A DNA stretch of 64,000 bases from Haloarcula rubra (lineage in GTDB: Archaea; Halobacteriota; Halobacteria; Halobacteriales; Haloarculaceae). The translations under genes were made by a program, and so were the position numbers. Location of the stretch: the NCBI RefSeq assembly GCF_019599465.1, contig NZ_RKLR01000006.1:1-64000 (forward strand), in the 5' to 3' direction. Position 1 is the first letter of the stretch. Each line of letters starts with the position of its first letter. The notes beneath the pieces are model-generated. The model had not been told where the DNA came from, ran no database searches, and was given only the letters and a program-made list of their open reading frames with translations. This document shows positions 1 through 64,000 of the stretch, one piece after another.

Positions 1-1
1 G

Positions 2-118
2 AGGGGCAGTCAATCCAGCGCGAAACAGTGGCTACGACGCTTCAGACACCACTACAACCACGAACGACCGAACCAGGCACTCGACGGCAAAACGCCAGGT
101 GAGGTCATCCAGAACTAG
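2..118 (+). pseudogene. Transposase C-terminal end (integrase-core type), cut by window edge
   Basis: The reading frame enters from the left edge and ends at TAG. The 38 visible residues include RFRHHYNHERPNQALDGKTP, the classic C-terminal signature of DDE transposases with an rve/rve_3 integrase core (IS3/IS481-like), where NxxRPHQAL-type residues follow the catalytic Glu. The stop codon lies inside the sequence CTAGACAGTG, which recurs inverted about 2.15 kb away, so the IS right end probably coincides with the gene end. Only the tail is visible, so I cannot tell whether the full gene is intact or assign the IS family exactly. Confidence 0.75.
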
Positions 119-125
119 ACAGTGC
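115..125. repeat. Candidate IS terminal inverted repeat (right end)
   Basis: CTAGACAGTG overlaps the stop codon of the transposase tail. Its reverse complement, CACTGTCTAG, occurs once more at 2271. The shared core is 11 bp when the adjoining A/T is counted (ACTAGACAGTG). The position at the very end of a transposase gene fits a terminal inverted repeat. Confidence 0.4.
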
Positions 126-227
126 CCCGCGGAGAGATATGTAAATGTCTTGTGAAAATTTTCATCCAATGAAGAAAGAGATAGAGTACCGACACATCTG
201 GAATCTGCCGCCATCTAGAGATGTGCA

Positions 228-1052
228 TTACGGGTGGATGTCCGACGACATCGGCGTTTCGAAGGCCTGCGGCTCGACTGGCCTCGCTTCATCGCGGACG
301 CGCTCGAAGGTCGCGATGGCCCACTCTCGAGCTGCTGGGGCGTCCGTATCGATGACCGCTGTCAGGGCCCCAGTCTCCGGGTCATGGCAGCAAATGCCGG
401 CGCGGTCGTCGACGATACCGAGCCCGCACCGGGTCCTGTCGGGGAGTGCGTCGTGGACGTATACGTGGCAGTGTTCACGAGAGGCGGCCTCCATGACTCG
501 CTCTGGGTTCCAGGCGAGCGTCTGCTCGAGGGCGGTCGGCGAGTAGACGTACTCGAGTTCCATGCCATCAAGAACAGCCTGGCAGACCGCCTCGTTGTTG
601 ATGGACTTGAATACGATACTGTCGAATCCTCGCAGTCGCGTGGTCCCCTCGATGAGGTGGCTTAACCGCTCGATGGGCTCGTAGGGATAGCCCGGCCCAG
701 GATAGGAGACTACCGCATCGGCGAAGCAGTCGACGGAGAATTCCTCCATCTCACGAGGGAGCCATTGCCAGACGTCGCGCAGTTTGCGTTCGATCGCCAT
801 CGCTTCCCGGAGCTCGAGGAAGCGTTCGGCCACGAACTCCCCCAGCGGTGTCAATTCGTAGTTCGGCCCGCTCCGTTCGATCCACCGTCGGTCCTCGAAA
901 TCGGTGAGAATCCGACTCATAGTCGGCGTTGAGGCCCCCGTCGCAGCGCGTAGCTCCCGTCGTTCGCGGACACCAGCCGTTAGTTCCTCCATGACACCAA
1001 CGCGGTGGTTCGATCTGGTGAGAAAATCAATCTCGTCGAGGGCTGGATCCAT
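228..1052 (-). CDS. Winged-helix transcriptional regulator with FilR1-type ligand domain
   Basis: A 274-residue cytoplasmic protein. Residues about 10-85 form a winged helix (ATGASTPTMSRILTDFEDRRWIERSG is the helix-turn-helix plus wing). Residues about 110-260 match the middle/ligand domain of the methanogenesis regulator FilR1 (DUF1724), a fold common in large haloarchaeal regulator families of unknown ligand. Length is typical for the family. It is transcribed away from the upstream IS tail and shares no operon with the PQQ-repeat remnant that lies 115 bp upstream on the same strand. An AT-rich stretch just upstream (ACGTAATATCGTGTTACGCA on the minus strand) could hold the promoter. Target genes cannot be inferred. 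Confidence 0.8.
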   Translation of the reverse strand: MDPALDEIDFLTRSNHRVGVMEELTAGVRERRELRAATGASTPTMSRILTDFEDRRWIERSGPNYELTPLGEFVAERFLELREAMAIERKLRDVWQWLPREMEEFSVDCFADAVVSYPGPGYPYEPIERLSHLIEGTTRLRGFDSIVFKSINNEAVCQAVLDGMELEYVYSPTALEQTLAWNPERVMEAASREHCHVYVHDALPDRTRCGLGIVDDRAGICCHDPETGALTAVIDTDAPAAREWAIATFERVRDEARPVEPQAFETPMSSDIHP

Positions 1053-1167
1053 GGTGTGAGTATGCGTAACACGATATTACGTATATCGGTTCACGTGACC
1101 GAGACGAATCGCCGTACGCTGTCAGTTCGTTCCTCGCCGCACCAGTACGGGATCGGCACCAGCGCAC

Positions 1168-2263
1168 TCAGGGCCTTCGGAACCGGTAGAGGAGCTCGTC
1201 GTCACTGCCGACGAACGCGCTGTCGCCCGATACCGCCGGCGTCGAACGAATCGAGCCGGTGGTCTCGAAGCGCTCGACGACGGAGCCGTCCGCGGCGTTC
1301 ACCGCGTACAGCCGCCTGTTCCCGGTCGCGAACACTGTGTCGTCGACGACGACGGGTGCCGTATCCACGACGGGAGCAGAGGAGGAGTCGATCGTGAGCG
1401 ACCAGCGGCGGGTCCCGTTAGCGTCGAAAGCGTGGAGGAAGCCAGTGTATTCGGGGTCCTCGGTCTCCTCTTCGCTCCGTTCGATGCTCGTCGCGTACAC
1501 CGAGTCCTCCGTGGCAGTGAGCGACCTGACGCGGTGCGTCTCGTCGGGCCACGGTGGCGCCCGTTCGCTCAGGTCGAACGCCCACCGGACCGACCCGTCG
1601 GCGCCGTTCAGCGCGTAGACAGACGAGTCGGAGACCTCTTGGCCGTAGTAGACGCCGTCGCTGTCGGCCGCCAACGAGGTCAGCTCCTGGTCCGTTTTCG
1701 TCGTCCAGATTTGAGATCCGTCGGTACGGTCCAACGCGAAGATCCGGCCAGTTCCCCTAGAGTTCCTCGCGACGTAGACGGAGTTACCGGCGACGACCGG
1801 CGGCGCCGCGACCTCCAGTGAGGGGCACACACCCAACTCGGCAGACGACCACCGGGTGTCTCCGGTCCCTGCGTCGATGGCCATGACATTTGCTCCGTTG
1901 GTTGGCGGCGCGATGTAGACAGTTCCGTCAACCGCAGTCCGAGCGAGGCGACCACCAACGTCCAGGGACCACTGGGTAGCGCCGGTTTGGACGTCGAAGC
2001 CCGAGAGGCCGTCGCTGATCGTGATCACCTGATCGCCGGCGGCGACGATGCCGAGTCCAGCAGTCGCACTCCCATCCAGGGTCTGCCACCGCGCTTCGCC
2101 ACTCTGGACGTCGATCGCGTAGAAGGCGCCGGTCGTATCGGCTGCAAACACCGTAGAGTCGGCCACGGCGAGAGCCGACCGTACTGGTCCCGCCGCGTCG
2201 AAGCGCCAGCCAACCTCCGAATCCGACCGCGCCGATGAAGGAGCGCCGTGTGTGGTCCGGCAT
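1168..2263 (-). pseudogene. Secreted PQQ-like beta-propeller protein, frameshifted in the signal peptide
   Basis: The large open frame, from a GTG at 2166 to the stop at 1168, encodes about seven PQQ/BamB-type propeller blades, each with the xxWxxD/xxxW pattern (GEARWQ, GATQWS, GDTRWS, GSQIWT, GSVRWAF, GTRRWS). An ATG at 2263 opens MPDHTRRSFIGAVGFGG, a clear twin-arginine signal, but in a different frame. The blade frame runs back without a break through GWRFDAAGPVRSALAV, which is plainly the first blade, to a TGA just before that ATG. So a frameshift, or a deletion of the hydrophobic core, separates signal from mature protein around 2215. A candidate IS end sits only 8 bp upstream of the ATG, suggesting damage linked to transposition. 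Translation from 2166 would give a protein without export signal. Confidence 0.75.
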
Positions 2264-2270
2264 CAAGGAA

Positions 2271-2281
2271 CACTGTCTAGT
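2271..2281. repeat. Isolated copy of IS terminal repeat
   Basis: CACTGTCTAG(T) is the inverted match of the repeat at 115-125. No transposase reading frame continues from it to the right; the next gene is the broken xseA. It may be the left end of a deleted or scrambled IS copy. Confidence 0.35.
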
Positions 2282-2370
2282 GTGAGTTGGATTATTATGT
2301 ATCCGTTAAGATATACGAACCACTCCTGTACCATGTATCGCTAGACCGTGGCAAATGCCCTCAGTAGCTA

Positions 2371-2993
2371 CTACACTGGCTGGGTTTGAAGATGGGTGCC
2401 GTTCGCGATGGACGTCGGCGCCTCCGCCCCTAGGCGGTTGCGTCCTTTACCAGGATGGCGACGGTAGGATCCTGTCCGTGGATTGCGTTCTGGATGTCGT
2501 ACCGGGCGTCGCCCCGGAGCGAGGTCACGACACCGACCCGCTCCGGGAACGCCGGCGGGCGCTGTTTCTGCTCGTCGTCAAACCAGCCACGCTCTTCGAG
2601 TTCGCTTTGCAGCCGCTCGACAGCGGCTGCCTGGTCGCCGTCGCCGACAACGATCACCTCCCACGGCTTGAGGTCGATTTTCCCACCCTCAGTCCAGTAA
2701 TCGATATCGCCTTCGAGGATGACCTCGGTCCCGTCCTCGAGTTCGGCGTCCATGTTCCGGTAGCGGTTCGCCCAGATCATGCAGGGGAGCTCGGCGTCGC
2801 CGTCAGTGAGGGTGAAATAGAGCGCCGTACTGTTCTGATGGAGATCCGTGACTTCGCCAATACAGCGGACACCGTCGAGAGCAGGCGCGTCCTCGACGAC
2901 CGACGCAATCCGATCGTTCAGCTGTGACACGCTGAGGACTTCTCCTGCCTCAGGCTCGACCGCCTGCCGTTCAGTATCCGGTCCCTCCGCCAT
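2371..2993 (-). pseudogene. xseA: Exodeoxyribonuclease VII large subunit, N-terminal remnant
   Basis: The intact part (187 residues, stop at 2430) holds the XseA OB-fold domain (residues about 20-110, LSVSQLNDRIASVVED... VRCIGEVTDLHQNSTALYFTL) and the start of the catalytic domain (RVGVVTSLRGDARYDIQNAI). Haloarchaeal XseA proteins are normally more than 300 residues, so the nuclease domain is missing. Reading past the stop in a neighbouring frame gives APTSIANGTHL, which resembles the next conserved block (AP.SIANGIHLL), before another stop at 2371. So the gene suffered a frameshift near 2430 and then lost its 3' half. No small-subunit gene (xseB) follows. The remaining OB domain could still bind ssDNA if expressed, but no ExoVII activity is expected. 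Confidence 0.8.
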
Positions 2994-3067
2994 ACACGTT
3001 TTCTAACTTCTGGGCAGGAACCTCAAAAAGCTACGTTCGAGCGACGGGTTGGCTGTGAGACCTCAGG

Positions 3068-3235
3068 CTATAGGTCGCGGGGCTGGACCGTCTTCCGGTC
3101 GTTGGCCTCAGCCCGCTCCGCGGCGTCGTCTAGCAGTTCGGCGACCTCTTCATTGAGGGCATCGTAGAAATCTGCCGAGACGTTGTGGTCCGAGAGTGCG
3201 TCCTTCACGGCTGCTTTGACGATTAGGTCAGACAT
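3068..3235 (-). CDS. DUF1931 histone-fold-like small protein
   Basis: I chose the ATG at 3235, giving 55 residues beginning MSDLIVKAAVK and ending DRKTVQPRDL. A longer frame to 3310 adds a Trp/Cys-rich stretch unlike the family. DUF1931 proteins are small archaeal and bacterial proteins related to the histone fold; the ending RKTVQPRDL parallels the KRKTVTxRDV loop/helix of archaeal histones. Haloarchaea usually keep this single-copy gene. The TATA-like sequence ATATAAAGG... lies within 30 bp upstream (minus strand CCTTTATATGG), fitting a short leader. Nucleoid role is inferred, not established. Confidence 0.8.
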   Translation of the reverse strand: MSDLIVKAAVKDALSDHNVSADFYDALNEEVAELLDDAAERAEANDRKTVQPRDL

Positions 3236-3339
3236 TCCATCGCGGAGTTCTCTTGTCCACCATATAAAGGTTCGAAGATAACACGTAGAAATTCGGCCAC
3301 GTAGTGCCAAATATGGGTCTTAGAACATCAGAGAGGCCC

Positions 3340-5460
3340 TCACCCAGCGGACTGTGAGTCAGTCGGGGGTGCTACACCCGGCAGGTCCGGGAGGGACAGA
3401 TCGACACGTCGGAGCAACTGCGCGTTAATCGCAACGATCACCGTACTCAGCGACATCAGGAGCGCACCGACGGCGGGCGACAGGAGAATCCCGATCGGAG
3501 CAAGAACACCCGCTGCGAGCGGGATCGCGAACACGTTGTAGCCGGCGGCCCAGACGATGTTCTCCTGCATCTTCCGGTAACTCGCCTTGCTCAATTTCAC
3601 GAGGCGAACGACGTCCATCGGATTGTTCTGCACGAGGATGACATCCGCTGACTGGACCGCAACGTCGGTGCCGCTGCCGATGGCGATCCCCACGTCCGCC
3701 CGTGTCAGTGCAGGCGCATCGTTCACGCCGTCGCCGACCATCCCGACGAGCTTCCCCTGATCCTGGAGTTCCTGCACTTTCTCGTCCTTGTCTTCGGGGA
3801 GGACCTCCGCGAACACCGTGTCGATGCCCAGTTCGTCGGCGACGGCGTCGGCGACATCCTGGGAGTCGCCAGTCAGCATCGCCACCTCGATGCCCAGCTC
3901 GTGGAGCGCGTCGACGACGGCGTAGCTTTCGTCGCGGATCACGTCTGCCATCGCGAACGCTGCTATCAACTCCCCTTCGCGAACGAGATACACCACTGTC
4001 TGGGCGTTCTGCCCAGCCGTCTCCGCGAAGCGCTCGAGATGGTCAGGTATCTCGCTGTCGAGTTGGGTCAAGAGGTTCGGTCCGCCGACGTACACCTCCT
4101 CTCCATCGACATTCGCGCGGACGCCCCTGCCCTTGATCGCCTCGAAGTCAGTCGCGTCAGGAGCGGATAGATCTCGCTCGTCGGCGGCCTCACGGATCGC
4201 TCGCGCGATCATGTGTTCGGAGTCGCTCTCGACAGCTGCCGCCAGTGCGAGCGCGTTGTCCTCATCAACGCCCTCGACGGTCGCCATATCCACGACACCG
4301 TGCTCGCCTTCGGTGAGCGTCCCCGTCTTGTCGAAGATGATGGCGTCCAGTTTCCGTGCGTCCTCCATCGCGATGCGGTCGCGGACGAGCATCCCATTAC
4401 GCGCCGCCAGCGAGGTGTTGATCGCAACGACGAGCGGAATCGCAAGGCCGAGCGCGTGGGGGCAGGCGATAACCAGGACCGTCACCACGCGTTCGATGAC
4501 GGTCGCGTCGAAGGTCGTCGCGACGGTCCAGGCAACGGCGGTTACGGCAGCCGCCCCGACGGCAACGTAGAACAGCCAGCCAGCTGCCCGGTCGGCTAAA
4601 ACTTGTGTTCGCGATTTACTCTGCTGGGCCTCCTCAACGAGTCGCATGATGCCGGCCAGCGTCGTCTCTTCGCCGGTCGCACCGACGCGCACCCGGAGAC
4701 TCCCGTCGCCATTGACTGTCCCACCGATGACCTCGTCGCCAGGCTCCTTTGAGACGGGCTTTGACTCGCCGGTGATCATCGCCTCGTTCACATCGGAGTC
4801 CCCTTCGTCGACGACGCCGTCGGCAGGGACGCTTGCTCCCGGGCGCACCAAGACGAGGTCACCTTCCTCGAGGTCGCTCACGGGGACCTCCTCAGTCTCA
4901 CCGTCGTCGGTGATTCGTTCCGCGGTATCTGGCATCAGTTTCGCCAGTTCGTCGAGCGCGCTGGAGGCCCGTCGGACCGACCGCATCTCGATCCAGTGGC
5001 CCAGCAGCATGATGTCGATCAGCGTCACGAGCTCCCAGAAGAATGCCGACTGCGTGGGGAAGACGACACTCGCCAAGCTGTAGACGAACGCGACCGTGAT
5101 GGCCATCGAAATAAGCGTCATCATCCCCGGCGAGCGGTCTCGCACTTCGGGGACAGCCATCTGCAGGAAGGGAACGCCACCGTATGCGAAGACGATCACC
5201 GCGAAGACGGGGTTAATCCACTCGCTGCCGGGAAACGTTGGGACGGTGAAGCCCAGCCATTCCTGGAGGGTCGGGCTGTAGAGCAGGACAGGAATCGAGA
5301 GGAGCGTGGAGACGAAGAAACGACGTCGAAACATCTGTTCGTGGCCTTCGTGCATCCCACCGTGGTCCCCCTTGTGGTGGTCGTGTTCACCAGAATCGGT
5401 ACTGTGGTCGTGGTGTTCGTGCGTGGCAGACGAGTGGTTTGGAGGGGAATCAGAGTCCAT
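3340..5460 (-). CDS. copB: Copper-translocating P-type ATPase, CPH (CopB) type
   Basis: A 706-residue P1B-type ATPase that exports Cu (or Ag) across the cytoplasmic membrane. The first 42 residues are a His-rich tail with no CxxC heavy-metal domain. Two hairpins of membrane helices span about 47-155. The actuator TGES is at 230-233. The metal-binding helix carries CPH at 333-335, not CPC, which places it with CopB/P1B-3 transporters. Phosphorylation motif DKTGT is at 377-381, the His motif is SEHM, and the hinge GDGVND precedes two final helices near the C-terminus. Length is normal and all catalytic residues are present. The next gene on the same strand encodes a Cys-rich mini-protein, and divergent genes encode a Met-rich protein, so the block looks like copper homeostasis. 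Confidence 0.92.
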
Positions 5461-5549
5461 CGTGAGACCTCACATCAGGTTACTCCCATAGCTACTCGGC
5501 CGGGTGTGAAATATCCCTGCGCCGATCGAGAGCACAGCAAGAAATTTGA

Positions 5550-5771
5550 TTAACAGCAATCACTATCGTCGGGTGACCACGCACACGCATTCCCCGTAGT
5601 CAGCTCGTTCTCGTCGATATACGTCGAGAGACAGGCATAGTTGCAGAAGTACTCGGGTGAGCCACAGTCGTCGTCACAGTCGCGGACACAGATGGGGTTG
5701 TGATCGAAAATACGCGACCCACAGTACGTACACATCTCGTCCACATCAGGTGTTGCGACGGTCGTAGACAT
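5550..5771 (-). CDS. Cys-rich zinc-ribbon-like mini-protein of the copper block
   Basis: I chose the ATG at 5771 (73 residues); a longer open frame upstream is low-complexity and lacks Cys. The protein has eleven Cys: CTYCGSRIFDHNPIC, VRDCDDDCGSPEYFCNYAC, NAC and a terminal CC. The spacing (CxxC, CxxxC, CxxxC) suggests one or two bound metal ions, either a structural zinc ribbon or a copper-binding metallochaperone. It lies 89 bp upstream of the CopB ATPase gene on the same strand and probably shares its transcript. I do not recognise a named family; a copper role is inferred from context only. Confidence 0.7.
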   Translation of the reverse strand: MSTTVATPDVDEMCTYCGSRIFDHNPICVRDCDDDCGSPEYFCNYACLSTYIDENELTTGNACAWSPDDSDCC

Positions 5772-5924
5772 ACCTCCACTAGGGGGAGAGCTACTGAAAG
5801 AGTTTCGTAGAGAGCTCGTTTGACGTATCAGCGACTTCGACCGGTCGCTGTTGCCTCTCTCCTTCGGTGGGAATCCGTAGTATGAATCCAATATTTCAAA
5901 AGTGTCACCACCTCTGAGCCTTGG

Positions 5925-5934
5925 TTTATAAGGA
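5925..5934 (+). promoter_or_regulatory. TATA-like element for the SHOCT gene
   Basis: GGTTTATAAGG stands about 60 bp before the ATG at 5994 and is the best archaeal TATA match in the intergenic stretch. The same 220 bp must also hold the promoter of the divergent Cys-rich/copB pair. Confidence 0.35.
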
Positions 5935-5993
5935 GAAACGAGCATCAAGTAGGAGGCCCTATATTCGACCGAGAACACTCTCAGGGGATAATT

Positions 5994-6365
5994 ATGCCAA
6001 CTACTTCAATCAACAACCAGCTCGTCACCGTCGTCTTGGTCGTCCTCGGTGCCCTGCTCATTCTCCCCGTCCTCTTCATGGGATTTGGGATGATGGGATT
6101 CGGCCCGATGATGGGTGGAATGTGGGGCGGTCATATGTGGGGTGACGGAACAGTCCCCGGATGGATGGTCCTCGTCGGACTACTGATGCAGCTGCTGTTC
6201 ATCGCTGCTATCGTCGGCGCAGGGTACCTCATCTATCGCGCGGTGGCCACCTCCAATAGCGGGACTGATCAAGCCCTCGAGGAACTCCGGCTCGCCTACG
6301 CTCGTGGCAATCTCACGGACGAAGAGTACGAACAACGAAAAGAGGCACTCGAACGGGACTCCTAA
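5994..6365 (+). CDS. Met/Gly-rich membrane protein with SHOCT domain
   Basis: A 123-residue protein with two membrane helices (about 10-30 and 58-82). The loop between them, residues about 29-50, is packed with Met and Gly (MGFGMMGFGPMMGGMWGGHM: eight Met in 20 residues). The C-terminal 30 residues form a SHOCT motif (ALEELRLAYARGNLTDEEYEQRKEAL), a short oligomerisation helix found at protein ends. Met-rich loops bind Cu(I) in other copper proteins, and the divergent neighbour is a copper ATPase, so a periplasm-side copper sink or sensor is a reasonable inference. The downstream membrane protein begins 15 bp after the stop and is probably cotranscribed. Confidence 0.8.
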   Translation: MPTTSINNQLVTVVLVVLGALLILPVLFMGFGMMGFGPMMGGMWGGHMWGDGTVPGWMVLVGLLMQLLFIAAIVGAGYLIYRAVATSNSGTDQALEELRLAYARGNLTDEEYEQRKEALERDS

Positions 6366-6379
6366 CTCGAAATCCAGCT

Positions 6380-7003
6380 ATGGTCACCACCGGTGAGACA
6401 GCACCGTCACTTCCGGCGCCGGTAGAGCAATACACGACAGGTGGTCTCTACGGACTCCTGCTCGGCACCATCTTCTGTCTCGTTGCTCTCTTCACCAATC
6501 CCGTCCCGGACCCATCGTTCCCCTGGGCCACGCTTCCTCCATCGCTGAGACTCCCGCTCCAGCAGCCGAGAATCGAACACTGGCCGGTCACCTACACGGT
6601 CGGCATCTGGCTTTGGGTTTTCTGTTTTCCAGCCCTCTTCTTTGCGGGATATCGACGATACGGCGAATCGAATCGTGGGCCAGCGGTGTGGCTCGCTGGA
6701 TTGCCAACGATCGCAATGCTGGGCTGGACTACGTACTGTCGGTTCTTCTGGCCGAAGCTCCATCCGCCGACTTGGAACGCCCCGGCCTACACGTTCGCTT
6801 GCTGGCTGTACTGTTCGACCTACGGCGCCGTCTGGAGCAACGTAGCCTACGTAATCGCGCTCCTCGGCGTCGTCGCCACGTTCCTCGCACTCCAGCGAAC
6901 ACGGCGGAGCGGGTACGCGCTCATGGGGTTCGGCATACTGGCACTACCACTTGGACTGCCGGCCCTTTACCAGGGATACCGTCAAGCACGGAGCAAAGCC
7001 TGA
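6380..7003 (+). CDS. Polytopic membrane protein of unknown function
   Basis: A 207-residue protein with about five hydrophobic helices (near 24-42, 73-91, 103-118, 135-165, 175-192) and many aromatic residues, including five Cys within helices. I do not recognise the family. It begins 15 bp after the SHOCT gene and its 3' end overlaps the MerB-like frame, so the three genes look like one transcript. Membrane Cys residues and the copper-ATPase neighbourhood suggest a metal-related role, but this is only context. Confidence 0.7.
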   Translation: MVTTGETAPSLPAPVEQYTTGGLYGLLLGTIFCLVALFTNPVPDPSFPWATLPPSLRLPLQQPRIEHWPVTYTVGIWLWVFCFPALFFAGYRRYGESNRGPAVWLAGLPTIAMLGWTTYCRFFWPKLHPPTWNAPAYTFACWLYCSTYGAVWSNVAYVIALLGVVATFLALQRTRRSGYALMGFGILALPLGLPALYQGYRQARSKA

Positions 7004-7475
7004 TCTCGATCGATCATTCCTGAGATTGTGGATCGGTTTCGCCCGTTGTCTCTGTCACGATTCAGAGAATCGAGCGACGATCGACGGCGACACATACCAT
7101 TTCCACTGTGTCCTCGACGCCCTCGTCGTTCCGTTCGTGATCGAGGCCGACAAACCAGTTTTAATCCGAAGCGAGAGCCCCGTCTCCGGGACCGTCATCG
7201 AAATCCGGGCCGGGCGAGACACGCTTATCGTCGAGCCGACAGACGCCGTGATGTCGTTCGGAGCGGCCATCGACTTCGATACACCGGATACCGACGAATT
7301 CGATCTGTCACTTGCTCACGAGCGGTTCTGTCCGTATGCGAACGCGTTCCCGACCGAAGCGGAGTACGAGAAGTGGGCCGCTCAGACCGATGCAGTCACC
7401 ACGGCGTTCCCGATAGAAGTCGGCTATCAACTGGCCCGTCACGTCCCCGACTCAGACCTCCCGATGTCCACCTGA
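6951..7475 (+). CDS. merB: MerB-like organomercurial lyase, N-terminally truncated
   Basis: The C-terminal 130 residues resemble MerB. FHCVLDALVVPFV matches the catalytic block with Cys (C53 here) followed three residues later by Asp, as in Cys96/Asp99 of plasmid R831b MerB, and RFCPYANAFPTEAEYEKW matches the block with the second catalytic Cys. These residues cleave carbon-mercury bonds and hand Hg(II) on. About 80 residues of N-terminal helical domain are missing. What precedes GTIDGD-like sequence (here ATIDGDTYHF) is unrelated, and the only start candidates are TTG codons (6951, or near 7023) overlapping the upstream gene. It may be a decayed gene, or a short MerB-like protein. No mercuric reductase gene is nearby. 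Confidence 0.6.
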   Translation: MDCRPFTRDTVKHGAKPDLDRSFLRLWIGFARCLCHDSENRATIDGDTYHFHCVLDALVVPFVIEADKPVLIRSESPVSGTVIEIRAGRDTLIVEPTDAVMSFGAAIDFDTPDTDEFDLSLAHERFCPYANAFPTEAEYEKWAAQTDAVTTAFPIEVGYQLARHVPDSDLPMST

Positions 7476-7629
7476 GATCCGGTGGTGATGAATGCACGTT
7501 GGCCTTGCCCTAGTTCCATACGAACGTACTCCAAGGAAGTCGTTACGTCCAGAAGTCAAAGGACATCGTAGCCACGCCATATTGACATCAAGACAAGCGT
7601 GACCGGGACAAGAATTCGCGGGACTTAGT

Positions 7630-8163
7630 TCATCCGTCAATTTCGTCGAGGGCCTCAGTCGCGATATCACCTAACTCACCGGCTTCGATGTGTGAGTAGC
7701 GTTCACGAACCAGCTTTTCTGAATTGTCGAGATACCGTGCTGCCACCGTGTACCCAAATGCCCGGAAAAGAACCTCACCCATCCCGCGGCGACCGCCGTG
7801 CGGTGCAAGATAGTCGTGTTTCGGATGGTCGATCTAGATCTCGGCGGAGGCGGTCAATTGCCGAAGGATCGACCGCGGCCCATCTGTCGTAATCGAGGGC
7901 GACCGAATGTCAGCATCAAGAGCCAGCAAGAGGTCACGGGCGTACTCGCCACGTCGCTCATCGACTTCATCAGGACGGAGTCCGCGGTCAGCGAGTTCTT
8001 CTCGGACGCGAGTTGCGAGCGTCCGCTGGTCGAACGTCGGAAACACCGGCCATCGCTCTGTCGGCGGATCCAATAGTTTTCGGTAGCTCCGTAGCGGCGG
8101 GATAACGGGGTCGGGGAGAGAGGCAGCGTCCCACTGCTGTTTTTTCCGATCGCTCTTATGCAA
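7630..8163 (-). pseudogene. Tyrosine integrase, C-terminal half with in-frame TAG
   Basis: The frame first encodes LLDPPTERWPVFPTFDQR, nearly identical in pattern to the intact integrase at 19024-20172 (ILDPPVDSWPVFPT). After the TAG at 7834 the same frame continues IDHPKHDYLAPHGGRRGMGE, containing the catalytic H-x-x-R, and then RERYSHIEAGELGD with the catalytic Tyr, ending at TGA 7630. So one amber codon splits an otherwise well-kept catalytic domain. The N-terminal half, including the first catalytic Arg, is absent: an in-frame TAA lies just upstream of 8163, where the IS1595-type element begins. The element may have removed the 5' half. Confidence 0.8.
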
Positions 8164-8165
8164 AG

Positions 8166-9180
8166 CTGCGGAAAGACCGTATAGTTACACTGATCCGACG
8201 CTAGTTTGGCGATATGTCTTCTGCTCAGCCAGCGTTCGGCGGGATGTTTCGGCAGCTGATTGAGCTGGGCGTTGTCGAAGTCAATACGGTGCCGCTCGAT
8301 GCCCGCATCGAGCGGCGACTCAAGGAATTTTGGGAGATACGTCCTGTCCACGGTGCGGCCACCAGAGCATCGTGACCTGGAAAGAAATCGACCGAATCTA
8401 GTGCCGTGATTGCAATTTTAAGCCGGTTTTCACCTACGGAACGCCGTTCCACGAGAAGCACCTCTCCTGCGGTGAGGTGCTTCTCGCGTTCACGCTCTAC
8501 GCCGATACGTTGCTCAGCATCAACCAGATCGCGCCGTTCCTCGGTCGGGCCTACAGAACCGTTCACGCGGCGATCCGTGAGGGGGAAGCCGCGGTTCAGC
8601 GTGTCTTCCCCGTCGTCTGGAGCCTCCTCGGCCAGACCATCGATGGGCCGACACAAGTCGACGAATCAGGCCAGGTCTGTTCGGGCTACAAAGGCCAAGA
8701 GCCGCCGCGGAACAGCCGTTCTCGCGGCGGCTCGTCCCAGTCTGGCCGCTCACGCTGGCGAGGACGTCACGGTGGTCAACTGACGCTCGTCGTGGCATCC
8801 CGCGACTCGCTTCGTGTGATCCGCGGCCAACTCGGTATCGACTACAGCGGCGATCTTGAACCAGTAATCCAGGAGGCTGAAGACCTCTCCCAGCCACTGG
8901 GAGAGGTCTGGACCGACGGACTCCAAGCCTACCGAAAGATGGAGCGTGACCACCGAACGGTCGTGCACAAAGAGACGTACGTATCGCCCGAGGGGGTCCA
9001 CATTAACCAAGCTGAGTGCCTGTTTTCGCTCGTCCAGCCGTGGCTGCGGAAGTTCCGCGGCCTGTCCAAGCAGGGCTTGCAACAGGCCGCTCACACCTTC
9101 GGCATCGTTCGCTCACTCACTTTGGCTGGTGAATCCACCGATTCAATCGTTGATTGTCTCGTTATCGGGGCTTTCCGCAG
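8166..9180. mobile_element. IS1595-family (ISH4-like) insertion sequence, degenerate
   Basis: The transposase remnant inside is flanked by a 10-bp inverted repeat: CTGCGGAAAG at 8166-8175 and CTTTCCGCAG at 9171-9180. The size of about 1.0 kb suits the ISH4 group. I see no convincing target-site duplication. The left end abuts the truncated integrase, the right end abuts a gene with an in-frame stop. Confidence 0.65.
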
Positions 9181-9186
9181 TTCTAC
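8214..9186 (+). pseudogene. IS1595-family transposase with frameshift and in-frame TAG
   Basis: Starting at ATG 8214 the protein reads MSSAQPAFGGMFRQLIELGVVE, the usual N-terminus. A one-base loss near 8335 shifts the frame; the zinc ribbon then reads CPRCGHQSIVTWKEIDRI, TAG (8400-8402), CRDCNFKPVFTYGTPFHEKH. The catalytic domain follows intact with DESGQVCSGYKG, WTDGLQAYRKM and HINQAECLFSLVQPWLRKFR, the D-D-N pattern of this family. The frame has lost its stop near the right repeat and runs on, antisense, through the next gene; that extension is not real protein. The element is probably no longer autonomous. Confidence 0.8.
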
Positions 9187-9223
9187 ACAAGAGCCACGAG
9201 GCAGTCGCTTTCGCCTTCCGCCT

Positions 9224-9772
9224 TCACGGGAGGTCGTCTGTCACGTCGACGAGCTCCTCCTCGGTCTGCCAGCGATACAGTCGCCCCTCCTAGTCGAACA
9301 GCTCGAAGACGCCGTCCTGCATCCAGCCGAAGGGGTACTCCTCGTCCCCGTACACCCGCTTGAGGACGTGACTCTTCGCGAAGAACTCCGTCGTGCCGAC
9401 GAGAAGCCCCTGCTCGACGAGAAAGTCACTCGGTTCCTTCTCGGCGACGCCAACGAGGTAGGTCACGATGTCGGCGATCAGGCAGAACTTCTGGATGCTG
9501 TTGTCCCACTCGCCACGGATGTCGACCATCCGGAAGGCGTAGGCGTCCTGCCGGCGGTTGAGGCGGTCGACCACGAGGTTCAACCGTCGAATCGGTTCCC
9601 GGTCGTAGTTCCCCAGCACGAAGTACGAGCGCTCATTTTCGTAGACGGGGGTCAGTTCGCTCAGTGCGTGGATGATCTCCTCGTTGTCCGCCAGCGAGAT
9701 CTCTTCGTCGTCGAGTTGGTCCTTCGCACTGGTGAGGACTTCCTCGGGGACGGGCGGCTCTTCGTCGGACAA
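9224..9772 (-). pseudogene. Conserved haloarchaeal protein of unknown function, in-frame TAG near C-terminus
   Basis: The first 160 residues are acidic and soluble-looking (MSDEEPPVPEEVLTSAKDQL... RRLNLVVDRLNRRQDAYAFR... YPFGWMQDGVFELFD) and end at TAG 9290. Reading through, the frame continues EGRLYRWQTEEELVDVTDDL and stops at TGA 9224, a natural-looking C-terminus that reads on from the sheet before it. So the true gene was about 182 residues and one codon, perhaps Glu, became amber. I do not recognise a function. It is divergent from the winged-helix regulator at 9901 across a 128-bp repeat-rich spacer, so the pair may form a regulator-target unit. Loss of the last 21 residues may or may not destroy function. 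Confidence 0.65.
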
Positions 9773-9800
9773 ACACGATTCCTCTCAGCGTCGTGCGATA

Positions 9801-9870
9801 TGGTTTATCGAGTAAATCACCAGCTTAGTCAGGTGTGGTTTACTCCAGAGTGGTTTACTCAAGGGTAAAC
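9801..9870. promoter_or_regulatory. Operator array between divergent genes
   Basis: GTGGTTTACTC occurs as a perfect 11-bp direct repeat at 9835-9845 and 9850-9860 (15-bp period). The second copy forms an inverted pair with GTAAAC (GTTTAC at 9853-9858, GTAAAC at 9865-9870). A related imperfect palindrome, TGGTTTATCGAGTAAATCA, lies at 9801-9819. The array fills the spacer between the regulator gene and its divergent neighbour and is a likely binding site of the regulator itself. Confidence 0.6.
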
Positions 9871-9900
9871 TACTTGCCACCAGGCCGTGTATCGTGTCGT

Positions 9901-10308
9901 ATGAGCACCGACCTGGGGACTGCTGATGGGATGGAATCCCGCGAACTCGTCCACTTCGTCACCCAACAGACGCGGTTCGCGCTGATCAACAACATCCTCC
10001 AGCACCCCGACCAGCTGCCCTCGATGTACGAACTCGAGGAGCTCAACCCCAGCGTGAGTGATGCCACCGTCTACAAGCATATCCAGAAACTCATCGACGC
10101 CGGCATCGTCAAGGAGGTCGCCCTGGACGACGACCAGCGCCGGCAGGGCTATCCCTGGAAGTTCTACGGCCTGACCGAAGAGGGTCGAAAGTTCCTGGAG
10201 GAGCATAACCTGCTCGCTGCGGAGGAGACGCTCCAGCAGATCTACGACACCATCGCCGATAAGCCCGAGAAGATGGTCAAGTACGAGAACGCGCCCCGTC
10301 CAGATTAG
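9901..10308 (+). CDS. Winged-helix transcriptional regulator
   Basis: I chose ATG 9901 (135 residues, MSTDLGTADGMESRELVHFV); an open extension upstream runs through the operator repeats and is not protein-like. Residues about 15-110 form a winged helix of the PadR/MarR-like kind common in haloarchaea: RFALINNILQHPDQLPSMYE, the recognition helix near SDATVYKHIQKLIDAG, and the wing DDQRRQGYPWKFYGLTEEGR. A C-terminal helix may dimerise. The repeats immediately upstream suggest that it represses itself and the divergent gene. The ligand is unknown. Confidence 0.85.
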   Translation: MSTDLGTADGMESRELVHFVTQQTRFALINNILQHPDQLPSMYELEELNPSVSDATVYKHIQKLIDAGIVKEVALDDDQRRQGYPWKFYGLTEEGRKFLEEHNLLAAEETLQQIYDTIADKPEKMVKYENAPRPD

Positions 10309-10345
10309 GAGTAGTTGTCAGAGCATAGGGAGCGATAGTCTGCCG

Positions 10346-10500
10346 TTAGTCCCGGAGGTTAGCCACTGACTGACCGACTTCACGGACGTAGCCGCTCCGC
10401 TCAAGATCAAATTCTTCGGCTACGAGTCGAGGTACATCGAAGGCACCGCCGTGAACGTCGCAGACGTGGAAAACGAGTGGGTATCCGCAACTCAACCCAA
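10346..10500 (-). pseudogene. C-terminal fragment of an unidentified protein
   Basis: On the minus strand, ending at TAA 10346, the frame reads FHVCDVHGGAFDVPRLVAEE followed by FDLERSGYVREVGQSVANLRD. It has acidic, haloarchaeal-looking composition, but upstream it turns into non-coding-like sequence with no start. I do not recognise the family. It sits at the edge of a degenerate mobile-element-like stretch. Confidence 0.3.
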
Positions 10501-10937
10501 CGCGAAGCGAACAGGGAAGCGACGACAGTGAGTATCGTCTCCGATTGACCTCCTCCTACGCGTGAACGCGGAGAATCCGACCACCGGATTTCCGCCAGGT
10601 GTGGCGTTCGAGGTTCCAACCCGCACTCAGAGTGAACCGGCGACACACCGGAGGAACTCTCGTTTGTCTCCCTCGTAGGGCTGTGGCCCGGCCAATGAGG
10701 CCCCATCGGAATCCGTGTCATCGCCGTGTGAACCACGGTTGGTTCACCACCCCTTGTGGTTCGGGGACGGCCTCTCACCGATTCCGTAGCAGTCCATGCT
10801 ACACGGGGCCACAGCAAAATGATTTTGGTGGGAAATCCGGCTCGGCCACCGACGACGGCTGTTGCGCCAAGCCTACCGCTTGACCTCCGCCTGAGACGGA
10901 GGTATGCGCTATCGGTCTATATCACCTCGACCTAGAG
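10501..10937. other. Degenerate IS200/IS605-like remnant
   Basis: No intact gene. Several small hairpins suggest ends of an IS200/IS605-type element: ACCTCCG CCTGAGA CGGAGGT at 10883-10903 (7-bp stem, 7-nt loop) and CGCGTGAACGCG near 10560. A short minus-strand frame ends with ERPSPNHKGW before a TGA, possibly a transposase tail. The assignment is tentative. Confidence 0.25.
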
Positions 10938-11336
10938 GCAGTCCGACACGCGCCGCTGTACCCGTTCCGGTACTACCAGGCCTACACCGCGCTGCAAGAC
11001 GCGGATGTCCAGGCACCGACGGTCGAGCAGTGGCTCGAAAACGCAATTGATGTCGCAGTCGAGACGGTACCTGGCGGATTCGGAGATACCTTTGTCGCGG
11101 TCGACCTGTCGGGATCGATGGATCATCCGTTGTCCGCGAACAGCACGCTCCGACTGAAGGAGATCGGTGCGTTGTTCGGTGCGATCCTGGCCGACCAGGG
11201 TGCCGACGTCGGCGGGTTCGGCGACGACTTCCAGACAGTTCCGATGCACGTCGACACGCCAGTACTGCAGCGCCAAGCGGCGGTGTTGGCGATCGACGAG
11301 GACGTCGGGAACTCGACGAACGGCTGGAAGGCGATC
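10938..11336 (+). pseudogene. TROVE/vWA (Ro60-like) protein fragment
   Basis: The frame reads AVRHAPLYPFRYYQAYTALQ and later FVAVDLSGSMDHPLSANSTL, LFGAILADQGADVGGFGDDF and DEDVGNSTNGWKAI. RxAPLYPFRYYQA is typical of the end of a TROVE RNA-binding domain, and DLSGSM is the metal-ion-dependent adhesion site of the vWA domain found in Ro60/Rsr proteins, which bind Y RNAs and misfolded RNAs. No start codon precedes it (a TGA and a hairpin lie upstream), and homology stops abruptly at WKAI, where unrelated sequence follows to a stop at 11435. Both ends are therefore missing: a remnant left by insertion and deletion. Confidence 0.65.
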
Positions 11337-11436
11337 CCGACGAAGACGGCACCGATCCCGAGCACGATGCCACGTGCAAGACTCGCGCCCTCCGTGCAGC
11401 AACACGCTTCCCTCCTGCTCAGCCCTCGTCAGTAAC

Positions 11437-12163
11437 GGTATGACCAAGACAGGGTGTGTATCGAGCAGTTGGGTACCGCCCTGTGGGTCCCTGATGGAGA
11501 GGCAGGATGAGCGTGTGGTCATCAGGTATTTGACACACTGGGTCGGAACGAAGATCGGGCGCGTCAGCACTCTCTCGCGGTAGTCCCTGTGGCGACGGTG
11601 GTCTCGGTTTTCGCCGCTCGCTAACCACACTGCAGTCACCTAGCGAAGTGGATCCGGAGTGAGGGATTCACGGAATCTTCCACACCGCATATAAAACGGT
11701 TATACGAATAAGCTACACGCCGATGCGGTTACAGGCCCTTCGTTCGGTTGCATGACAACGAGAACCCCTTCTGATGATCGAGCCAGGGCGACCGACTCGG
11801 ACCTCTATCTCCCCGCCGGGGTCGCCCCACCGGTCGAAACCAGTTGACTTGAGCGTCTATGGGAACGGCTGTTCAATCACTGGGTAGAACCGCCGAGATA
11901 GAGCGGAATATCCGTAGATAACCGCCAGCAGAGCCATCCCTGCGCCACTCACCCGAACCGCACCGGTCCCGGAGACCTGGGGTAAACAGACGACTCCGAC
12001 GTCGACCTCCTCACCTCGGCCCGGACTCCGGCGGTCACCGGTCTGGCGTCTCTCGGTCGAGGCGGGGTGTCGCTGGGCGGTAAGGCTGAAAGCTGGCACC
12101 GAACAGTGCAAAAACGACCGATTGCGAATAGTCATATACTCAAATCAGTCATATCACGAAACA
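11437..12163. other. Intergenic stretch with weak coding signals only
   Basis: A TATA-like CATATAAAACGG near 11690 precedes a 31-codon frame on the plus strand (ATG 11752, MTTRTPSDDRARATDSDLY), which could be a real small protein. On the minus strand a frame ending at 11857 finishes GAGMALLAVIYGYSALSRRF, which looks like a membrane helix, but its upstream part does not look coding. I cannot support a definite gene. Confidence 0.25.
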
Positions 12164-12829
12164 ATGAGCGATATAACGGCGGCTGTGCGTATCGAGCATC
12201 CCGACGTAGTGCTCACGAAGACAGTCGCTCACGACCCAACGTCGGACGTCAGGTCGGTGTCTGAAGCAGGGACCGACCCGACATCGGGTAAGTTCTTTTA
12301 TCACGTAGAGTCGGCGGACTTCCAGCGGTTCGAGGACGGACTGCGGAACGATCACACCGTCGGAGAGTTCGAACGAGTAATCGAGACCAGAGAAGGGAAA
12401 GCGATCTACAGCTTCCAATATACGGACGAGGCGAAGATCTTCTCGCCGGTCGTCTCCACCGCAAACGGTGTCGTGCTCGATATGGAGAACGACGGGGACG
12501 TCTGGATATTCACAGTCTGGATGCCCGAGCGGACCCACTTGGCGGACCTCTGGGACAACGCACGGCGGGAGGAGATCGATATCGAGTTACTGCGCGTAAA
12601 CGAGTACGCCGGTCTGGGTGACACCGACTCCGGATTGACCGACAGTCAACGGAAGGCACTCCTCGTCGCGTTCGAGGAGGGCTACTTCGAGGAACCGCGG
12701 AACGCGACACTCGGCGAGGTCGCCGCCGATCTGGACATCTCTCAGCCGGCGGCCGGCGGTCTCCTTCGACGTGGAATCAAGCGACTCATCGTCTCGTCGC
12801 TGATGGAGGACAGTGAACGAACCGACTGA
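12164..12829 (+). CDS. HTH_10 (Bat-type) transcriptional regulator
   Basis: I chose ATG 12164 (221 residues). Residues 1-150 form the beta-rich N-terminal domain usual in this haloarchaeal family, and residues about 160-215 form the HTH_10 domain: LTDSQRKALLVAFEEGYFEE, then LGEVAADLDISQPAAGGLLR as the helix-turn-helix. The family founder is the bacterio-opsin activator Bat; relatives such as DmsR regulate DMSO respiration. Its 3' end overlaps the MFS gene by 17 bp, so both are cotranscribed, and it likely regulates the transporter and perhaps the convergent demethylase-like gene. Two GTCATAT boxes lie just upstream. Confidence 0.85.
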   Translation: MSDITAAVRIEHPDVVLTKTVAHDPTSDVRSVSEAGTDPTSGKFFYHVESADFQRFEDGLRNDHTVGEFERVIETREGKAIYSFQYTDEAKIFSPVVSTANGVVLDMENDGDVWIFTVWMPERTHLADLWDNARREEIDIELLRVNEYAGLGDTDSGLTDSQRKALLVAFEEGYFEEPRNATLGEVAADLDISQPAAGGLLRRGIKRLIVSSLMEDSERTD

Positions 12830-14048
12830 CGAGGGGACCCCCGCCGACGGTTCAGCGTGGCGCGGGACGACCATCACGACCGGGTGGCTGTTGCTCCTGT
12901 TTGTCGGTGCGTACCTGATCTCGCCGGCCAGCATCCTCCCGCTGGTGATGAGCGACCTCGGCATCACCGAGGCCACAGCAGCCGCACTCGTCTCGATGCC
13001 ACAGGTCGCTGCAACGGTTATCGGTATCCCGGTCGGTATCTATCTCGACCGCGTTGAGACCCGCGCGACGGTTCCGGCTGCAGCGACGTTGCTCCTCATC
13101 GGCAGTACCGGCGACTGGTTCGCCGCGAGCGAGGGGAGCGTCTCGCTGTTGATCGGTTCGCGACTACTTGCCGGCGCCGGGATGTTCGTGCTGTGGGTGA
13201 CGTGTATCAACGTCGCGGCGAGTACGTTTCGACCGAGCAGGCGGGCAACGGCGACGTCGGTGATTATCTCCGGCTATCCGGCAGGGTACGCGCTCGGACA
13301 GCTGGGTGCGCCACGCGTCGCCGCGGTCGTGGGCTGGCCGAAGGTGTTCCCGGCATTTGGCGTCGCGGTACTGGTGATGTCGGTCGCGTTCTACGTCGCC
13401 GTCGGGCGCGTAACGCGGTTCCAGCGGTCGACGGACCCAATGACGCCACTCGTTTTCAGGGGGGTGATCCGGAACCGGAACGTTTGGGCGGTCCTCGTCG
13501 TCACTGTTCTGGGCTACTCGCTATACATGGTGTTCAATTCGTGGATGCCGACGTACATCGCCCGACGGTTCGGCGTCTCGCTGGCGGAGAGTGGCACGTT
13601 CGTCGCACTGTTTCCCGCGGTCGGGATCCTCGCCCGGCCGATCGGGGGATGGCTCTCGGACGCGGTGCTCGGCCAGCGACGGAGGCCCGTCTTCGCCACC
13701 TCGTTCGTCGGAGCCACCGTACTCGCGGTCGCGATGTTCTACAGCACGACGATCATGGTGCTGGTCGCAATACTCGTTCTCGCAGGGGTGGTCGTCCAGC
13801 TACAGATCGGGCTCATGTACCAGTCGGTCCAAGAGTTCGTTGCGCCTCAGGCTGCCGGGACGGCCGTATCCCTGGCGAGCGTGGCCGGCTGGCTGGGGTC
13901 GTTCGTCGCACCGGTAGTGGCCGGAGAGCTGGTCACCACCACCGGAGTGGACGCCGTGCTGTTCGTGTTCGCGGTCGGCCTCGGTGTGGCCGGCGGCCTC
14001 ACAGTCTGGCGGATGGCCGAGTCCGGCGAGTCTCCGGCACTGGCCTGA
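12813..14048 (+). CDS. MFS transporter
   Basis: A 411-residue protein with 12 predicted membrane helices in two halves and the usual MFS loop signatures (GIPVGIYLDRVETR between helices 2 and 3; a second, GRPIGGWLSDAVLGQRRR-like, loop in the C-half). The GTG start at 12813 overlaps the regulator gene and puts helix 1 at about residue 22. It imports or exports a small solute. The closest impression is of CynX/NimT or nitrate/oxalate-type MFS carriers, but the substrate cannot be read from sequence. The gene order, regulator then transporter and a convergent one-carbon demethylase-like enzyme, suggests uptake of that enzyme's methylated substrate. Confidence 0.85.
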   Translation: MNEPTDEGTPADGSAWRGTTITTGWLLLLFVGAYLISPASILPLVMSDLGITEATAAALVSMPQVAATVIGIPVGIYLDRVETRATVPAAATLLLIGSTGDWFAASEGSVSLLIGSRLLAGAGMFVLWVTCINVAASTFRPSRRATATSVIISGYPAGYALGQLGAPRVAAVVGWPKVFPAFGVAVLVMSVAFYVAVGRVTRFQRSTDPMTPLVFRGVIRNRNVWAVLVVTVLGYSLYMVFNSWMPTYIARRFGVSLAESGTFVALFPAVGILARPIGGWLSDAVLGQRRRPVFATSFVGATVLAVAMFYSTTIMVLVAILVLAGVVVQLQIGLMYQSVQEFVAPQAAGTAVSLASVAGWLGSFVAPVVAGELVTTTGVDAVLFVFAVGLGVAGGLTVWRMAESGESPALA

Positions 14049-14249
14049 TTACATCCCGCCATCCGACTGGGAATCGGTGACGGGTTCCGAGTACGTGCGT
14101 ATCGGAATAGGCCGTCGGTTACCTGTCCCGGACGACCTATCCAGCTGCCAGTGACCGACTGGTCGAGGCTGAGTCTGTTGCCTGTCACCGGCAGAGTCGT
14201 GGGAACGTTCTGGTTCCGTCAGCTGTCACGAGCGATACGGAGCACCTGT

Positions 14250-14479
14250 TCAGCACGTCTGTCTCTGCTCGCTCGTCACCACATCTCTCGAACAGCGGGC
14301 CCGCCGCGGCCCGAAGACGTAAAACGGCCAGTCAGTCTCCGGGTCGACCGCGACCGAGGCCCAGCCGTGGTACAGGAGGTGCGTGCGGCCGATCGGCGAG
14401 ATACCGACCGACACGTCGACTGGCTCTGTCAGGGGGTCGTCTCCGGTCTCGAGCGCTCCGCTGTGGCGAATTTCGAATC
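14250..14479 (-). CDS. Coding-looking frame after the demethylase-like gene, no clear start
   Basis: Immediately downstream of the GcvT-like stop codon, in another frame, the minus strand reads GFEIRHSGALETGDDPLTEP, VDVSVGISPIGRTHLLYHGW, ASVAVDPETDWPFYVFGPRR and stops at TGA 14250. Codons have high third-position GC and the peptide is acidic, as real halophile protein should be. No ATG, GTG or TTG lies at its beginning, so it may be a 5'-truncated gene, be reached by frameshift from the upstream gene, or use an unusual start. I do not recognise the domain. Confidence 0.4.
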
Positions 14480-15853
14480 CTAAGACCCTGAATCGTCCAT
14501 ATCGTCCCGGGCGTGGATCTTGGCCTGCTCGCGAGCGCTGGGATTGACCGACTCCTTGAATGGGACCTTCGCCACCGTTGCGTAGACAGGCTCGCCGGCC
14601 TCCTCGGCGTACTCGTCCGGGAGATGGACTTCGAATTCCACGTCGACGTCTGCGTCGTATATCGAGTCGTCGAGCGGCACGTCGGTGGCGGCCTGTAGCT
14701 TCGCCGCCGGCACGAACCCGAGGCCGATGTTGGTATCGAGTTCCGGGTTCCACCACGCTGACGTCAGGTAGCCACACTCCTCGCCGGTCTCCGGATCCGA
14801 GACGATCCAGAAGTCGGAGGCGTAGTCCCGGATCGGTTCGCCAGCCATCTTCAGGCCGACCAGTTTGTGCGTGAACGGGAACTCGCCGTTCTCGATAGCT
14901 TCTTGCTGTCTTTCGAGTTCGGTCTTCCCGATGTAATCGGCGTCCTTGTCGTCGGGAACCTGATAGCCGAGGTTCACCTGGAACGGCGACGTCTCCTGGT
15001 CCATGTCCTGTCCCAGCGACATGATGCCAGCGGCGATACGTCGCTGATGGGAGATCCCCGTCGTCGTACCGCCGTGGGCTTCGACCGCCTCGAGGACCGG
15101 GTTCCACACCGCTTCGGCGTTCGTCGTCGCCTCACGGACGTATATCTCGAATCCCGCCTCTCCCGAGAAGCCGGTCTGACTCACCAGTACCGGGATGTCG
15201 TTGACCGTGGCTTCCATCAGTCCGTAGTACGGGATGTCTTCGACCACGTCCCCGATGAGCGACTCCATCACGGCGGGCGATTTCGGGCCCTGAACCTGCA
15301 TCGGCGAGACGTCGATCTCGTCGATGTCGACCTCGAACTCGGAGTTGACGGTGACACCTTGCAGCCACTGTTTCAGGTCGCCGTCTGCGATGGAGAACCA
15401 GAACTCGTCGTCTGCGAGGCGCAACAGGACGAAGTCGTTGAGAATCCCGCCGTCTTGGTCACAGCAGATGGCGTACTTCCCACGCATCGGCTCGATCTCG
15501 GTCGCGTCTCGCGTGATGACGTAGTTGACGAACGCCTCGGCATCGGGTCCCTTGACACGGGTCTGACGCTCGACGGCGACGTCCATCAGCGTCACCTCGT
15601 TGACGAGCAAGTCGTACTCGGCGTCCAGCCCGCCCTCGTCGGGGTCGATGTACGACCGTGGGTGGTACATGTGGTTGTACACCGTCGCCTGCCGACACCC
15701 CGCCTCGATGGAGAGATGCCAGAACGGTGACTGCCGGACTCGGGTGGAGATCAGGAGGTCGACGTCCGCGTCCCCCGTCTGCCGGAGATTTCTGGGGATG
15801 GTACGATCCGATTGGTCGACATCGGGGTGGTTCGGATGGTGATTACTCGTCAT
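14480..15853 (-). CDS. GcvT-family aminomethyltransferase, DMSP demethylase (DmdA)-like
   Basis: A 457-residue cytoplasmic protein with the three-part GcvT fold: folate-binding region from about residue 75 (LLVNEVTLMDVAVERQTRVKGPDAEAFVNY), VQGPKSPAVMESLIGDVVED in the middle, GFSGEAGFEIYVRE (the GxxGExGxE signature) near 230, and a C-terminal beta domain with GEECGYLTSAWWNP. Length and ordering fit DmdA, which transfers a methyl group from dimethylsulfoniopropionate to tetrahydrofolate, and related demethylases of glycine betaine or vanillate-like substrates. It differs from glycine-cleavage GcvT, which is about 360 residues and normally sits beside gcvH/gcvP, absent here. A 49-codon frame ends 7 bp upstream. 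Substrate identity is an inference. Confidence 0.75.
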   Translation of the reverse strand: MTSNHHPNHPDVDQSDRTIPRNLRQTGDADVDLLISTRVRQSPFWHLSIEAGCRQATVYNHMYHPRSYIDPDEGGLDAEYDLLVNEVTLMDVAVERQTRVKGPDAEAFVNYVITRDATEIEPMRGKYAICCDQDGGILNDFVLLRLADDEFWFSIADGDLKQWLQGVTVNSEFEVDIDEIDVSPMQVQGPKSPAVMESLIGDVVEDIPYYGLMEATVNDIPVLVSQTGFSGEAGFEIYVREATTNAEAVWNPVLEAVEAHGGTTTGISHQRRIAAGIMSLGQDMDQETSPFQVNLGYQVPDDKDADYIGKTELERQQEAIENGEFPFTHKLVGLKMAGEPIRDYASDFWIVSDPETGEECGYLTSAWWNPELDTNIGLGFVPAAKLQAATDVPLDDSIYDADVDVEFEVHLPDEYAEEAGEPVYATVAKVPFKESVNPSAREQAKIHARDDMDDSGS

Positions 15854-15860
15854 GGTCGGT

Positions 15861-16010
15861 CTATTCCGGTAGTCCAGCGCGCTCGCCGAACAGCGCCGTC
15901 CAGGTACGCCTGAGTCGACTGGCGTCGGCCGTCGTGATACCGCCGTCGGGGTGATGGGTACGTGCTATCGCAGTTCTGGCTCGGTCGCCGGTACTGTGTT
16001 GCGGTGTCAT
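15861..16010 (-). CDS. Small protein upstream of the demethylase-like gene
   Basis: A 49-residue frame (MTPQHSTGDRARTAIARTHH ... ADASRLRRTWTALFGERAGL) with strong haloarchaeal codon use. It ends at TAG 7 bp before the ATG of the GcvT/DmdA-like gene and starts about 60 bp after a good TATA box, so it is the first cistron of that transcript. It has no Cys and no membrane helix; the C-terminal half looks helical and basic. I do not recognise it. It could be a small partner protein or a leader peptide that couples translation. Confidence 0.55.
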   Translation of the reverse strand: MTPQHSTGDRARTAIARTHHPDGGITTADASRLRRTWTALFGERAGLPE

Positions 16011-16067
16011 ACCATCGACTAGCACAGCCGTGATGGTAATCGGTCTGTGTCTTATTCGCTTAACACG

Positions 16068-16076
16068 CTTATATAG
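16068..16076 (-). promoter_or_regulatory. TATA box of the demethylase-like operon
   Basis: GCTATATAAGC on the minus strand is a near-perfect archaeal TATA box. Transcription would start near 16045, leaving a leader of about 35 nt before the 49-codon frame. Confidence 0.5.
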
Positions 16077-16898
16077 CGGTGAGCGATTCCGTGTCCTCTT
16101 GACCCGTCCATCGCTCGCTCGATGCGGTCAAGACAGCGAGGAGAGGATATGTCACCCACCAACGGGTGGTCCCGACTGCTGCATACGCGCTGTGTATCTC
16201 GAACGCCCTTTCTGACAACCCTCGAGCAAGTCTGCTGCAAAACTATGGATTGATTTGCTAATCGCTATCAGTGGCTGTGCGAGTTGGTCTCCGGGATCGA
16301 GTACGTCGACGGCGACACGACTGCCGACCGCTGACGTCGTTGCTCGGTTTACTCATCTAGAGAGAAAATCTAATTGGCACCGACCGATAGCCGCTGGTGC
16401 GGACATTGTCAGAGCCCTACTCTCAGATGTCCGCGTTCCACAGCACCCCAACCCCTCACGGCGTCGGGTGTTTCAGCCCGACGTTCACGTCGCGAAGTCG
16501 CCCAGTCCGTGCAGGTCTCGATGGAGGGAGGTGCGGTCGAAGTCCCGGATAACGGCCACGCGGTTCCGTGGCTTCCTCGACCGGCGGGTGAGCGCACTCC
16601 TGTAGCAGTCGCCCAGCGGGTTAGCTCGTCGATAGAGACATCTTCAAACTATATTTCCTTTTTGCCGTCGTTCGAGGTGCTGATCCCCGGAATCTCCTGA
16701 CTCGTCACCTTCTGGCGCCGACGTAATCGGTCAGATCGGACTTTGACCCCTCGAGAGGAGAGAACTGGCCAGATTCCATGCACAACTTCGGGGTTATTCG
16801 CAACTACAGCACTGTACGATACGTATAGCACTCAAGAGTTTATGAGGAGGAGAGTAGATGATCCGATACTCCCATCTGCAACAGGTTGAGAGCCTAAG
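16077..16898. other. Long intergenic stretch, possible transposase scar
   Basis: No supportable gene in about 820 bp. Around 16440-16520 the minus strand reads RDVNVGLKHPTP before TGA, followed by GAGGGGTTGGGGTGCTGTGG. This resembles the last residues and downstream region of haloarchaeal IS200/IS605 TnpB genes, so it may be the scar of such an element. AT-rich sequence near 16640 and 16800-16850 may hold promoters. Confidence 0.3.
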
Positions 16899-17327
16899 CT
16901 AGCTGTTCTTCATTCCGTAGCCCCACCGACGAAGGACGGCCGCAGGTGTCGACCCTTCTGCGCCGGCAACGAGCAACGCTTCCACGACGTCGGTCTTGTA
17001 GACGTCCTCGTCGAATTCGGTCTCCATCTCGTCGACAGTGTCTTCGATGAGGTCTTCGGTGGTCTCCTGCAGGAACATCGGCTGTTGCGTTCTGGCCTCC
17101 TTGACGCTGTCACGGCGATATTTGTACGGAAGCTCCGAGACAGTATCCACCGACCTTCCGCGGTCTGTGTCGGGCGTTGTCGCCGTAGACTGGCCGATGT
17201 CGCTGGCGGGGCGAGAATCGGCGCTGATTTCGGTGCCGGACGACGACTCAACGTGCTCGTCTGCCGGTTCCTCGTCGTCCTCGGCCGGGTCGTCGGCGAA
17301 CGGGTCGTCACCGGTGCCGGACTTCAT
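16899..17327 (-). CDS. ParA-partner protein of plasmid-like partition module
   Basis: A 142-residue acidic protein. Its start overlaps the parA stop by four bases (ATGA), a common arrangement for a ParA and its adaptor. The N-terminal 65 residues are acidic and likely disordered; residues about 65-135 look helical and structured: LPYKYRRDSVKEARTQQPMF, LQETTEDLIEDTVDEMETEF, VYKTDVVEALLVAGAEGSTP. This resembles the short DNA-binding or adaptor proteins downstream of haloarchaeal plasmid parA genes. It has no ParB/Spo0J nuclease-like domain. A centromere-binding role is inferred from position. Confidence 0.7.
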   Translation of the reverse strand: MKSGTGDDPFADDPAEDDEEPADEHVESSSGTEISADSRPASDIGQSTATTPDTDRGRSVDTVSELPYKYRRDSVKEARTQQPMFLQETTEDLIEDTVDEMETEFDEDVYKTDVVEALLVAGAEGSTPAAVLRRWGYGMKNS

Positions 17328-18163
17328 GCTGTCGCCTCCACGGTCCCGTGCAGTTCTCTACTCAGGGATCGGAGCTTCTCCAGCGTCTCGAGTTCGTAGT
17401 CCCGCTCTCGATTCCGGTGTTCCTCGATGTACTTGAACGCTGAGCACTGCTGGCGCCAACACCCCTCGAACAGTGACCCCCGCTCGTTCAGCACCACTGG
17501 GACGTCGTACCCCTTGTTCCGAATCTCCTCGAGCATATCCCGCTGGTCGTTCGTCCCCGAGAAGTTGTTCGGGACGATGGCGAGTACGCCGACATTGATG
17601 CCGAGGTTCTCTTCGAGTCCGGGGACGAGGTCTTCGAGCCCGTGGACGCTCTTGAAGCCCTTACCGCTGGGTTCGAACGGGACAACCAGCGAGCGCGTGG
17701 CGTGGATCGCGTTGTAGAGTTTGACGTCGGCCGTCGCGGGTGGATCGATGATGAGCGTGTCGTAGCGGTCCTGAACGTCGTTCTCTCGGAGCACCCGCAG
17801 CAACTGGACGTTCCGGTTCCAGTTCTCACCGAAGTCGTTGGCCTCCTCCTCACGCCGTTGGAGATGTTTCCCCAGCATCGAGAGGCTGTTGTGGGCGGGA
17901 ATGACGTCGACGCCCTCGCTCGTCTCGATAAGGTCGTCGAACTCCCCACGGGGACGCTCGACGAGGTGCCGAACGAGCGAATCTGCCGAACTGTCGTCTC
18001 GGTCGTCGTCGACGTCGAGCAAGTACGAGAGGGAGGCCTCCTGAGGGTCGAGGTCGATGACGAGAACGTCGCGTCCATCGCGGGCGTCGGCGACAGCCAA
18101 ACTCGCTGCGAGTGTCGATTTTCCGACGCCGCCAGCTTCGGAATACGTCGTGAAGGCCAGCAT
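17324..18163 (-). CDS. parA: ParA-family partition ATPase
   Basis: A 279-residue ATPase of the ParA/MinD superfamily. The P-loop is AGGVGKST at residues 10-17; VLVIDLDPQEASLSYLL holds the Walker A-prime Asp, and DTLIIDPPATADVKLYNAI the Walker B region. The usual signature Lys at the first position of KGGVGKT is Ala here, although the dimer-stabilising Lys is otherwise typical of ParA. The C-terminus (SLFEGCWRQQCSAFKYIEEH) is characteristic of the haloarchaeal plasmid/ICE ParA group. With the overlapping partner gene and the repeat-rich leader it forms a partition module for a plasmid or integrated plasmid. Confidence 0.9.
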   Translation of the reverse strand: MLAFTTYSEAGGVGKSTLAASLAVADARDGRDVLVIDLDPQEASLSYLLDVDDDRDDSSADSLVRHLVERPRGEFDDLIETSEGVDVIPAHNSLSMLGKHLQRREEEANDFGENWNRNVQLLRVLRENDVQDRYDTLIIDPPATADVKLYNAIHATRSLVVPFEPSGKGFKSVHGLEDLVPGLEENLGINVGVLAIVPNNFSGTNDQRDMLEEIRNKGYDVPVVLNERGSLFEGCWRQQCSAFKYIEEHRNRERDYELETLEKLRSLSRELHGTVEATA

Positions 18164-18191
18164 AGCAGTACCGTTAGACCGACGGACTATA

Positions 18192-18400
18192 AAACTCAGT
18201 CAGACGGTATAGCTACATAAAATAGCCGTACGGTATAGCTATACCATATATCTAGATAGTTTAGCCAAGCTTTCTGGCTAAACAATACAGCTGCATTGTA
18301 TATCTGAATAGTATGGCTGTTAGGTGTCGCTGGATAGAATACCCAGACAGCCCAGCCAAACGTTGTAGCTGAGGCAGTCAGTCCAACTTGTTAGCTCGGA
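18192..18400. promoter_or_regulatory. Iteron-like repeats upstream of parA (candidate centromere/operator)
   Basis: An AT-rich leader with repeated TAGC-centred motifs: GGTATAGCTA at 18206, a perfect 14-bp palindrome GGTATAGCTATACC at 18232-18245, the inverted repeat GTTTAGCCA/TGGCTAAAC at 18259-18283 (7-nt spacer), ATACAGCTGCATTGTAT at 18286-18302, GTATGGCTGTTA near 18311, GTTGTAGCTGAGG near 18363 and TTGTTAGCTCGG near 18389. Spacing of about 25 bp between the first copies suggests phased protein binding. Such arrays before parA normally serve as autoregulatory operator and parS/centromere. Confidence 0.6.
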
Positions 18401-18565
18401 GAGCTTAGTAGATCGGCCAAATGGCACAGTCAACTGGGTGTGTCAGTGGGACCGAGAAGCTGGTTCGGTGGCAGACCACTGCTCTCGTAGTGGGTAGTCT
18501 AGTAGCGCGTCACGGAACCCGACGGGGCTAAACCGCTAAGTGGGTGCGACGGAACAGTTAGTGCA

Positions 18566-18937
18566 ATGGGGGATAGAGACCGAGCGCTCGAAGCGCGAGG
18601 CCGGTTGCGGGACATCGACGTCGACCAGCTGGAAGGGGACGACGTCCGAAAGAGCCACCGTGAAGCAGTTCGGGCGGTTGAACGGTTGATAGAGCAGTTA
18701 TCGGGAGACACGGACAGAGAGGAACACAACGAGCAACCACGGTCGAAACCGGATAGTTGGGAAGACGAGGAGACGTGGGAGGAAGCGCTGGAATCGGCCC
18801 ACGAGAAAGCGGGAATCGGTCGCTCCAAGGGGACGATAACGACGAAGACTATCGACGAACGCGAGTACTACTATCTCCAGTGGCGCGACGGCGATGCAGT
18901 CAAAAGTCAATACATCGGCCCGGTGAACCCGGCCTAA
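18566..18937 (+). CDS. DUF6788-like accessory protein
   Basis: A 123-residue soluble protein. Its last 40 residues (GTITTKTIDEREYYYLQWRD, GDAVKSQYIGPV) match the DUF6788-type domain that recurs on haloarchaeal plasmids, proviruses and next to integrases; bacterial relatives read YYYLQYREGGKVRSKYLG. The N-terminal 75 residues are charged and helical. Function is unknown. It lies between the partition leader and the integrase gene, on the opposite strand to both, and belongs to the same plasmid-like module. Confidence 0.7.
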   Translation: MGDRDRALEARGRLRDIDVDQLEGDDVRKSHREAVRAVERLIEQLSGDTDREEHNEQPRSKPDSWEDEETWEEALESAHEKAGIGRSKGTITTKTIDEREYYYLQWRDGDAVKSQYIGPVNPA

Positions 18938-19023
18938 GCGGTCCGGAGTCACACGAGAATACTGTCCACGAAAGAACTCTCCGGCGGACCAACACGCGCA
19001 GTATACCGCTCAGTAGCGCACGG

Positions 19024-20172
19024 CTACCCATCCCGGTTGCTGTCGTGGTTTTCGAAGGCGTCGCCCGTCACGTCTGCGAGTTCACTGGCCTCGATGTGGG
19101 AGTACATCTGCGAGGTAGTGCCCGGGTCTTCGTGCCTGAGTGCCCGTTGAGCGGCCTCGAAGCCGACGTTTCGGTAGAGAAACTCCCCGACGCCGCGTCG
19201 GGCCCCGTGTGGGGTCAGATACTCTTTATCGCCTTCGACAGTGATGTTTCCGTCCTCACAGAGCCGCTTGAGAACGTTTCGAACGCCGTTGACGGATATC
19301 GAAGGGGGTCGAGCGTCCGACGCACGTACGGTGTCGAGTACGTCTTCCTCGACCGTCACGTTGTCCGGAATTTGGGCATGGAGCGACGGGGCGTGGAGCG
19401 TCGGAAACACCGGCCAAGAGTCGACTGGTGGGTCGAGAATACGCTCCCACTGTTCGATAGCGGGATGCGCTTGCTCTGGAAGGGGGACGTGTTCTCGTTG
19501 CTGATCCTTCCCGAGGACCTGAATCCTGTTGTCTGCGAGGTCCACGTCGCTCCACGTGATGCCGTTGCGACGTCGGTCACGGCTATCGCGGACCAGTTCG
19601 CCCACGCGAGCGCCCGTGTACGCGAGAATGTACACTAACGCCCGGTCACGGGCCGCCGTGCGGGCCTCGAGACCCACCTCGTCGATGGCCTCGCGGGCCC
19701 GTTCGTCGGCGAAGGCACACAGTTCGCGCCGTTCGGCCGGCGACCAGAACTGCTGGGTGTCGGTCTCGCCGAGGCTCCGCTCCGGTAGCTTGTCGGTCAC
19801 CCGTTCTACGATAGCGGGGTTGTCACTGATCCACTCCCACTTCTGGCAGTGCGTGAGGAATGCACGGACTAACGAGTAGTACTGCTGGGCCGTGCGACCG
19901 GTGATGCCCGCCTCTCCCTGGGGGTCGGCGGCTCGAGCCTGTGCACGTCTGGCGAGGTAGTCGGCGTAGCTCTCCATGTGACGAGGTTCGACTTCGTCGA
20001 CGTACTCGACGCGGTCACAGTGCTGGTCGGCCCACTTTCGCACGACGCGGCCGGCCATGTCGGCGTAATTCCCGGAACCGTCGAGTTTCTCCTTGTCGGC
20101 GACGAAGTGGTCGATGGCCGTCGAGAGGGGCTGTCGCCCGTCAGTCGACGGCGGCTGGTCGGGCTGTACCAT
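19024..20172 (-). CDS. Tyrosine recombinase / integrase
   Basis: I chose ATG 20172 (382 residues, MVQPDQPPSTDGRQPLSTAI), because the upstream extension is not acidic and reaches into the promoter. An N-terminal SAM-like core-binding domain spans about 25-125 and the catalytic domain about 150-370. Catalytic residues visible are Arg in TGARVGELVRD, His and Arg in LTPHGARRGVGEFLY, and Tyr in TTSQMYSHIEASEL. It is intact, unlike its relative at 7630-8163. It probably integrates or excises the ParA-bearing element. No tRNA or attachment duplication is evident next to it. Confidence 0.9.
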   Translation of the reverse strand: MVQPDQPPSTDGRQPLSTAIDHFVADKEKLDGSGNYADMAGRVVRKWADQHCDRVEYVDEVEPRHMESYADYLARRAQARAADPQGEAGITGRTAQQYYSLVRAFLTHCQKWEWISDNPAIVERVTDKLPERSLGETDTQQFWSPAERRELCAFADERAREAIDEVGLEARTAARDRALVYILAYTGARVGELVRDSRDRRRNGITWSDVDLADNRIQVLGKDQQREHVPLPEQAHPAIEQWERILDPPVDSWPVFPTLHAPSLHAQIPDNVTVEEDVLDTVRASDARPPSISVNGVRNVLKRLCEDGNITVEGDKEYLTPHGARRGVGEFLYRNVGFEAAQRALRHEDPGTTSQMYSHIEASELADVTGDAFENHDSNRDG

Positions 20173-20282
20173 TCGTACCCACCGTACGGCGTGGGGGCTA
20201 GTAAAACCAGTACACATTACTTGATTAATGCACAGTAAGCTTATTTCCCCCATAATCGCAAGACAGCGGTTGATTTTGTTTG

Positions 20283-20500
20283 TTATAAATTACATACCGC
20301 TATACAGAATGATCTCGTTGTCTTCCCCACCACGAGTTCGGTACACTCACCTGTAGTCAACACGGGCGCGTAGTCCATCTCGTCGTCGACGCCCGCTTTG
20401 AGCAGGAAGTCCGTGAGCCGCCAGATATTGTACAGCAGCACCGCGAACACGAAGTAGAACAACCGCACGCGGTAGTCCTTCGAGAATGTTATCGAGATGA
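20283..20500 (-). pseudogene. Transposase C-terminal fragment (ISH3/IS4-like)
   Basis: The minus strand reads SKDYRVRLFYFVFAVLLYNI, WRLTDFLLKAGVDDEMDYAP, VLTTGECTELVV and stops at 20283. This is the C-terminus typical of haloarchaeal IS4/ISH3-type transposases (TSKDYRVRLFYF...LLYNIWRL). Upstream of about 20500 the similarity stops and the opposite strand looks coding, so only the last 70 residues remain. Confidence 0.7.
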
Positions 20501-20640
20501 ATTTCGTCATCGAGGACGGCGTCGGGACGGCAGTGGCGCTGGATAGCGATGCGTTTGGTGATACCCACGGGCTGGTGGCTGATGCCAGAGAGATTGCCAT
20601 CCAAGAGCGCAGAGAGGCGATCGGGAACAACGGTAACTGA
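20497..20640 (+). CDS. Possible small protein (47 residues)
   Basis: MNFVIEDGVGTAVALDSDAF continues through GDTHGLVADAREIAIQERRE to a TGA at 20640. Composition is acidic and third-position GC is high. It ends 2 bp before the next plus-strand frame, suggesting coupling. It is unrecognised and could be the tail of a longer gene cut by the transposase fragment. Confidence 0.35.
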   Translation: MNFVIEDGVGTAVALDSDAFGDTHGLVADAREIAIQERREAIGNNGN

Positions 20641-20642
20641 AC

Positions 20643-20924
20643 GTGGTTCGTCTCATCACCGACACGAATTCCGAACACGAGTTTGCAGCCGTGTGTATCC
20701 GGGAGACCGGTCTGTATCTCTGTTACGACGATGAGCCCACTGAAGCCAGCACCCCGGACACGATATTCACAGCGAACAGTGTCGAGCAAGTCCACCCAGA
20801 CGAGACCGTCGACGAAGTGCCTCGGCTTATCGACGTCGAAGGTGACGACTCGACTGGTGTCCCGGTCGATAAAATGAAACCCATGCGCGATAGCCGCGTT
20901 GTCGTCGACTGTTGGGTCCGATAA
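20643..20924 (+). CDS. Hypothetical small acidic protein
   Basis: Starting at GTG 20643, 93 residues: MVRLITDTNSEHEFAAVCIR then a beta-rich middle and an acidic tail (HPDETVDEVPRLIDVEGDDS). No membrane segment. The family is not recognised. It lies directly behind the 47-residue frame and between a transposase scar and a HalOD1 gene, so it may belong to the accessory region or be partly decayed. Confidence 0.4.
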   Translation: MVRLITDTNSEHEFAAVCIRETGLYLCYDDEPTEASTPDTIFTANSVEQVHPDETVDEVPRLIDVEGDDSTGVPVDKMKPMRDSRVVVDCWVR

Positions 20925-21056
20925 CGCCCTCGGCCACTAGTACGAAGCGAGTCCGGTCTCTGTACCGCGCGATTTTCGGAGGGACAGTTGTGGTTTGCCA
21001 ACTGTTCTATGAGCTCATCTTATTCGGAGTGATTGTACGTACCGCCAAAGCCACCA

Positions 21057-21323
21057 TCAGGGTAGCCCGGAGTCCTCAGATTCTTCGTCGAATCGATTAT
21101 ACTCTAGTTCTCCGTCGACGAATATCCCACCATCACTCTCGATAGTTATATCATGCTCTGGGAGTTCGAACGATAACTGCCACGGAGTACTCGAGTGGTT
21201 GGTGAGCCGGCGAATCGCATCTCCAGAGATATGATTTTGGAGTGTTACGTCCAGTTGCTTTGGTGGGACATCTCTTGCGCTTGCAACTGCTTTGACCACA
21301 CCCTCTACAGCCCCTTCGACCAT
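21057..21323 (-). CDS. HalOD1 output-domain protein
   Basis: An 88-residue stand-alone halobacterial output domain (HalOD1). The signature order is present: an N-terminal helix VEGVVKAVASARDVPPKQLD, a linker ending in ISGDAIRRLTN and the beta pair FELPEHDITIESDGGIFVDG. HalOD1 proteins are found only in haloarchaea, alone or attached to response-regulator receivers, and are thought to transmit signals by protein contact. Partners are not adjacent. A second HalOD1 gene lies at 35667. Confidence 0.75.
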   Translation of the reverse strand: MVEGAVEGVVKAVASARDVPPKQLDVTLQNHISGDAIRRLTNHSSTPWQLSFELPEHDITIESDGGIFVDGELEYNRFDEESEDSGLP

Positions 21324-21599
21324 GTGTTACCCACATATGAGATACACATATAAACCCACGTGAACTGAAAGGTATGATTCAGTATTCGTCCTGAACAGAC
21401 GCCCCCGCATTCTTGTTCATGGTGCTGTTGATAGTGCTCGAGCCGTGGACACAGATTCGGTACGGGAGTGAATCTCCGGATTCGCGAATCAAGCAACGAT
21501 CACGATCCTGGCGATGCGTATCCTAAGCACGGGAATCAGCTAAGTATCGGCGCACTGTCGTCCAATAACTATTCCCCGTAGTGGCACAACGGTGGTGCT

Positions 21600-22475
21600 A
21601 TGGCTGACATGACTGTCGACGAGGCGATGGCAAAGTACGGTCCCAGTGAGTTGACGCGGGATGACCTGTTGACGATAGACGACGCGAACTACACAGCCGA
21701 AAACGTCGTAATCGTCACAGGTGGCGGTGCGGGTATCGGCCGTGCGACCGCACTGGCATTCGCTGCGAACGGCCTCACAGTCGTAGCGACTGACCGAGAT
21801 TCGGAGGGACTCGACGCCGTCCAAACCGAAGCTAGGGAGCTTTCACTACCAGGTGAGGTCGTTACTGTGACGGCGAATCTGACGGACGATGATGATCTCC
21901 AACGCATCGTCGAAACTGCCACAGAACAAGGCTCGCTCCGATATCTCATCAATAACGCCGGCATCCAGACCGTCTCTCCTATCGATTCATTCCCTATCGA
22001 AAAGTATGATTTAATGCATGACATCATGCAGCGAGCGCCGTTGATACTCACCAAACACTGTCTCCCACACTTTCGGGCCACCGACGACGGTCGTGGGGTA
22101 ATCGGCAACATGTGCTCTGTCCATGGCCATATCGTGACCAGAGACAAGGTCGCGTACAATACGACGAAGTTCGGACTCCGTGGGCTGACGCAGTCGACAG
22201 CTGCCGAGGGGGACGGGAAGGTTCGTGCCTTCACCGTCAGCACTGCCTACGTCAAGACTGCGTTGGTCGCCAAACAGCTTCCCGATACCGCCGACCGTCG
22301 TGGGATGACTGTCGACGAGGTCGTCGAGGAGGTGATGCTCGAACGAACCCGCGTAAAGGAAATGATGGAGCCCTACGAGGTGGCGAATCTGTTCGTTATA
22401 GGTTGTTCACAACACAGCAAGCATCTCAACGGCGGCGATATGACCCACGAAGGTGGTATGAGCCTCACGTACTGA
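21600..22475 (+). CDS. SDR-family dehydrogenase (3-hydroxybutyrate dehydrogenase-like)
   Basis: A 291-residue NAD(P)-dependent short-chain dehydrogenase. Cofactor motif TGGGAGIG lies at about 40-47, followed by Asp in VVATDRDSEG, which favours NAD(H). NNAG is near 116-119, and the catalytic Tyr-x3-Lys is YNTTK near 184. The residue at the usual catalytic Ser sits in MCSVHG. An unusual N-terminal 30-residue extension (DEAMAKYGPSELTRDDLLTI) precedes the fold. The C-terminal ending GGDMTHEGGMSLTY differs from the GG.T..GG.T consensus only slightly. The 96-residue membrane-anchored protein starts one base after its stop, so the two are cotranscribed. The substrate is unknown. Confidence 0.85.
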   Translation: MADMTVDEAMAKYGPSELTRDDLLTIDDANYTAENVVIVTGGGAGIGRATALAFAANGLTVVATDRDSEGLDAVQTEARELSLPGEVVTVTANLTDDDDLQRIVETATEQGSLRYLINNAGIQTVSPIDSFPIEKYDLMHDIMQRAPLILTKHCLPHFRATDDGRGVIGNMCSVHGHIVTRDKVAYNTTKFGLRGLTQSTAAEGDGKVRAFTVSTAYVKTALVAKQLPDTADRRGMTVDEVVEEVMLERTRVKEMMEPYEVANLFVIGCSQHSKHLNGGDMTHEGGMSLTY

Positions 22476-22476
22476 C

Positions 22477-22767
22477 ATGCAGTATGTGGAAGCTAAGTAC
22501 GTGGACGATATAGACTGGGCTATGCCAGTGGTTTTCACGCCGTATTTACAAAAGGCGAAAGAACGGCTTCCACCGACGTCCAGTACCGAGAAGGATGCCG
22601 ACACCAAGTCAGATAGTAGGCGACCCAGCCGGCAATTCGTTTTTGGCGCAACTCTCGGCACCATCGTCGGTGTCGCTGCCTTGGCCGTCGCTCGCCGGCT
22701 CCCTGGTCGACGACGCGGCGACATATCGATGACAGCTTCGAATGGCGATACTAACCCTAAGGAATGA
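22477..22767 (+). CDS. Small single-helix membrane protein coupled to the SDR gene
   Basis: A 96-residue protein that begins one base after the SDR stop codon. The first 60 residues are hydrophilic; FVFGATLGTIVGVAALAVAR forms one membrane helix followed by a basic stretch (RRLPGRRRG), so the N-terminus probably faces out. No family recognised. Tight spacing argues for translational coupling with the dehydrogenase. Confidence 0.55.
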   Translation: MQYVEAKYVDDIDWAMPVVFTPYLQKAKERLPPTSSTEKDADTKSDSRRPSRQFVFGATLGTIVGVAALAVARRLPGRRRGDISMTASNGDTNPKE

Positions 22768-24189
22768 CAGCCCCGGTTCATTCACATACAGTGGGCTTCG
22801 ACGTCGAGACGATACGGAGACAGTTCAGAGGGGCCATCAGCGAGAGAGATTGAATTTTCGTACGTCGATGCCGTCGAAGGCACGGTCGATGTTTATATTT
22901 CAGGTGTCTTTTCGCCGAAGTAACTACGTCGTACGTGCTATCGACGATGAGAAACGCACTACTACTGTCGTCGACGTCTTCGAGAAGAGCGATATCCGCC
23001 AGGTCGACACCGAACAGACGTGGCATGTCAGGGCCAACTTCAATTTCCGCTACTCATCAGATCTCGGTAATGCCTTTGTACTCGGAGAGTTCTGGATACC
23101 AGTCTTCTCAGTCTGAACCGTCTTCCCGTCCCGAAAACCGATTCATTCGTCATTCTCTCTTTCGTTTTCACCCACTCACGTCACTCGTGGTCAGTGAACC
23201 ACTTGGGTGGCCTTAGGTGACGGCTGACCAGCGACGAAGACACGGATCGCCAGCGCCGTTCAGAATCACCCGTTCGAAATCGACCAGTCGAGGTAACCCG
23301 GGCCGCAGACACCAGTTCGAGAGTTGCGTCACCAGACAACGTTGATAACGCAAGCAGAATAACATAAGTACGAGTGTGAGTACATCGGCCCCGCGGTGGA
23401 TAGCAAAGGCCGACATGGCGAATCGAACCAGAAGCCACCTTCACCCGACACGAACGACGAGAAAAAGCGAACGACATCACCGAGACTGTAGCTGGGGAGT
23501 ACCGCGACAATGGCGGTATGCAGCCGTGCGTAACCGAAGGACAGGACTGAATCGGAGAGTAAAGAGTCAGGATACCGGCTACGTCGACACCGACGATGTA
23601 GTTCGGCTCTCGTATCGCGACTAATTGGCCGAGGTTGATGGCAACCCGAAAACTACGTTGCGGTCGCTTACGTCCGATTGGGACCACATTGCCGGTATCT
23701 GTGGTCTGCCGATAGATTGATGCGGCCAAGCGACAGTGGTCGCAGTTCGAATCGTCGACGAGCGTAGGGTGGTCGCCAGTAAGTGAAAGCTCTGATCGAA
23801 AGCACAGCCGCTGCGTTCACGGACCGAGTACTCGAGGGTCGACGGTCAGACGTCACCGGCCCTCGAAGACGTGCCGCGCGCAGACGGCCTCCGGACCAGT
23901 CGGGGGAAAGTCACCATTCGTCGAGTTCTCACGCACACGACATCGGCAGCGACCACCTCGGACCTAGCTACCAGTGAGTATCGTCGGTCGAGCGGAGCGC
24001 ATATCCATCACCTAAAGTCGCAGTTGGAACCCGGGGAGGTGCGACATAAGCGTGCTTCCGACATCGATGCAGTCGTCGTGGCGGGCAGCGGCCGGCCTCC
24101 GACAGGATATCGCCGTGGGAGCGAGACTGGAGAGAGTACAATCCGTTCGCTACGTCCATCGGACATGTGAACGTGACAGGAATAGCGAG
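22768..24189. other. Gene-poor stretch with one possible decayed gene
   Basis: In about 1.4 kb I see no convincing gene. Between about 22845 and 23116 two plus-strand frames look coding in turn (REIEFSYVDAVEGTVDVYIS, then NYVVRAIDDEKRTTTVVDVF and SDIRQVDTEQTWHVRANFNF up to a TGA at 23116), as if one gene had been frameshifted near 22915. The rest, 23117-24189, shows no consistent codon bias on either strand. Confidence 0.3.
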
Positions 24190-25083
24190 TCAGTGGTGCT
24201 GACCCAGAACCGGTGAACGACTCCGGAGCAGGGACCGAAGGTGGTCTGCCTCATCGAACACTGTCAGTCGGGCGTTCGGTAACCGGTCACAGAGACGCCG
24301 AACACCGTCGACCGGGACGTTCGTATCTCGTGCCCCGTGCCAGATCCCGACAGGGCCATCGAACGAGTCCACACCGTCGGCCCAAGGGCTGTTGACGAGG
24401 TGGAACTCGTGGACGGCCCCACGTCGGTGGGTGGCGAACGCTTCGAGGAAGTCACGGTAGACGACCGTTGCGACGTCGTCGGGGACAGTGCCCGTGGCGT
24501 CGTCGGCCGTGTACTGCTCGACCACGAATGACGGGTCGAACCGCGCCGCCAGACGGGCCTGTACCCCGAACAGCATCGAGAGCGCCGTCGGGGTGTGATT
24601 CGCGAGTGCGGCCAGCGTGCGCTGTACCAGTGGCGTCTGCGTCCGGAGCGTGGGTGGCGTCGGACTGGCGACGACGTCGGTGCGAGTGACTCGGTCGCCG
24701 AGCGTCGACGCGGTGGCGAGGGCGTGCGGGCCGCCGCCGGAGAAACCTACGATGCCGGCCTCGGAGACGCCTGCGTCGTCGAGAATAGCCGCTACAAACG
24801 AGCCAGTGTCGGACAGCGTGCGCGTCGGCCACGGCGACGACCGACCGAACCCGGGCCTGTCGGGAGCGAGAAGCCGTACCCCTGCCTGGCGAGCAGCGTC
24901 GTGGAACAGTTCGCCGAGGAGACGCGACCCCGGCGTCCCGTGGAGGAAGACCACCGGGGTACCGTCGCTCACTCCGTACTCCGCGTACGCGACAGTACGG
25001 TCACCGGAGACGGACGTGGTCCGCGTACGTGAGTCCGCGTCGGGGTCCCGACGCCCGACCGGTTTCGAAGCGTGTTCTGTCAT
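24190..25083 (-). CDS. Alpha/beta hydrolase
   Basis: A 297-residue soluble alpha/beta-hydrolase. HGTPGSRLLGELF is the oxyanion-hole HGxP region, GFSGGGPHALA carries the nucleophile Ser (G-x-S-x-G), GARDTNVPVD holds the acid Asp, and DEADHLRS the catalytic His. The fold order and length fit the haloperoxidase/epoxide-hydrolase-like branch. The first 25 residues are a charged extension without export signal. It is divergent from the HTH_10 gene at 25166 with only 82 bp between the starts, so that regulator may control it. Confidence 0.88.
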   Translation of the reverse strand: MTEHASKPVGRRDPDADSRTRTTSVSGDRTVAYAEYGVSDGTPVVFLHGTPGSRLLGELFHDAARQAGVRLLAPDRPGFGRSSPWPTRTLSDTGSFVAAILDDAGVSEAGIVGFSGGGPHALATASTLGDRVTRTDVVASPTPPTLRTQTPLVQRTLAALANHTPTALSMLFGVQARLAARFDPSFVVEQYTADDATGTVPDDVATVVYRDFLEAFATHRRGAVHEFHLVNSPWADGVDSFDGPVGIWHGARDTNVPVDGVRRLCDRLPNARLTVFDEADHLRSLLRSRSPVLGQHH

Positions 25084-25165
25084 TGTCTGCCGATACAGAG
25101 TCGGGTCGGGAATAATATTCGCCGGATTAGTCTGGTTTTATTTATCAGGGTGTGCGTTCGTCCGT

Positions 25166-25801
25166 ATGAAGCAGACGACGTTCAGGGTCGACTATCCGGC
25201 CGACCTGCGGCATCCGATGCACGCCCGGATAATGGAGACTACCGACGTATCTCGCGCGGAACTGTTGATGTGGGGGCCGACGGCGGAGGTCACGACCCTC
25301 TGTTGGTACGACGGGCCGAAATCCGACGTGCGAACGATACTTGACGCCGTCGAGCCTGTCACGACGTCGCTCGTCACCAGCGTGGAGGGTACCTACGCGT
25401 TCGTCGAGCAACGGGCGTTCGAGTTCGACGACTCGGTGATGGCCGTCGTCGCCGACGCGAGCGTCGTCTTCCTGCCACCTGTCGTGTTCGAAGCGTCCGG
25501 TACAGTCGAGTTCGAGGCCGTCGGAGACGCGAGTGGACTGAGCCGCCTCTACGACGACCTGCGAGCGCTGGGCGACGTGACGATAGCGCAAGTGAGTGCC
25601 TTCGACCGTGTGCGCTCGAACGCACGACTCACATCCCGACAGCGAGCGGCGCTGGAAGCCGCCCACAGCGTCGGTTACTACGAGGTTCCGCGGACGGGGT
25701 CAGTCGAGGACATCGCGGACGAACTGGACTGTGCCCACAGTACTGCCGGGGAACTACTTCGGAGAGCGGAAGCGGCCGCCTTGGTGCCGTATGCACGGTA
25801 A
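25166..25801 (+). CDS. HTH_10 transcriptional regulator
   Basis: I chose ATG 25166 (211 residues, MKQTTFRVDYPADLRHPMHA); the open frame extends much further upstream but only as antisense of the hydrolase gene. Residues 1-150 form the beta-rich sensory domain of this family, and residues about 155-208 form HTH_10: LTSRQRAALEAAHSVGYYEV and VEDIADELDCAHSTAGELLR. The short spacer to the divergent hydrolase gene contains TTTATTTATC near 25140, a likely TATA element. It probably regulates itself and the hydrolase. Confidence 0.88.
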   Translation: MKQTTFRVDYPADLRHPMHARIMETTDVSRAELLMWGPTAEVTTLCWYDGPKSDVRTILDAVEPVTTSLVTSVEGTYAFVEQRAFEFDDSVMAVVADASVVFLPPVVFEASGTVEFEAVGDASGLSRLYDDLRALGDVTIAQVSAFDRVRSNARLTSRQRAALEAAHSVGYYEVPRTGSVEDIADELDCAHSTAGELLRRAEAAALVPYAR

Positions 25802-25911
25802 GAGGACAGTCGTCCGACTGTTCGGAGTTGGTGAGAGTGATCCGTGTCCCCCAGACAGTATCGGCCCGCAACCGACGGGGTCTCGGGCGGGCGAGAGACG
25901 TGCGCCGATAG

Positions 25912-26058
25912 TTAGCGGGCGTCCTCTACGCGATGGGACGCCTCGTGCCACGGGTCAGCGTCTGACCGGCGCTCGAACTGGTCGAGGGCGACCTCGCCGT
26001 CCTCTTTCGTCGCACGAATCGCTTTCTGCATGGTGAAGTAATCGACCATATCGTCCAT
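25912..26058 (-). CDS. Small hypothetical protein (48 residues)
   Basis: ATG 26058 to TAA: MDDMVDYFTMQKAIRATKED, GEVALDQFERRSDADPWHEA, SHRVEDAR. Strong haloarchaeal codon use (GAC, GTC, GCG, CGC) and an acidic, helical composition support a real gene. The sequence resembles small conserved haloarchaeal proteins but I cannot name it. No membrane helix or Cys. Confidence 0.6.
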   Translation of the reverse strand: MDDMVDYFTMQKAIRATKEDGEVALDQFERRSDADPWHEASHRVEDAR

Positions 26059-26404
26059 ACAGGCACGGGGACACCTCACTATGCAGTCCTTAACTACTGT
26101 CGACGTCGTTCCCCCGAGTGAATTAACGGCCTGTGAACTAAACTAGCGAAATCCGACTGAGAGAGTGTGCAGAGTCGAATCTGTCGGAAATCGTCGGCGG
26201 CGAATAGTGTAGAGCGTCGACTCCCGTCGTCTCGGACGACGGAGTCTGCTGACAGCGGTCCGTTCGACCGTGGACGCCGCTGACAGCGAGTCGGGAGCAC
26301 TCGCTGTGCTCGTGTGGCTACTGCTTCGTGACAGGCAGTGAGAAATATCGGTGGTCGTCGGGTGCGTGCCCGTCAGGTCTGGGCACGAGTCACTAATCGC
26401 GTCG
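26059..26404. other. Intergenic stretch with a strong hairpin
   Basis: No gene seen. GACTCCCGTCGTC TCG GACGACGGAGTC at 26219-26246 forms a 12-bp stem with one bulged C and a three-base loop. The 10-mer GCTGACAGCG follows twice nearby (about 26248 and 26280). It may be a transcript end for the convergent lipoprotein or small-protein genes. Confidence 0.4.
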
Positions 26405-27337
26405 TCAGTTGGACGCCTCGTTGACCGTCGAGTCGTCGGATTCGTTCAGCGTGACCTCGATGGAGTCACCGTCTTTCAGGACGTAGGTGTTCGGGTCGAC
26501 CTCCTCGCCGTCGACGGTGACGGTGAAGGACGTCTCGCTCCCGTTCTCCATGTACGTCGTCCCGTTGTACGTCATCGCGTCCTCGGAGACGTTCATGCCG
26601 GGGAACGTCGAGAGTGCGTACGCGGCGGTGAGGTTCAGCGAGTGACCGTGCCAGCGAGCCGCGTTCTCGTCACCGTGGAAGTGGAAGGCTTCCTCGGCCA
26701 TGACGTACTTTTCCTGCGTGAAGTCGACGGGTTCGCCGTCGACCGTCATGTTCAGTCGACCGTGCGGGTGAGGGTGGGACTGTTCGACGAGGCGACCGGG
26801 AACCTCCTGGTCGTGGTCGTCGACGCGGACGACGAGTTCGTGCGCGGGGTTCATGTCCTCCAGCGTGTACTCGCTGGGATCCTCGATTTCCGTGCCGGCG
26901 ACCTGATACGTGATGGTCGTGTTCGTATCGCTCTCGTTGTACGTCTCACCGTCGATGGTCAACGAGTCCGGTTCGGCCGTGACGTTGGCCGTCTCGAGCG
27001 CTTCGGCGAGGGTCATCGGCTCCTCGACCGTCCACGTGTGTTCGTTGGTCTCGTTGAAGGAGAACTTCGCCCCCGGTTCGGTGTCGAGGTGCTTCTCTTG
27101 GCCTTCGACGACGACGAGCATCCGCCCGGAGAGTTCGGACTCGCTGTCCCCGCTCGTCGTGTTGGTGTCCATCTCCGATTCGGTCGTCTCGTCGCTCATC
27201 GTCTCCTCTTCGGTCGTAGCGTCCGTCTCCGTCGGCGTCTCGCCGCCGGACCCGCCGAGTGACGAACACCCGGCGAGCAGCACCAGCAGTGCGGCGAGGA
27301 CCGCGGTAATCTGTGAACGCGACAGCTTGAGTGGCAT
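26405..27337 (-). CDS. His-motif lipoprotein (paralogue 1)
   Basis: A 310-residue lipoprotein. A membrane helix (about 10-22) leads to the lipobox LLAGC with Cys24, followed by a Thr/Glu/Ser-rich linker to about 70. Two similar beta domains follow; the second contains HPHPHGRLNMTVDGEPVDFT, AFHFHGDENAARWHGHSLNL and a final YVLKDGDSIEVTL. Clustered His (HPHPHG, FHFHG, WHGHS) suggests a surface metal site. The protein is clearly homologous to the one at 32340-33320, which stands on the other side of the MoxR locus in opposite orientation. Repeated N-x-S/T sequons suggest glycosylation. TTTATATAG lies about 50 bp upstream of the start. Confidence 0.8.
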   Translation of the reverse strand: MPLKLSRSQITAVLAALLVLLAGCSSLGGSGGETPTETDATTEEETMSDETTESEMDTNTTSGDSESELSGRMLVVVEGQEKHLDTEPGAKFSFNETNEHTWTVEEPMTLAEALETANVTAEPDSLTIDGETYNESDTNTTITYQVAGTEIEDPSEYTLEDMNPAHELVVRVDDHDQEVPGRLVEQSHPHPHGRLNMTVDGEPVDFTQEKYVMAEEAFHFHGDENAARWHGHSLNLTAAYALSTFPGMNVSEDAMTYNGTTYMENGSETSFTVTVDGEEVDPNTYVLKDGDSIEVTLNESDDSTVNEASN

Positions 27338-27696
27338 GCGACTCTGACTCGGTCCGTTGAGTCCCTTATTACTCGGGCGGTAAATCCTATATAAACGTCA
27401 GGCCACAGAACATAGCAGTGTGATAAAACCGGGAAACCGCAGGCTGGCGGCAAGCCGCTCGTTCTCGGGGCCACAAGGTTTTAACGAAGGGTTCGAAACG
27501 GCGTAACGGAATCCTATCTCGTATCGACGGTCTCACTGCCAGCGAAACGGTCGCGGAACGGCCAATCAGTACTCCACGGAGGTCCAGCGAAGTCTGTCGT
27601 ACAGGAGGGGCGAGCGGACACACGGGGGTTTTGTGACAGGTCGACACCCACCATTAGCACTCAGTTAGTAATTGCCCGTGTGGCCGACCACAGAGT
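27338..27696. promoter_or_regulatory. Divergent promoter region between lipoprotein 1 and moxR
   Basis: About 360 bp without a gene between two divergent starts. GTTTATATAG (minus strand, 27388-27397) is a good TATA box for the lipoprotein. On the moxR side TTTTAACG near 27480 and CATTAGCACTCAGTTAG near 27655 are the only AT-rich candidates. Confidence 0.4.
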
Positions 27697-28656
27697 ATGA
27701 ACGTCACCGAGGCCGGGGACAGAGCCACGGCCGTGTTGAACGAAGTATCGAACGCCGTCGTCGTCGACGAGAACGTGTTGCGGATGATTCTGACCGGAGT
27801 CGTCTCTCGTGGACACGTCCTCCTCGAAGACGTTCCCGGGACCGGCAAGACACTGACCGCCCGGAGTTTCGCGACCACGCTGGGCCTGAGCTTCAATCGC
27901 ATCCAGTTCACGCCCGACCTCCTGCCGACGGACATCACCGGGACGTACATGTTCAACGAGAAGACCCGGGAGTTCGAGTTCAGCAGCGGCCCCATCTTCG
28001 CGAACGTCATCCTCGCCGACGAGATAAACCGCGCCTCGCCGAAGACGCAGGCGGCCCTGCTGGAGGCGATGGAGGAGGGGCAGGTGACGATGGAAGGGGA
28101 GACACACGACCTGCCCGAACCCTTCTTCGTCATCGCGACGCAGAACCCAGTCGAGAGCGGCGAGGGAACCTTCCCACTGCCGGAGGCACAGAAGGACCGC
28201 TTCCTCGTGAAGACGAGTCTCGGCTACCCGCCGAAGGCCGGCGAACGGGAGCTGCTAGACCGGCGTGACGCCCGCGACGACCAGACGCCGAGCGCCCAGC
28301 AGGTGCTGACGACGGCGGCGGTCAGGGAGTGGCAGCAGGTCCCCGAACGGATCACCGTCCACGGCGACCTCAAAGACTACATCGTCGAAGTGGTGCGCGA
28401 GACGCGGATGGACCCCCGTGTCGAAGTCGGTATCTCCCCCCGTGGCTGTCAGCGGTTGTTCGAAGTCGCTCGAGGCTACGCCAGCCTGCAAGGGCGGAAG
28501 TACGTCACCCCGGACGACGTGAAAGCCGTCTCCGACCCGGTACTGGCACATCGCATCGTGCTGACCGCCGACGCCACTATCGACCAGACCACCAGCAGCG
28601 ACGTGGTCGACGACGTTCTCGACGACGTGCCCGTCCCGAGCGTCGGCTACGAATAG
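27697..28656 (+). CDS. MoxR-family AAA+ ATPase
   Basis: A 319-residue AAA+ ATPase of the MoxR class. Walker A is VPGTGKT at 46-52, Walker B VILADE at 104-109, sensor 1 ATQNP at 147-151, and the C-terminal lid helix carries GISPRGCQRLFEVARGYASL, typical of MoxR/RavA relatives. Such ATPases act as chaperones that assemble or activate vWA- or DUF58-containing partners. Here the DUF58, DUF4129 and accessory genes lie convergently downstream on the other strand, 21 bp from its end, rather than in the same operon, which is the more common bacterial layout. Confidence 0.92.
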   Translation: MNVTEAGDRATAVLNEVSNAVVVDENVLRMILTGVVSRGHVLLEDVPGTGKTLTARSFATTLGLSFNRIQFTPDLLPTDITGTYMFNEKTREFEFSSGPIFANVILADEINRASPKTQAALLEAMEEGQVTMEGETHDLPEPFFVIATQNPVESGEGTFPLPEAQKDRFLVKTSLGYPPKAGERELLDRRDARDDQTPSAQQVLTTAAVREWQQVPERITVHGDLKDYIVEVVRETRMDPRVEVGISPRGCQRLFEVARGYASLQGRKYVTPDDVKAVSDPVLAHRIVLTADATIDQTTSSDVVDDVLDDVPVPSVGYE

Positions 28657-28677
28657 GAGTAGCGGCGACGCGCCGGG

Positions 28678-29373
28678 CTACCAGCGCAACGCCACGGTCA
28701 GCAACACGAGGGCGACGAACACCATCGCGAACGAGGCCAACGACAACCCGTCGTTCGCGAACCCGCGGGCAAAGAGGACGACGGCGGCGCCCACGGCACC
28801 GACCAGCGTCGTGGCGAGGACGTGGCTCGCTTCGAGGCGCCACGTCGTGGCCCCGCGGCCGAGATGTTCGCCGACGCCAATCGCGTGTTCGCCAGCGTCC
28901 CACGCGACGATTGTCCCGACAGCGGTCCCGAGCAACAGCGTCAGGTCCGCCGTCTGGAACAACCCGGCGAGGACCACGCAGGCGAAGAGACCGCCGGCAC
29001 CCAGTTTGACGAGTGAGCGCGACCCGTCGCCCCGTACCGGCACGAGTGCGGCGGCGAGGACGGCGAGTCCGAGGAACCCCGGAACCAGGCGGAGTAACTC
29101 GCTCAGTGGGCCGCCTTGGCTTCCGAACCCACCGATGGCGACGGCACAGACGGCGGCCCCGACGAGTCCGAGCGGGAGACCGACGACGCGGTAGCCGGTT
29201 CGGTAGGCGGCGGCGCCGAGGCCGACGATTCCCAGACCGACGAGTTCGACCACCAACCACGTGCCGACGCCAGTCGCATCGCCCGCGAGTGCGAGGAGAA
29301 CGGCCGCGGCAGCGGTCACCGCGAGGGCGCTACTGACGAGCGTCGGTCGCGAGTTCGAGTGGGTCGCGTTCAT
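28678..29373 (-). CDS. Polytopic membrane protein of the MoxR/DUF58 locus (DUF7519-like)
   Basis: A 231-residue protein with about seven or eight membrane helices and little hydrophilic sequence (helices near 13-33, 36-55, 62-82, 92-112, 124-140, 142-157, 185-203, 210-229). It closely resembles the small integral membrane proteins (DUF7519) that end the haloarchaeal MoxR-DUF58 operons. Its ATG overlaps the DUF58 stop (ATGA), and it is the last gene of the four-gene operon. Biochemical role unknown. Confidence 0.75.
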   Translation of the reverse strand: MNATHSNSRPTLVSSALAVTAAAAVLLALAGDATGVGTWLVVELVGLGIVGLGAAAYRTGYRVVGLPLGLVGAAVCAVAIGGFGSQGGPLSELLRLVPGFLGLAVLAAALVPVRGDGSRSLVKLGAGGLFACVVLAGLFQTADLTLLLGTAVGTIVAWDAGEHAIGVGEHLGRGATTWRLEASHVLATTLVGAVGAAVVLFARGFANDGLSLASFAMVFVALVLLTVALRW

Positions 29374-30641
29374 CCGTGCATGGCCTCCGTTCGGCGGTGG
29401 AGCGTCGCAGAGAGCGGCTCCGTCGTCTCCCAGTCGACCGCGGTGACGTCCGACTGTCGCAGTCGTCGGAGGCGACTGTCCCGCTCGATGGCCGCCAGCG
29501 TGCGGCCACCCGCGCCGGCGTCGCTGACCGTCACGTCCGGCGAGACGAGCGTCACCCGGTGCCGTTCGGCCTCGAACCGTTGGACCGCCTCGACGACGTC
29601 GTCGTCGAGTAGCGGGGAGACGACCAGCAGTTGCGTGTTGTCCTCGAGACGCGCCAACAGCGTCTCGACCTGCGCCTCGACGTCGACCGTCGTCTCCGGT
29701 TCGGGAGGGCGTGCCTCGAACGCCGAGTGCGTCGCGAGGAGTTCCTGAAGCCGGAGCCGATGGCGACGGCCGCTACTGGGCGCCAACCAGAGGTCGTCGG
29801 TCCCGAGCACCGACAGGCCGACGTGGTTCTGCCCGTCGAGGACCGTCTCGGCGAGTTGCTGGGCCGCGCCGACAGCCGCGACCACCGCGTGTGGCTCGCC
29901 CTCGCGGCCCCGGTAAGCCCCCGGCGTCGCGTCGACGACGACGACGACGCTCGCGGTCTGTTCCTCGCGGAACTCTATCGTCGTCAGTTCGCCGGTCCGG
30001 GCGTAGCGGTTCCAGTCGACGCGTCCGACCGGGTCGCCCCGTCGGTACGCGCGTGTCTGGTGGAACTCGGTCCCGCTCCCGCCGGAGTCGGCGGGGTTCT
30101 GTCCGGTCACGTCGAGCGTCTGTGACCGGAGCGGGGCCGTGCCGACGTCCGTCGTACAGTCGACTTCGGTGTCTGTCTCGACTTCCACCTCGACTTCGTG
30201 GCCGCCGCTCGGGTCGCGAGCGATAGCCGTCGCCGCCTCGAACCGGTGGCGACCCCGCTTTGCCGTCATCGTGTACGAGAACGAGGCGCGCTCTCCCGGC
30301 CGGAGCGCGGTCCCGAAACGCGGCGTCCCGTCCGTCACGGCCAGCGCCGGGGGCACACCGTCGACGACGCGGAGGTCGAATATCGGTCGGTCGCCGACGT
30401 TCTGGACGGTCGTCGTCACCTCGACGCTCGTGCCGGCCTGCGGGTTCTCCTCGCTCACGCGACGGTCGATGTCGAGTCGGGGCTCAGAAACCGACGACAG
30501 GCGCGGGTACACCGCGTACACGACCCCGAGCGCCGACAACATGAGCAACAGAGGCCGCTTCGCGAGCAGGCCGACGCCGGCGGCCCCGAGCGTGAGGACG
30601 AGGACGCCGCGCCAGCGATGCGTCCGCCGGGCGTCACTCAT
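29370..30641 (-). CDS. DUF58 domain membrane-anchored protein
   Basis: I chose ATG 30641 (423 residues), which overlaps the upstream stop by four bases; the longer frame is antisense-like. Two adjacent helices at about 11-40 anchor it in the membrane, followed by a beta-rich extracytoplasmic/cytoplasmic region with VTTTVQNVGDRPIFDLRVVD. The DUF58 core begins near 205 (GTEFHQTRAYRRGDPVGRVD, WNRYARTGELTTIEF) and continues into a vWA-like fold (VVVVVDATPGAYRGREGEPH). DUF58 proteins are the usual partners of MoxR ATPases and are implicated in cell-envelope or protease-related functions. Confidence 0.9.
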   Translation of the reverse strand: MSDARRTHRWRGVLVLTLGAAGVGLLAKRPLLLMLSALGVVYAVYPRLSSVSEPRLDIDRRVSEENPQAGTSVEVTTTVQNVGDRPIFDLRVVDGVPPALAVTDGTPRFGTALRPGERASFSYTMTAKRGRHRFEAATAIARDPSGGHEVEVEVETDTEVDCTTDVGTAPLRSQTLDVTGQNPADSGGSGTEFHQTRAYRRGDPVGRVDWNRYARTGELTTIEFREEQTASVVVVVDATPGAYRGREGEPHAVVAAVGAAQQLAETVLDGQNHVGLSVLGTDDLWLAPSSGRRHRLRLQELLATHSAFEARPPEPETTVDVEAQVETLLARLEDNTQLLVVSPLLDDDVVEAVQRFEAERHRVTLVSPDVTVSDAGAGGRTLAAIERDSRLRRLRQSDVTAVDWETTEPLSATLHRRTEAMHG

Positions 30642-31276
30642 CGGGAACGCCCCCCAGTGCGCTCGTGGCACTCGACTATGGCGGCCATGGTCCGTCGAGC
30701 ACGGTACCGAACGGGCGTCTCGCCGTGTGCGAGTGCCCGGAGTCCGGTGCCGACCGTGTCCCGACTGCCACCGGTGGCCAGAAACCGGGCCGCGACCGGG
30801 TCGTCGGTCCACGACCCATCGGCGACTGCCGACGATGCCTTCGCTTCGGGCCACCCGCGTTCGGCCGCGACGGTCCGGATAGCCGCCTTTCGCAGGCGAT
30901 CCCTGACCGTTTCACGGACGTCCCGCCCGACGACAGGGACCACGGTCCGCCATCCATCGAGTCGCTCGTCGAAGCGCTCGCCCGGTTCGGGCGCCGGCGT
31001 CGGCCCTTCGACCGCCGGCATCTCGCGGACCTCCACGCTGTCACTGCTCGTGAGAAACACTAGCGACGCGAGTGCCACGGCGACGCCGCCGAACGCCATC
31101 ACGAGGAGGTAGTCGTTCTCGACGCCCGCACGGAGCGACGAGACGACCCCGGCAGCGAGGTCACCCGCCGTGACGAACGCGCCGACCATGACGAGAAACC
31201 CGACCCCACCGAGCAGGATTCGGGCCCACGGGAGGTCGCCGAGGCCGTCGAGGCCGACGTCGGTCGCCTCAGTCAT
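30638..31276 (-). CDS. DUF7269-like two-helix membrane protein
   Basis: A 212-residue protein with membrane helices at about 18-40 and 56-74, then a cytoplasmic region (about 85-212) rich in Arg and Glu. Position between DUF4129 and DUF58 genes, with overlaps at both ends, matches the haloarchaeal DUF7269 family. Function unknown; probably part of the same membrane complex. Confidence 0.75.
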   Translation of the reverse strand: MTEATDVGLDGLGDLPWARILLGGVGFLVMVGAFVTAGDLAAGVVSSLRAGVENDYLLVMAFGGVAVALASLVFLTSSDSVEVREMPAVEGPTPAPEPGERFDERLDGWRTVVPVVGRDVRETVRDRLRKAAIRTVAAERGWPEAKASSAVADGSWTDDPVAARFLATGGSRDTVGTGLRALAHGETPVRYRARRTMAAIVECHERTGGRSR

Positions 31277-32111
31277 CGCGCTGCCCCATCGAGCGCCGAA
31301 GGTACGCCGACGCTTCTCGTACTTCGCTGGTCGTCACGGGTCGGTCACCGTACCGGACGTCCTCGAACAGGTCGGTGAGTTCTCGAACGGGTTCACTCCG
31401 CAACCCGGTCTGTGCGACCGCTTCCGCGCGTTCGCGCGGCGTCAGAGAGGGGTCGTCGGCGGCCCCTGCACTGGAGACCATCTCCAGCCACGTACGCTCT
31501 ATCTCGTTTCGCGGTTCGCGATTCGGGAGTTTCGTCGTGGCCGCCCGCACGTCGGCCGTCGTCTCACGGCCGACGTACTCACGGAGGCGGTCGAGTAACA
31601 GGTCACGCTTGTAGCCGGCGAGCGCGAGCATCCCGAGCACCGCCAGAACGGCGACGACGGCGAGCAGTCGCTCGAACAGTTGGCGGAGCAGGTCGAGCAG
31701 ACTGTCGACCGGTCCACCCGGTCCGAGACCAGCCTGTTTGGTCAGCCCGCTCTGACCGCCCTCGGAATCGGCGGTTCCGCCCGAACTCTGACCGGTGCCG
31801 TCGGTGGTGTCCGACATCGAGTCCTTTGCCCCGCTGTCGGCACGACTCGGCTCACGACCCTGTTGGCTACCGTCCGAAGAGGGCTGGCTCGTCGTTCCCG
31901 AGTTCCCCTCTGTGTCGCTCTGTCCACCCGACTGGAGCGCGTTTTTCACCTGATCGGCTTGCTCCGACGGCAGCGGGAGGGATTCGGTGTCGACGTCGAC
32001 GACGTCGTCGGGGTTCCCGGGGACCGACGTTTCGAGGGACGCCGCCATACTCACCGCGGCGAACAGACAACAGCCGGCGAACAGGATGGTGATGACGTGC
32101 TGCTGATTCAT
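31269..32111 (-). CDS. DUF4129 domain membrane protein
   Basis: A 280-residue protein: N-terminal helix (about 5-24) acting as signal or anchor, a Ser/Gly/Gln-rich low-complexity exported stretch (about 50-130), a membrane helix RLLAVVAVLAVLGMLALAGY (about 148-167) and a cytoplasmic C-terminal DUF4129 domain (about 195-280: NEIERTWLEMVSSAG, TPRERAEAVAQTGL, LTDLFEDVRYGDRPVTTSEV). DUF4129 is usually fused to or follows a transglutaminase-like protein in MoxR/DUF58 loci; no transglutaminase gene is present here. It is the first gene of the operon; its start faces the second lipoprotein's divergent promoter. Confidence 0.85.
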   Translation of the reverse strand: MNQQHVITILFAGCCLFAAVSMAASLETSVPGNPDDVVDVDTESLPLPSEQADQVKNALQSGGQSDTEGNSGTTSQPSSDGSQQGREPSRADSGAKDSMSDTTDGTGQSSGGTADSEGGQSGLTKQAGLGPGGPVDSLLDLLRQLFERLLAVVAVLAVLGMLALAGYKRDLLLDRLREYVGRETTADVRAATTKLPNREPRNEIERTWLEMVSSAGAADDPSLTPRERAEAVAQTGLRSEPVRELTDLFEDVRYGDRPVTTSEVREASAYLRRSMGQRDD

Positions 32112-32339
32112 TGCTCCCCGACGAGCCAGTCACCGTTCGGGTACAGACGGCCGGCCGCAGGATGGTGGTTTGCTCGTGGCGATACACTGGCGATATCGAG
32201 CCAGTTCCAGATAGTCGCTGACGTAGAACGCATTGTCTGTGTGACGAAACTGCCCTTAACGGCGTTATTATACACCAGATAAGCGGTTCTATCGGGACGG
32301 TAATAAACCGCCCTCCACCCCTTTGTATACTCGATACTG

Positions 32340-33320
32340 ATGTTTGGCATTCCGAACCGGCGCTTACTTGCACTACTCGTCGCGGGACTGCTCGTACTGG
32401 GGGCCGGCTGTGCCGGCCTCGGTGCGAGCGAAGGCGGATCTAACGCGACAGCGACGACCACGGCGACAGCCGAGGAGACGACGGTCGCGACGACCGAGGC
32501 GGAGACGACGGCGGCATCGACGCAGAGCGGGAGCGAGGACGACGGCCACAACCACAGTCACGGCGACGAGGAGACGTCGACACCGTCGTCGGCCTCGGAC
32601 GCTGACGGGACCGACGCGACGACGACCGGAAAGATGACCGTCGTCGTCGCCGCTGACGAACTCGACTTGCAGGACCGCGACGAGTCGGGCGACGGCTTCG
32701 ATATCGCTAACGACCCTCACACGTGGGTCACCGACTCGAACGTGACGCTCGCCGAATCGCTCTCACGGTTCGACGTCGACGCGCAGGCGAACTCGCTCTC
32801 CGTCGACGGGACCACCTACGACGAATCGACCGACGGGACGGAGATATACTACCGCGTGAACGGTGAGGAGGTCGACCCGACGACCGTCACGCTGGAAGAC
32901 GGGGATCAGGTGTGGGTCACCGTCGAGACGGCCGACATGAACGCCTCGGTACCCGGTAACTACATCGACAACGAACAGCAGCACATCCACGGTGACATGA
33001 CCGTCACCGTCGACGGCGAGGAAGTCGACTTCAGCCGTTCGAAGTACCAGTCCAACGACCGTTACTTCCACTTCGAGGGCGGTGAGGGCGAGTACTGGCA
33101 CTCGCACTCCTCGAACGTCACCCTCAACTACGCGCTGGACTCGCTCAACGGCGTCAACGTCACCGAGGACACGATTACGTTCAACGGGACGACCTACGAC
33201 AGCAGCGACTCCGGCACGACCATCTCTATCGAGGTCGACGGCGAGTCGGTCCAGCCGAGCGAGTACTACCTGAAAGACGGCGACGACGTCCAGATTACCA
33301 TCGAGCGAACGGAGGGCTGA
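32340..33320 (+). CDS. His-motif lipoprotein (paralogue 2)
   Basis: A 326-residue lipoprotein with a membrane helix and the lipobox GAGC (Cys24), then an Ala/Thr/Glu-rich linker containing GHNHSHGDE and two beta domains. The second domain aligns with the protein at 26405: QQHIHGDMTVTVDGEEVDFS, YFHFEGGEGEYWHSHSSNVT, GVNVTEDTITFNGTTY and a final YYLKDGDDVQITIE. Conserved positions include H-x-HG, FHF and WH-x-HS. It is divergent from the DUF4129 operon. The 228-bp spacer has ATTAATA/TTATTATAC-like AT-rich sequence near 32265-32310. Metal binding, copper or zinc, is a guess from the His pattern. Confidence 0.8.
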   Translation: MFGIPNRRLLALLVAGLLVLGAGCAGLGASEGGSNATATTTATAEETTVATTEAETTAASTQSGSEDDGHNHSHGDEETSTPSSASDADGTDATTTGKMTVVVAADELDLQDRDESGDGFDIANDPHTWVTDSNVTLAESLSRFDVDAQANSLSVDGTTYDESTDGTEIYYRVNGEEVDPTTVTLEDGDQVWVTVETADMNASVPGNYIDNEQQHIHGDMTVTVDGEEVDFSRSKYQSNDRYFHFEGGEGEYWHSHSSNVTLNYALDSLNGVNVTEDTITFNGTTYDSSDSGTTISIEVDGESVQPSEYYLKDGDDVQITIERTEG

Positions 33321-33441
33321 CGATGACGGCTCGCCCGCCTACGTACGACAGGCCGCCCCGGCAGACGCCCACAGTGTCGAGTCGTCCTGCGGTGGGCAGG
33401 CCAGCGCATCGTCAGACGAGGCCGACGCCGTCAACAGCGTA

Positions 33442-35580
33442 ATGGCTTCTGACGTTAGTCACGTGACGCTCGACTGGCCAGCCACCGTCGTCGTCGTCGG
33501 CGAGAGCGAACGAGTCGAGGCCGCACTCGAAGCACTCACTGCTGAGCACGATGGCGCACGCGTGGTGTCGTTCAAGTCGCCGCGAGCGGCGCTGACCAGT
33601 CTCGAAGACGGTGGCGACGCGGACGTTATCGTGAGCACGAAGGCCCTCGACAGCGGGAGTGGCGTCGACTTACTCCGACACGTCACGGAGGCGTACCCCG
33701 ACCTCCCGTTCGTGCTGGCCGGCGCGGACGTGACCGTGACCGACGAGCGGACGGCGATAGAAGCAGGGGCGACCGACGTCGTTCGTCTCGACCCGGCAGA
33801 TTCGTCCGGCGACGGTGTCTTACGGGCCCGCGTCAGGCGTGCACTCGAAGGGTCGAGACCACGGGAGCGCCCACGAGTCGCCGACAGGAGCGACGCCCCC
33901 AGACTGCTGGGTGGCACCAGCGAGACGATTCGCAGACTGTTCGAGGCGTCGACGCGGGAGGCCGTCGCGGAGGCCGTCGTCGAGTCGGCCACGAAGACGC
34001 TGGACAACAGATACGCAGCGGTGTACCTGCTGGATAGCGACGGCCAGCACCTCCGGCGCGTCGCCGCGGCACCGGTGGACGACGACAGCGAAGGACCGGT
34101 GCGTGCCGGCCAAGGGACGCGACTCTGGGAGACGTTCGTTACCGGAGACGTGCACAGACACCGTGGTGCGTCCGTGGGGCAGGAGACCGGTGCCGACGGC
34201 GCTTCGGTGACGCTCCCGATCGGCGAGTTCGGCGTGTTGGACGTCGCCGTGGACGGCCCCGACGACGAAGCCGTCGGTGCCGGCGAGCAACTGACGAATC
34301 TCGCGACGGCAGCGACGGCGGCGCTCGAGCAGATAGCCGAGTCGCAGTCACTGCAACGGCAGGCGGCGGAACTCGACGAGCGTGCCGGTCGTCTCGAACG
34401 GCGTCGCACTCTCGTCGACGCCCTGTCTACCGTGCAGCGAGCGGCAATCGAGGCCGAGTCGCAGGACGAACTGGAGCAGCGGGTCGTGAACGGTCTGGCA
34501 GACACCGGCCAGTTCGCGTTCGTCCGCATCGAGCGAGTCGGGAGTCAGCGTGACCGACTCGAACCTCGGACGTGGGCGGGCGCGGAACGCGGCTACCTCG
34601 ACGCGGTCGACCTCCGGCTCGACGAGAGTGTTCAGGAGCCCGCAGTTCGGGCCGCCCGGACCCGGTCGACGCTCGTCGTCGACGACATCACGACCGGACT
34701 CCGGGACGACACGTGGCGCGAGGAAGCACTGACCCGCGGGTACCAGTCGGTGTTGAGTGTCCCGCTCTATCGGGACGACCGACTCTGGGGGACGCTGACC
34801 GTCCACGCGACCGACGCCGACGCGTTCGACGACGAGGTCGCCGGCGCGTTCGACGACATCGCCAGCGCCATCTCGAACGGTATCAGCGTCGTCGAGCGCA
34901 AACGCTCGCTACTCTCGGACACGGTGATAGACCTCGAGTTGACGCTGACGGACGGGACCGACCTCTTCAGCCGCGTGGCCCGTGAGACGGGCGCCACACT
35001 CGACTTCGAGGGGGTGCTCGCCCGAGACAACAGCGCGGTCCTGTTCCTCGTCGTCACCGACGCGGAGCCGGCAGCGGTCGAACGTGCCTTCGAGTCGGCA
35101 CCGCTGGTCGACGCCGTCGACCACGTCCCGCACGGCGACGGCGAACTGTACGAGATAGAACTTGAGTCCGTCTCCCTCGTGAGCGAGATACTGAGTTCGG
35201 GCGGAACACTGCGTGACCTCACCGCCGACGGCGACACGACGCGCCTGCTGGTAACTCTGCCAGCCGAGACGGACGTTCGGCGGTTCGTCGAGTCACTCGA
35301 ACAGGTCGCTCCGGACGTACGGTTGCACTCCCGGACTCAGCGGACGCGCCCGTCCCGTCGGGACCAACCGTTCCGGGTCGAGTTCGAACAGCGCCTGACC
35401 GACCGGCAGTTAGAGGCGCTTCGGACGGCGCTACTGAGCGGCTACTTCGAGTGGCCGCGCGAGCACACTGCCGAGGAGGTGGCGAGTTTGCTGGACATCT
35501 CCCAGCCGACGTTCAACCGCCACCTTCGAGTTTCGCTCAAGAAGCTGCTGGAGTTACTGTTCGACGTCGACGAGGAGTAG
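33442..35580 (+). CDS. Bat-type multidomain regulator (receiver-like, GAF, GAF, Bat, HTH_10)
   Basis: A 712-residue soluble regulator. Residues about 14-135 resemble a response-regulator receiver, but the phospho-acceptor position reads VIVSTKAL, with no Asp, so phosphorylation is doubtful. A GAF domain spans about 155-290, a coiled coil about 290-325 (LQRQAAELDERAGRLERRRT), and a second GAF domain about 330-475. A Bat domain covers about 485-640, and HTH_10 the last 60 residues (LTDRQLEALRTALLSGYFEW, VASLLDISQPTFNRHLRVSL). Bat homologues respond to oxygen or light via GAF/PAS ligands and activate transcription. It lies 121 bp downstream of lipoprotein 2 on the same strand, and the HalOD1 gene follows. 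Confidence 0.9.
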   Translation: MASDVSHVTLDWPATVVVVGESERVEAALEALTAEHDGARVVSFKSPRAALTSLEDGGDADVIVSTKALDSGSGVDLLRHVTEAYPDLPFVLAGADVTVTDERTAIEAGATDVVRLDPADSSGDGVLRARVRRALEGSRPRERPRVADRSDAPRLLGGTSETIRRLFEASTREAVAEAVVESATKTLDNRYAAVYLLDSDGQHLRRVAAAPVDDDSEGPVRAGQGTRLWETFVTGDVHRHRGASVGQETGADGASVTLPIGEFGVLDVAVDGPDDEAVGAGEQLTNLATAATAALEQIAESQSLQRQAAELDERAGRLERRRTLVDALSTVQRAAIEAESQDELEQRVVNGLADTGQFAFVRIERVGSQRDRLEPRTWAGAERGYLDAVDLRLDESVQEPAVRAARTRSTLVVDDITTGLRDDTWREEALTRGYQSVLSVPLYRDDRLWGTLTVHATDADAFDDEVAGAFDDIASAISNGISVVERKRSLLSDTVIDLELTLTDGTDLFSRVARETGATLDFEGVLARDNSAVLFLVVTDAEPAAVERAFESAPLVDAVDHVPHGDGELYEIELESVSLVSEILSSGGTLRDLTADGDTTRLLVTLPAETDVRRFVESLEQVAPDVRLHSRTQRTRPSRRDQPFRVEFEQRLTDRQLEALRTALLSGYFEWPREHTAEEVASLLDISQPTFNRHLRVSLKKLLELLFDVDEE

Positions 35581-35666
35581 CGACCACCGGTCGGGTCGTT
35601 TGCTCTCTGTAGCGCTCCTTAGCCACAAGATAAGTTCATACCTTCAGATATGATACCGAGGTGACG

Positions 35667-35981
35667 ATGATCCACTGCGACCTGGGAGCCGACGTCGAGT
35701 ACGACGCCCGGAGTAACACGTACCGGTTTCAGCGACGGGAGCACTGCGAGACGAACACGAGCACTGCGGTGGTCGCCGCGGTCGCACAGGCAGTCGGCAG
35801 GGAACCGACGGAGCTCGAACCGCTCGAAGAGCAGATAGACTCTGACGCGCTGGACATGTTCTTCGACCCGGACATCGGTGAGCGCACGTGCGACGGTGCG
35901 TGTCGCGTGACGTTTCCGTTCGCGGGGTGTGAGGTGACGGTCGACGAGAAGCAGTCTATCGTCGTCTCCGCGCCGGAGTGA
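35667..35981 (+). CDS. HalOD1 output-domain protein with Cys pair
   Basis: I chose ATG 35667 (104 residues) because GAGGTGA precedes it closely; a GTG at 35661 is also in frame. HalOD1 features are the helix STAVVAAVAQAVGREPTELE, the linker IDSDALDMFFDP and the terminal beta pair FPFAGCEVTVDEKQSIVVSA. Four Cys (one near the N-terminus, one in HCET, two in TCDGAC) are unusual for this domain and might bind metal or sense redox. Follows the Bat-type regulator gene by 86 bp and may act with it. Confidence 0.7.
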   Translation: MIHCDLGADVEYDARSNTYRFQRREHCETNTSTAVVAAVAQAVGREPTELEPLEEQIDSDALDMFFDPDIGERTCDGACRVTFPFAGCEVTVDEKQSIVVSAPE

Positions 35982-36096
35982 GCGGTGAAGCGCGCCCCGA
36001 CAGGTGGCGGTAGATCGCTGCGACTATAGACCGGCACTCGCTCACGAGACACGCTACTAGAACGTCATGTGCTGGCCACTTCGCGAGACGGACTGC

Positions 36097-36666
36097 TCAG
36101 GAGAACTGTCGGATGCCCGCTTCCACTACCAGCACCACGAGATGGAGCGCGAGTAGGGCGGGCAGGACGAACGACGTCAGTGCTGGACCCAGCGATAGGG
36201 TCGTGCCGAGGGCGACTACCGTGATGACGCTGGCGGCGAGCGTCAGGCGAAACGCAGGTGGCGAGGTGTCTTGCTTTTGATCGTCGGCCAACCAGTGACG
36301 GCCGATGTCGTCGAAGGCCGGACCGATTTGTATCGTCTTCGTCTCCGAGTCGTATTCGACGAGACCGACCTCGTCCAGTTTCGGCAAGTGGTTCTGACAC
36401 AGCGAGATGTACACGCTGTTGTAGATGTCGTCCGGAGATTTCGACGGGTCTGATACGATCTCCGCGACTCGTTCGCTCAGGTCGCTGACGTCCCAGACCT
36501 CGTCGGACTGGGACAGCAGTTTGAGACACACGCGCCGACGTTCGTTACCAAGGAGGTCGTACACCGCATCCTCGTCGAGTTTCGGAACCTCCCGGTCCGG
36601 GCCTGATGTCTCGTCCTCGTCGGACGAGAGCCACGACGGGCGCGCAGATAATTTCGATAGTACCAT
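36097..36666 (-). CDS. DUF7344 regulator with C-terminal membrane helices
   Basis: I chose ATG 36666 (189 residues) over a TTG six codons upstream. The soluble half (about 30-125) is the DUF7344 winged helix: AVYDLLGNERRRVCLKLLSQ, VYISLCQNHLPKLDEVGLVE and YDSETKTIQIGPAFDDIGRH. Two membrane helices follow (about 138-158 and 160-182). The family combines DNA-binding-like domains with membrane anchoring in haloarchaea. It is downstream of its relative at 36740 on the same strand with a 73-bp gap, so they may form a heteromeric pair. Confidence 0.82.
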   Translation of the reverse strand: MVLSKLSARPSWLSSDEDETSGPDREVPKLDEDAVYDLLGNERRRVCLKLLSQSDEVWDVSDLSERVAEIVSDPSKSPDDIYNSVYISLCQNHLPKLDEVGLVEYDSETKTIQIGPAFDDIGRHWLADDQKQDTSPPAFRLTLAASVITVVALGTTLSLGPALTSFVLPALLALHLVVLVVEAGIRQFS

Positions 36667-36739
36667 TAGTGTATTTTCCCTCAATAGTCTATTATGTATC
36701 GAGAGAGGTCCACGTCGGGTGATCGAACATCGAATCGAC

Positions 36740-37468
36740 TCACTGGTTCCAGTTGCTCGCGTCCGGGTCGGTCAACCCGAATCCCGACCAGGACGACTCG
36801 GTCATCCAGTGGCTCACGGCGAGCAGTGTGAACAGCGCGCTCACCAGAATCCCCACACCGATTTGTGACGGGAGCGCCGCGGACATGAGCCCACTAGAGA
36901 GCGCAGACGCGACGAACAGACTGCCACCGGCAGCGTAGAGATAGCGTTTGTGCCAGCTTACGTCGACGTCAGCGCCCGTCTGGTCGTCGCCATCCATCTC
37001 CGGTGCCGGAGTGTCGGCGGAAGCCTCGGCATCCGTCCCCGGTTCCTCGTCTTGTAGGAGCGAGGGTTCGCTGGCGAGGTAGGCGTCGAATCGCGAGGCC
37101 AGCTCCGTCGTCTCGACGTAGCCCCGACTCTGGTTGTACTCGAGGACGCCCGCCTTGTCCATCTTCGGCAGATGGGACTGATAGAGTGCGATGTACACGC
37201 GCTGTCGCTGCTGGGAACGGAGCGCGTCGATGGTCGTGTCGTGTTCCAGGGCCGCGATGTGCTCTGCGATGTCGCCCATGCGCGCCGGCTCGTCGCCGTC
37301 GTACTCCTGGAGATACTTGAGGACGAGGCGACGACGGCGACACTGGAGGACGTGGAAGATGTCGTCGCGCGTCAACTCCGGTTCCGAGTCGGAATCAGAG
37401 TCGGACGCGGATTCCGTCTCGTCGGAGGTGCTGTCTGACGTCTCGTTTCGGAGTGTAGCTTCGGGCAT
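36740..37468 (-). CDS. DUF7344 regulator with acidic N-terminus and membrane anchor
   Basis: A 242-residue protein: an Asp/Ser/Glu-rich N-terminus (about 8-32), a DUF7344 winged helix (about 33-130: IFHVLQCRRRRLVLKYLQEY, VYIALYQSHLPKMDKAGVLE), an acidic linker, and two membrane helices (about 178-197 and 200-220). Architecture and the motif (YQSHLPKMD versus CQNHLPKLD) show it is a paralogue of the next gene. A TATA box 30 bp ahead of the start implies a leaderless or nearly leaderless mRNA. Confidence 0.85.
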   Translation of the reverse strand: MPEATLRNETSDSTSDETESASDSDSDSEPELTRDDIFHVLQCRRRRLVLKYLQEYDGDEPARMGDIAEHIAALEHDTTIDALRSQQRQRVYIALYQSHLPKMDKAGVLEYNQSRGYVETTELASRFDAYLASEPSLLQDEEPGTDAEASADTPAPEMDGDDQTGADVDVSWHKRYLYAAGGSLFVASALSSGLMSAALPSQIGVGILVSALFTLLAVSHWMTESSWSGFGLTDPDASNWNQ

Positions 37469-37495
37469 GTTCGATTCCGGCTTGAACCCATTTCC

Positions 37496-37506
37496 CCATA
37501 TAAAGC
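37496..37506 (-). promoter_or_regulatory. TATA box of the DUF7344 gene
   Basis: GCTTTATATGGGG on the minus strand, centred about 33 bp upstream of the start at 37468. Transcription would begin within about 8 nt of the ATG, as in leaderless haloarchaeal transcripts. Confidence 0.5.
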
Positions 37507-37960
37507 GCCGGTTGTTCCGGTCCTTTCCACCGTCAATAACTGTTTCACACGGTCCGGCAAGAGTCTAAAACGTCGTTAAACACCGTTCACGTCCAGTGGA
37601 ATGGTTCGTTCCGAGGGGTCGAAAACGCCAGTAAGCGGGTCCTGAACCCGGCTGATTGCGTACACTCACCGTCGGACTCGCCCGAGAGCGGCCTCGGAGC
37701 CGTGTAGCTCTCCCTACGGGTTCAGGTCGATGTCTACCGTTGCAGCCTCTCTGAGGCCAGTTAGTGCGTCGATAAGGCCACCTTACCGGGAAGAATCGGG
37801 GCGACAGTCACGTTGGCGAGAGTGCTCGAGCGGTCAGAAGTGGCTATCGGAGAGGTGGAAGGCCGCCGCGAGCGACGACTGACGCGACAATCTCGATGGG
37901 ACGAACAGTCCCACGGCTATCGACCGCGTGCTCGCTCGACAGTGCCGACCACAGCGGTGG
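37507..37960. other. Intergenic stretch, nothing identified
   Basis: About 450 bp between the promoter of the DUF7344 pair and the stop of the calcium-repeat protein. No frame shows coding character on either strand and no RNA gene or repeat stands out. Confidence 0.3.
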
Positions 37961-39748
37961 TCAGCAGACTGTGCCGGAACCGGGACGGTCGACTGGCCCG
38001 GAGCGGTCGTCCCGCTCTCGCTCCAGTTGCATCTGAGGCGGCTTGGCCTCTTCGAGGCAGATGAGGTTCTCGCGCCCGATGCGGAGCTTCACGATGTCGT
38101 CGTCCTCGTCCATGCCGGAGAGTAGCCGACTCACCTTCGCCTTCGACCAGTCGGTGACGGCGACGATGTCACTCTGTTTCATTCGCCCGGCCTCGGCGCG
38201 CAACATCTCTAACACCAGTTCGTCGTCGGCGACGAGGTCGTCGTCACGGTCTGCGACGACGGCGTCCGCGGAGTCGGCTATCGGCTCTGCGTCGCCGTCG
38301 GCGTCCGACGTCGAACCCGACTCGATAGCGCCGTCGGTCATCTCGAGCGCCCGGTCTTCGGACCGGAGGAGGCCCCTCTGGACGGCTCGAACCCTATCGA
38401 CGACGTCGATGACGAACCCACCTCGGATGGCGGTGATACTGAGTCCGATACCGACGACGAACCCGAGGAACGTACTCGTCAGCCACGCGGGCGTGAGTTG
38501 ACTCGTCGGGTCCGTCCCCAGAGTGGTCTCTAGCTTGTCGCCCATCAGGTCGCCGTCCGTGTCCGCGCTGGTCGGGTCGGTCCCCGCTCGGTGGACTTCG
38601 CGTCCGTCTTCGAGGCCGTCACCGTCCGTGTCCGCCACCGTCGGGTCGGCGCCGGCCTCTAGCTCCGCTCCGTCGGCGAGGCCGTCGTCGTCAGTGTCAG
38701 CAACCGTCGGGTTCGTCCCTTCGGTCACTTCCTCCTTGTCCGTGAGTCCGTCACCGTCCGTGTCCGCGACCGTCGGGTCAGTGCCGAGAGAGACTTCCTT
38801 GCTGTCTGCGAGGCCGTCGCCGTCCGTGTCCGCCGTGAGCGGGTCGGTACCCAACTCCAGTTCTTTGCCGTCGGAGAGCCCGTCACCGTCCGTGTCCGCG
38901 ACCGTCGGGTCAGTCCCCTGTGCGAGTTCACGACTGTCCGTGACGCCGTCACCGTCCGTGTCCGCGACCGTCGGGTTGGTACCCTCTGATAGTTCGACGC
39001 TGTCAGAGAGGCCGTCGTCGTCCGTATCGGAGGCGGTCGGGTCGGTGCCGAGTTCCAGTTCACGGTGGTCCGAGAGCCCGTCACCGTCCGTGTCCGCCAC
39101 CGTCGGGTCGGCGCCGACGCTGAGTTCGACTCGGTCCCCGAGGCCGTCCCCGTCGGTGTCGGCCGTCGTCGGCGACGTCCCGTGTTCGTGCACCTCTGCG
39201 CCGTCGGACAGCCCATCACCGTCGGTGTCGCTGTTGCTCACGTTCGTCCCGGCCTCGACCTCGTTCTCGTTGTTCAGGCCGTCGCCGTCGAGGTCGCCAC
39301 TTCGGGGAATCTGCTGGACCGTGATAGAGTGCGTATCGAGAACGGTGCCAGTCTCGGTGTCTCGGAGCGTCAGGTTCAGCGTCGTCTCGGTCGCGTTCGA
39401 GTCAGAAGGATAGGAGAGAGTCGGTGAAGAGGTGTTCGCGAGCGACGTGCACGTCGTAGTACCGTTCGTTTCGAGACAGAGTTCGGTCTGCGGTCCTGCC
39501 GAGGACGTCTCCACACTGACGAGATAGGCGTCGACAGGCTGACCTTGGGCCGTGTGTCCCCAGACATATGTCGTGTTCCCAACAGAACCGGCAGCGTGTG
39601 TCTGGCGCACGTCGGCGATGGTGGCCGATGCCGTTCCCTCGCTGTCACTTGCGGGGGCCGCGCCCGCTGCAACGCCGGCAGAGAACGCTATCACCGTCGT
39701 TAAAGCGAGGATAACCCTGATTGCGCACGATAACTGACGCTTGTCCAT
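37961..39748 (-). CDS. Extracellular calcium-repeat protein with membrane helix and cytoplasmic winged helix
   Basis: A 595-residue protein. A signal peptide (about 1-33, ending AAGAAPA) and a beta-rich domain with two Cys (about 40-145) precede twelve thrombospondin-type-3/calcium repeats of about 23 residues (about 151-425; unit DTDGDGLSDxxELxxGTDPT). A membrane helix follows (WLTSTFLGFVVGIGLSITAI, about 433-452). The C-terminal cytoplasmic part has an acidic linker and a winged helix (about 515-575: DELVLEMLRAEAGRMKQSDI, VAVTDWSKAKVSRLLSGMDE) of the DUF7343 type. Such one-component receptors could transmit an extracellular cue directly to DNA. The repeats would rigidify on Ca2+ binding. 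It has its own promoter and no operon partner. Confidence 0.88.
   Translation of the reverse strand: MDKRQLSCAIRVILALTTVIAFSAGVAAGAAPASDSEGTASATIADVRQTHAAGSVGNTTYVWGHTAQGQPVDAYLVSVETSSAGPQTELCLETNGTTTCTSLANTSSPTLSYPSDSNATETTLNLTLRDTETGTVLDTHSITVQQIPRSGDLDGDGLNNENEVEAGTNVSNSDTDGDGLSDGAEVHEHGTSPTTADTDGDGLGDRVELSVGADPTVADTDGDGLSDHRELELGTDPTASDTDDDGLSDSVELSEGTNPTVADTDGDGVTDSRELAQGTDPTVADTDGDGLSDGKELELGTDPLTADTDGDGLADSKEVSLGTDPTVADTDGDGLTDKEEVTEGTNPTVADTDDDGLADGAELEAGADPTVADTDGDGLEDGREVHRAGTDPTSADTDGDLMGDKLETTLGTDPTSQLTPAWLTSTFLGFVVGIGLSITAIRGGFVIDVVDRVRAVQRGLLRSEDRALEMTDGAIESGSTSDADGDAEPIADSADAVVADRDDDLVADDELVLEMLRAEAGRMKQSDIVAVTDWSKAKVSRLLSGMDEDDDIVKLRIGRENLICLEEAKPPQMQLERERDDRSGPVDRPGSGTVC
38530..39300. 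repeat. Tandem DNA repeat encoding calcium-binding units
   Basis: About 69-72-bp units built round GTCACCGTCCGTGTCCGC, twelve in a row, in frame. The units are well diverged at third positions except for the DTDGDG core, so selection on protein rather than recent duplication explains most of them. Confidence 0.8.
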
Positions 39749-40055
39749 GTTGCGCGAGCAAAGAACGCAATAACTGATAGCCTTTTTGGCTCGTCAGACG
39801 TTAGTCACACGTTTTAAACCCAACAGAGGTACTAGCCAAATTTTGTCAAAAAAGCCGCTTCGTTCAGTTAATTTCATCTTAAGCGAGGGAGCTGGGACCG
39901 ATTAGTCAATTTTGCCGGCGAGGTGACTCGCCATCAGTAATTAATCATACACCTCTGGACGACCCGGTCGATACCGACCGATACTGGTTCGCGACAGACC
40001 GTTCCAGAAATATTAATAGGGGTTTACGCTCCGAACGGTGTCCATAACGTACTGT
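39749..40055. promoter_or_regulatory. Intergenic stretch upstream of the calcium-repeat gene
   Basis: About 307 bp, AT-rich, no gene. On the minus strand it serves as the promoter region of the calcium-repeat gene and as terminator region of the asparagine-synthase-like gene; AGCCTTTTTGGCT near 39780 and TATTAATATTTC near 40010-40020 are the notable features. Confidence 0.35.
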
Positions 40056-41825
40056 TCAGTTATGCCCGTACGGTGCGGACGCCGCCTGAGGGTCCTCTTG
40101 GGGCTGTACGAGGTCCGAAGGGTCTATAGAGGTAGAGGTGTCGTCTGTGGTCGAATCGAGCCAGGTGGTGACGTCGTTGACACGGAGTTTGAGGCGCCAG
40201 GGGAGTTCCTGGACGCCCGGCGAATCCGAGAATATCTTCTCGTCGAGCCCGCACTGGTCGTACAGCTCCGCTCGGTCGGGCCACGGTCCCTGATAGCCGG
40301 AAACGAACGGCATCGCTCGTCTGAGGAAGTTGTCTATCTGGTTGAAGGTGTAGGAGTCGTACGGCCGGTCCGGGGGTCGGTGGTGGAGTATGTCGTCGTC
40401 GAGTTTGCGGAGGGCACGCAGGTACGTCTGCGTGTTCCGGTGCTCTGGCGGTGTGGCGAGGTGCCACTCGACGAGTTCCGCGTCGAGTGAGACACAGGAC
40501 TCGACGAACTTGTCGCTCAACTGGAACCGGAACGGCCGCGAGGGTTGGTTGAGTATCCCGAACAGCGCCATCCCGTTGTAGAGTCTGTCGAAGCGATGGT
40601 CCCAGCGGTCCAGAACCTCGTCGACCCGACGACGGAGGAACTCCTTGCCGGACTCGTCGAACATCGTGGTGTCCCGAGAGAGCATCTCGGAGGCGGGGAG
40701 GTAGCCGAACTTCTCGGCGAAGTGGTTCGCGATGTCCGGGTCGGGGTCCATGCGATACGGTGGACACTTCCGGTCGAACACCTCAACGCCGGTAATCGGC
40801 TGGAAGTGCCCGCGCAACATCGTGTCGGCGAGGCCGCCGTGGTAGATGGTGTCCACGTCCATCTGGTCCATGTACCCCGCGTGGTGGATGTGGAGGGACT
40901 CCATGATACCGTGCCCGTACTTGACGGTCTCGAGGTCCGTGTTCAGGTACCGCTCGTCGACGGAGAGCGTCTGGTGAGGAATCCCGTACTGCGTGGCGAG
41001 TTGCTCTGCGACGGTGAGTTCGGAGCTATCGGACTCCCCGACTGTGTAGGCGGCGTCGAGGTCGGAGATGCCAGCGAGAATCGTCCGTGAGTCGTACCCA
41101 CCGCTCAGCAGGACCCCCTTGCGTCCGGGGAGTCCGCTGCGGCGTTCGAGCGCGCGACGCATCCGCTCGGCCAGTTCGGCCGCGTAGTCGAACTCACGGG
41201 ACTCGTAGACGAACCGACCGAACTCGTGGGTATCTGTGGCAGTCAGCCAACTGTCGAAGGGAATACGACTGACCTGTTGGAGCGCCGTTCTGTCGTCGAA
41301 GACGACGCCGAAGTGCAAGAACTCGAGCAGCGGTTCGTAGTCGACTCGCGGGCTGGAGACCGTGGCGGCGACAGTCGCCGGGTCGGTCCCGAACACGCGC
41401 GTCCCGTCCGTGTCCGCGTAGTAGCACTCCCGACTCCGGACGCTGTCGGTCGCGACGACGCCGGACTGGTTCTCGTGGTCAGCGACGGCGATGAACGAGC
41501 CGTTGAATCCGGTCAGCGCGTCAGTGCCGTGCGCTGCGTACTCCGAGAGCGCCCACTCGGCGGGGTCCGTGCCGTCGATGGAGCGAGGATAGGCCTCTCC
41601 CCAGACGGCACAGACGCCTTCCTCGTTCTCGTAGACGGTAGTTCGACCGGGAATGTCGAGTTCCGAACTCCGTACGCCGAACGTGAGGTCGGGACCCGAG
41701 ACGACTCTATCGAACTCGTCCGGCGACCGGTACTGTTCGAACGTGCTCTCGTCACCGAACACCCCGAACAGTTCCTTGTTCATCGGGCGGACGTCCCGGT
41801 CGACCTGTTGCATCTGGAGAGACAT
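40056..41825 (-). CDS. asnB: Asparagine-synthase-like amidotransferase without N-terminal Cys
   Basis: I chose ATG 41825 (589 residues), whose A is shared with the glmS stop (TAATG); MNKELFGVFG at 41783 is an alternative that fits the family's usual N-terminus. The N-terminal region (about 15-200) is a class-II glutaminase-like fold, but the protein does not begin with Met-Cys, so the nucleophile for glutamine hydrolysis is missing. The synthetase part has the PP-loop SGGYDS (near 255) followed by YTVGESDSSELTVAEQLATQ. Such AsnB-like proteins occur in archaeal and bacterial polysaccharide clusters and may amidate sugar acids or be regulatory. Coupling to glmS supports an amino-sugar context. 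Confidence 0.85.
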   Translation of the reverse strand: MSLQMQQVDRDVRPMNKELFGVFGDESTFEQYRSPDEFDRVVSGPDLTFGVRSSELDIPGRTTVYENEEGVCAVWGEAYPRSIDGTDPAEWALSEYAAHGTDALTGFNGSFIAVADHENQSGVVATDSVRSRECYYADTDGTRVFGTDPATVAATVSSPRVDYEPLLEFLHFGVVFDDRTALQQVSRIPFDSWLTATDTHEFGRFVYESREFDYAAELAERMRRALERRSGLPGRKGVLLSGGYDSRTILAGISDLDAAYTVGESDSSELTVAEQLATQYGIPHQTLSVDERYLNTDLETVKYGHGIMESLHIHHAGYMDQMDVDTIYHGGLADTMLRGHFQPITGVEVFDRKCPPYRMDPDPDIANHFAEKFGYLPASEMLSRDTTMFDESGKEFLRRRVDEVLDRWDHRFDRLYNGMALFGILNQPSRPFRFQLSDKFVESCVSLDAELVEWHLATPPEHRNTQTYLRALRKLDDDILHHRPPDRPYDSYTFNQIDNFLRRAMPFVSGYQGPWPDRAELYDQCGLDEKIFSDSPGVQELPWRLKLRVNDVTTWLDSTTDDTSTSIDPSDLVQPQEDPQAASAPYGHN

Positions 41826-43642
41826 TACTGGACTGTCACACTCTTCGCGAGGTTGCGTGGTTTGTCTATGGCCCTGTCGAGTTGCTTCGCCGTGTGATAC
41901 GAGACGAGCTGGAGCTGGATGTTGGCGAGGAGGTTCTGACACACCGGATGCGTGTCGGGGACTTCGAGGTAGGCGTCGGACTCCGCGACACCGGGACCGT
42001 CCGCCGGTCCGACACCGATAATCTCGGCCCCCCGAGTCTGTGCCTCCTTCGCGTTCGTAACCGTCTTCTCGGCGTCTTCACCGGTAAAGAGGCCGAAGAC
42101 GGGCGTCTGAGAGGTGACGAGTGCCAGCGGGCCATGTTTCAGCTGTCCCGAGGCGAAGCCCTCAGCGTGTTCGTAGGTAATCTCCTTGAACTTCAGCGCG
42201 CCTTCGAGCGCGACGGGGCGACTCATCCCCCGTCCGATGAAGAAGTACGCGTCGTACTCCAGGAGCCGTGAGGCCAGTTCCTCAGCACGGCTGGTCTCGA
42301 CGACGTGGTCGATGTGGTTCGGAATCTGCTCCAGCGCGGCGAGCAGTTCCGAGAGGTCTTCGCGTGGCGACGCGTCCGGGAGTTCGGCCGCTATCTTCTG
42401 CGAGAGCAGAATCAGCGTGACGACCTGTGACGTGAACGTCTTCGTCGCAGCGACCCCTATCTCGGGGCCGGCGCGGATGAACACGCTCTCGTCGGCCTCC
42501 CGGGCGGCGGTGGATCCGACGACGTTCGTGACGGTCACCGTCGACGCGTCGCGCTCGGTGGCCGTGCGGAGTGCCGAGAGCGTGTCCGCCGTCTCCCCGC
42601 TCTGGGTCACCGGGATGACGAGCGTCCCGTCAGACGTGGGGCCCGCCATCTTCGCGTACTCGCTGGCTCGGAACACGCGGGCACGAACGCCGGCGTCGGT
42701 GAGCATTCGCGCTCCGAAGAGCGCGGCGTGGTACGACGTCCCGCACGCGACGAGGTGGACGTTCTCGACGCCGTCCAGAATCTCGGGGTCGAGTTCGTCG
42801 AGGGCGACCTTCCCTTCGTCGGGGTCGACCCGACCACGAATCGTCTTCGAGAGTGAGGTAGACTGGTTGTGAATCTCCTTGAGCATGTAGTGGTCGAACG
42901 CGCCCTTCCCGACGTCCTCTGGGTTCCAGTCGACGCGCTCGCCGCTCCGGTCGACAGAGAGCCCGTTCTCGTCGAAGATGTGGGCCTCGTCGGGTTCGAG
43001 GATCACCACGTCGCCGTCTTCGAGATAGACGACGTCGCGCGTGTGCTCGATGAACGCGGGGATGTCGCTAGCGAGGTAGTACTGGCCGTCGTCGAGGCCG
43101 AGGACGAGCGGCGACCCGGCCCGGGCCGCGTACACGCGACCCTCGTCTCGGACGAGGGCGGCGATAGCGTAACTGCCTTCCAGTTCCTCGACTGCGCGAC
43201 GGAAGGCCGCGATAGTCTCCGACTCTTGCTTTCGGAAGTGTTCGAAGAGGTGCGGGATGACTTCGGTGTCGGTGTCGCTCGTGAACTCGTATCCCTCGTC
43301 CGAGAGGAACTCGCGCAGTTCCGCGTGGTTCTCGATGATACCGTTGTGAACGACGGCGACGTTGTCGGTGTCGCTGGTGTGTGGGTGGGCGTTCTCGTCG
43401 GTGGGCGGGCCGTGGGTACTCCAGCGCGTGTGGCCGATACCGACGTCGCCTGACGACGCGGCGGTCTGAATCTCGTCGCGGACCTCCGAGACGTCACCGG
43501 CGCGCTTGTGGACGGCGATGCCGGAGCCGTTCTGGACGGCGATGCCGGCAGAGTCGTAGCCGCGATACTCGAGCCGTTCCAACCCGTCGATGAGCGTCCC
43601 CACTGCGTCGTCCGCCCCAGCATGTGCAATGATACCACACAT
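41825..43642 (-). CDS. glmS: Glutamine-fructose-6-phosphate aminotransferase
   Basis: A 605-residue isomerising transaminase that makes glucosamine-6-phosphate from fructose-6-phosphate and glutamine, the first step to UDP-GlcNAc. The N-terminus MCGIIAHAG carries the catalytic Cys2. GIGHTRWSTHG and NGIIENHAELREFL complete the glutaminase domain (about 1-230), and two SIS sugar-isomerase domains follow (VACGTSYHAALFG near 300; IGRGMSRPVALEGALKFKEI near 465). The C-terminal AKSVTVQ is the conserved tail that reaches the active site. Full length. It is translationally coupled to the asparagine-synthase-like gene and lies at the edge of the surface-glycan locus. Confidence 0.96.
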   Translation of the reverse strand: MCGIIAHAGADDAVGTLIDGLERLEYRGYDSAGIAVQNGSGIAVHKRAGDVSEVRDEIQTAASSGDVGIGHTRWSTHGPPTDENAHPHTSDTDNVAVVHNGIIENHAELREFLSDEGYEFTSDTDTEVIPHLFEHFRKQESETIAAFRRAVEELEGSYAIAALVRDEGRVYAARAGSPLVLGLDDGQYYLASDIPAFIEHTRDVVYLEDGDVVILEPDEAHIFDENGLSVDRSGERVDWNPEDVGKGAFDHYMLKEIHNQSTSLSKTIRGRVDPDEGKVALDELDPEILDGVENVHLVACGTSYHAALFGARMLTDAGVRARVFRASEYAKMAGPTSDGTLVIPVTQSGETADTLSALRTATERDASTVTVTNVVGSTAAREADESVFIRAGPEIGVAATKTFTSQVVTLILLSQKIAAELPDASPREDLSELLAALEQIPNHIDHVVETSRAEELASRLLEYDAYFFIGRGMSRPVALEGALKFKEITYEHAEGFASGQLKHGPLALVTSQTPVFGLFTGEDAEKTVTNAKEAQTRGAEIIGVGPADGPGVAESDAYLEVPDTHPVCQNLLANIQLQLVSYHTAKQLDRAIDKPRNLAKSVTVQ

Positions 43643-43968
43643 CAGTGGGACACCTCGTGGCGGCCAGTAGAGATGGAGGTAGAGGAGGGGGCTACTGCAG
43701 TCGAGGTGGGCGGTCCGTTCGTGGGGTCAATCGTAGTCGAGGACAGTGTTCGTGCGTACATGTGTTCTCACCCTGGTCCCGATTCGACGGGAAGGACTCG
43801 TTGGTATCCACGGCTTTACGGGCCATTCCTATACAGGGTCTAAGCGCAACACTGGGGTGGGACACGGTGATTACGGCACTCCAGCCGGGTGACTGTCCGA
43901 TGAACGCCAGCGTTCCCGGATAGTTTACCAGCTAAATAATGAACCGGTGACCGGACTAATGACCGTTA
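43643..43968. other. Intergenic stretch between divergent genes
   Basis: About 326 bp between glmS and the DsbA-like gene. A frame starting MEVEEGATAVEVGGPFVGSI near 43673 has coding-like composition for some 30 codons but no recognisable continuation. ATTTATTATT-like sequence near 43935 (TAAATAATGAACC) is a candidate promoter for the plus-strand gene. Nothing else seen. Confidence 0.3.
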
Positions 43969-44811
43969 ATGCCTGAGAGACCTTCTCGGAGAAAGTTCCT
44001 GGCTGCGCTGGCGGCTGGGTCGGCAATCACCGTCTCTGGCTGTGCGAGTGTCGTAGAGAGTGTCAACGGATCTGGCGGCGAGACGCCGACAGAAAGCGGC
44101 GAGGTGCCAGTATCGAACGCGTCACAATCGACGCCGGAGCCGACGCAGACGGCGAACGGGACGAGCGCCGCAGAAGAGACCGAGACCGAAGAGCAGTGGT
44201 CGATAGACGAGGTGACGATATCGGAACCGTCCGTCTCACTCTCCTCTGTCACGCTCCCCGAAGACGATGTCGCGTACCCGACGATGGGCGACGCCGACGA
44301 GACGCTGACCGTCTACGGAAGTTGGAAGTGCCCCTACACGCGCGAGTTCGTACTGACCCAGTTCCCGAGCCTCGTCGACGAGTTCGTGCGTTCCGGTGAC
44401 GTCTCGGTGCAATTCCGGTCCGTCGCCTATCGCGGCGGCGAACCGTTCCTCGGCGTCGACGCACCGCGGTCGACTCGCGCGGGACTCGCCGTGTGGGAGA
44501 CCGACCCCGAGTCCTTCTGGGAGTACTTCACCTACGTCTTCGCCAACCAGCCACAGGAACGGTATCGCTGGGGCAAGCCCGCACTGCTCACGCGCTTTGC
44601 CGGTGCCGCAGACGTGTCCGACCCGTCCGAAATCCGGCAGGCGGCGTCGGACGAGAGCGCCTACGAGTCTCGCATCGAGCAGACACTCACGGACGCGGAC
44701 GAGAACGATATCTGGACCGTTCCCCGTGTCGTCTACGACGGCGAGGTGACGGCGCCGACACTCGACGCCGAGAGCACGCGCGAGCAGTTCGAAGCGGCGG
44801 CCGACGAGTAG
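43969..44811 (+). CDS. Exported DsbA-like thioredoxin-fold lipoprotein, single Cys at the active site
   Basis: A 280-residue protein. A Tat signal (SRRKFLAALAAG) ends in the lipobox VSGC (Cys24), followed by a Ser/Thr/Glu linker to about 75. The remainder is a DsbA-type thioredoxin fold: TLTVYGSWKCPYTREFVLTQ holds the active-site position, then helix-rich insertion and a cis-Pro region NDIWTVPRVVYDGEVTAPTL. The canonical CPxC motif is reduced to CPYT, so only one Cys is present and ordinary dithiol oxidase activity is unlikely; it could be a reductant of mixed disulfides, a metallochaperone-like or structural variant. It stands alone at the edge of the polysaccharide locus. Confidence 0.82.
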   Translation: MPERPSRRKFLAALAAGSAITVSGCASVVESVNGSGGETPTESGEVPVSNASQSTPEPTQTANGTSAAEETETEEQWSIDEVTISEPSVSLSSVTLPEDDVAYPTMGDADETLTVYGSWKCPYTREFVLTQFPSLVDEFVRSGDVSVQFRSVAYRGGEPFLGVDAPRSTRAGLAVWETDPESFWEYFTYVFANQPQERYRWGKPALLTRFAGAADVSDPSEIRQAASDESAYESRIEQTLTDADENDIWTVPRVVYDGEVTAPTLDAESTREQFEAAADE

Positions 44812-45209
44812 TCGACGGAGACGGTGGCAGCCTCACTCGGAGGAGCCATCGACCCGCAGAGCCTGTTTTAATGGAGATTTAAGCGGTCGCGAGGCGTCGG
44901 CACTCCGTCGTCGGCATTCGCATCAGCTCGTTTCTCGCGTGTAGACGCGCGCTGCGCCGGACACGCGGACGCGCGGCGTGAGACGCCAGCCGTGTGAATA
45001 GACCACAGTCCGCGGTCGGAACCTTAGGCACCTGCGAAGCAGTCCACTCGGGCGACACGATTCGTCGCCGTCACGCCGTCGTCTGTTTTATTTCACGCGA
45101 ATTAGGCGCTATCGTACTTAGCGGGCCCATAGGAATGCCCCCACGGCGTCGTTGTGTGAACGAGAACAGCCCGTATAGGTCGCACAGGGCTGGTGAACCG
45201 GTGATATCT
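44812..45209. other. Intergenic stretch before the glycan operon
   Basis: About 400 bp, promoter region of the operon that begins at 45210. TTTTAATGGAGATTTAAGCG near 44867 and TTTTATTTCACG near 45085 are AT-rich candidates. The frame of the first gene is open upstream but not acidic. Nothing else seen. Confidence 0.35.
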
Positions 45210-46562
45210 ATGAATTCGCTCCCAAGCAACGACGCAATCGACGGTATAAGCCCGACACAGGTACCTCAGGACGTTACACCCCGAGAGACGACGGTCTGTG
45301 TCGTCGGTCTCGGCTACGTCGGGCTCCCGCTCGCGGTCGGCTTCGATCAGTCGGGCTACGACGTAATCGGCTACGACATCTCGGAGGAGACGGTGGCACG
45401 GCTCTCGGACGGCAACGACACCACTGGTGACCTCGGTGACGAGGCCATCGAGGACGGCGAGGTATCGTTCACCACCGAACCCGGAAGCATCGCCGAGGCT
45501 TCCTACGTTCTCGTCACCGTCCCGACTCCTATCGACGAGAACCGGGACCCCAAGATGGACTTCGTCGAGGGCGCGGCCGAGACTGTCGGTCGCCAGATGA
45601 CGCCCGGGACCACTGTCATTCTCGAATCGACCGTCTATCCGGGTGCGACGAGGGAAGTGATGGTGCCCGCGCTCGAAGACGCCTCCGGACTCGACTGCGG
45701 CGAGGACTTCTACGTCGGCTACTCGCCCGAACGGGCCGTCCCCGGCGACGAGGAACACGGTCTTCAGAACGTCATGAAGATCGTCAGCGGACAGGACGAG
45801 GCCGTGGGCCAGAACGTCAAGGCGCTGTACGACCACGTCATCGACGCCGGCGTCCACCTCGCGCCCACGATGGAGGTCGCGGAGGCGGCGAAGGTCGTCG
45901 AGAACGTCCAGCGGGACGTGAACATCGGCCTCGTGAACGACCTCGCGATGACCTTCGAGCAGATGGACATCGACACCGAGGCCGTCCTCGACGCCGCCGG
46001 GACGAAGTGGAACTTCCACGATTACAGTCCGGGGCTGGTCAGCGGACACTGCATCCCCGTCGACCCGTACTTCCTCATCCACCGCGCGAGCCAGGAGGGT
46101 CGGTCGCCGGAACTCGTCGAAGCCAGCCGGTCGGTCAACGAGTCCATGCCCAAGCACGTCGCCGACCTCATGGTGAAGGCGCTGACCGAGGCGGGCCGAC
46201 CGCTCGCGGACTGTCGGGTTCTGGCCGCCGGGCTGACCTACAAGGCCGACGTGGCCGACATCCGGAACGCGAAGATAGCCGCTGTCCTCGAGGAACTGCA
46301 GGAGTTCGGCATCGAAATCGTCGGCTACGACCCGCTCCTCGACGACGAGACCATCACGGACTACCTCGACATCGAGACCCAAGAGAAACTGAACTTCGAC
46401 GGGTTCGACGGCCTCCTTCTCGGGGCGGCCCACGACGAACTGGAGAACCTCAACCCGAACATCGTCGCGGCGGAGCTTTCGGACCCGCCGGCCATCGTCG
46501 ACGTGAACCGCGCCTTCGACGAGGGGGACCTTCCCGACGGGGTCGCCTACAGGAGGGTCTGA
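45210..46562 (+). CDS. Nucleotide-sugar 6-dehydrogenase (UDP-Glc/UDP-HexNAc type)
   Basis: I chose ATG 45210 (450 residues). The NAD-binding Rossmann start is VVGLGYVGLPLAVGFDQSGY at about 30-50, and VPTPIDENRDPKMDF is typical of UDP-sugar dehydrogenases. The catalytic Cys lies in GLVSGHCIPVDPYFL (near 282), and a C-terminal UDP-binding domain follows (AGLTYKADVADIRNAKIAAV). Variation around DATPID...SGHCIPVDPYFL favours the TviB/WbpO/AglM-like group that oxidises UDP-GlcNAc/GalNAc or UDP-Glc to uronic acids. The glycosyltransferase gene begins one base after its stop, so it is the first gene of the operon. Confidence 0.92.
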   Translation: MNSLPSNDAIDGISPTQVPQDVTPRETTVCVVGLGYVGLPLAVGFDQSGYDVIGYDISEETVARLSDGNDTTGDLGDEAIEDGEVSFTTEPGSIAEASYVLVTVPTPIDENRDPKMDFVEGAAETVGRQMTPGTTVILESTVYPGATREVMVPALEDASGLDCGEDFYVGYSPERAVPGDEEHGLQNVMKIVSGQDEAVGQNVKALYDHVIDAGVHLAPTMEVAEAAKVVENVQRDVNIGLVNDLAMTFEQMDIDTEAVLDAAGTKWNFHDYSPGLVSGHCIPVDPYFLIHRASQEGRSPELVEASRSVNESMPKHVADLMVKALTEAGRPLADCRVLAAGLTYKADVADIRNAKIAAVLEELQEFGIEIVGYDPLLDDETITDYLDIETQEKLNFDGFDGLLLGAAHDELENLNPNIVAAELSDPPAIVDVNRAFDEGDLPDGVAYRRV

Positions 46563-46563
46563 G

Positions 46564-47592
46564 ATGTACCGTGGCCAGACGGTCGGCGTCGTGTTGCCGG
46601 CGTACAACGAGGCCGAACACGTCGGGTCGGTCATCGAGTCGCTCCCCGCGTACGTCGACCGCGTGTACGCCATCGACGACTGCTCGACCGACGAGACGTG
46701 GGACGTGATTCGCGAGTACGCGACTACGAGCGACCAGACGACCCAGCAGGTCGCGGCCGCCAGCGCGGACGCTACCGAGGAAGTGATGTTGCCCGACGGC
46801 CACGGTGGTAGGGTTCCCGACGTCGTCCCGGTCCAGCACACCGTGAATCAGGGCGCTGGCGGGACACTCAAGACCGGGTACCTCCTCGCTGCGCGCGACG
46901 GCATGGACGCGACGGTCACCATCGACGCGGACGGACAGATGGACCCGGACGAGATGGACCGCTTGCTCGACCCCATCGTCGAGGGGCGTGCAGGCTTCTC
47001 GAAGGGGAACCGGCTGGCCGACACCGACGCCGCGGGCGGGATGCCACCGTTCCGGTTGCTCGGCAACTGGCTGCTGACGCTGATGATGAAGCCCGCGAGC
47101 GGCTACTGGCGGCTTCGCGACCCGCAGAACGGTTACACCGCGATTTCGAAGGAGGCGCTCGACGCCGTCGAAATCGAGGCCATCCCCGACGACCACGACT
47201 ACCCGAACGACCTCCTCGCGCGCCTGAACGCCGCGGGCGTCCGCGTCGCCGACGTGCCGATGGCGGCGATATACGGCGACGAGGAGAGCACCATCGAGTT
47301 CTCGGAGTTCGTCAAGCGAACGTCGACGACGATACTGGCGGCGTTCCTCTGGCGGCTCGGCACCGAGGGCAAGCAGGGCCGCGCCCACCTCTCGGGGCTC
47401 TACTCGGTCGGCGCAGTGGGTGTGGTCGTCGGTCTGCTCGCGGCGGTCAGTAGCGCCCTGTCGGCGCTGCTCCCCGACGCGTTCTCGGCCAGTTGGCCGA
47501 AGTCGCTGTTCGCTATCCTCGGTGGCGTGGTCGCGCTCACGCTCGCCGTCGGCACGGAGCGACAGACCGACGCCGAGGTGATTCGGGAATGA
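46564..47592 (+). CDS. GT2-family glycosyltransferase with C-terminal membrane helices
   Basis: A 342-residue membrane-associated glycosyltransferase of the GT-A fold. VGVVLPAYNEAEHVGSVIES begins the nucleotide-binding region; DDCSTDETW is the DDxS element; TIDADGQMDPDEMDRLLDP contains the DxD metal site (about 118-124). Two membrane helices (about 283-305 and 312-334) end the protein. The features match the DPM1/DPG-synthase-like branch, which transfers a sugar to dolichol/polyprenol phosphate. The tight position after the UDP-sugar dehydrogenase suggests it uses its product. The DUF354 gene overlaps its stop by four bases. Confidence 0.9.
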   Translation: MYRGQTVGVVLPAYNEAEHVGSVIESLPAYVDRVYAIDDCSTDETWDVIREYATTSDQTTQQVAAASADATEEVMLPDGHGGRVPDVVPVQHTVNQGAGGTLKTGYLLAARDGMDATVTIDADGQMDPDEMDRLLDPIVEGRAGFSKGNRLADTDAAGGMPPFRLLGNWLLTLMMKPASGYWRLRDPQNGYTAISKEALDAVEIEAIPDDHDYPNDLLARLNAAGVRVADVPMAAIYGDEESTIEFSEFVKRTSTTILAAFLWRLGTEGKQGRAHLSGLYSVGAVGVVVGLLAAVSSALSALLPDAFSASWPKSLFAILGGVVALTLAVGTERQTDAEVIRE

Positions 47593-48665
47593 ACGTCGTC
47601 GTGACCGTCCAGCACGCCGGCCACGTGCACTTCTTCAAGCACGCCATCGACGAACTGACGCGGCGCGGCCACGACGTCCGGGTGTTCGCCCGTGACAACG
47701 AGGCCTCTATCGAACTACTGGAGTGCTGCGACATCGACTACGAAGTCCTCGCAGGGTCTTCCGACTCGCTCCTGTCGCTCGCCACGGCGCAAGCGACCTA
47801 CGAGGCGCGTCTGTTGCGTCGGGCGATGGCGTTCGAGCCGGACGTCATGACGGCCATCGGTGGCGTCGCCGTCTCCCACGTCGCGTCGCTGGTCGGCGCA
47901 CGGAGCGTCGTCTTCTACGATACCGAGCACGCTACACTCATCCGACGGCTGGCGTTCCCCTTCGCCGACACGGTGTGTACGCCGGACTGCTTCCGCGACA
48001 ACGTCGGTTCGAAGCAGGTCCGCTACCCCGCCTATCACGAACTCGCCTACCTCCACCCGGACCACTTCGACCCGGACGAGTCGGTCCTCGAAGACGTCGG
48101 ACTGGAGACGGACGACGACGTCGTACTCGTCCGTCTCGGGGACTGGAGTTCCTCTCACGACGTCGGTGTGAGCGGTATCGACGACCCCGTGGCCCTCGTC
48201 GAGCAGTTGGAGGCCGACGGGGCCGAGGTGCTACTCAGCACCGAAGGTGACCTGCCCGACGGACTCACCTCGCGTGGGTTCGACCTCGAACCCGACCGCT
48301 TCCACGACCTGCTGGCGGCCATCGACCTCTACGTCGGCGAAGGCGGGACGACGGCCGCCGAGTGCGCCACGCTCGGCACGCCCGCCGTCTACGTCAGCGA
48401 CCTCACGCTCGGCTACCTCGACGAACTCGAATCGCGGTACGGCCTCGTGATCAACTGTGCCGGAGACGAGGGTACCGACACGGCCGCCGAGGCAGCCCGG
48501 TCGATGCTCGCGGAGCCAGAAACGGAGTTCCAGCAACGACGAATGCACCTCTTGACTGAGAAAGTAAATCCGACCGATGTCATACTCGAACAACTCACAG
48601 GCGACCCGAGTGCCCCACGGCGGGGCACAGAGGCTGTCGAAACACCGCCGAAGAACGTCGGGTGA
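47589..48665 (+). CDS. DUF354 glycosyltransferase-like protein
   Basis: I chose ATG 47589 (358 residues), which overlaps the previous stop (ATGA). DUF354 proteins share the GT-B-type two-domain fold of UDP-GlcNAc 2-epimerase/MurG relatives. Here MNVVVTVQHAGHVHFFKHAI is the N-domain start and DLYVGEGGTTAAECATLGTP is the donor-binding C-domain signature (EGGT/E-rich loop near 240). Family members are frequent in archaeal glycan clusters but their chemistry is unproven. The gene is in the middle of the five-gene operon. Confidence 0.85.
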   Translation: MNVVVTVQHAGHVHFFKHAIDELTRRGHDVRVFARDNEASIELLECCDIDYEVLAGSSDSLLSLATAQATYEARLLRRAMAFEPDVMTAIGGVAVSHVASLVGARSVVFYDTEHATLIRRLAFPFADTVCTPDCFRDNVGSKQVRYPAYHELAYLHPDHFDPDESVLEDVGLETDDDVVLVRLGDWSSSHDVGVSGIDDPVALVEQLEADGAEVLLSTEGDLPDGLTSRGFDLEPDRFHDLLAAIDLYVGEGGTTAAECATLGTPAVYVSDLTLGYLDELESRYGLVINCAGDEGTDTAAEAARSMLAEPETEFQQRRMHLLTEKVNPTDVILEQLTGDPSAPRRGTEAVETPPKNVG

Positions 48666-48669
48666 TGAG

Positions 48670-49602
48670 ATGCGGATACTGCACCTGACGACTGGTCGGC
48701 GGTCGTTCTTCGAACAGCAAGTCGAGGCACTGCGCTCTCACGGCATCGACTGTACGGTACTGAACGTGCCGGGCGACTACGCAGCCGACGACCCCCGGAG
48801 CGTGACCGACTATCTGAAGTACTACCCACAGGTACTCGAACACGGACTCGACGAGTACGACCTCGTCCACGCGAACAACGGCCTCACGGCGCCGTTCGCG
48901 CTCGCACAACCGACCCGTCCCGTCGTCGTCACGTTCTGGGGCAGCGACCTAATGGGCGACCACGGCTGGGTATCGAAGGTCGGACAGTACAGCGCGAAAC
49001 GGGCCGACCGTGTGATACTCCCGAGCCACAGGATGTCCGACTACGTCGACTGTGACTACACGCACATGCCGTTCCCCGTCGACACGGAACGGTTCCAACC
49101 GATGGACAAGGCCGAAGCGCGTGCCCACGTCGGCTGGGACCAAGACGAGACTATCGTGCTGTTCCCGTACGACCCGAGTCGGCCCGAGAAGGACTACGAC
49201 CGGGCCGAGAAGGTCGTCGACGCGGCCGACGTCGACGCCGACCTGCGGACGCTGACCGGCAAGCCGTACGACGAGATGCCGTACTACCTGAACGCGAGCG
49301 ACACGGTGCTCGTCACCTCGAAACGCGAGAGCGGGCCGATGGTAGTCCGAGAGGCCGCGGCGTGTAACGTCCCGGTCGTCTCGACGGACGTCGGGTTCGT
49401 CCGAGAGACGCTCGAAGACGTCGGCCAGTCGGCCGTCTGTGGCTCCGACATCGAACTCGCCGGCTCGCTCGAAATCATTCTCTCGACCGAGCAGCGACCG
49501 GACGCGCGCGAACAACTGGACCAACTCGACCCGGCCGGGTTCGGACAGCGACTCGAGCAGACGTACGCGTCGGTCATCGACCGGACGGAGGGGACCGCAT
49601 GA
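48670..49602 (+). CDS. GT4-like glycosyltransferase
   Basis: I chose ATG 48670 (310 residues). A GT-B glycosyltransferase: MRILHLTTGRRSFFEQQVEA starts the acceptor domain and SWKxxGPM-type donor motif is KRESGPMVVREAAACNVPVV (near 220), equivalent to E-G-x-P-x-x-x-x-E-A in GT4. It starts four bases after the upstream stop and overlaps the next start by four bases, so it is translationally coupled. No membrane helix. Donor and acceptor unknown. Confidence 0.88.
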   Translation: MRILHLTTGRRSFFEQQVEALRSHGIDCTVLNVPGDYAADDPRSVTDYLKYYPQVLEHGLDEYDLVHANNGLTAPFALAQPTRPVVVTFWGSDLMGDHGWVSKVGQYSAKRADRVILPSHRMSDYVDCDYTHMPFPVDTERFQPMDKAEARAHVGWDQDETIVLFPYDPSRPEKDYDRAEKVVDAADVDADLRTLTGKPYDEMPYYLNASDTVLVTSKRESGPMVVREAAACNVPVVSTDVGFVRETLEDVGQSAVCGSDIELAGSLEIILSTEQRPDAREQLDQLDPAGFGQRLEQTYASVIDRTEGTA

Positions 49603-51587
49603 ACGCTCAGCAGACCGTCCGGCGATGGCTCCCGTCGCGTCTCGACACTGGGGCCGCCGTCGCGGGGCTACTCATGGCCATCGCCCTGTTCCCGCTCCGC
49701 TTTTTCGCGTCTCAGATATACATCAAGACGATTCCGCTCGTGCTCGGGTCGGCCTGTATCCTCTACCTCATCGCGAGCGTCCGCGACGACAGCACGGTCA
49801 ACGGTCTCCCGACGTTGTCACGGGACGTCCTGCGACTGCTCCCGATACTCGTCGTCGTCAGTTCGGCCGCCATGGTCGTCATCGCCGTCGAACACGGCGA
49901 GCGGTCGGTGTTGTTCTTCGACGTCGCCGGCGTCGCCGGGACCCTGTTGCTGGCACAGATAGCGTTCTCGGGGAAGAAGTCCTTCAACCGGACTCAGATA
50001 CTGCTCCAAATCGTCCTGCTCGCGGCCGTCCTCCGCCTGAGTGCGCTGTACGTGACGCCGGGGCTCATCGGCATCGACATCTGGACCCACATCACCCAAC
50101 TGGCCGGGAACATCAAGGCCGCTGGCACGCTCGAAGCTATCGCGGACAACAAGCACTACACGTCGCCGCTGTACCACCTGCTGGTGGTCGCTACGTCGCT
50201 GCTTGCAGACGTGCCCTTGCGCTTGGCCCTGTACCTCTCGCTCGGCCTCGCGATGCCGGTGGCGATTCTGGTCGTTTTCACTATCGCGAACCTGCTCGTC
50301 GAGCCACGGTGGGCGGCCCTGGCCACGGCCCTGTTCTCGTTCGGTGACTACGTCATCGAGTGGGGCATCCACATCATCCCGACCAGCATGGGACTGATAC
50401 TGTTCCTCGGCGTGCTGTACTGGCTGGTCCGGGTCATGCGGACGGACTACGGACTCAGGGAGTTCGGCCTGCTGGTGCTGTTCACCACCGCGGTCATCCT
50501 CACCCACCAGGTGTCGTCGTTCATCATGCTGGTACTCCTCGGTGCCGGACTCGCCGCGTATCTGGTGCTCAAACTGAGCATCTTCAGCCGGTCGCCGCTC
50601 GACCCGGACGTGTTCAGAGTGCGGAATCCGCTGAACATCGCCGGGTTGCTGGCGTTCGACGCCGGGTTCATCACCTTCCTCTGGTCGTTCACGCCGTACA
50701 ACGGGAACTCGTTCCTCGTGACGGTGCTCAGCTATCTGCAGGAGACACTCGCCTCCAGCGCGGGCGTCCTGAACCTCGCCGGACCGTCCGGTGGGAGCGC
50801 GGGCGCGGCGGCAGCGAGTCAGGGGCCGACGCTCATCGAGACCGTCGCGACGTACGTCGACACCATCGGATTCCTGCTGTTGCTGTTCGGGACCTTCGTC
50901 GGATGTCTGTACGTCGTCAACCGCCAGCGCGCACAGCAATCCGTGTTCACGCTCCTGGCGGCCTCGGCGATAATGCTCGTGTTCGTCCTCGGGCTTCCGA
51001 TGTTCGGCATCCGAAACTTCATCCCACAGCGGTGGTTCGCATTCCTGTACGCACCGCTGGCCCTGCTGACGGCTATCGGACTCAGGCACCTCGCCATCGA
51101 ACTCGACAGGCGAACGGTGGCCGTCGTGGTACTCATCTTCGTCCTCGTGTTCCCCAGCGTGATGGTCATGTCCAGCAACGGGACCATCGACAACCCCGTC
51201 TTCGAGAATCAGGAGGCGCAGTTGTCCTACACCGAGGCCGAGATAGACGCCGCGTACACCATCGGCGAGATGACGGGGTCCCCCGACGGGGACAACCTCC
51301 GTCCGGACCAAGTCGTGTTCACGGACCACCCCTATCAGACGCTGTTCATGCGGACTGGGTCGTATCCGGCCGACACCGCCCGGATAAACGACAGCGAACC
51401 GGTCACGCACGACATCACCGTCTACCGGCAGGAGCAGACGGAGGCGGCCACCTACTTCATCAACAGCAACGGTATCGGCGAGATTCGAAACATCCCCCAG
51501 CAGCGAATCTGCCGATCGAATCAGGCCGTCATCTACAGCAACTCTGCCGTCGAGATGTGCGTCACGTCGCCGGCGACTGACGCCTGA
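49599..51587 (+). CDS. Large polytopic membrane protein of glycan locus (glycosyltransferase/polymerase-like)
   Basis: A 662-residue protein with about 13 membrane helices up to residue 530, then an exported C-terminal domain of about 130 residues. The loop after helix 3 to 4 reads LIGIDIWTHITQLAGNIKAA, reminiscent of the acidic-residue loop (D/E-x-W/H) of GT39/GT-C enzymes, and TSPLYHLLVVATSLLADVPL follows as in such enzymes. GT-C proteins use lipid-linked sugars on the outer face. A Wzy-like polymerase is an alternative. It ends the operon that begins with the UDP-sugar dehydrogenase, with its start overlapping the GT4-like gene (ATGA). Confidence 0.8.
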   Translation: MNAQQTVRRWLPSRLDTGAAVAGLLMAIALFPLRFFASQIYIKTIPLVLGSACILYLIASVRDDSTVNGLPTLSRDVLRLLPILVVVSSAAMVVIAVEHGERSVLFFDVAGVAGTLLLAQIAFSGKKSFNRTQILLQIVLLAAVLRLSALYVTPGLIGIDIWTHITQLAGNIKAAGTLEAIADNKHYTSPLYHLLVVATSLLADVPLRLALYLSLGLAMPVAILVVFTIANLLVEPRWAALATALFSFGDYVIEWGIHIIPTSMGLILFLGVLYWLVRVMRTDYGLREFGLLVLFTTAVILTHQVSSFIMLVLLGAGLAAYLVLKLSIFSRSPLDPDVFRVRNPLNIAGLLAFDAGFITFLWSFTPYNGNSFLVTVLSYLQETLASSAGVLNLAGPSGGSAGAAAASQGPTLIETVATYVDTIGFLLLLFGTFVGCLYVVNRQRAQQSVFTLLAASAIMLVFVLGLPMFGIRNFIPQRWFAFLYAPLALLTAIGLRHLAIELDRRTVAVVVLIFVLVFPSVMVMSSNGTIDNPVFENQEAQLSYTEAEIDAAYTIGEMTGSPDGDNLRPDQVVFTDHPYQTLFMRTGSYPADTARINDSEPVTHDITVYRQEQTEAATYFINSNGIGEIRNIPQQRICRSNQAVIYSNSAVEMCVTSPATDA

Positions 51588-51608
51588 CGGACCAATTTTC
51601 GCGCCCGA

Positions 51609-52655
51609 TCACTCCGCGACAGCGTCCAGCAACCGTTCTTCCGCCGCTCGGCCGGGATCGAAGGCGCTGCCGTCGCGCTCGCTCGCGAGTGCGTCCTCGA
51701 CAGTCCGTTCCATGGCTTCTTCGACGGGCGTCGACTCCCAGCCGAGCGCGGCGAGTTTGCACGTCGACAGCACGTGGGGGTAGTTGTGTCCGAGGTGGTG
51801 ATAGAGGACGAAATCGTCCGGCGTGAGCCCGACCGCTTCGAGTTCGCGGCGACTCGCGTGGACCACGTCGACGGACGTGTCGAGCGTTTCGGCGACGAGA
51901 TCGACGACGTCCTCCATCGTGAGGACGAGTCGGTCGGCGACGTTGTACGCCTCGCCGGGGGTGCCGTCCTCGGCCACGACGCGGAGGGCACTCGCGACGT
52001 CTTCGACGTAGACGCGGTGCCAGATGGCGGTCCCGTCACCCGGCACGACGACGCGGTCGTAGTCGGCGACGCGGTGTATCCAGTACTCGTGGTGGTTCTG
52101 GATGCCCGGTCGGTCGGGTGCCCACGAGACGGACCCGTCCCAGCCGTCGAGTGATTTCGGGCCGTACACCATCGTCGGTCGGACGCTGGTGGCGGCCACG
52201 CCGTCCTCGGCCGCACGGGTAACGATACGGTCACACTCGGCCTTTCTGGGGCCGTAGCTAGCCATCGTGTCGTCGTCGCCGTGTGTCGGAGAATACGAGT
52301 GGAGCGGCGTGTCAGATTCACGTTTCGGGATGTCCTTTCGGGCGTATACCCCGCCACTGGAGACGTAGACGTAGGCGTCGACGTCGGCGAACGTCTCCAC
52401 GGCGACCCGGGCGTCCTCCGGGTGGAACAGCGCGCAGTCGACGACGACGTCCGGGTCGGTCCGGTCGACTGCCGACCGGAACGCTTCGGTGTCCGTTCGG
52501 TCGACCGTGACGTGTGTGACGGCGTCTAAGTTATCGGCCGATTCGGCCCGGCGACGACGGCTGAACGCCGTCACGTCGTACCCGTGGTCGAGCAGTTCGG
52601 CTACCGTGTGGCGGCCGACGAAGCCGGTTCCGCCCACGACGAGCGCGGAAACCAT
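51609..52655 (-). CDS. NAD-dependent epimerase/dehydratase
   Basis: A 348-residue extended short-chain dehydrogenase. The cofactor motif is GGTGFVGRHTVAELL (residues about 8-22), and the catalytic Tyr-x3-Lys is YGPRKAE near 133-139; TSVRPTMVYGPKSL is the usual substrate-loop motif. The C-terminal part lacks the long conserved blocks of GalE or RmlB, so it belongs to the broad atypical group that acts on nucleotide sugars or related compounds. It is convergent with the membrane-protein gene (21 bp between stops) and starts the minus-strand half of the glycan locus. Confidence 0.88.
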   Translation of the reverse strand: MVSALVVGGTGFVGRHTVAELLDHGYDVTAFSRRRRAESADNLDAVTHVTVDRTDTEAFRSAVDRTDPDVVVDCALFHPEDARVAVETFADVDAYVYVSSGGVYARKDIPKRESDTPLHSYSPTHGDDDTMASYGPRKAECDRIVTRAAEDGVAATSVRPTMVYGPKSLDGWDGSVSWAPDRPGIQNHHEYWIHRVADYDRVVVPGDGTAIWHRVYVEDVASALRVVAEDGTPGEAYNVADRLVLTMEDVVDLVAETLDTSVDVVHASRRELEAVGLTPDDFVLYHHLGHNYPHVLSTCKLAALGWESTPVEEAMERTVEDALASERDGSAFDPGRAAEERLLDAVAE

Positions 52656-52700
52656 GCGAGAAGTTGTATCTACACCAACATAACGATAGCTCCGTCACTG

Positions 52701-53456
52701 TCAACAGGCGTCTCCCAGCAGGTCGAACATCGCCGACCAGACGGCCGCCGAGTGCTCGCTCTCGAACAGTCGCTGCCCGTGTGCGGCCCCGTCGAAGGTC
52801 AGCAGTCGTTTGGGGTCGGACGCATCGTCGTGGAGTCGGGTGGCGATGTCGACGAACCGCTGCTCGTCACCCTCGCTGACCACGAACAGTTTCTGCCCGG
52901 TCAGCGCGCCGGCCCGCTCTGCCCCGCCGGCCGCAGAGAGGGTCACCACACCGTCGACGCGGTCTGGTATCTCGGCGGCGGCACCGACGATAGCGGCGCC
53001 GCCGGTACTCGCACCGACGAGGACGACGGACGACACCGCCCGTTCGGACCGCAAGAACTCGACGGCGGCCCTGACGGCGGCCACCCGTTGTTCGCCCTCG
53101 TCGATGGCGAGCGCCAGCCATCCGTTCGAGGCCAGTCGCTCTGCCTGCGGTCGCCAACTCTCCCGGTCGAGGTTGATCTGCGGGACGAGGACGACCCCAC
53201 AGTCGCCAGCCCCGTAGAGCGTCCCCTCGACTGTCGCCCCGCCGGACGTGTCGAACGAGACGTCGCTTGAGCCAGTGGTCGTCGTCGATTCGGTAGCCGA
53301 CGACGACGCCGTCGCGTCACTCGTCGTTTCGGTGGTGGTGGGTGAAGCGCCCTCGTTCGAGCCATCCGGTCCCATACACCCCGCAGTCGCTCCCGTCAGC
53401 GTGACACCGGCCGCGGCGAGCAACTGACGGCGAGATAGTGGTGTGTCCACAACCAC
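52701..53456 (-). CDS. Exported alpha/beta hydrolase lipoprotein
   Basis: A 251-residue protein with Tat motif LSRRQLLAAAGVTLTG and lipobox TAGC (Cys27), then a Thr/Ser linker (about 30-65). The hydrolase core (about 70-250) shows GVVLVPQINLDRESW for the oxyanion region, VLVGASTGGAAIVGA with the nucleophile Ser (G-x-S-x-G), VVSEGDEQRFV with the Asp and GAAHGQRLFE with the His. It resembles dienelactone-hydrolase-like enzymes but acts outside the cell. It could deacylate the surface glycan or lipid. Confidence 0.83.
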   Translation of the reverse strand: MVVDTPLSRRQLLAAAGVTLTGATAGCMGPDGSNEGASPTTTETTSDATASSSATESTTTTGSSDVSFDTSGGATVEGTLYGAGDCGVVLVPQINLDRESWRPQAERLASNGWLALAIDEGEQRVAAVRAAVEFLRSERAVSSVVLVGASTGGAAIVGAAAEIPDRVDGVVTLSAAGGAERAGALTGQKLFVVSEGDEQRFVDIATRLHDDASDPKRLLTFDGAAHGQRLFESEHSAAVWSAMFDLLGDAC

Positions 53457-53562
53457 GGTTCGGCGAGTGTGTGATTACTTATCTTGCCGATAATGCGTCC
53501 GTGCGGCCCAGCCGACTCGGAGAGCGTCGCGCTAACGGAGGCGTACCGGAGGCCGTCGCCGG

Positions 53563-54138
53563 TCAGTCGACGGACGGACGCTCCGGCAACGGGAGAATCC
53601 CGAGTCCGGGACAGTCGTCGGCCCACCAGACCAGCAGCGTCGTGCCGAGCAGCGCGACCTCCAGCGAGAGGAAGAGCAGTCCCCGCGGCGTCCCGAGGAA
53701 GAAGAGGAAGCGGACGAAGTAGTAGAGCGCGTTGTCTAGGAATCCCCCCTGCCCGGAGCTCTGGATGGTCACGAGCGGCCACAGGTAGGCCTCCAGACGG
53801 AGCGGGTTCCCGACGACGACTTGATACATGGCGTCGGCGGGGATGTGGGCGAGGTAGGCGACGCTGAACCCGGTTCCGACCGCCCTGTGCCCCAGTTTGC
53901 CGAGGAGGACGACGACGGCGAGCGACAGCGCCGTCGCGGTGAAGACGGAGTGGGCGACGGAGACGCCGCTCGGGAATAGCTCGAACGTCCACGCGAGCGG
54001 TTTGTCGACGAGATCCGGAAACAGTGCGCCGAACCCGACGGCGAGCGCCGGCAGCGTCCCCGGCGACTCGCCGTACCGGAGGTGGACGTAGCCCGAGTAC
54101 AGCAGGTAACCGACGGCGACGTGTTCCCATGGCCACAT
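53563..54138 (-). CDS. YdjM/DUF457-like membrane-bound metal-dependent hydrolase
   Basis: A 191-residue membrane protein with about five helices. HVAVGYLLYSG and PALAVGFGALFPDLVDKPLA contain the His/Asp positions of the YdjM/DUF457 family (LexA-binding inner-membrane hydrolase family), and VAHSVFTATALSLA and YLAHIPADAMYQV provide further conserved His/Asp. The family is thought to hydrolyse lipid-linked or phospholipid substrates with a metal. Placement in the glycan region suggests processing of a lipid carrier. Confidence 0.82.
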   Translation of the reverse strand: MWPWEHVAVGYLLYSGYVHLRYGESPGTLPALAVGFGALFPDLVDKPLAWTFELFPSGVSVAHSVFTATALSLAVVVLLGKLGHRAVGTGFSVAYLAHIPADAMYQVVVGNPLRLEAYLWPLVTIQSSGQGGFLDNALYYFVRFLFFLGTPRGLLFLSLEVALLGTTLLVWWADDCPGLGILPLPERPSVD

Positions 54139-54236
54139 CGTGGTCAGGCCAGGGCCGGTGTTGGCAGTGCAGTCGTCGGCGTCGAAGCGTCATGTATCGC
54201 GTCGTCGTATCGAGTAGGTAGTATCGTCATTGGAGT

Positions 54237-55235
54237 TCAGGCGACTGTAATCGGCAGTCGGAGCGACTGGTAGGCCGACTCCATCGTCGGGTCGTCGGGA
54301 GCCTGTCCGCGGTAGAGATAGACGACCATCCGCTGGTCGGACCCCCGCATGGAGGGCGACACCTCGAAGTTTACCGTACGCGTCTCGGCGTGGTCGACGG
54401 TCACGGACTGTGCGGCCACGCGGTTGCTCTCTACCACTTGCGCGTCGGCGCCGGTCCCGTTGGTGCGCTGGACGTGGACCACCGCCTCGTACTGCATCTG
54501 TTCGTGCTCCTGGTTGGTGACGTTGACCGAGAGGGTGCGCGTCTCGCCAGCGACGAACTGGGCGGGGTACATCGATTGGGTGTCGCCCGTCACGTTGTCG
54601 GTGTTGACGTAGAACTCCGTGAACCCGTCCTGCTGTGGCGGGTTGACCGCAGCGTACCCGACGCTCGACACCAGCAAGAGCAGACTCACACCGAGGGCGA
54701 CGTTGAACAGGCGGCGTCTGCTGTCCGCCGTCCCGAAGGCGTTGCTCGCGTCGGAGTACGTGACGTTCGAGAGGAACTCGGAAATCTGCGGCGTGTAGCG
54801 CCGCTCGGCCGGCAGTCGGTACCGTCGTATCAGGCCACCCACCGTCAGCAGGAGCGTGAGGCCAGTCGTCCCGAACAGCAGTGGGTACAGCGTGATACCC
54901 CACGGGGTGAAGTTGGCGACGACGGCCACCAGCGGCACGATGAACAGCGTCGTGACGACGGCGAAGACGAACCGTTCGAGGGCGTCGATACCCTCCTTCG
55001 TCGGGAGCGGATTACGCAACCCGCGTTGGTTCTCGTCGAAGGTCCGTACGGCCGAGTTCCCCGCGGCTGGGTAGAGAAACGAGACGAAGGCGTATCCGGG
55101 CAAGACAGTTACGAGCGGTACGACGACGGCGGTCCGGAGTACTCCGGTCACGCCGAACGCGACCGTGAGTACTGCCAGCCCTGTCGCGAACGCGACCAAG
55201 GAGAGGTCGACGTACCATCGGTCCAGCGGTGACAT
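54237..55235 (-). CDS. DUF1616 membrane protein
   Basis: I chose ATG 55235 (332 residues, MSPLDRWYVDLSLVAFATGL). Four helices in the first 150 residues (about 9-27, 32-52, 85-105, 110-130), a fifth near 175-195, then an exported beta-rich domain of about 135 residues (SMYPAQFVAGETRTLSVNVT; EVSPSMRGSDQRMVVYLYRG). PGYAFVSFLYP after helix 2 is the DUF1616 signature. DUF1616 proteins are common in archaeal S-layer/glycosylation regions; AglE- or Agl-type membership is not clear. Several N-x-S/T sequons lie in the exported part. Confidence 0.83.
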   Translation of the reverse strand: MSPLDRWYVDLSLVAFATGLAVLTVAFGVTGVLRTAVVVPLVTVLPGYAFVSFLYPAAGNSAVRTFDENQRGLRNPLPTKEGIDALERFVFAVVTTLFIVPLVAVVANFTPWGITLYPLLFGTTGLTLLLTVGGLIRRYRLPAERRYTPQISEFLSNVTYSDASNAFGTADSRRRLFNVALGVSLLLLVSSVGYAAVNPPQQDGFTEFYVNTDNVTGDTQSMYPAQFVAGETRTLSVNVTNQEHEQMQYEAVVHVQRTNGTGADAQVVESNRVAAQSVTVDHAETRTVNFEVSPSMRGSDQRMVVYLYRGQAPDDPTMESAYQSLRLPITVA

Positions 55236-55329
55236 TGCTACGTCGTACACTCCAACGGGCCCTTATTATTCGTCGGATAAGGCCAATACACCCGAATCGC
55301 GAGACGGACGACTGACAGGTACCCGCGCA

Positions 55330-56247
55330 CTACGCCGAACTCGCCGCGTCCTTGAGACCCGACCCGGCACTCCAGAGGACGCCGGGGAGGTGTCGGGGTT
55401 CGAGGCGAGCGTTCTTGAGGTGCCGCGCGGCGTCGACGAAGTCGCCTTCCTGTAAGTAGAGCTTCGTCAGGAGGAGGTCGTGGGCCGCCTGTACGTCGTA
55501 GCCGTCCCGCTCTGCGGCTCGGACCAGCGAGGCGTGCTTCGCGATGAACTGTTCGTCGGCGCGTTCGACCGTCTCGGCGGGCGGAGAGCCGGTCTCGTGG
55601 CGCGTCACGAGCGGTCGGTCGACGTATCCGAGGTACCCCTCCTGGATGACCCGAAGGAGGAAATCGGGGTCCTGGAAGCGGTCCAGTTCCTCGTCGAACC
55701 CGTCGATGGCACGTGCGACGGACGTCTCGACGAGGAGGGTCGACCCGGCGCCGGAGTGGAGATAGTCGGCGAGAATCTCGCCAGAGAGCTCTTTGCCGCC
55801 TTCCTTCGGGCGGCCGTCGTCGTCGGCTCTCGAGAGGACCGACGCGGCCGCGGACAACAGTTGTCCTCTGGTCCCGTCGAGGTCGTACTCGAAATCGCAG
55901 TAGACCGCGACACACTCGTCGGGAGCGGACTGGTAGCGGGCCAGTTGGCGGCCCAGTTTCTCGGGGTGCCACTCGTCGTCCGAGTCGAGGAACGCGACGA
56001 ACTCACCGTTCACGTGTTCGATACCGGTGTTCCGTGCGACGTTCGCGCCCCGGTTGGTCCCGTGGGTGACCACCCTGAGCCGTGGGTCGTCGTAGCTGTC
56101 GAGGAGTGAGAGCGTCCCGTCGTCGGACCCGTCGTCGACGACGACCAACTCGAAGTCCTCGTAGGTCTGGTCGAGGACGCTGTCGACGGCGCGGGGCAGC
56201 ACGTCAGAGCGGTTATACGTCGGAATGACGACGCTTACGGTCGGCAT
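55330..56247 (-). CDS. GT2-family glycosyltransferase
   Basis: A 305-residue GT-A glycosyltransferase. VSVVIPTYNRSDVLPRAVDS starts it; VVVDDGSDDGTLSLLDSYDD has the DDGS element; VAFLDSDDEWHPEKL contains the D-x-D metal site at about 98-100. A C-terminal helical region (about 235-300) follows without membrane helices. The donor is unknown. It is a soluble, probably peripheral enzyme of the glycan locus. A short gap of 61 bp separates it from the beta-helix gene upstream. Confidence 0.92.
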   Translation of the reverse strand: MPTVSVVIPTYNRSDVLPRAVDSVLDQTYEDFELVVVDDGSDDGTLSLLDSYDDPRLRVVTHGTNRGANVARNTGIEHVNGEFVAFLDSDDEWHPEKLGRQLARYQSAPDECVAVYCDFEYDLDGTRGQLLSAAASVLSRADDDGRPKEGGKELSGEILADYLHSGAGSTLLVETSVARAIDGFDEELDRFQDPDFLLRVIQEGYLGYVDRPLVTRHETGSPPAETVERADEQFIAKHASLVRAAERDGYDVQAAHDLLLTKLYLQEGDFVDAARHLKNARLEPRHLPGVLWSAGSGLKDAASSA

Positions 56248-56307
56248 GTCCGAGCGAACACACCGGGGGGAGTTTATTACCCACCCGATAAGCCGGAACC
56301 CGTCGTC

Positions 56308-57819
56308 TCAGTAGGTCGTCCCGGTGACGGAGACGTCACTGCCGCCGGCGTCCTGAATCCCGTCGGGGAGTTCGTTGTTCTTGATGCGGACGGAGGTGGC
56401 GTCCGGCCCGATGCGAATCGACTCGTCGCCGCTGTAGGAGTCGAGGTAGTTGTCCTCGATCCAGATGTCGTCCCCGTAGGCGGACACCGGGCGGTCTGAA
56501 CAGCGGATGCGACATTTGTAGACGGTGTAGTCCTCACCGAGGAGTGCGAGTCCGCGGCGTTTGCCGCCGCCCCACTGGTCGACAGTCAGCGCCCGGAACT
56601 CACAGTCGTCTCGCTCGCACCGAACCGCGTGACGGAGCTCCTCCCCCGAAGCCCCACCGGCGATACGGCTGTCCTGTACTACGACCGAGCCCCCGTTCCC
56701 CAACAAGCGGAGCGCGTTCGCACTACAGTCGATATCGATTTCTACGTCGACGATAGCGAGTGGGCCCGACCCCGACTTGGCGACGATACCGGCGGCGGGG
56801 ACATCGGCGATGTCGATGTCCGTATCGCTGACGGTGGCGTCGTCGACGTCGTCGAGGAACTGAATCGCGTCACCGTTCGGCGCCGTCAGGTCGACGGAGA
56901 CGTCACGAACCTCGACGTGGTTCGCGTAGTCGAAGCGGAGCGGAATCTGCGCGAGGTAGTTCGGTGAGCGCTGGTCCGTGACGAACTCCGTTCCCGCGAC
57001 GGTTGCCCGGTCGGCCCCGATGCGGACGTTCACCGGCCCGCTGTTCTGGAACAGTCCCCTGACGACCGAGACGGAACCGTCGCCGGTGACGTACAGCCCG
57101 TTGTCGGGATAGTTCCGGACGATGCAGTGTTCCAGTCGCAGCGACCCCGAGTGGTTGTTGACGAGGATACCGGTCGGACCGCGCCAGAGGTCACCCGGCG
57201 TCTGGGTCTGCCAGTCGGCGCCGTCGGAGAGACGGAATCCGTTTACGTGGCCGCTCCCGCTCGCGTCGGTGATGCGGAACAGTGCCGGCCCCCACGTCCC
57301 GCTGTCGTGGCGGCCGATGACGTCGATGTTCTTGACGAACAGCCCGTCCGAGGCACTCACGTGGAACGCACGGATGCCGGTATCGTCCGCTCGCTGGTCG
57401 ACTTCTAAGTTCTTGATACGGATGTCGCGGGCCGGGTCGTAGTACGTGCCGAGTCGGAACAGTCGGTACTGCGGTCCGTCGAAGTCGTAGTAATCCGCTG
57501 GGACGAGCGTAGCGTCGTCGCCGACGAGCCCCACGTTGTCGGCCCCGGACTCACGGATCTGTTCGTCCATGTAGTACCGGCCCGGTGGGAACTTGAGCAG
57601 CGTGTCGTCGCCGATGACGTCCTGCAGTACCGGGCTGACCGATTCCGAACCGCTGGGGTCCGCTCCCGCCTCGACGACGTCGACGACCGTCCGATACTCG
57701 TCTTCGATACCTGCCGCTGTCGCTGTGCCGATGAGTCCAGTGGCAGCCACCCCCCCGCAGACAGACCGGAGAAAGCTCCGCCTACTGGTTTGTGCTGCCG
57801 CTAGGTCGTTGGGTTGCAC
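56308..57819 (-). CDS. Secreted right-handed beta-helix protein
   Basis: A 503-residue exported protein. Tat motif TSRRSFLRSVCGGVAATGLI (about 10-31) ends before AAGIEDEY. The mature part is a parallel beta-helix: repeated 20-25-residue turns with NxG and VxN elements (IRIKNLEVDQRADDTGIRAF, NGLYVTGDGSVSVVRGLFQN, FRALTVDQWGGGKRRGLALL). Such folds are found in pectate lyases, polysaccharide lyases and surface glycan-binding proteins. It lacks obvious catalytic clusters that I could assign. Other genes with related design occur at 61834 and 63626. Confidence 0.83.
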   Translation of the reverse strand: MQPNDLAAAQTSRRSFLRSVCGGVAATGLIGTATAAGIEDEYRTVVDVVEAGADPSGSESVSPVLQDVIGDDTLLKFPPGRYYMDEQIRESGADNVGLVGDDATLVPADYYDFDGPQYRLFRLGTYYDPARDIRIKNLEVDQRADDTGIRAFHVSASDGLFVKNIDVIGRHDSGTWGPALFRITDASGSGHVNGFRLSDGADWQTQTPGDLWRGPTGILVNNHSGSLRLEHCIVRNYPDNGLYVTGDGSVSVVRGLFQNSGPVNVRIGADRATVAGTEFVTDQRSPNYLAQIPLRFDYANHVEVRDVSVDLTAPNGDAIQFLDDVDDATVSDTDIDIADVPAAGIVAKSGSGPLAIVDVEIDIDCSANALRLLGNGGSVVVQDSRIAGGASGEELRHAVRCERDDCEFRALTVDQWGGGKRRGLALLGEDYTVYKCRIRCSDRPVSAYGDDIWIEDNYLDSYSGDESIRIGPDATSVRIKNNELPDGIQDAGGSDVSVTGTTY

Positions 57820-57901
57820 ATCCGAGGAGTGCGACGGGGTAGATTTATTTATGCAGTCCCCTATACAGCCCTAATCGTCCATTTTCTGTCATCAATGGAG
57901 T

Positions 57902-60310
57902 CTATCTCGGGTCCCGTGGTTTCGCTCGTCCGACAAGTAGCGCGCTGAGAGCCACTGACGCCGCCGCAGAGACTGGCTCGAAACCGATAGTCAATATCCC
58001 TGGGTGTAGGAGGCCGTCGTTCGTTGACGTGCTCTCGGTCGTCTGGGTCGTCTCGGACGTCGTCGTGTTCTCGGTGGCCGTCGACGTCGTCGTGGTCGTG
58101 GCTGTCTCGGTGGCCGTCGATGTCGTCGTGGTCGTGGCTGTCTCGGTGGCCGTCGATGTCGTCGCTGTCTCGGTAGTCGTCTGTGTCTCCGTCGTCGTGG
58201 CAGTCTCGGTAGTCGTCTGCGTCTCCGTCTCGGTGTCTGTCGACCCGCCGCCACCGAGGAACCCGTCGTCGCCGTCGTCAGTTTCAGTCTCCGTAGGTGT
58301 CTGTGTCGCCGTCTCCGTCGGCGTCTGTGTCTCCGTCTCGGTCTCCGTGTCTGTCGACCCGCCGCCACCGAAGAACCCACCGTCGCCGTCGTCGGTTTCG
58401 GTCTCCGTCGCCGTTTGCGTCGCCGTCTCTGTCGGTGTCGACGTGCTCAGAGAGCCGTCCTCGTCTGTCTCAGTGGTGGTCGTCACTACTCCACCGCCCT
58501 CTGTCTCACCGCTCGTCGTCGGTGTGTCCGTGGCCCTCTGAGTCGAAGTACCAGTGTTCGAGGACGACTGAGTGTCTTCTGGGACCGGTGTCGTCGCCTC
58601 CGTCGGCGTCTCCGTGGCGTTTCCGGCACCCGGCATCTCCGCCCCACCGTCGGTCACGATGTCCATGACGGCGATGCCAGTCCCCGACGCGAACAGTAAC
58701 AGTCCAACGAGTAGCAACCAGAACTGCCCCCCGTTCGGAATCAGGTCTGGCATGCTGAGACGACTGAGACGGGCGTCGGCCCGTTCCACGGTACTCCCGA
58801 TGGGGTCCGGGAAGGCCGAGAGCAGGTCGACGCACTCTCGTAACTCCAGCGCTCCGGTGAGGAACGCGAACGTGAGGAAGACGGCGAGACCGACCGGCGG
58901 CACCACGACGAGGGCCACGATGCCGCTCGGAAGGAAGGCAGGCAACGACAGGGAGAGGTTCGTCGCGAGATACTGCGGCAGGAGCAGAATCGGCCCCGCA
59001 GCGAGCACCACCGTCAGGCCGACTCGGAGCAGACGTGCGTCGGCGAGCGGGTCGAAGTCGAGTTGTCTCGCGCTCCAGATGTGGAAGAGGAACATCGACG
59101 CGTACCCGACGCTCGTCGCTATCGCGGCCCCCGTCATCCCGTACCGGGGGATGAGCAGAAGGTTGAGCCCGAGGTTGAGGACGGCCGACGCACCCGTGGC
59201 GACGACCGAGTACCGCAAGGTGCCGTGCCCCTCCTCGATAGCGATCGTCGGCCGGACGGCGGCGAACCCGAGAGCCCCCGGTAGGAGGAACAACAGCGGC
59301 GTCACCGCTGGTGCGGCCTTCGCGCCCCAGTACAGCGGGACGACGGTCTCGGCGAGCGACGCGAGGCCGAGCGCCATCACGGTCGTCAACAACAGCGTGT
59401 ACCGCGTCGTCCGTGACGCGAGACTCGCGATTCGGTCTGTCCGGTCCTGTGACCACAATTCCGACGTCGAGTGAACGTAAACTGTCTGTAATGTCATTGG
59501 TACGAACCAGAGGAACTCAGCCAGCGTGAGAGCCGTCTTGTAGTTGCCGACCTGCGTACTCCCGGCGAGCGACTGGAGCATGATGATGTCGACGTGATAC
59601 AGGGACATCTGGCAGACGGTCAGGGCGACGGCCATGGTGTTGTAGGTCAGCATCTGCCGTCGCGGCAGGGACCCCGACGACGTCGGCAGGAATATCGACC
59701 GGAGCGAAACGCGCCGCATCACGAGGCCGACACCGATGACGGCGGCTATCGCGGTGCCGACAATCTGTCCGGCCAGTGCGCCGATGACACCGAATCCGTA
59801 GTACACCAGCGAAATCGCGACGGCGGCGAAGGCAACGTGATAGAGCACTTTCAGCGGTTCCGAGTAGCGCTCGAGGCCGAAGCCCATCAGCGTCCGACGG
59901 GCGTAGGCCCAGAACTGCGCGGCGACGACCATGAACACCATGAGCTTGAAGTACGGCTCGAAAGAGGGGTCGAAGTACCAGGCGACGAGTCCCATCCGGA
60001 CAGCGCCGAGATAGCCCAGCGCACCCAGTGCGGCGAGCAGCGAGGCCATCCGGAAGTAGAACCCCACCACGTTGTCTTCCCAGTCGCTGCTGGTCCGGTC
60101 CTCGGCGACGAACTTCCGAACGCCGTTCGTGATGCCCGAACTGACGAATATCATGAACAGCGCGTGGATGGACATCACCGTCGTGTACTCTCCGAACTGC
60201 GCCGGTCCGAGGAACCGATACAACAGCGGCATCGTCACGAGGGTCACTAGCAGGGTCAGTATCTTCCCGGAGACGACTGAGAGGACACCACTCAGGATAT
60301 TTCGTCGCAT
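57902..60310 (-). CDS. Polysaccharide flippase with long mucin-like C-terminal tail
   Basis: An 802-residue protein. Residues 1-520 form a flippase of the MATE/PST type with about 14 helices (LSVVSGKILTLLVTLVTMPL ... LRLRVGL-type closing helices). This class moves lipid-linked oligosaccharides across the membrane (Wzx-like). After a further helix (about 545-560) an exported Thr/Ser/Glu-rich region (about 570-760) with internal repeats GGGGSTDTETET and TATETATTTTTS follows. A last hydrophobic helix (PGILTIGFEPVSAAASVALS) and a basic end (GRAKPRDPR) resemble archaeal sorting signals. Flippases normally lack such a tail; I read the gene as a fusion, unless the tail is a separate gene joined by frameshift. 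Confidence 0.85.
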   Translation of the reverse strand: MRRNILSGVLSVVSGKILTLLVTLVTMPLLYRFLGPAQFGEYTTVMSIHALFMIFVSSGITNGVRKFVAEDRTSSDWEDNVVGFYFRMASLLAALGALGYLGAVRMGLVAWYFDPSFEPYFKLMVFMVVAAQFWAYARRTLMGFGLERYSEPLKVLYHVAFAAVAISLVYYGFGVIGALAGQIVGTAIAAVIGVGLVMRRVSLRSIFLPTSSGSLPRRQMLTYNTMAVALTVCQMSLYHVDIIMLQSLAGSTQVGNYKTALTLAEFLWFVPMTLQTVYVHSTSELWSQDRTDRIASLASRTTRYTLLLTTVMALGLASLAETVVPLYWGAKAAPAVTPLLFLLPGALGFAAVRPTIAIEEGHGTLRYSVVATGASAVLNLGLNLLLIPRYGMTGAAIATSVGYASMFLFHIWSARQLDFDPLADARLLRVGLTVVLAAGPILLLPQYLATNLSLSLPAFLPSGIVALVVVPPVGLAVFLTFAFLTGALELRECVDLLSAFPDPIGSTVERADARLSRLSMPDLIPNGGQFWLLLVGLLLFASGTGIAVMDIVTDGGAEMPGAGNATETPTEATTPVPEDTQSSSNTGTSTQRATDTPTTSGETEGGGVVTTTTETDEDGSLSTSTPTETATQTATETETDDGDGGFFGGGGSTDTETETETQTPTETATQTPTETETDDGDDGFLGGGGSTDTETETQTTTETATTTETQTTTETATTSTATETATTTTTSTATETATTTTTSTATENTTTSETTQTTESTSTNDGLLHPGILTIGFEPVSAAASVALSALLVGRAKPRDPR
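58029..58470. repeat. Tandem repeats in the flippase tail
   Basis: Two levels of repetition are visible. A 36-bp unit (TCGGTGGCCGTCGATGTCGT plus 16 bp) occurs about three times from 58070. A longer unit carrying CCGCCGCCACCGAGGAACCC occurs at about 58245 and 58365. The repeats are in frame, GC-rich and likely prone to length change. Confidence 0.75.
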
Positions 60311-60521
60311 ATGATGTGTCGTATGTTCGTATCAGTGTGCGCGCAGCCCTCGAGCGGGTCCGCGAGGGAACGGTGAACGTGGAGGGTGACACGCGAGACA
60401 TAGGTTCTGGATGCCTAGTTCCATCTGTCGCACCGTCGTTGGTTTATTATTGAGCGGGTAAGCGTCGGCGCGTAGTCGGTTAGACCCGCGATACGCTCGA
60501 CAACGAACTCGCAGTGTGTCG

Positions 60522-61451
60522 TCAAGCGTATCCGAGGTCACGGAGGCGTTCCTCGACGACTTCGGAGGCGACGTCGTCCGTCTCCGTCGCGGTGGCGTTA
60601 CCCTCGACGATGTCTTTCCGTGGCCCCTCGTCGTAGACGTGCCACGGAATCTTGGTCAGCTCTTCCGTGTGTATCCCGGACGGGTGCCCGTACTCTCGCA
60701 TCGGCAGCGGGAACGCGCGTTCGCCGAACATCTCCCCGTGGTCTGCACTCACGACGGTCTTGCCACGGAGTGAGTCGAGCAGACGCTCGACGTGGGGCAC
60801 GACGACGTCGAGGTTCTCTCGGTATGCCTCCCAGAGAATCTCGTCGTCGATGTCGACCTCGCCGTTCATCACGCGGTTGAAGAAGTCCAGCGAGTCGTTG
60901 TCGAAATGTTCCTGCCCCGTCGGTCCGATGTAGGGGTAGTGGGGCTGGAGGAAGTGAACGAGCAGGCGCTTGTTGGGATACTGCTCGGCCGCGCGCTCGG
61001 TCGCGTCCGCGACAGTCTCCGGTCTGACGGTCCGGAACGTCTCGTCCCAACCGTCTTCCTGCCATATCTCGACGACGTCGTGGAAGTCGACCGAGACGAA
61101 TTCTCGGTCACTCTTGCGGTAGTGCTGCGGGTTCGCGGTGACGTAGACCGTGTCGGTCAAGTCCCGTCCGTCGAAGTACTGATTCAGGAACTCGATGGTC
61201 GAACTCGACCGGGAGTGGCGGTGTTCGAGTGTCCCGGGTAGGTCGACGACGTCCGCGAACGTGTCGTACCGACACGCATCGAGGAGGAGGAGGTTGTCCC
61301 AGTCCTCGTCGAAGAAGTCGACGCGGTCCTGCTGGTCGCCGTACTGCCGCTGGAGGTCGAAGTAGAACTCGTTCAGTCGTCGGACGACGAGATGGGGTTC
61401 GCGAAGGCCCCAGCGTACCTGTTCCGAAAGTGAAGAGCGTGGGCGTTGCAT
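60522..61451 (-). CDS. Sulfatase / alkaline-phosphatase-superfamily enzyme
   Basis: I chose ATG 61451 (309 residues, MQRPRSSLSEQVRWGLREPH), as relatives begin here; an ATG at 61550 adds 33 residues. DNLLLLDACRYDTFADVVDL carries the metal-ligand Asp and the alkylsulfatase-type Cys (DACRYD), which would be the formylglycine or phosphate-accepting position. ADHGEMFGERAFPLPMREYG supplies the second DH metal site and DHG-E motif near 245. QPHYPYIGP is a conserved element. The enzyme likely adds or removes sulfate or phosphoglycerol groups on surface glycans. Exported or membrane-facing topology is not evident. Confidence 0.85.
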   Translation of the reverse strand: MQRPRSSLSEQVRWGLREPHLVVRRLNEFYFDLQRQYGDQQDRVDFFDEDWDNLLLLDACRYDTFADVVDLPGTLEHRHSRSSSTIEFLNQYFDGRDLTDTVYVTANPQHYRKSDREFVSVDFHDVVEIWQEDGWDETFRTVRPETVADATERAAEQYPNKRLLVHFLQPHYPYIGPTGQEHFDNDSLDFFNRVMNGEVDIDDEILWEAYRENLDVVVPHVERLLDSLRGKTVVSADHGEMFGERAFPLPMREYGHPSGIHTEELTKIPWHVYDEGPRKDIVEGNATATETDDVASEVVEERLRDLGYA

Positions 61452-61833
61452 GTGCTCCGACGTAGCAGTACTGGTCCCAATATTATGCGCCTGATAGTGC
61501 CTCGGGTTCACAAACCAGTCCCGCAGGAGCCTTGGAACGGTGTTAAGCATTTGCCTAGACCACTTCCCATCGGCGGTTTCCGGCGTTTGGAACGGATAGC
61601 CGCCGATAGAGCATGGGTCGGCTCCACGCCCAGATACCGTCTCGGAGCGAGGGTATCATATGTAAAAACCACAGACAGCGGTGGTTTTCTCTCCTCGTCT
61701 CGTGCAATATCCGTCGTATTTGATGGTCGAGCAGGGTATTCGAGCAGATATCCATGGGGGTAGACGGTCCTGAGTATCAAATATGATTCTTAGCAGGCAG
61801 ATAATGAAAATAGTATTACGATTAGCACCATCC
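61452..61833. other. Intergenic stretch between divergent genes
   Basis: About 380 bp. If the longer sulfatase start at 61550 is used, the gap shrinks to about 280 bp. AT-rich TATTATGCGCC near 61482 and CAAATATGATTC near 61777 may hold promoters for the two sides. No gene seen; a short open frame from 61783 precedes the chosen start of the next gene. Confidence 0.35.
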
Positions 61834-63468
61834 ATGTCGTCAGACGACATACACGATGTGGACGGCGTCGGCGAGCAAAGTGAAGACAGAATCGAGACGA
61901 CCAGACGAACGTTGATGGGTTGTATCGGTGGACTGACGTCGATGTTGGCGGGCTGTGTCAGTTCGGACAAAAAGTTCTACTCGATACCGTCGTCCGAATT
62001 CGAGAGCATGGAGTCAACTGCCGTCGCTCGCGAATTCGACGGCGACGTCGACTTCAACGGAAACGACATCCTCGATGTCGGAACTATCCGAGGCGGGACG
62101 ACCATCGAAGAGGCTTCCATCGATAGCTGGAACGTCGTGGACGTCGGCGAGCTGGGTGTCGAACCCGGCAGTGACACCGACCTCGGCGCGGCTATCGACC
62201 AACACTTCGACCGTGACGACATCGAGAGCACGATGTATTACCTCTCCGAGGGGACCTACACGTGGAACACGCCCGTCACGTCCCGGTCGTTCGAAGGGTT
62301 CGGTATCGTCGGGAAGCCACAGGCACGGGTTCGGTGTACGAACGTCGATATGCCGTACTTCATCAGTCTCGGCACCGAATCGTCGAACAACGCGGACATA
62401 TTCATCGCACGTAACGTCACGTTCGACATCAACAAGGAGAACGTGGCCGCCTCGGCTATTCTGGCCTCTGTCGACGAGTATCTCGAAATCGATAACTGCG
62501 AACTCGACGGCCAGATCGACCGCATCGTCCCACCCTTCTACTCCTTCGTCCCGACGCTGCTGTCCGAGAGCGGGACGGGGTACGTGTCCCTCACGATGAC
62601 CGACGGGTCGTTCTTCGACCCCGGTCTCAACGAACAGTCCCATCCGATGGGTCTGGCGATCGAAGGGACGCACAAGGGGTATCTCATCGTCGAGAACACC
62701 GACATCGAAGGGTTCGTCAACAACGGCATCTACTCGGCCGGACACAACGGCAAAGTCGCCATCCGAAACACGTCGATCAAGAACTGTGGCGCCGGGATGC
62801 TCCGTCTGGGTGACGGCGACTACGCCTACAAGTGCGCACTCGTCAACGACGACGCCGAGGACCGCGGGTACTCCTACGCCGCCCTCTGGGTGACTAACGC
62901 CGAGCACGCCGTCGCGGACAGCATCAAAATCGTCTCACGACAGAGCACCCCTTCTGAACTCGTCAGGGTGAACTCCGATGCCGACCACTGCGAACTGACC
63001 AACATCGACATCCGAAGCGAGGCTAACCAGTACATCTTTGAGTTCACTGGCAGCGGTCAGGACACCGGGCAGGTCGTCGCCTCCAACTGGACGATAACCG
63101 ACACGGGAAGCGCGCAGTCGAACGCTCAACTCGGCCGCATCGCCCGACCGAACGTGATTCTGGAGAACTGGGACCTCACCATCGATCCGGCCGGTGACGG
63201 GAAACGCCACGGCCCCATCGTCGACGCCCCGTGGGTCGACATCAAGAACTGTACGTTCACGCACACCGACGGTGGGTTCGGCCTCCTCCTAGACGATGAC
63301 GCAGACTACCTACGACTGAAAGACTGCGACTTCCAGCGCGGCCAACTCTTCCAGTACAGCCGAGCGACGACCGAGAACGCCATCGTCGCCGACAATCGGT
63401 TCATGGACGGGACCACGCTGGCGGGCGAGCAGGTGAACTGGACGACGAGAGGGCCCGGATACGAGTAA
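61834..63468 (+). CDS. Tat-exported beta-helix lipoprotein
   Basis: I chose ATG 61834 (544 residues, MSSDDIHDVDGVGEQSEDRI). The signal has twin Arg (ETTRRTLMGCIGGLTSMLAG) and the lipobox LAGC (about residue 41), so it is a lipoprotein. Residues about 70-95 read DGDVDFNGNDILDVGTIRGG, a motif repeated in the next gene. The rest is a parallel beta-helix with typical turns (VENTDIEGFVNNGIYSAGHN, VAIRNTSIKNCGAGMLRLGD). It may be a surface adhesin, or bind or cleave glycans. It is transcribed away from the sulfatase. Confidence 0.83.
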   Translation: MSSDDIHDVDGVGEQSEDRIETTRRTLMGCIGGLTSMLAGCVSSDKKFYSIPSSEFESMESTAVAREFDGDVDFNGNDILDVGTIRGGTTIEEASIDSWNVVDVGELGVEPGSDTDLGAAIDQHFDRDDIESTMYYLSEGTYTWNTPVTSRSFEGFGIVGKPQARVRCTNVDMPYFISLGTESSNNADIFIARNVTFDINKENVAASAILASVDEYLEIDNCELDGQIDRIVPPFYSFVPTLLSESGTGYVSLTMTDGSFFDPGLNEQSHPMGLAIEGTHKGYLIVENTDIEGFVNNGIYSAGHNGKVAIRNTSIKNCGAGMLRLGDGDYAYKCALVNDDAEDRGYSYAALWVTNAEHAVADSIKIVSRQSTPSELVRVNSDADHCELTNIDIRSEANQYIFEFTGSGQDTGQVVASNWTITDTGSAQSNAQLGRIARPNVILENWDLTIDPAGDGKRHGPIVDAPWVDIKNCTFTHTDGGFGLLLDDDADYLRLKDCDFQRGQLFQYSRATTENAIVADNRFMDGTTLAGEQVNWTTRGPGYE

Positions 63469-63625
63469 CTCGGTGGCTGGGTCGCTACACAGACAGTGAG
63501 CGCGGCCGAGAATGCACCCAGCCACCGGGAGATGAGAGGGCCTTCCACCGGGCCGCTCACACCTTAATTTCGCATTTAGCGATACGCTGTGGATAACAAG
63601 AAGCCCGGTTACCGTTGCATGGTAC

Positions 63626-64000
63626 ATGTCATTGAGGAATAATGATGGCAGGAGGGAACGGGAACGCGGGCGCCTTAGCGGCGACGGGCGCACACGGCGA
63701 GAGGTGCTGACGCTCGCGGGCCTACTCGGACTGCCGTGGATGGCCACCGGTGCCAGTGGCTCCCGGCCCGACGAATCGCTCGGCTCCTCGGTGCTCGACG
63801 GCGACCTGAACTTGAACCGGAACAGCATCCTGAACGTCGGCACCATCCAGATGGCGCCCGATAGGCCGGCGCTCCAGACCTCGGGAACGGGCGACGGCTC
63901 CGTCGAAATCTGGGACACGGTCGCGGACGACTGGGCCATGCGGGTGACGGAGAGTGACCCGGATGCGCCGGGGCCCGTCGAGTTCAACGCACCGATCAGC
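63626..64000 (+). CDS. Exported protein with beta-helix-type N-terminus, cut by window edge
   Basis: ATG 63626 opens 125 visible residues without stop. An Arg-rich N-terminus with TRREVLTLAGLLGLPWMATG is a Tat signal; a mature start near ASGSRPDESL follows. VLDGDLNLNRNSILNVGTIQ shares its pattern with the preceding gene (GD.....N.IL.VGTI), so both appear to be paralogues of a secreted surface-protein group. The C-terminal part lies beyond the window. Confidence 0.7.
   Translation, partial: MSLRNNDGRRERERGRLSGDGRTRREVLTLAGLLGLPWMATGASGSRPDESLGSSVLDGDLNLNRNSILNVGTIQMAPDRPALQTSGTGDGSVEIWDTVADDWAMRVTESDPDAPGPVEFNAPIS

Follow-up and report, generated by a model that had tools for sequence, protein, structure and literature searches.

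What might an extracellular stalk of calcium-binding-type repeats be doing in a haloarchaeal protein that ends in a putative DNA-binding domain, and what would such a protein control? The question is raised by an open reading frame of 595 amino acids at 37961–39748 on the minus strand of a 64,000-nucleotide stretch of Haloarcula rubra DNA (contig NZ_RKLR01000006.1, positions 1 to 64,000; the window). A sequence-only reading had placed the frame at these same coordinates, which are correct, and had seen in it a Ca2+- or surface-dependent stalk that signals directly to transcription. On balance, we lean towards the view that this protein, here called the receptor, is a transmembrane one-component regulator in which an Ig-like tip on a TSP3 stalk senses a surface signal and a winged helix controls an adjacent gene, DUF7344a. 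At a locus beside a surface-polysaccharide cluster, a surface stalk would then be coupled to transcription, apparently with no kinase involved.

Domain order, topology and predicted folds

Read from the N-terminus, with all coordinates on the minus strand, computation gives the receptor a signal peptide or N-terminal hydrophobic segment (aa 1–30, 39659–39748; hydropathy and sequence), an Ig-like beta-sandwich with a Cys91/Cys100 pair and five sequons (aa 44–147, 39308–39619; AlphaFold, Foldseek and alignment), twelve TSP3 or EF-hand-like repeats (aa 152–418, 38495–39295; Pfam, TRF and loop motif), a single TM helix (aa 423–441, 38426–38482; hydropathy, AlphaFold and sequon topology), an acidic linker, a DUF7343 winged helix in which the WSKAKVSRxLS recognition-helix region is invariant (aa 506–565, 38054–38233; Pfam, alignment and AlphaFold) and a tail of 30 aa. 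Residues 12–30 and 423–441 are the only hydrophobic segments by hydropathy. The repeat unit is 22–23 aa long and follows the pattern DxDxDGxxDxxE, with loops beginning at residues 152, 174, 197, 219, 241, 263, 285, 307, 329, 351, 373 and 396, and the underlying DNA has a 66-bp period (TRF). D1, D3, D5, D/N9 and E12 of an EF-hand-type loop are present in 12/12 repeats, and Ca2+ binding would be predicted from these ligand positions (D1/D3/D5/D9/E12). Pfam TSP3_bac (PF18884) matches 11 stretches at E=4e-70 (231.5 bits against a gathering score of 25) and DUF7343 (PF24034) matches aa 506–565 at E=7e-25 (87 bits against 27.6), so that the twelve repeats, single helix and C-terminal winged helix of the sequence-only reading are borne out by Pfam, the loop motif and hydropathy. 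The Pfam scan of the receptor found no HisKA/HATPase or receiver domain and no DUF7345 ectodomain.

Apart from those of the receptor, no TSP3 repeats of this genome exceed the Pfam cut-off; the same contig carries one weak TSP3-like repeat below it, within an open frame of 2340 aa (G000:C34:108690-108746). The plus strand over 37961–39748 is interrupted by stop codons, and its 296-aa open reading frame at 38523–39413 was rejected as a gene, being an antisense shadow of the repeats (PSPSVSATVG) across a minus frame that encodes a conserved protein.

Two features of 13 homologues bear on topology. N-glycosylation sequons number 92 between the signal peptide and the TM helix (4811 residues) and 0 past it (2033 residues), a distribution with P ~1e-14 under even placement, ignoring composition and relatedness, and the 30 residues after the helix contain 3–6 Lys/Arg against 0–2 in the 30 before it. 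Together these distributions place the repeats outside and the winged helix inside, the arrangement that the sequence-only reading had proposed and that the 92 versus 0 sequons support; in the topology analysis the repeats were not assigned to the inside.

The fold predicted for the C-terminal part is likewise a winged helix of the helix-turn-helix type. An AlphaFold model built from the alignment shows helices and a two-stranded wing at pLDDT ~90, and it is best matched in the PDB by the winged-helix proteins MarR, ArsR and AspA, at probability ~1; no PDB match falls below E=0.001, probably because disorder makes up much of the model. Across the 13-member alignment the winged helix is invariant at WSKAKVSR and RENLICL, and fold and conservation together suggest that the receptor binds DNA. 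The TM helix and linker are modelled with low confidence (pLDDT 40–60, with ~40 for the flexible linker), and a single TM helix followed by a long flexible acidic linker would also suit regulated intramembrane proteolysis that frees the winged helix as a cytoplasmic factor; we consider this quite unlikely, as the conserved cassette contains no protease gene and described transmembrane regulators are taken to work from the membrane (PMC10269533).

At the other end of the receptor, the N-terminal domain with three repeats was modelled at pLDDT 91 as an Ig-like beta-sandwich of ~105 aa that resembles the CARDB of PF1109 and part of the BT4663 sensor region (Foldseek). This domain is conserved among homologues, with one Cys invariant; a phage or viral origin for it was considered and rejected, the viral matches being merely generic Ig-like ones. 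By sequence, the solved structure nearest to the ectodomain profile is that of a staphylococcal biofilm-associated surface protein (7c7r, E=1.7e-4), and both TSP3 repeats and folds of the Ig-like/CARDB type are characteristic of adhesins. It could be argued on these grounds that the receptor serves chiefly as an adhesin at the surface or as a stalk of the envelope, in which the winged helix is a non-regulatory module for dimerisation or DNA anchoring. However, nowhere is the receptor more conserved than in its recognition-helix and wing residues, and a promoter block next to its gene, described below, co-occurs with it, and we regard a purely structural role as very improbable.

If the receptor is a regulator, it becomes important to ask which part of its ectodomain would do the sensing. 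The sequence-only reading favoured the repeats, as a Ca2+-dependent sensor, and this we find unsupported: their number ranges from 7 to 12 in homologues and differs by whole units, which fits a spacer, and the conserved Ig-like tip is likelier than the repeats to be the ligand-binding part. The Ca2+-sensor idea is also weak because haloarchaeal brine is rich in Ca2+/Mg2+, so that the Ca2+ sites may be always filled and convey no signal. Not seen in that reading were the Ig-like tip domain, the DUF7344 genes linked to the receptor gene, and a promoter element, the last two of which are discussed below.

Relatives and place among known regulators

Among 391 haloarchaeal genomes, 23 have the same Ig-TSP3-TM-DUF7343 architecture, each in a single copy, the carriers comprising 18 of 24 genomes of the window's own genus together with three other genera. 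Identical architecture in 23 genomes excludes a recent chimera or an assembly artefact. A search of genome contigs with the C-terminal part of the receptor found only one close relative. Membrane proteins with a DUF7343-like end, on the other hand, were present in all 292 of the 292 haloarchaeal genomes searched, which makes the TSP3 type the rarer one. Two proteins of the same genome (L002 and L003) are of the DUF7345-TM-DUF7343 type (PF24036 + PF24034) and resemble the receptor in having a signal peptide, an ectodomain, one TM helix, an acidic linker and a C-terminal DUF7343; the recognition helix of L002, WS[NK]AKVS, is similar to that of the receptor. They differ in that their ectodomain is DUF7345, with neither a TSP3 stalk nor an Ig-like domain. 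The receptor is a variant of these widespread DUF7345-TM-DUF7343-type membrane proteins.

We know of no DNA-binding domain in the bacterial TSP3 surface proteins Bap, CglD and MtsD. These share tandem extracellular DxDxDG repeats with the receptor (the Bap B domain is PDB 7c7r) but are adhesion or motility proteins. ToxR and CadC have an N-terminal DNA-binding domain and one TM helix, an order that is reversed in the receptor, which has a signal peptide first and its winged helix at the C-terminus. Transmembrane transcription regulators of the ToxR/CadC-like kind combine a TM region and a DNA-binding domain in one polypeptide (PMC10269533), and the receptor, one chain without a kinase like them, fits that definition with a predicted DNA-binding domain and at least one TM helix in one protein. 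With the TSP3/Ig ectodomain on a DUF7343 regulator, this known class gains a new architecture. The sequence-only reading knew of no described system built exactly like this, though it mentioned related one-component haloarchaeal proteins with DUF7343 ends; the architecture is new, but the kind of protein is known (PMC10269533) and DUF7343-type membrane proteins are found in 292/292 genomes. Similarly, its proposal of direct signalling without a kinase keeps the order of outside, membrane and DNA-binding parts in one chain, for which topology, fold and occurrence in at least four genera speak, and loses the Ca2+-sensing repeats.

An archaeal parallel in type is ArnR/ArnR1 of Sulfolobus acidocaldarius, a membrane-bound one-component HTH regulator of surface structures; the paired boxes that it binds lie between −43 and −84, just ahead of the TATA box (PMC6396743). 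The receptor is likewise of the archaeal membrane-bound one-component HTH type, with what may be paired boxes before a TATA box. The layout of ArnR, an N-terminal HTH followed by a HAMP/sensor part and two C-terminal TM segments (PMC6396743), is not that of the receptor, which has the reversed order, no HAMP match and one TM helix (Pfam, hydropathy); the two neighbouring DUF7344 proteins come nearer to ArnR in layout than the receptor does. DUF7343 and DUF7344 are abundant (292/292 genomes for the former; 28 DUF7344 matches in this genome), yet a full-text literature search found no paper naming either, and nothing useful on archaeal TSP3.

A promoter block tied to the receptor gene

Downstream of the receptor gene and on the same strand lie one or two DUF7344 genes in 14/14 loci read. 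In the window there are two, both on the minus strand: DUF7344a (36740–37468), with an N-terminal DUF7344 winged helix and a hydrophobic C-terminus, is the proposed target gene, and DUF7344b (36097–36684) is another winged-helix protein of the DUF7344 family, whose C-terminus has two hydrophobic segments. A close DUF7344a (E below 1e-49) was found in 22/23 carriers and in one other genome among the 391; the carrier G142 has a diverged DUF7344 at the DUF7344a position. The gap before DUF7344a, 492 bp in the window, ends in a conserved promoter block that consists of GTGAAACAGT (37539–37548, minus strand), the distal half and a candidate operator, and then GRAACNNYCGNCNC, two bases ahead of the TATA box. 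The proximal half with its TATA box, GGAACAACCGGCGCTTTATAT (37498–37518, minus strand), has a single match in the whole genome. An RNA element in the gap was considered and rejected, as there was no Rfam match and the conserved portion is the promoter block.

The block is restricted to genomes with the receptor, in counts that draw on related and so non-independent genomes. Of 21 receptor loci, 16 have an exact GTGAAACAGT in the 200 bp that precede the DUF7344a start, 4 have it with a single mismatch and 1 has it with two, where an exact 10-mer would be expected by chance in ~1 in 2,700 such stretches (even base composition). Five separated lineages have exact copies: the window together with H. 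pellucida, other Haloarcula, G265, G138 and G142. By contrast, 0/11 DUF7344 promoters without a receptor gene come within one mismatch of it. The proximal half with the TATA box was found in 16/18 carriers and 0/14 non-carriers among the 32 Haloarcula genomes searched, the other two carriers having one-base variants, and in 3/3 carriers of a second genus; over all these genomes together, only one match lies elsewhere.

In the window, one-mismatch matches to the GTGAAACAGT 10-mer number 7 against a shuffled mean of 2.25. The exact motif does not point to a wider regulon, as the genome has only one other exact composite match (C1:28328). That the receptor also regulates its own gene by way of this block was rejected, the 200 bp upstream of that gene being without it (best 4 mismatches). 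A GCCAAAAAGG-like sequence ~30–45 bp before the receptor start codon, in the window at 39749–39810 and at the same place in L042-L053, is conserved in both sublineages.

Which protein would bind the block? It sits upstream of the DUF7344a gene itself, and DUF7344a might bind it in autoregulation, with the receptor merely modulating DUF7344a or acting at other sites that went unrecognised. DUF7344a and the receptor are nearly always inherited together, so 22/23 genomes cannot tell the two binders apart, and a single genome (G230) separates them. There GlmS, an AsnB-like gene and DUF7344a stand in the same order, and the DUF7344a is 54–55% identical to that of the window (other Haloarcula orthologues 54–61%), but both the receptor gene and the block are absent. 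This single case favours the receptor as the binder, and autoregulation by DUF7344a seems to us rather doubtful. In G142, ~50 bp before the DUF7344 start and downstream of the receptor gene (7978–9852 of L051), the block contains a perfect 15-bp palindrome, GTGAAACAGTTTCAC, of which other lineages retain mainly one half; the palindrome suggests a dimeric binder.

A possible relay and its surroundings

Taking the receptor as the regulator, we picture the following sequence of events. The Ig-like domain, which a TSP3 stalk of varying length and putative Ca2+ binding would hold off the membrane, would meet a signal at the surface, most likely a glycan of the matrix or envelope, or the state of the envelope. 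The signal would pass through the one TM helix and the juxtamembrane linker to DUF7343, probably by way of changed dimerisation, and the tethered winged helix would bind the composite site GTGAAACAGT ... GRAACNNYCGNCNC immediately before the DUF7344a TATA box and so control DUF7344a, whether by activation or repression. DUF7344a, a winged helix with a hydrophobic C-terminus, might then pass the output further. It is the conserved promoter block tied to the receptor that may point to regulation of transcription from the membrane, and the putative dedicated target promoter next door is the most useful new lead. The locus thus supplies a short, nearly genome-unique DNA element beside a DUF7343 receptor, which makes membrane DNA binding and sensing by DUF7343-type proteins directly testable in Haloarcula. 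It is tempting to speculate, and we do so only tentatively, that membrane receptors of this kind, with swappable ectodomains, serve essentially one promoter, that of the neighbouring DUF7344, in a two-step membrane-confined relay that needs neither kinase nor diffusible factor and whose target stays in reach through gene neighbourhood.

The pairing of the two families recurs in this genome: 3/10 DUF7343 matches lie within 1.5 kb of a DUF7344 match where 0.18 are expected (P=6e-4), one of the three pairs sitting at the family cut-off. Another DUF7344/DUF7343 pair of this genome (G000:C5:69920-71173; L128:3894-5173) is convergent, with a short single-TM DUF7343 protein that has no large ectodomain and a DUF7344 promoter without the block.

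The wider neighbourhood of the receptor-DUF7344 cassette varies between lineages. In the window, a gene for a Bat/HTH_10 regulator lies near the cassette (33442–35580, plus strand); in another Haloarcula genome (L042) a Bat/HTH_10 protein is encoded directly upstream of the receptor gene, and similar open reading frames stand there in several more. Directly upstream of the receptor gene in the window are an Asn-synthase-like gene and GlmS (40056–43642, minus strand), which we treat as context and not as core. Beyond them, 43969–60310 holds a cluster of the surface-polysaccharide type, with a UDP-sugar dehydrogenase, two glycosyltransferases, DUF354, a DUF2206 membrane protein, an epimerase, a right-handed beta-helix protein and a Wzx-type flippase. 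This adjoining cluster suggests surface polysaccharide as the controlled process, a contextual lead because most Haloarcula cassettes are not beside GlmS/UDP-sugar genes; the context of GlmS, Asn-synthase-like gene and UDP-sugar dehydrogenase is that of the window, H. pellucida (L041) and three genomes of another genus. In a Haloarcula genome without the TSP3 receptor (L130, G337:C2:750000-764000), GlmS, the Asn-synthase-like gene and the UDP-sugar dehydrogenase are surrounded by two DUF7344 genes and the gene for a small DUF7343-like membrane protein, another receptor type in the same place.
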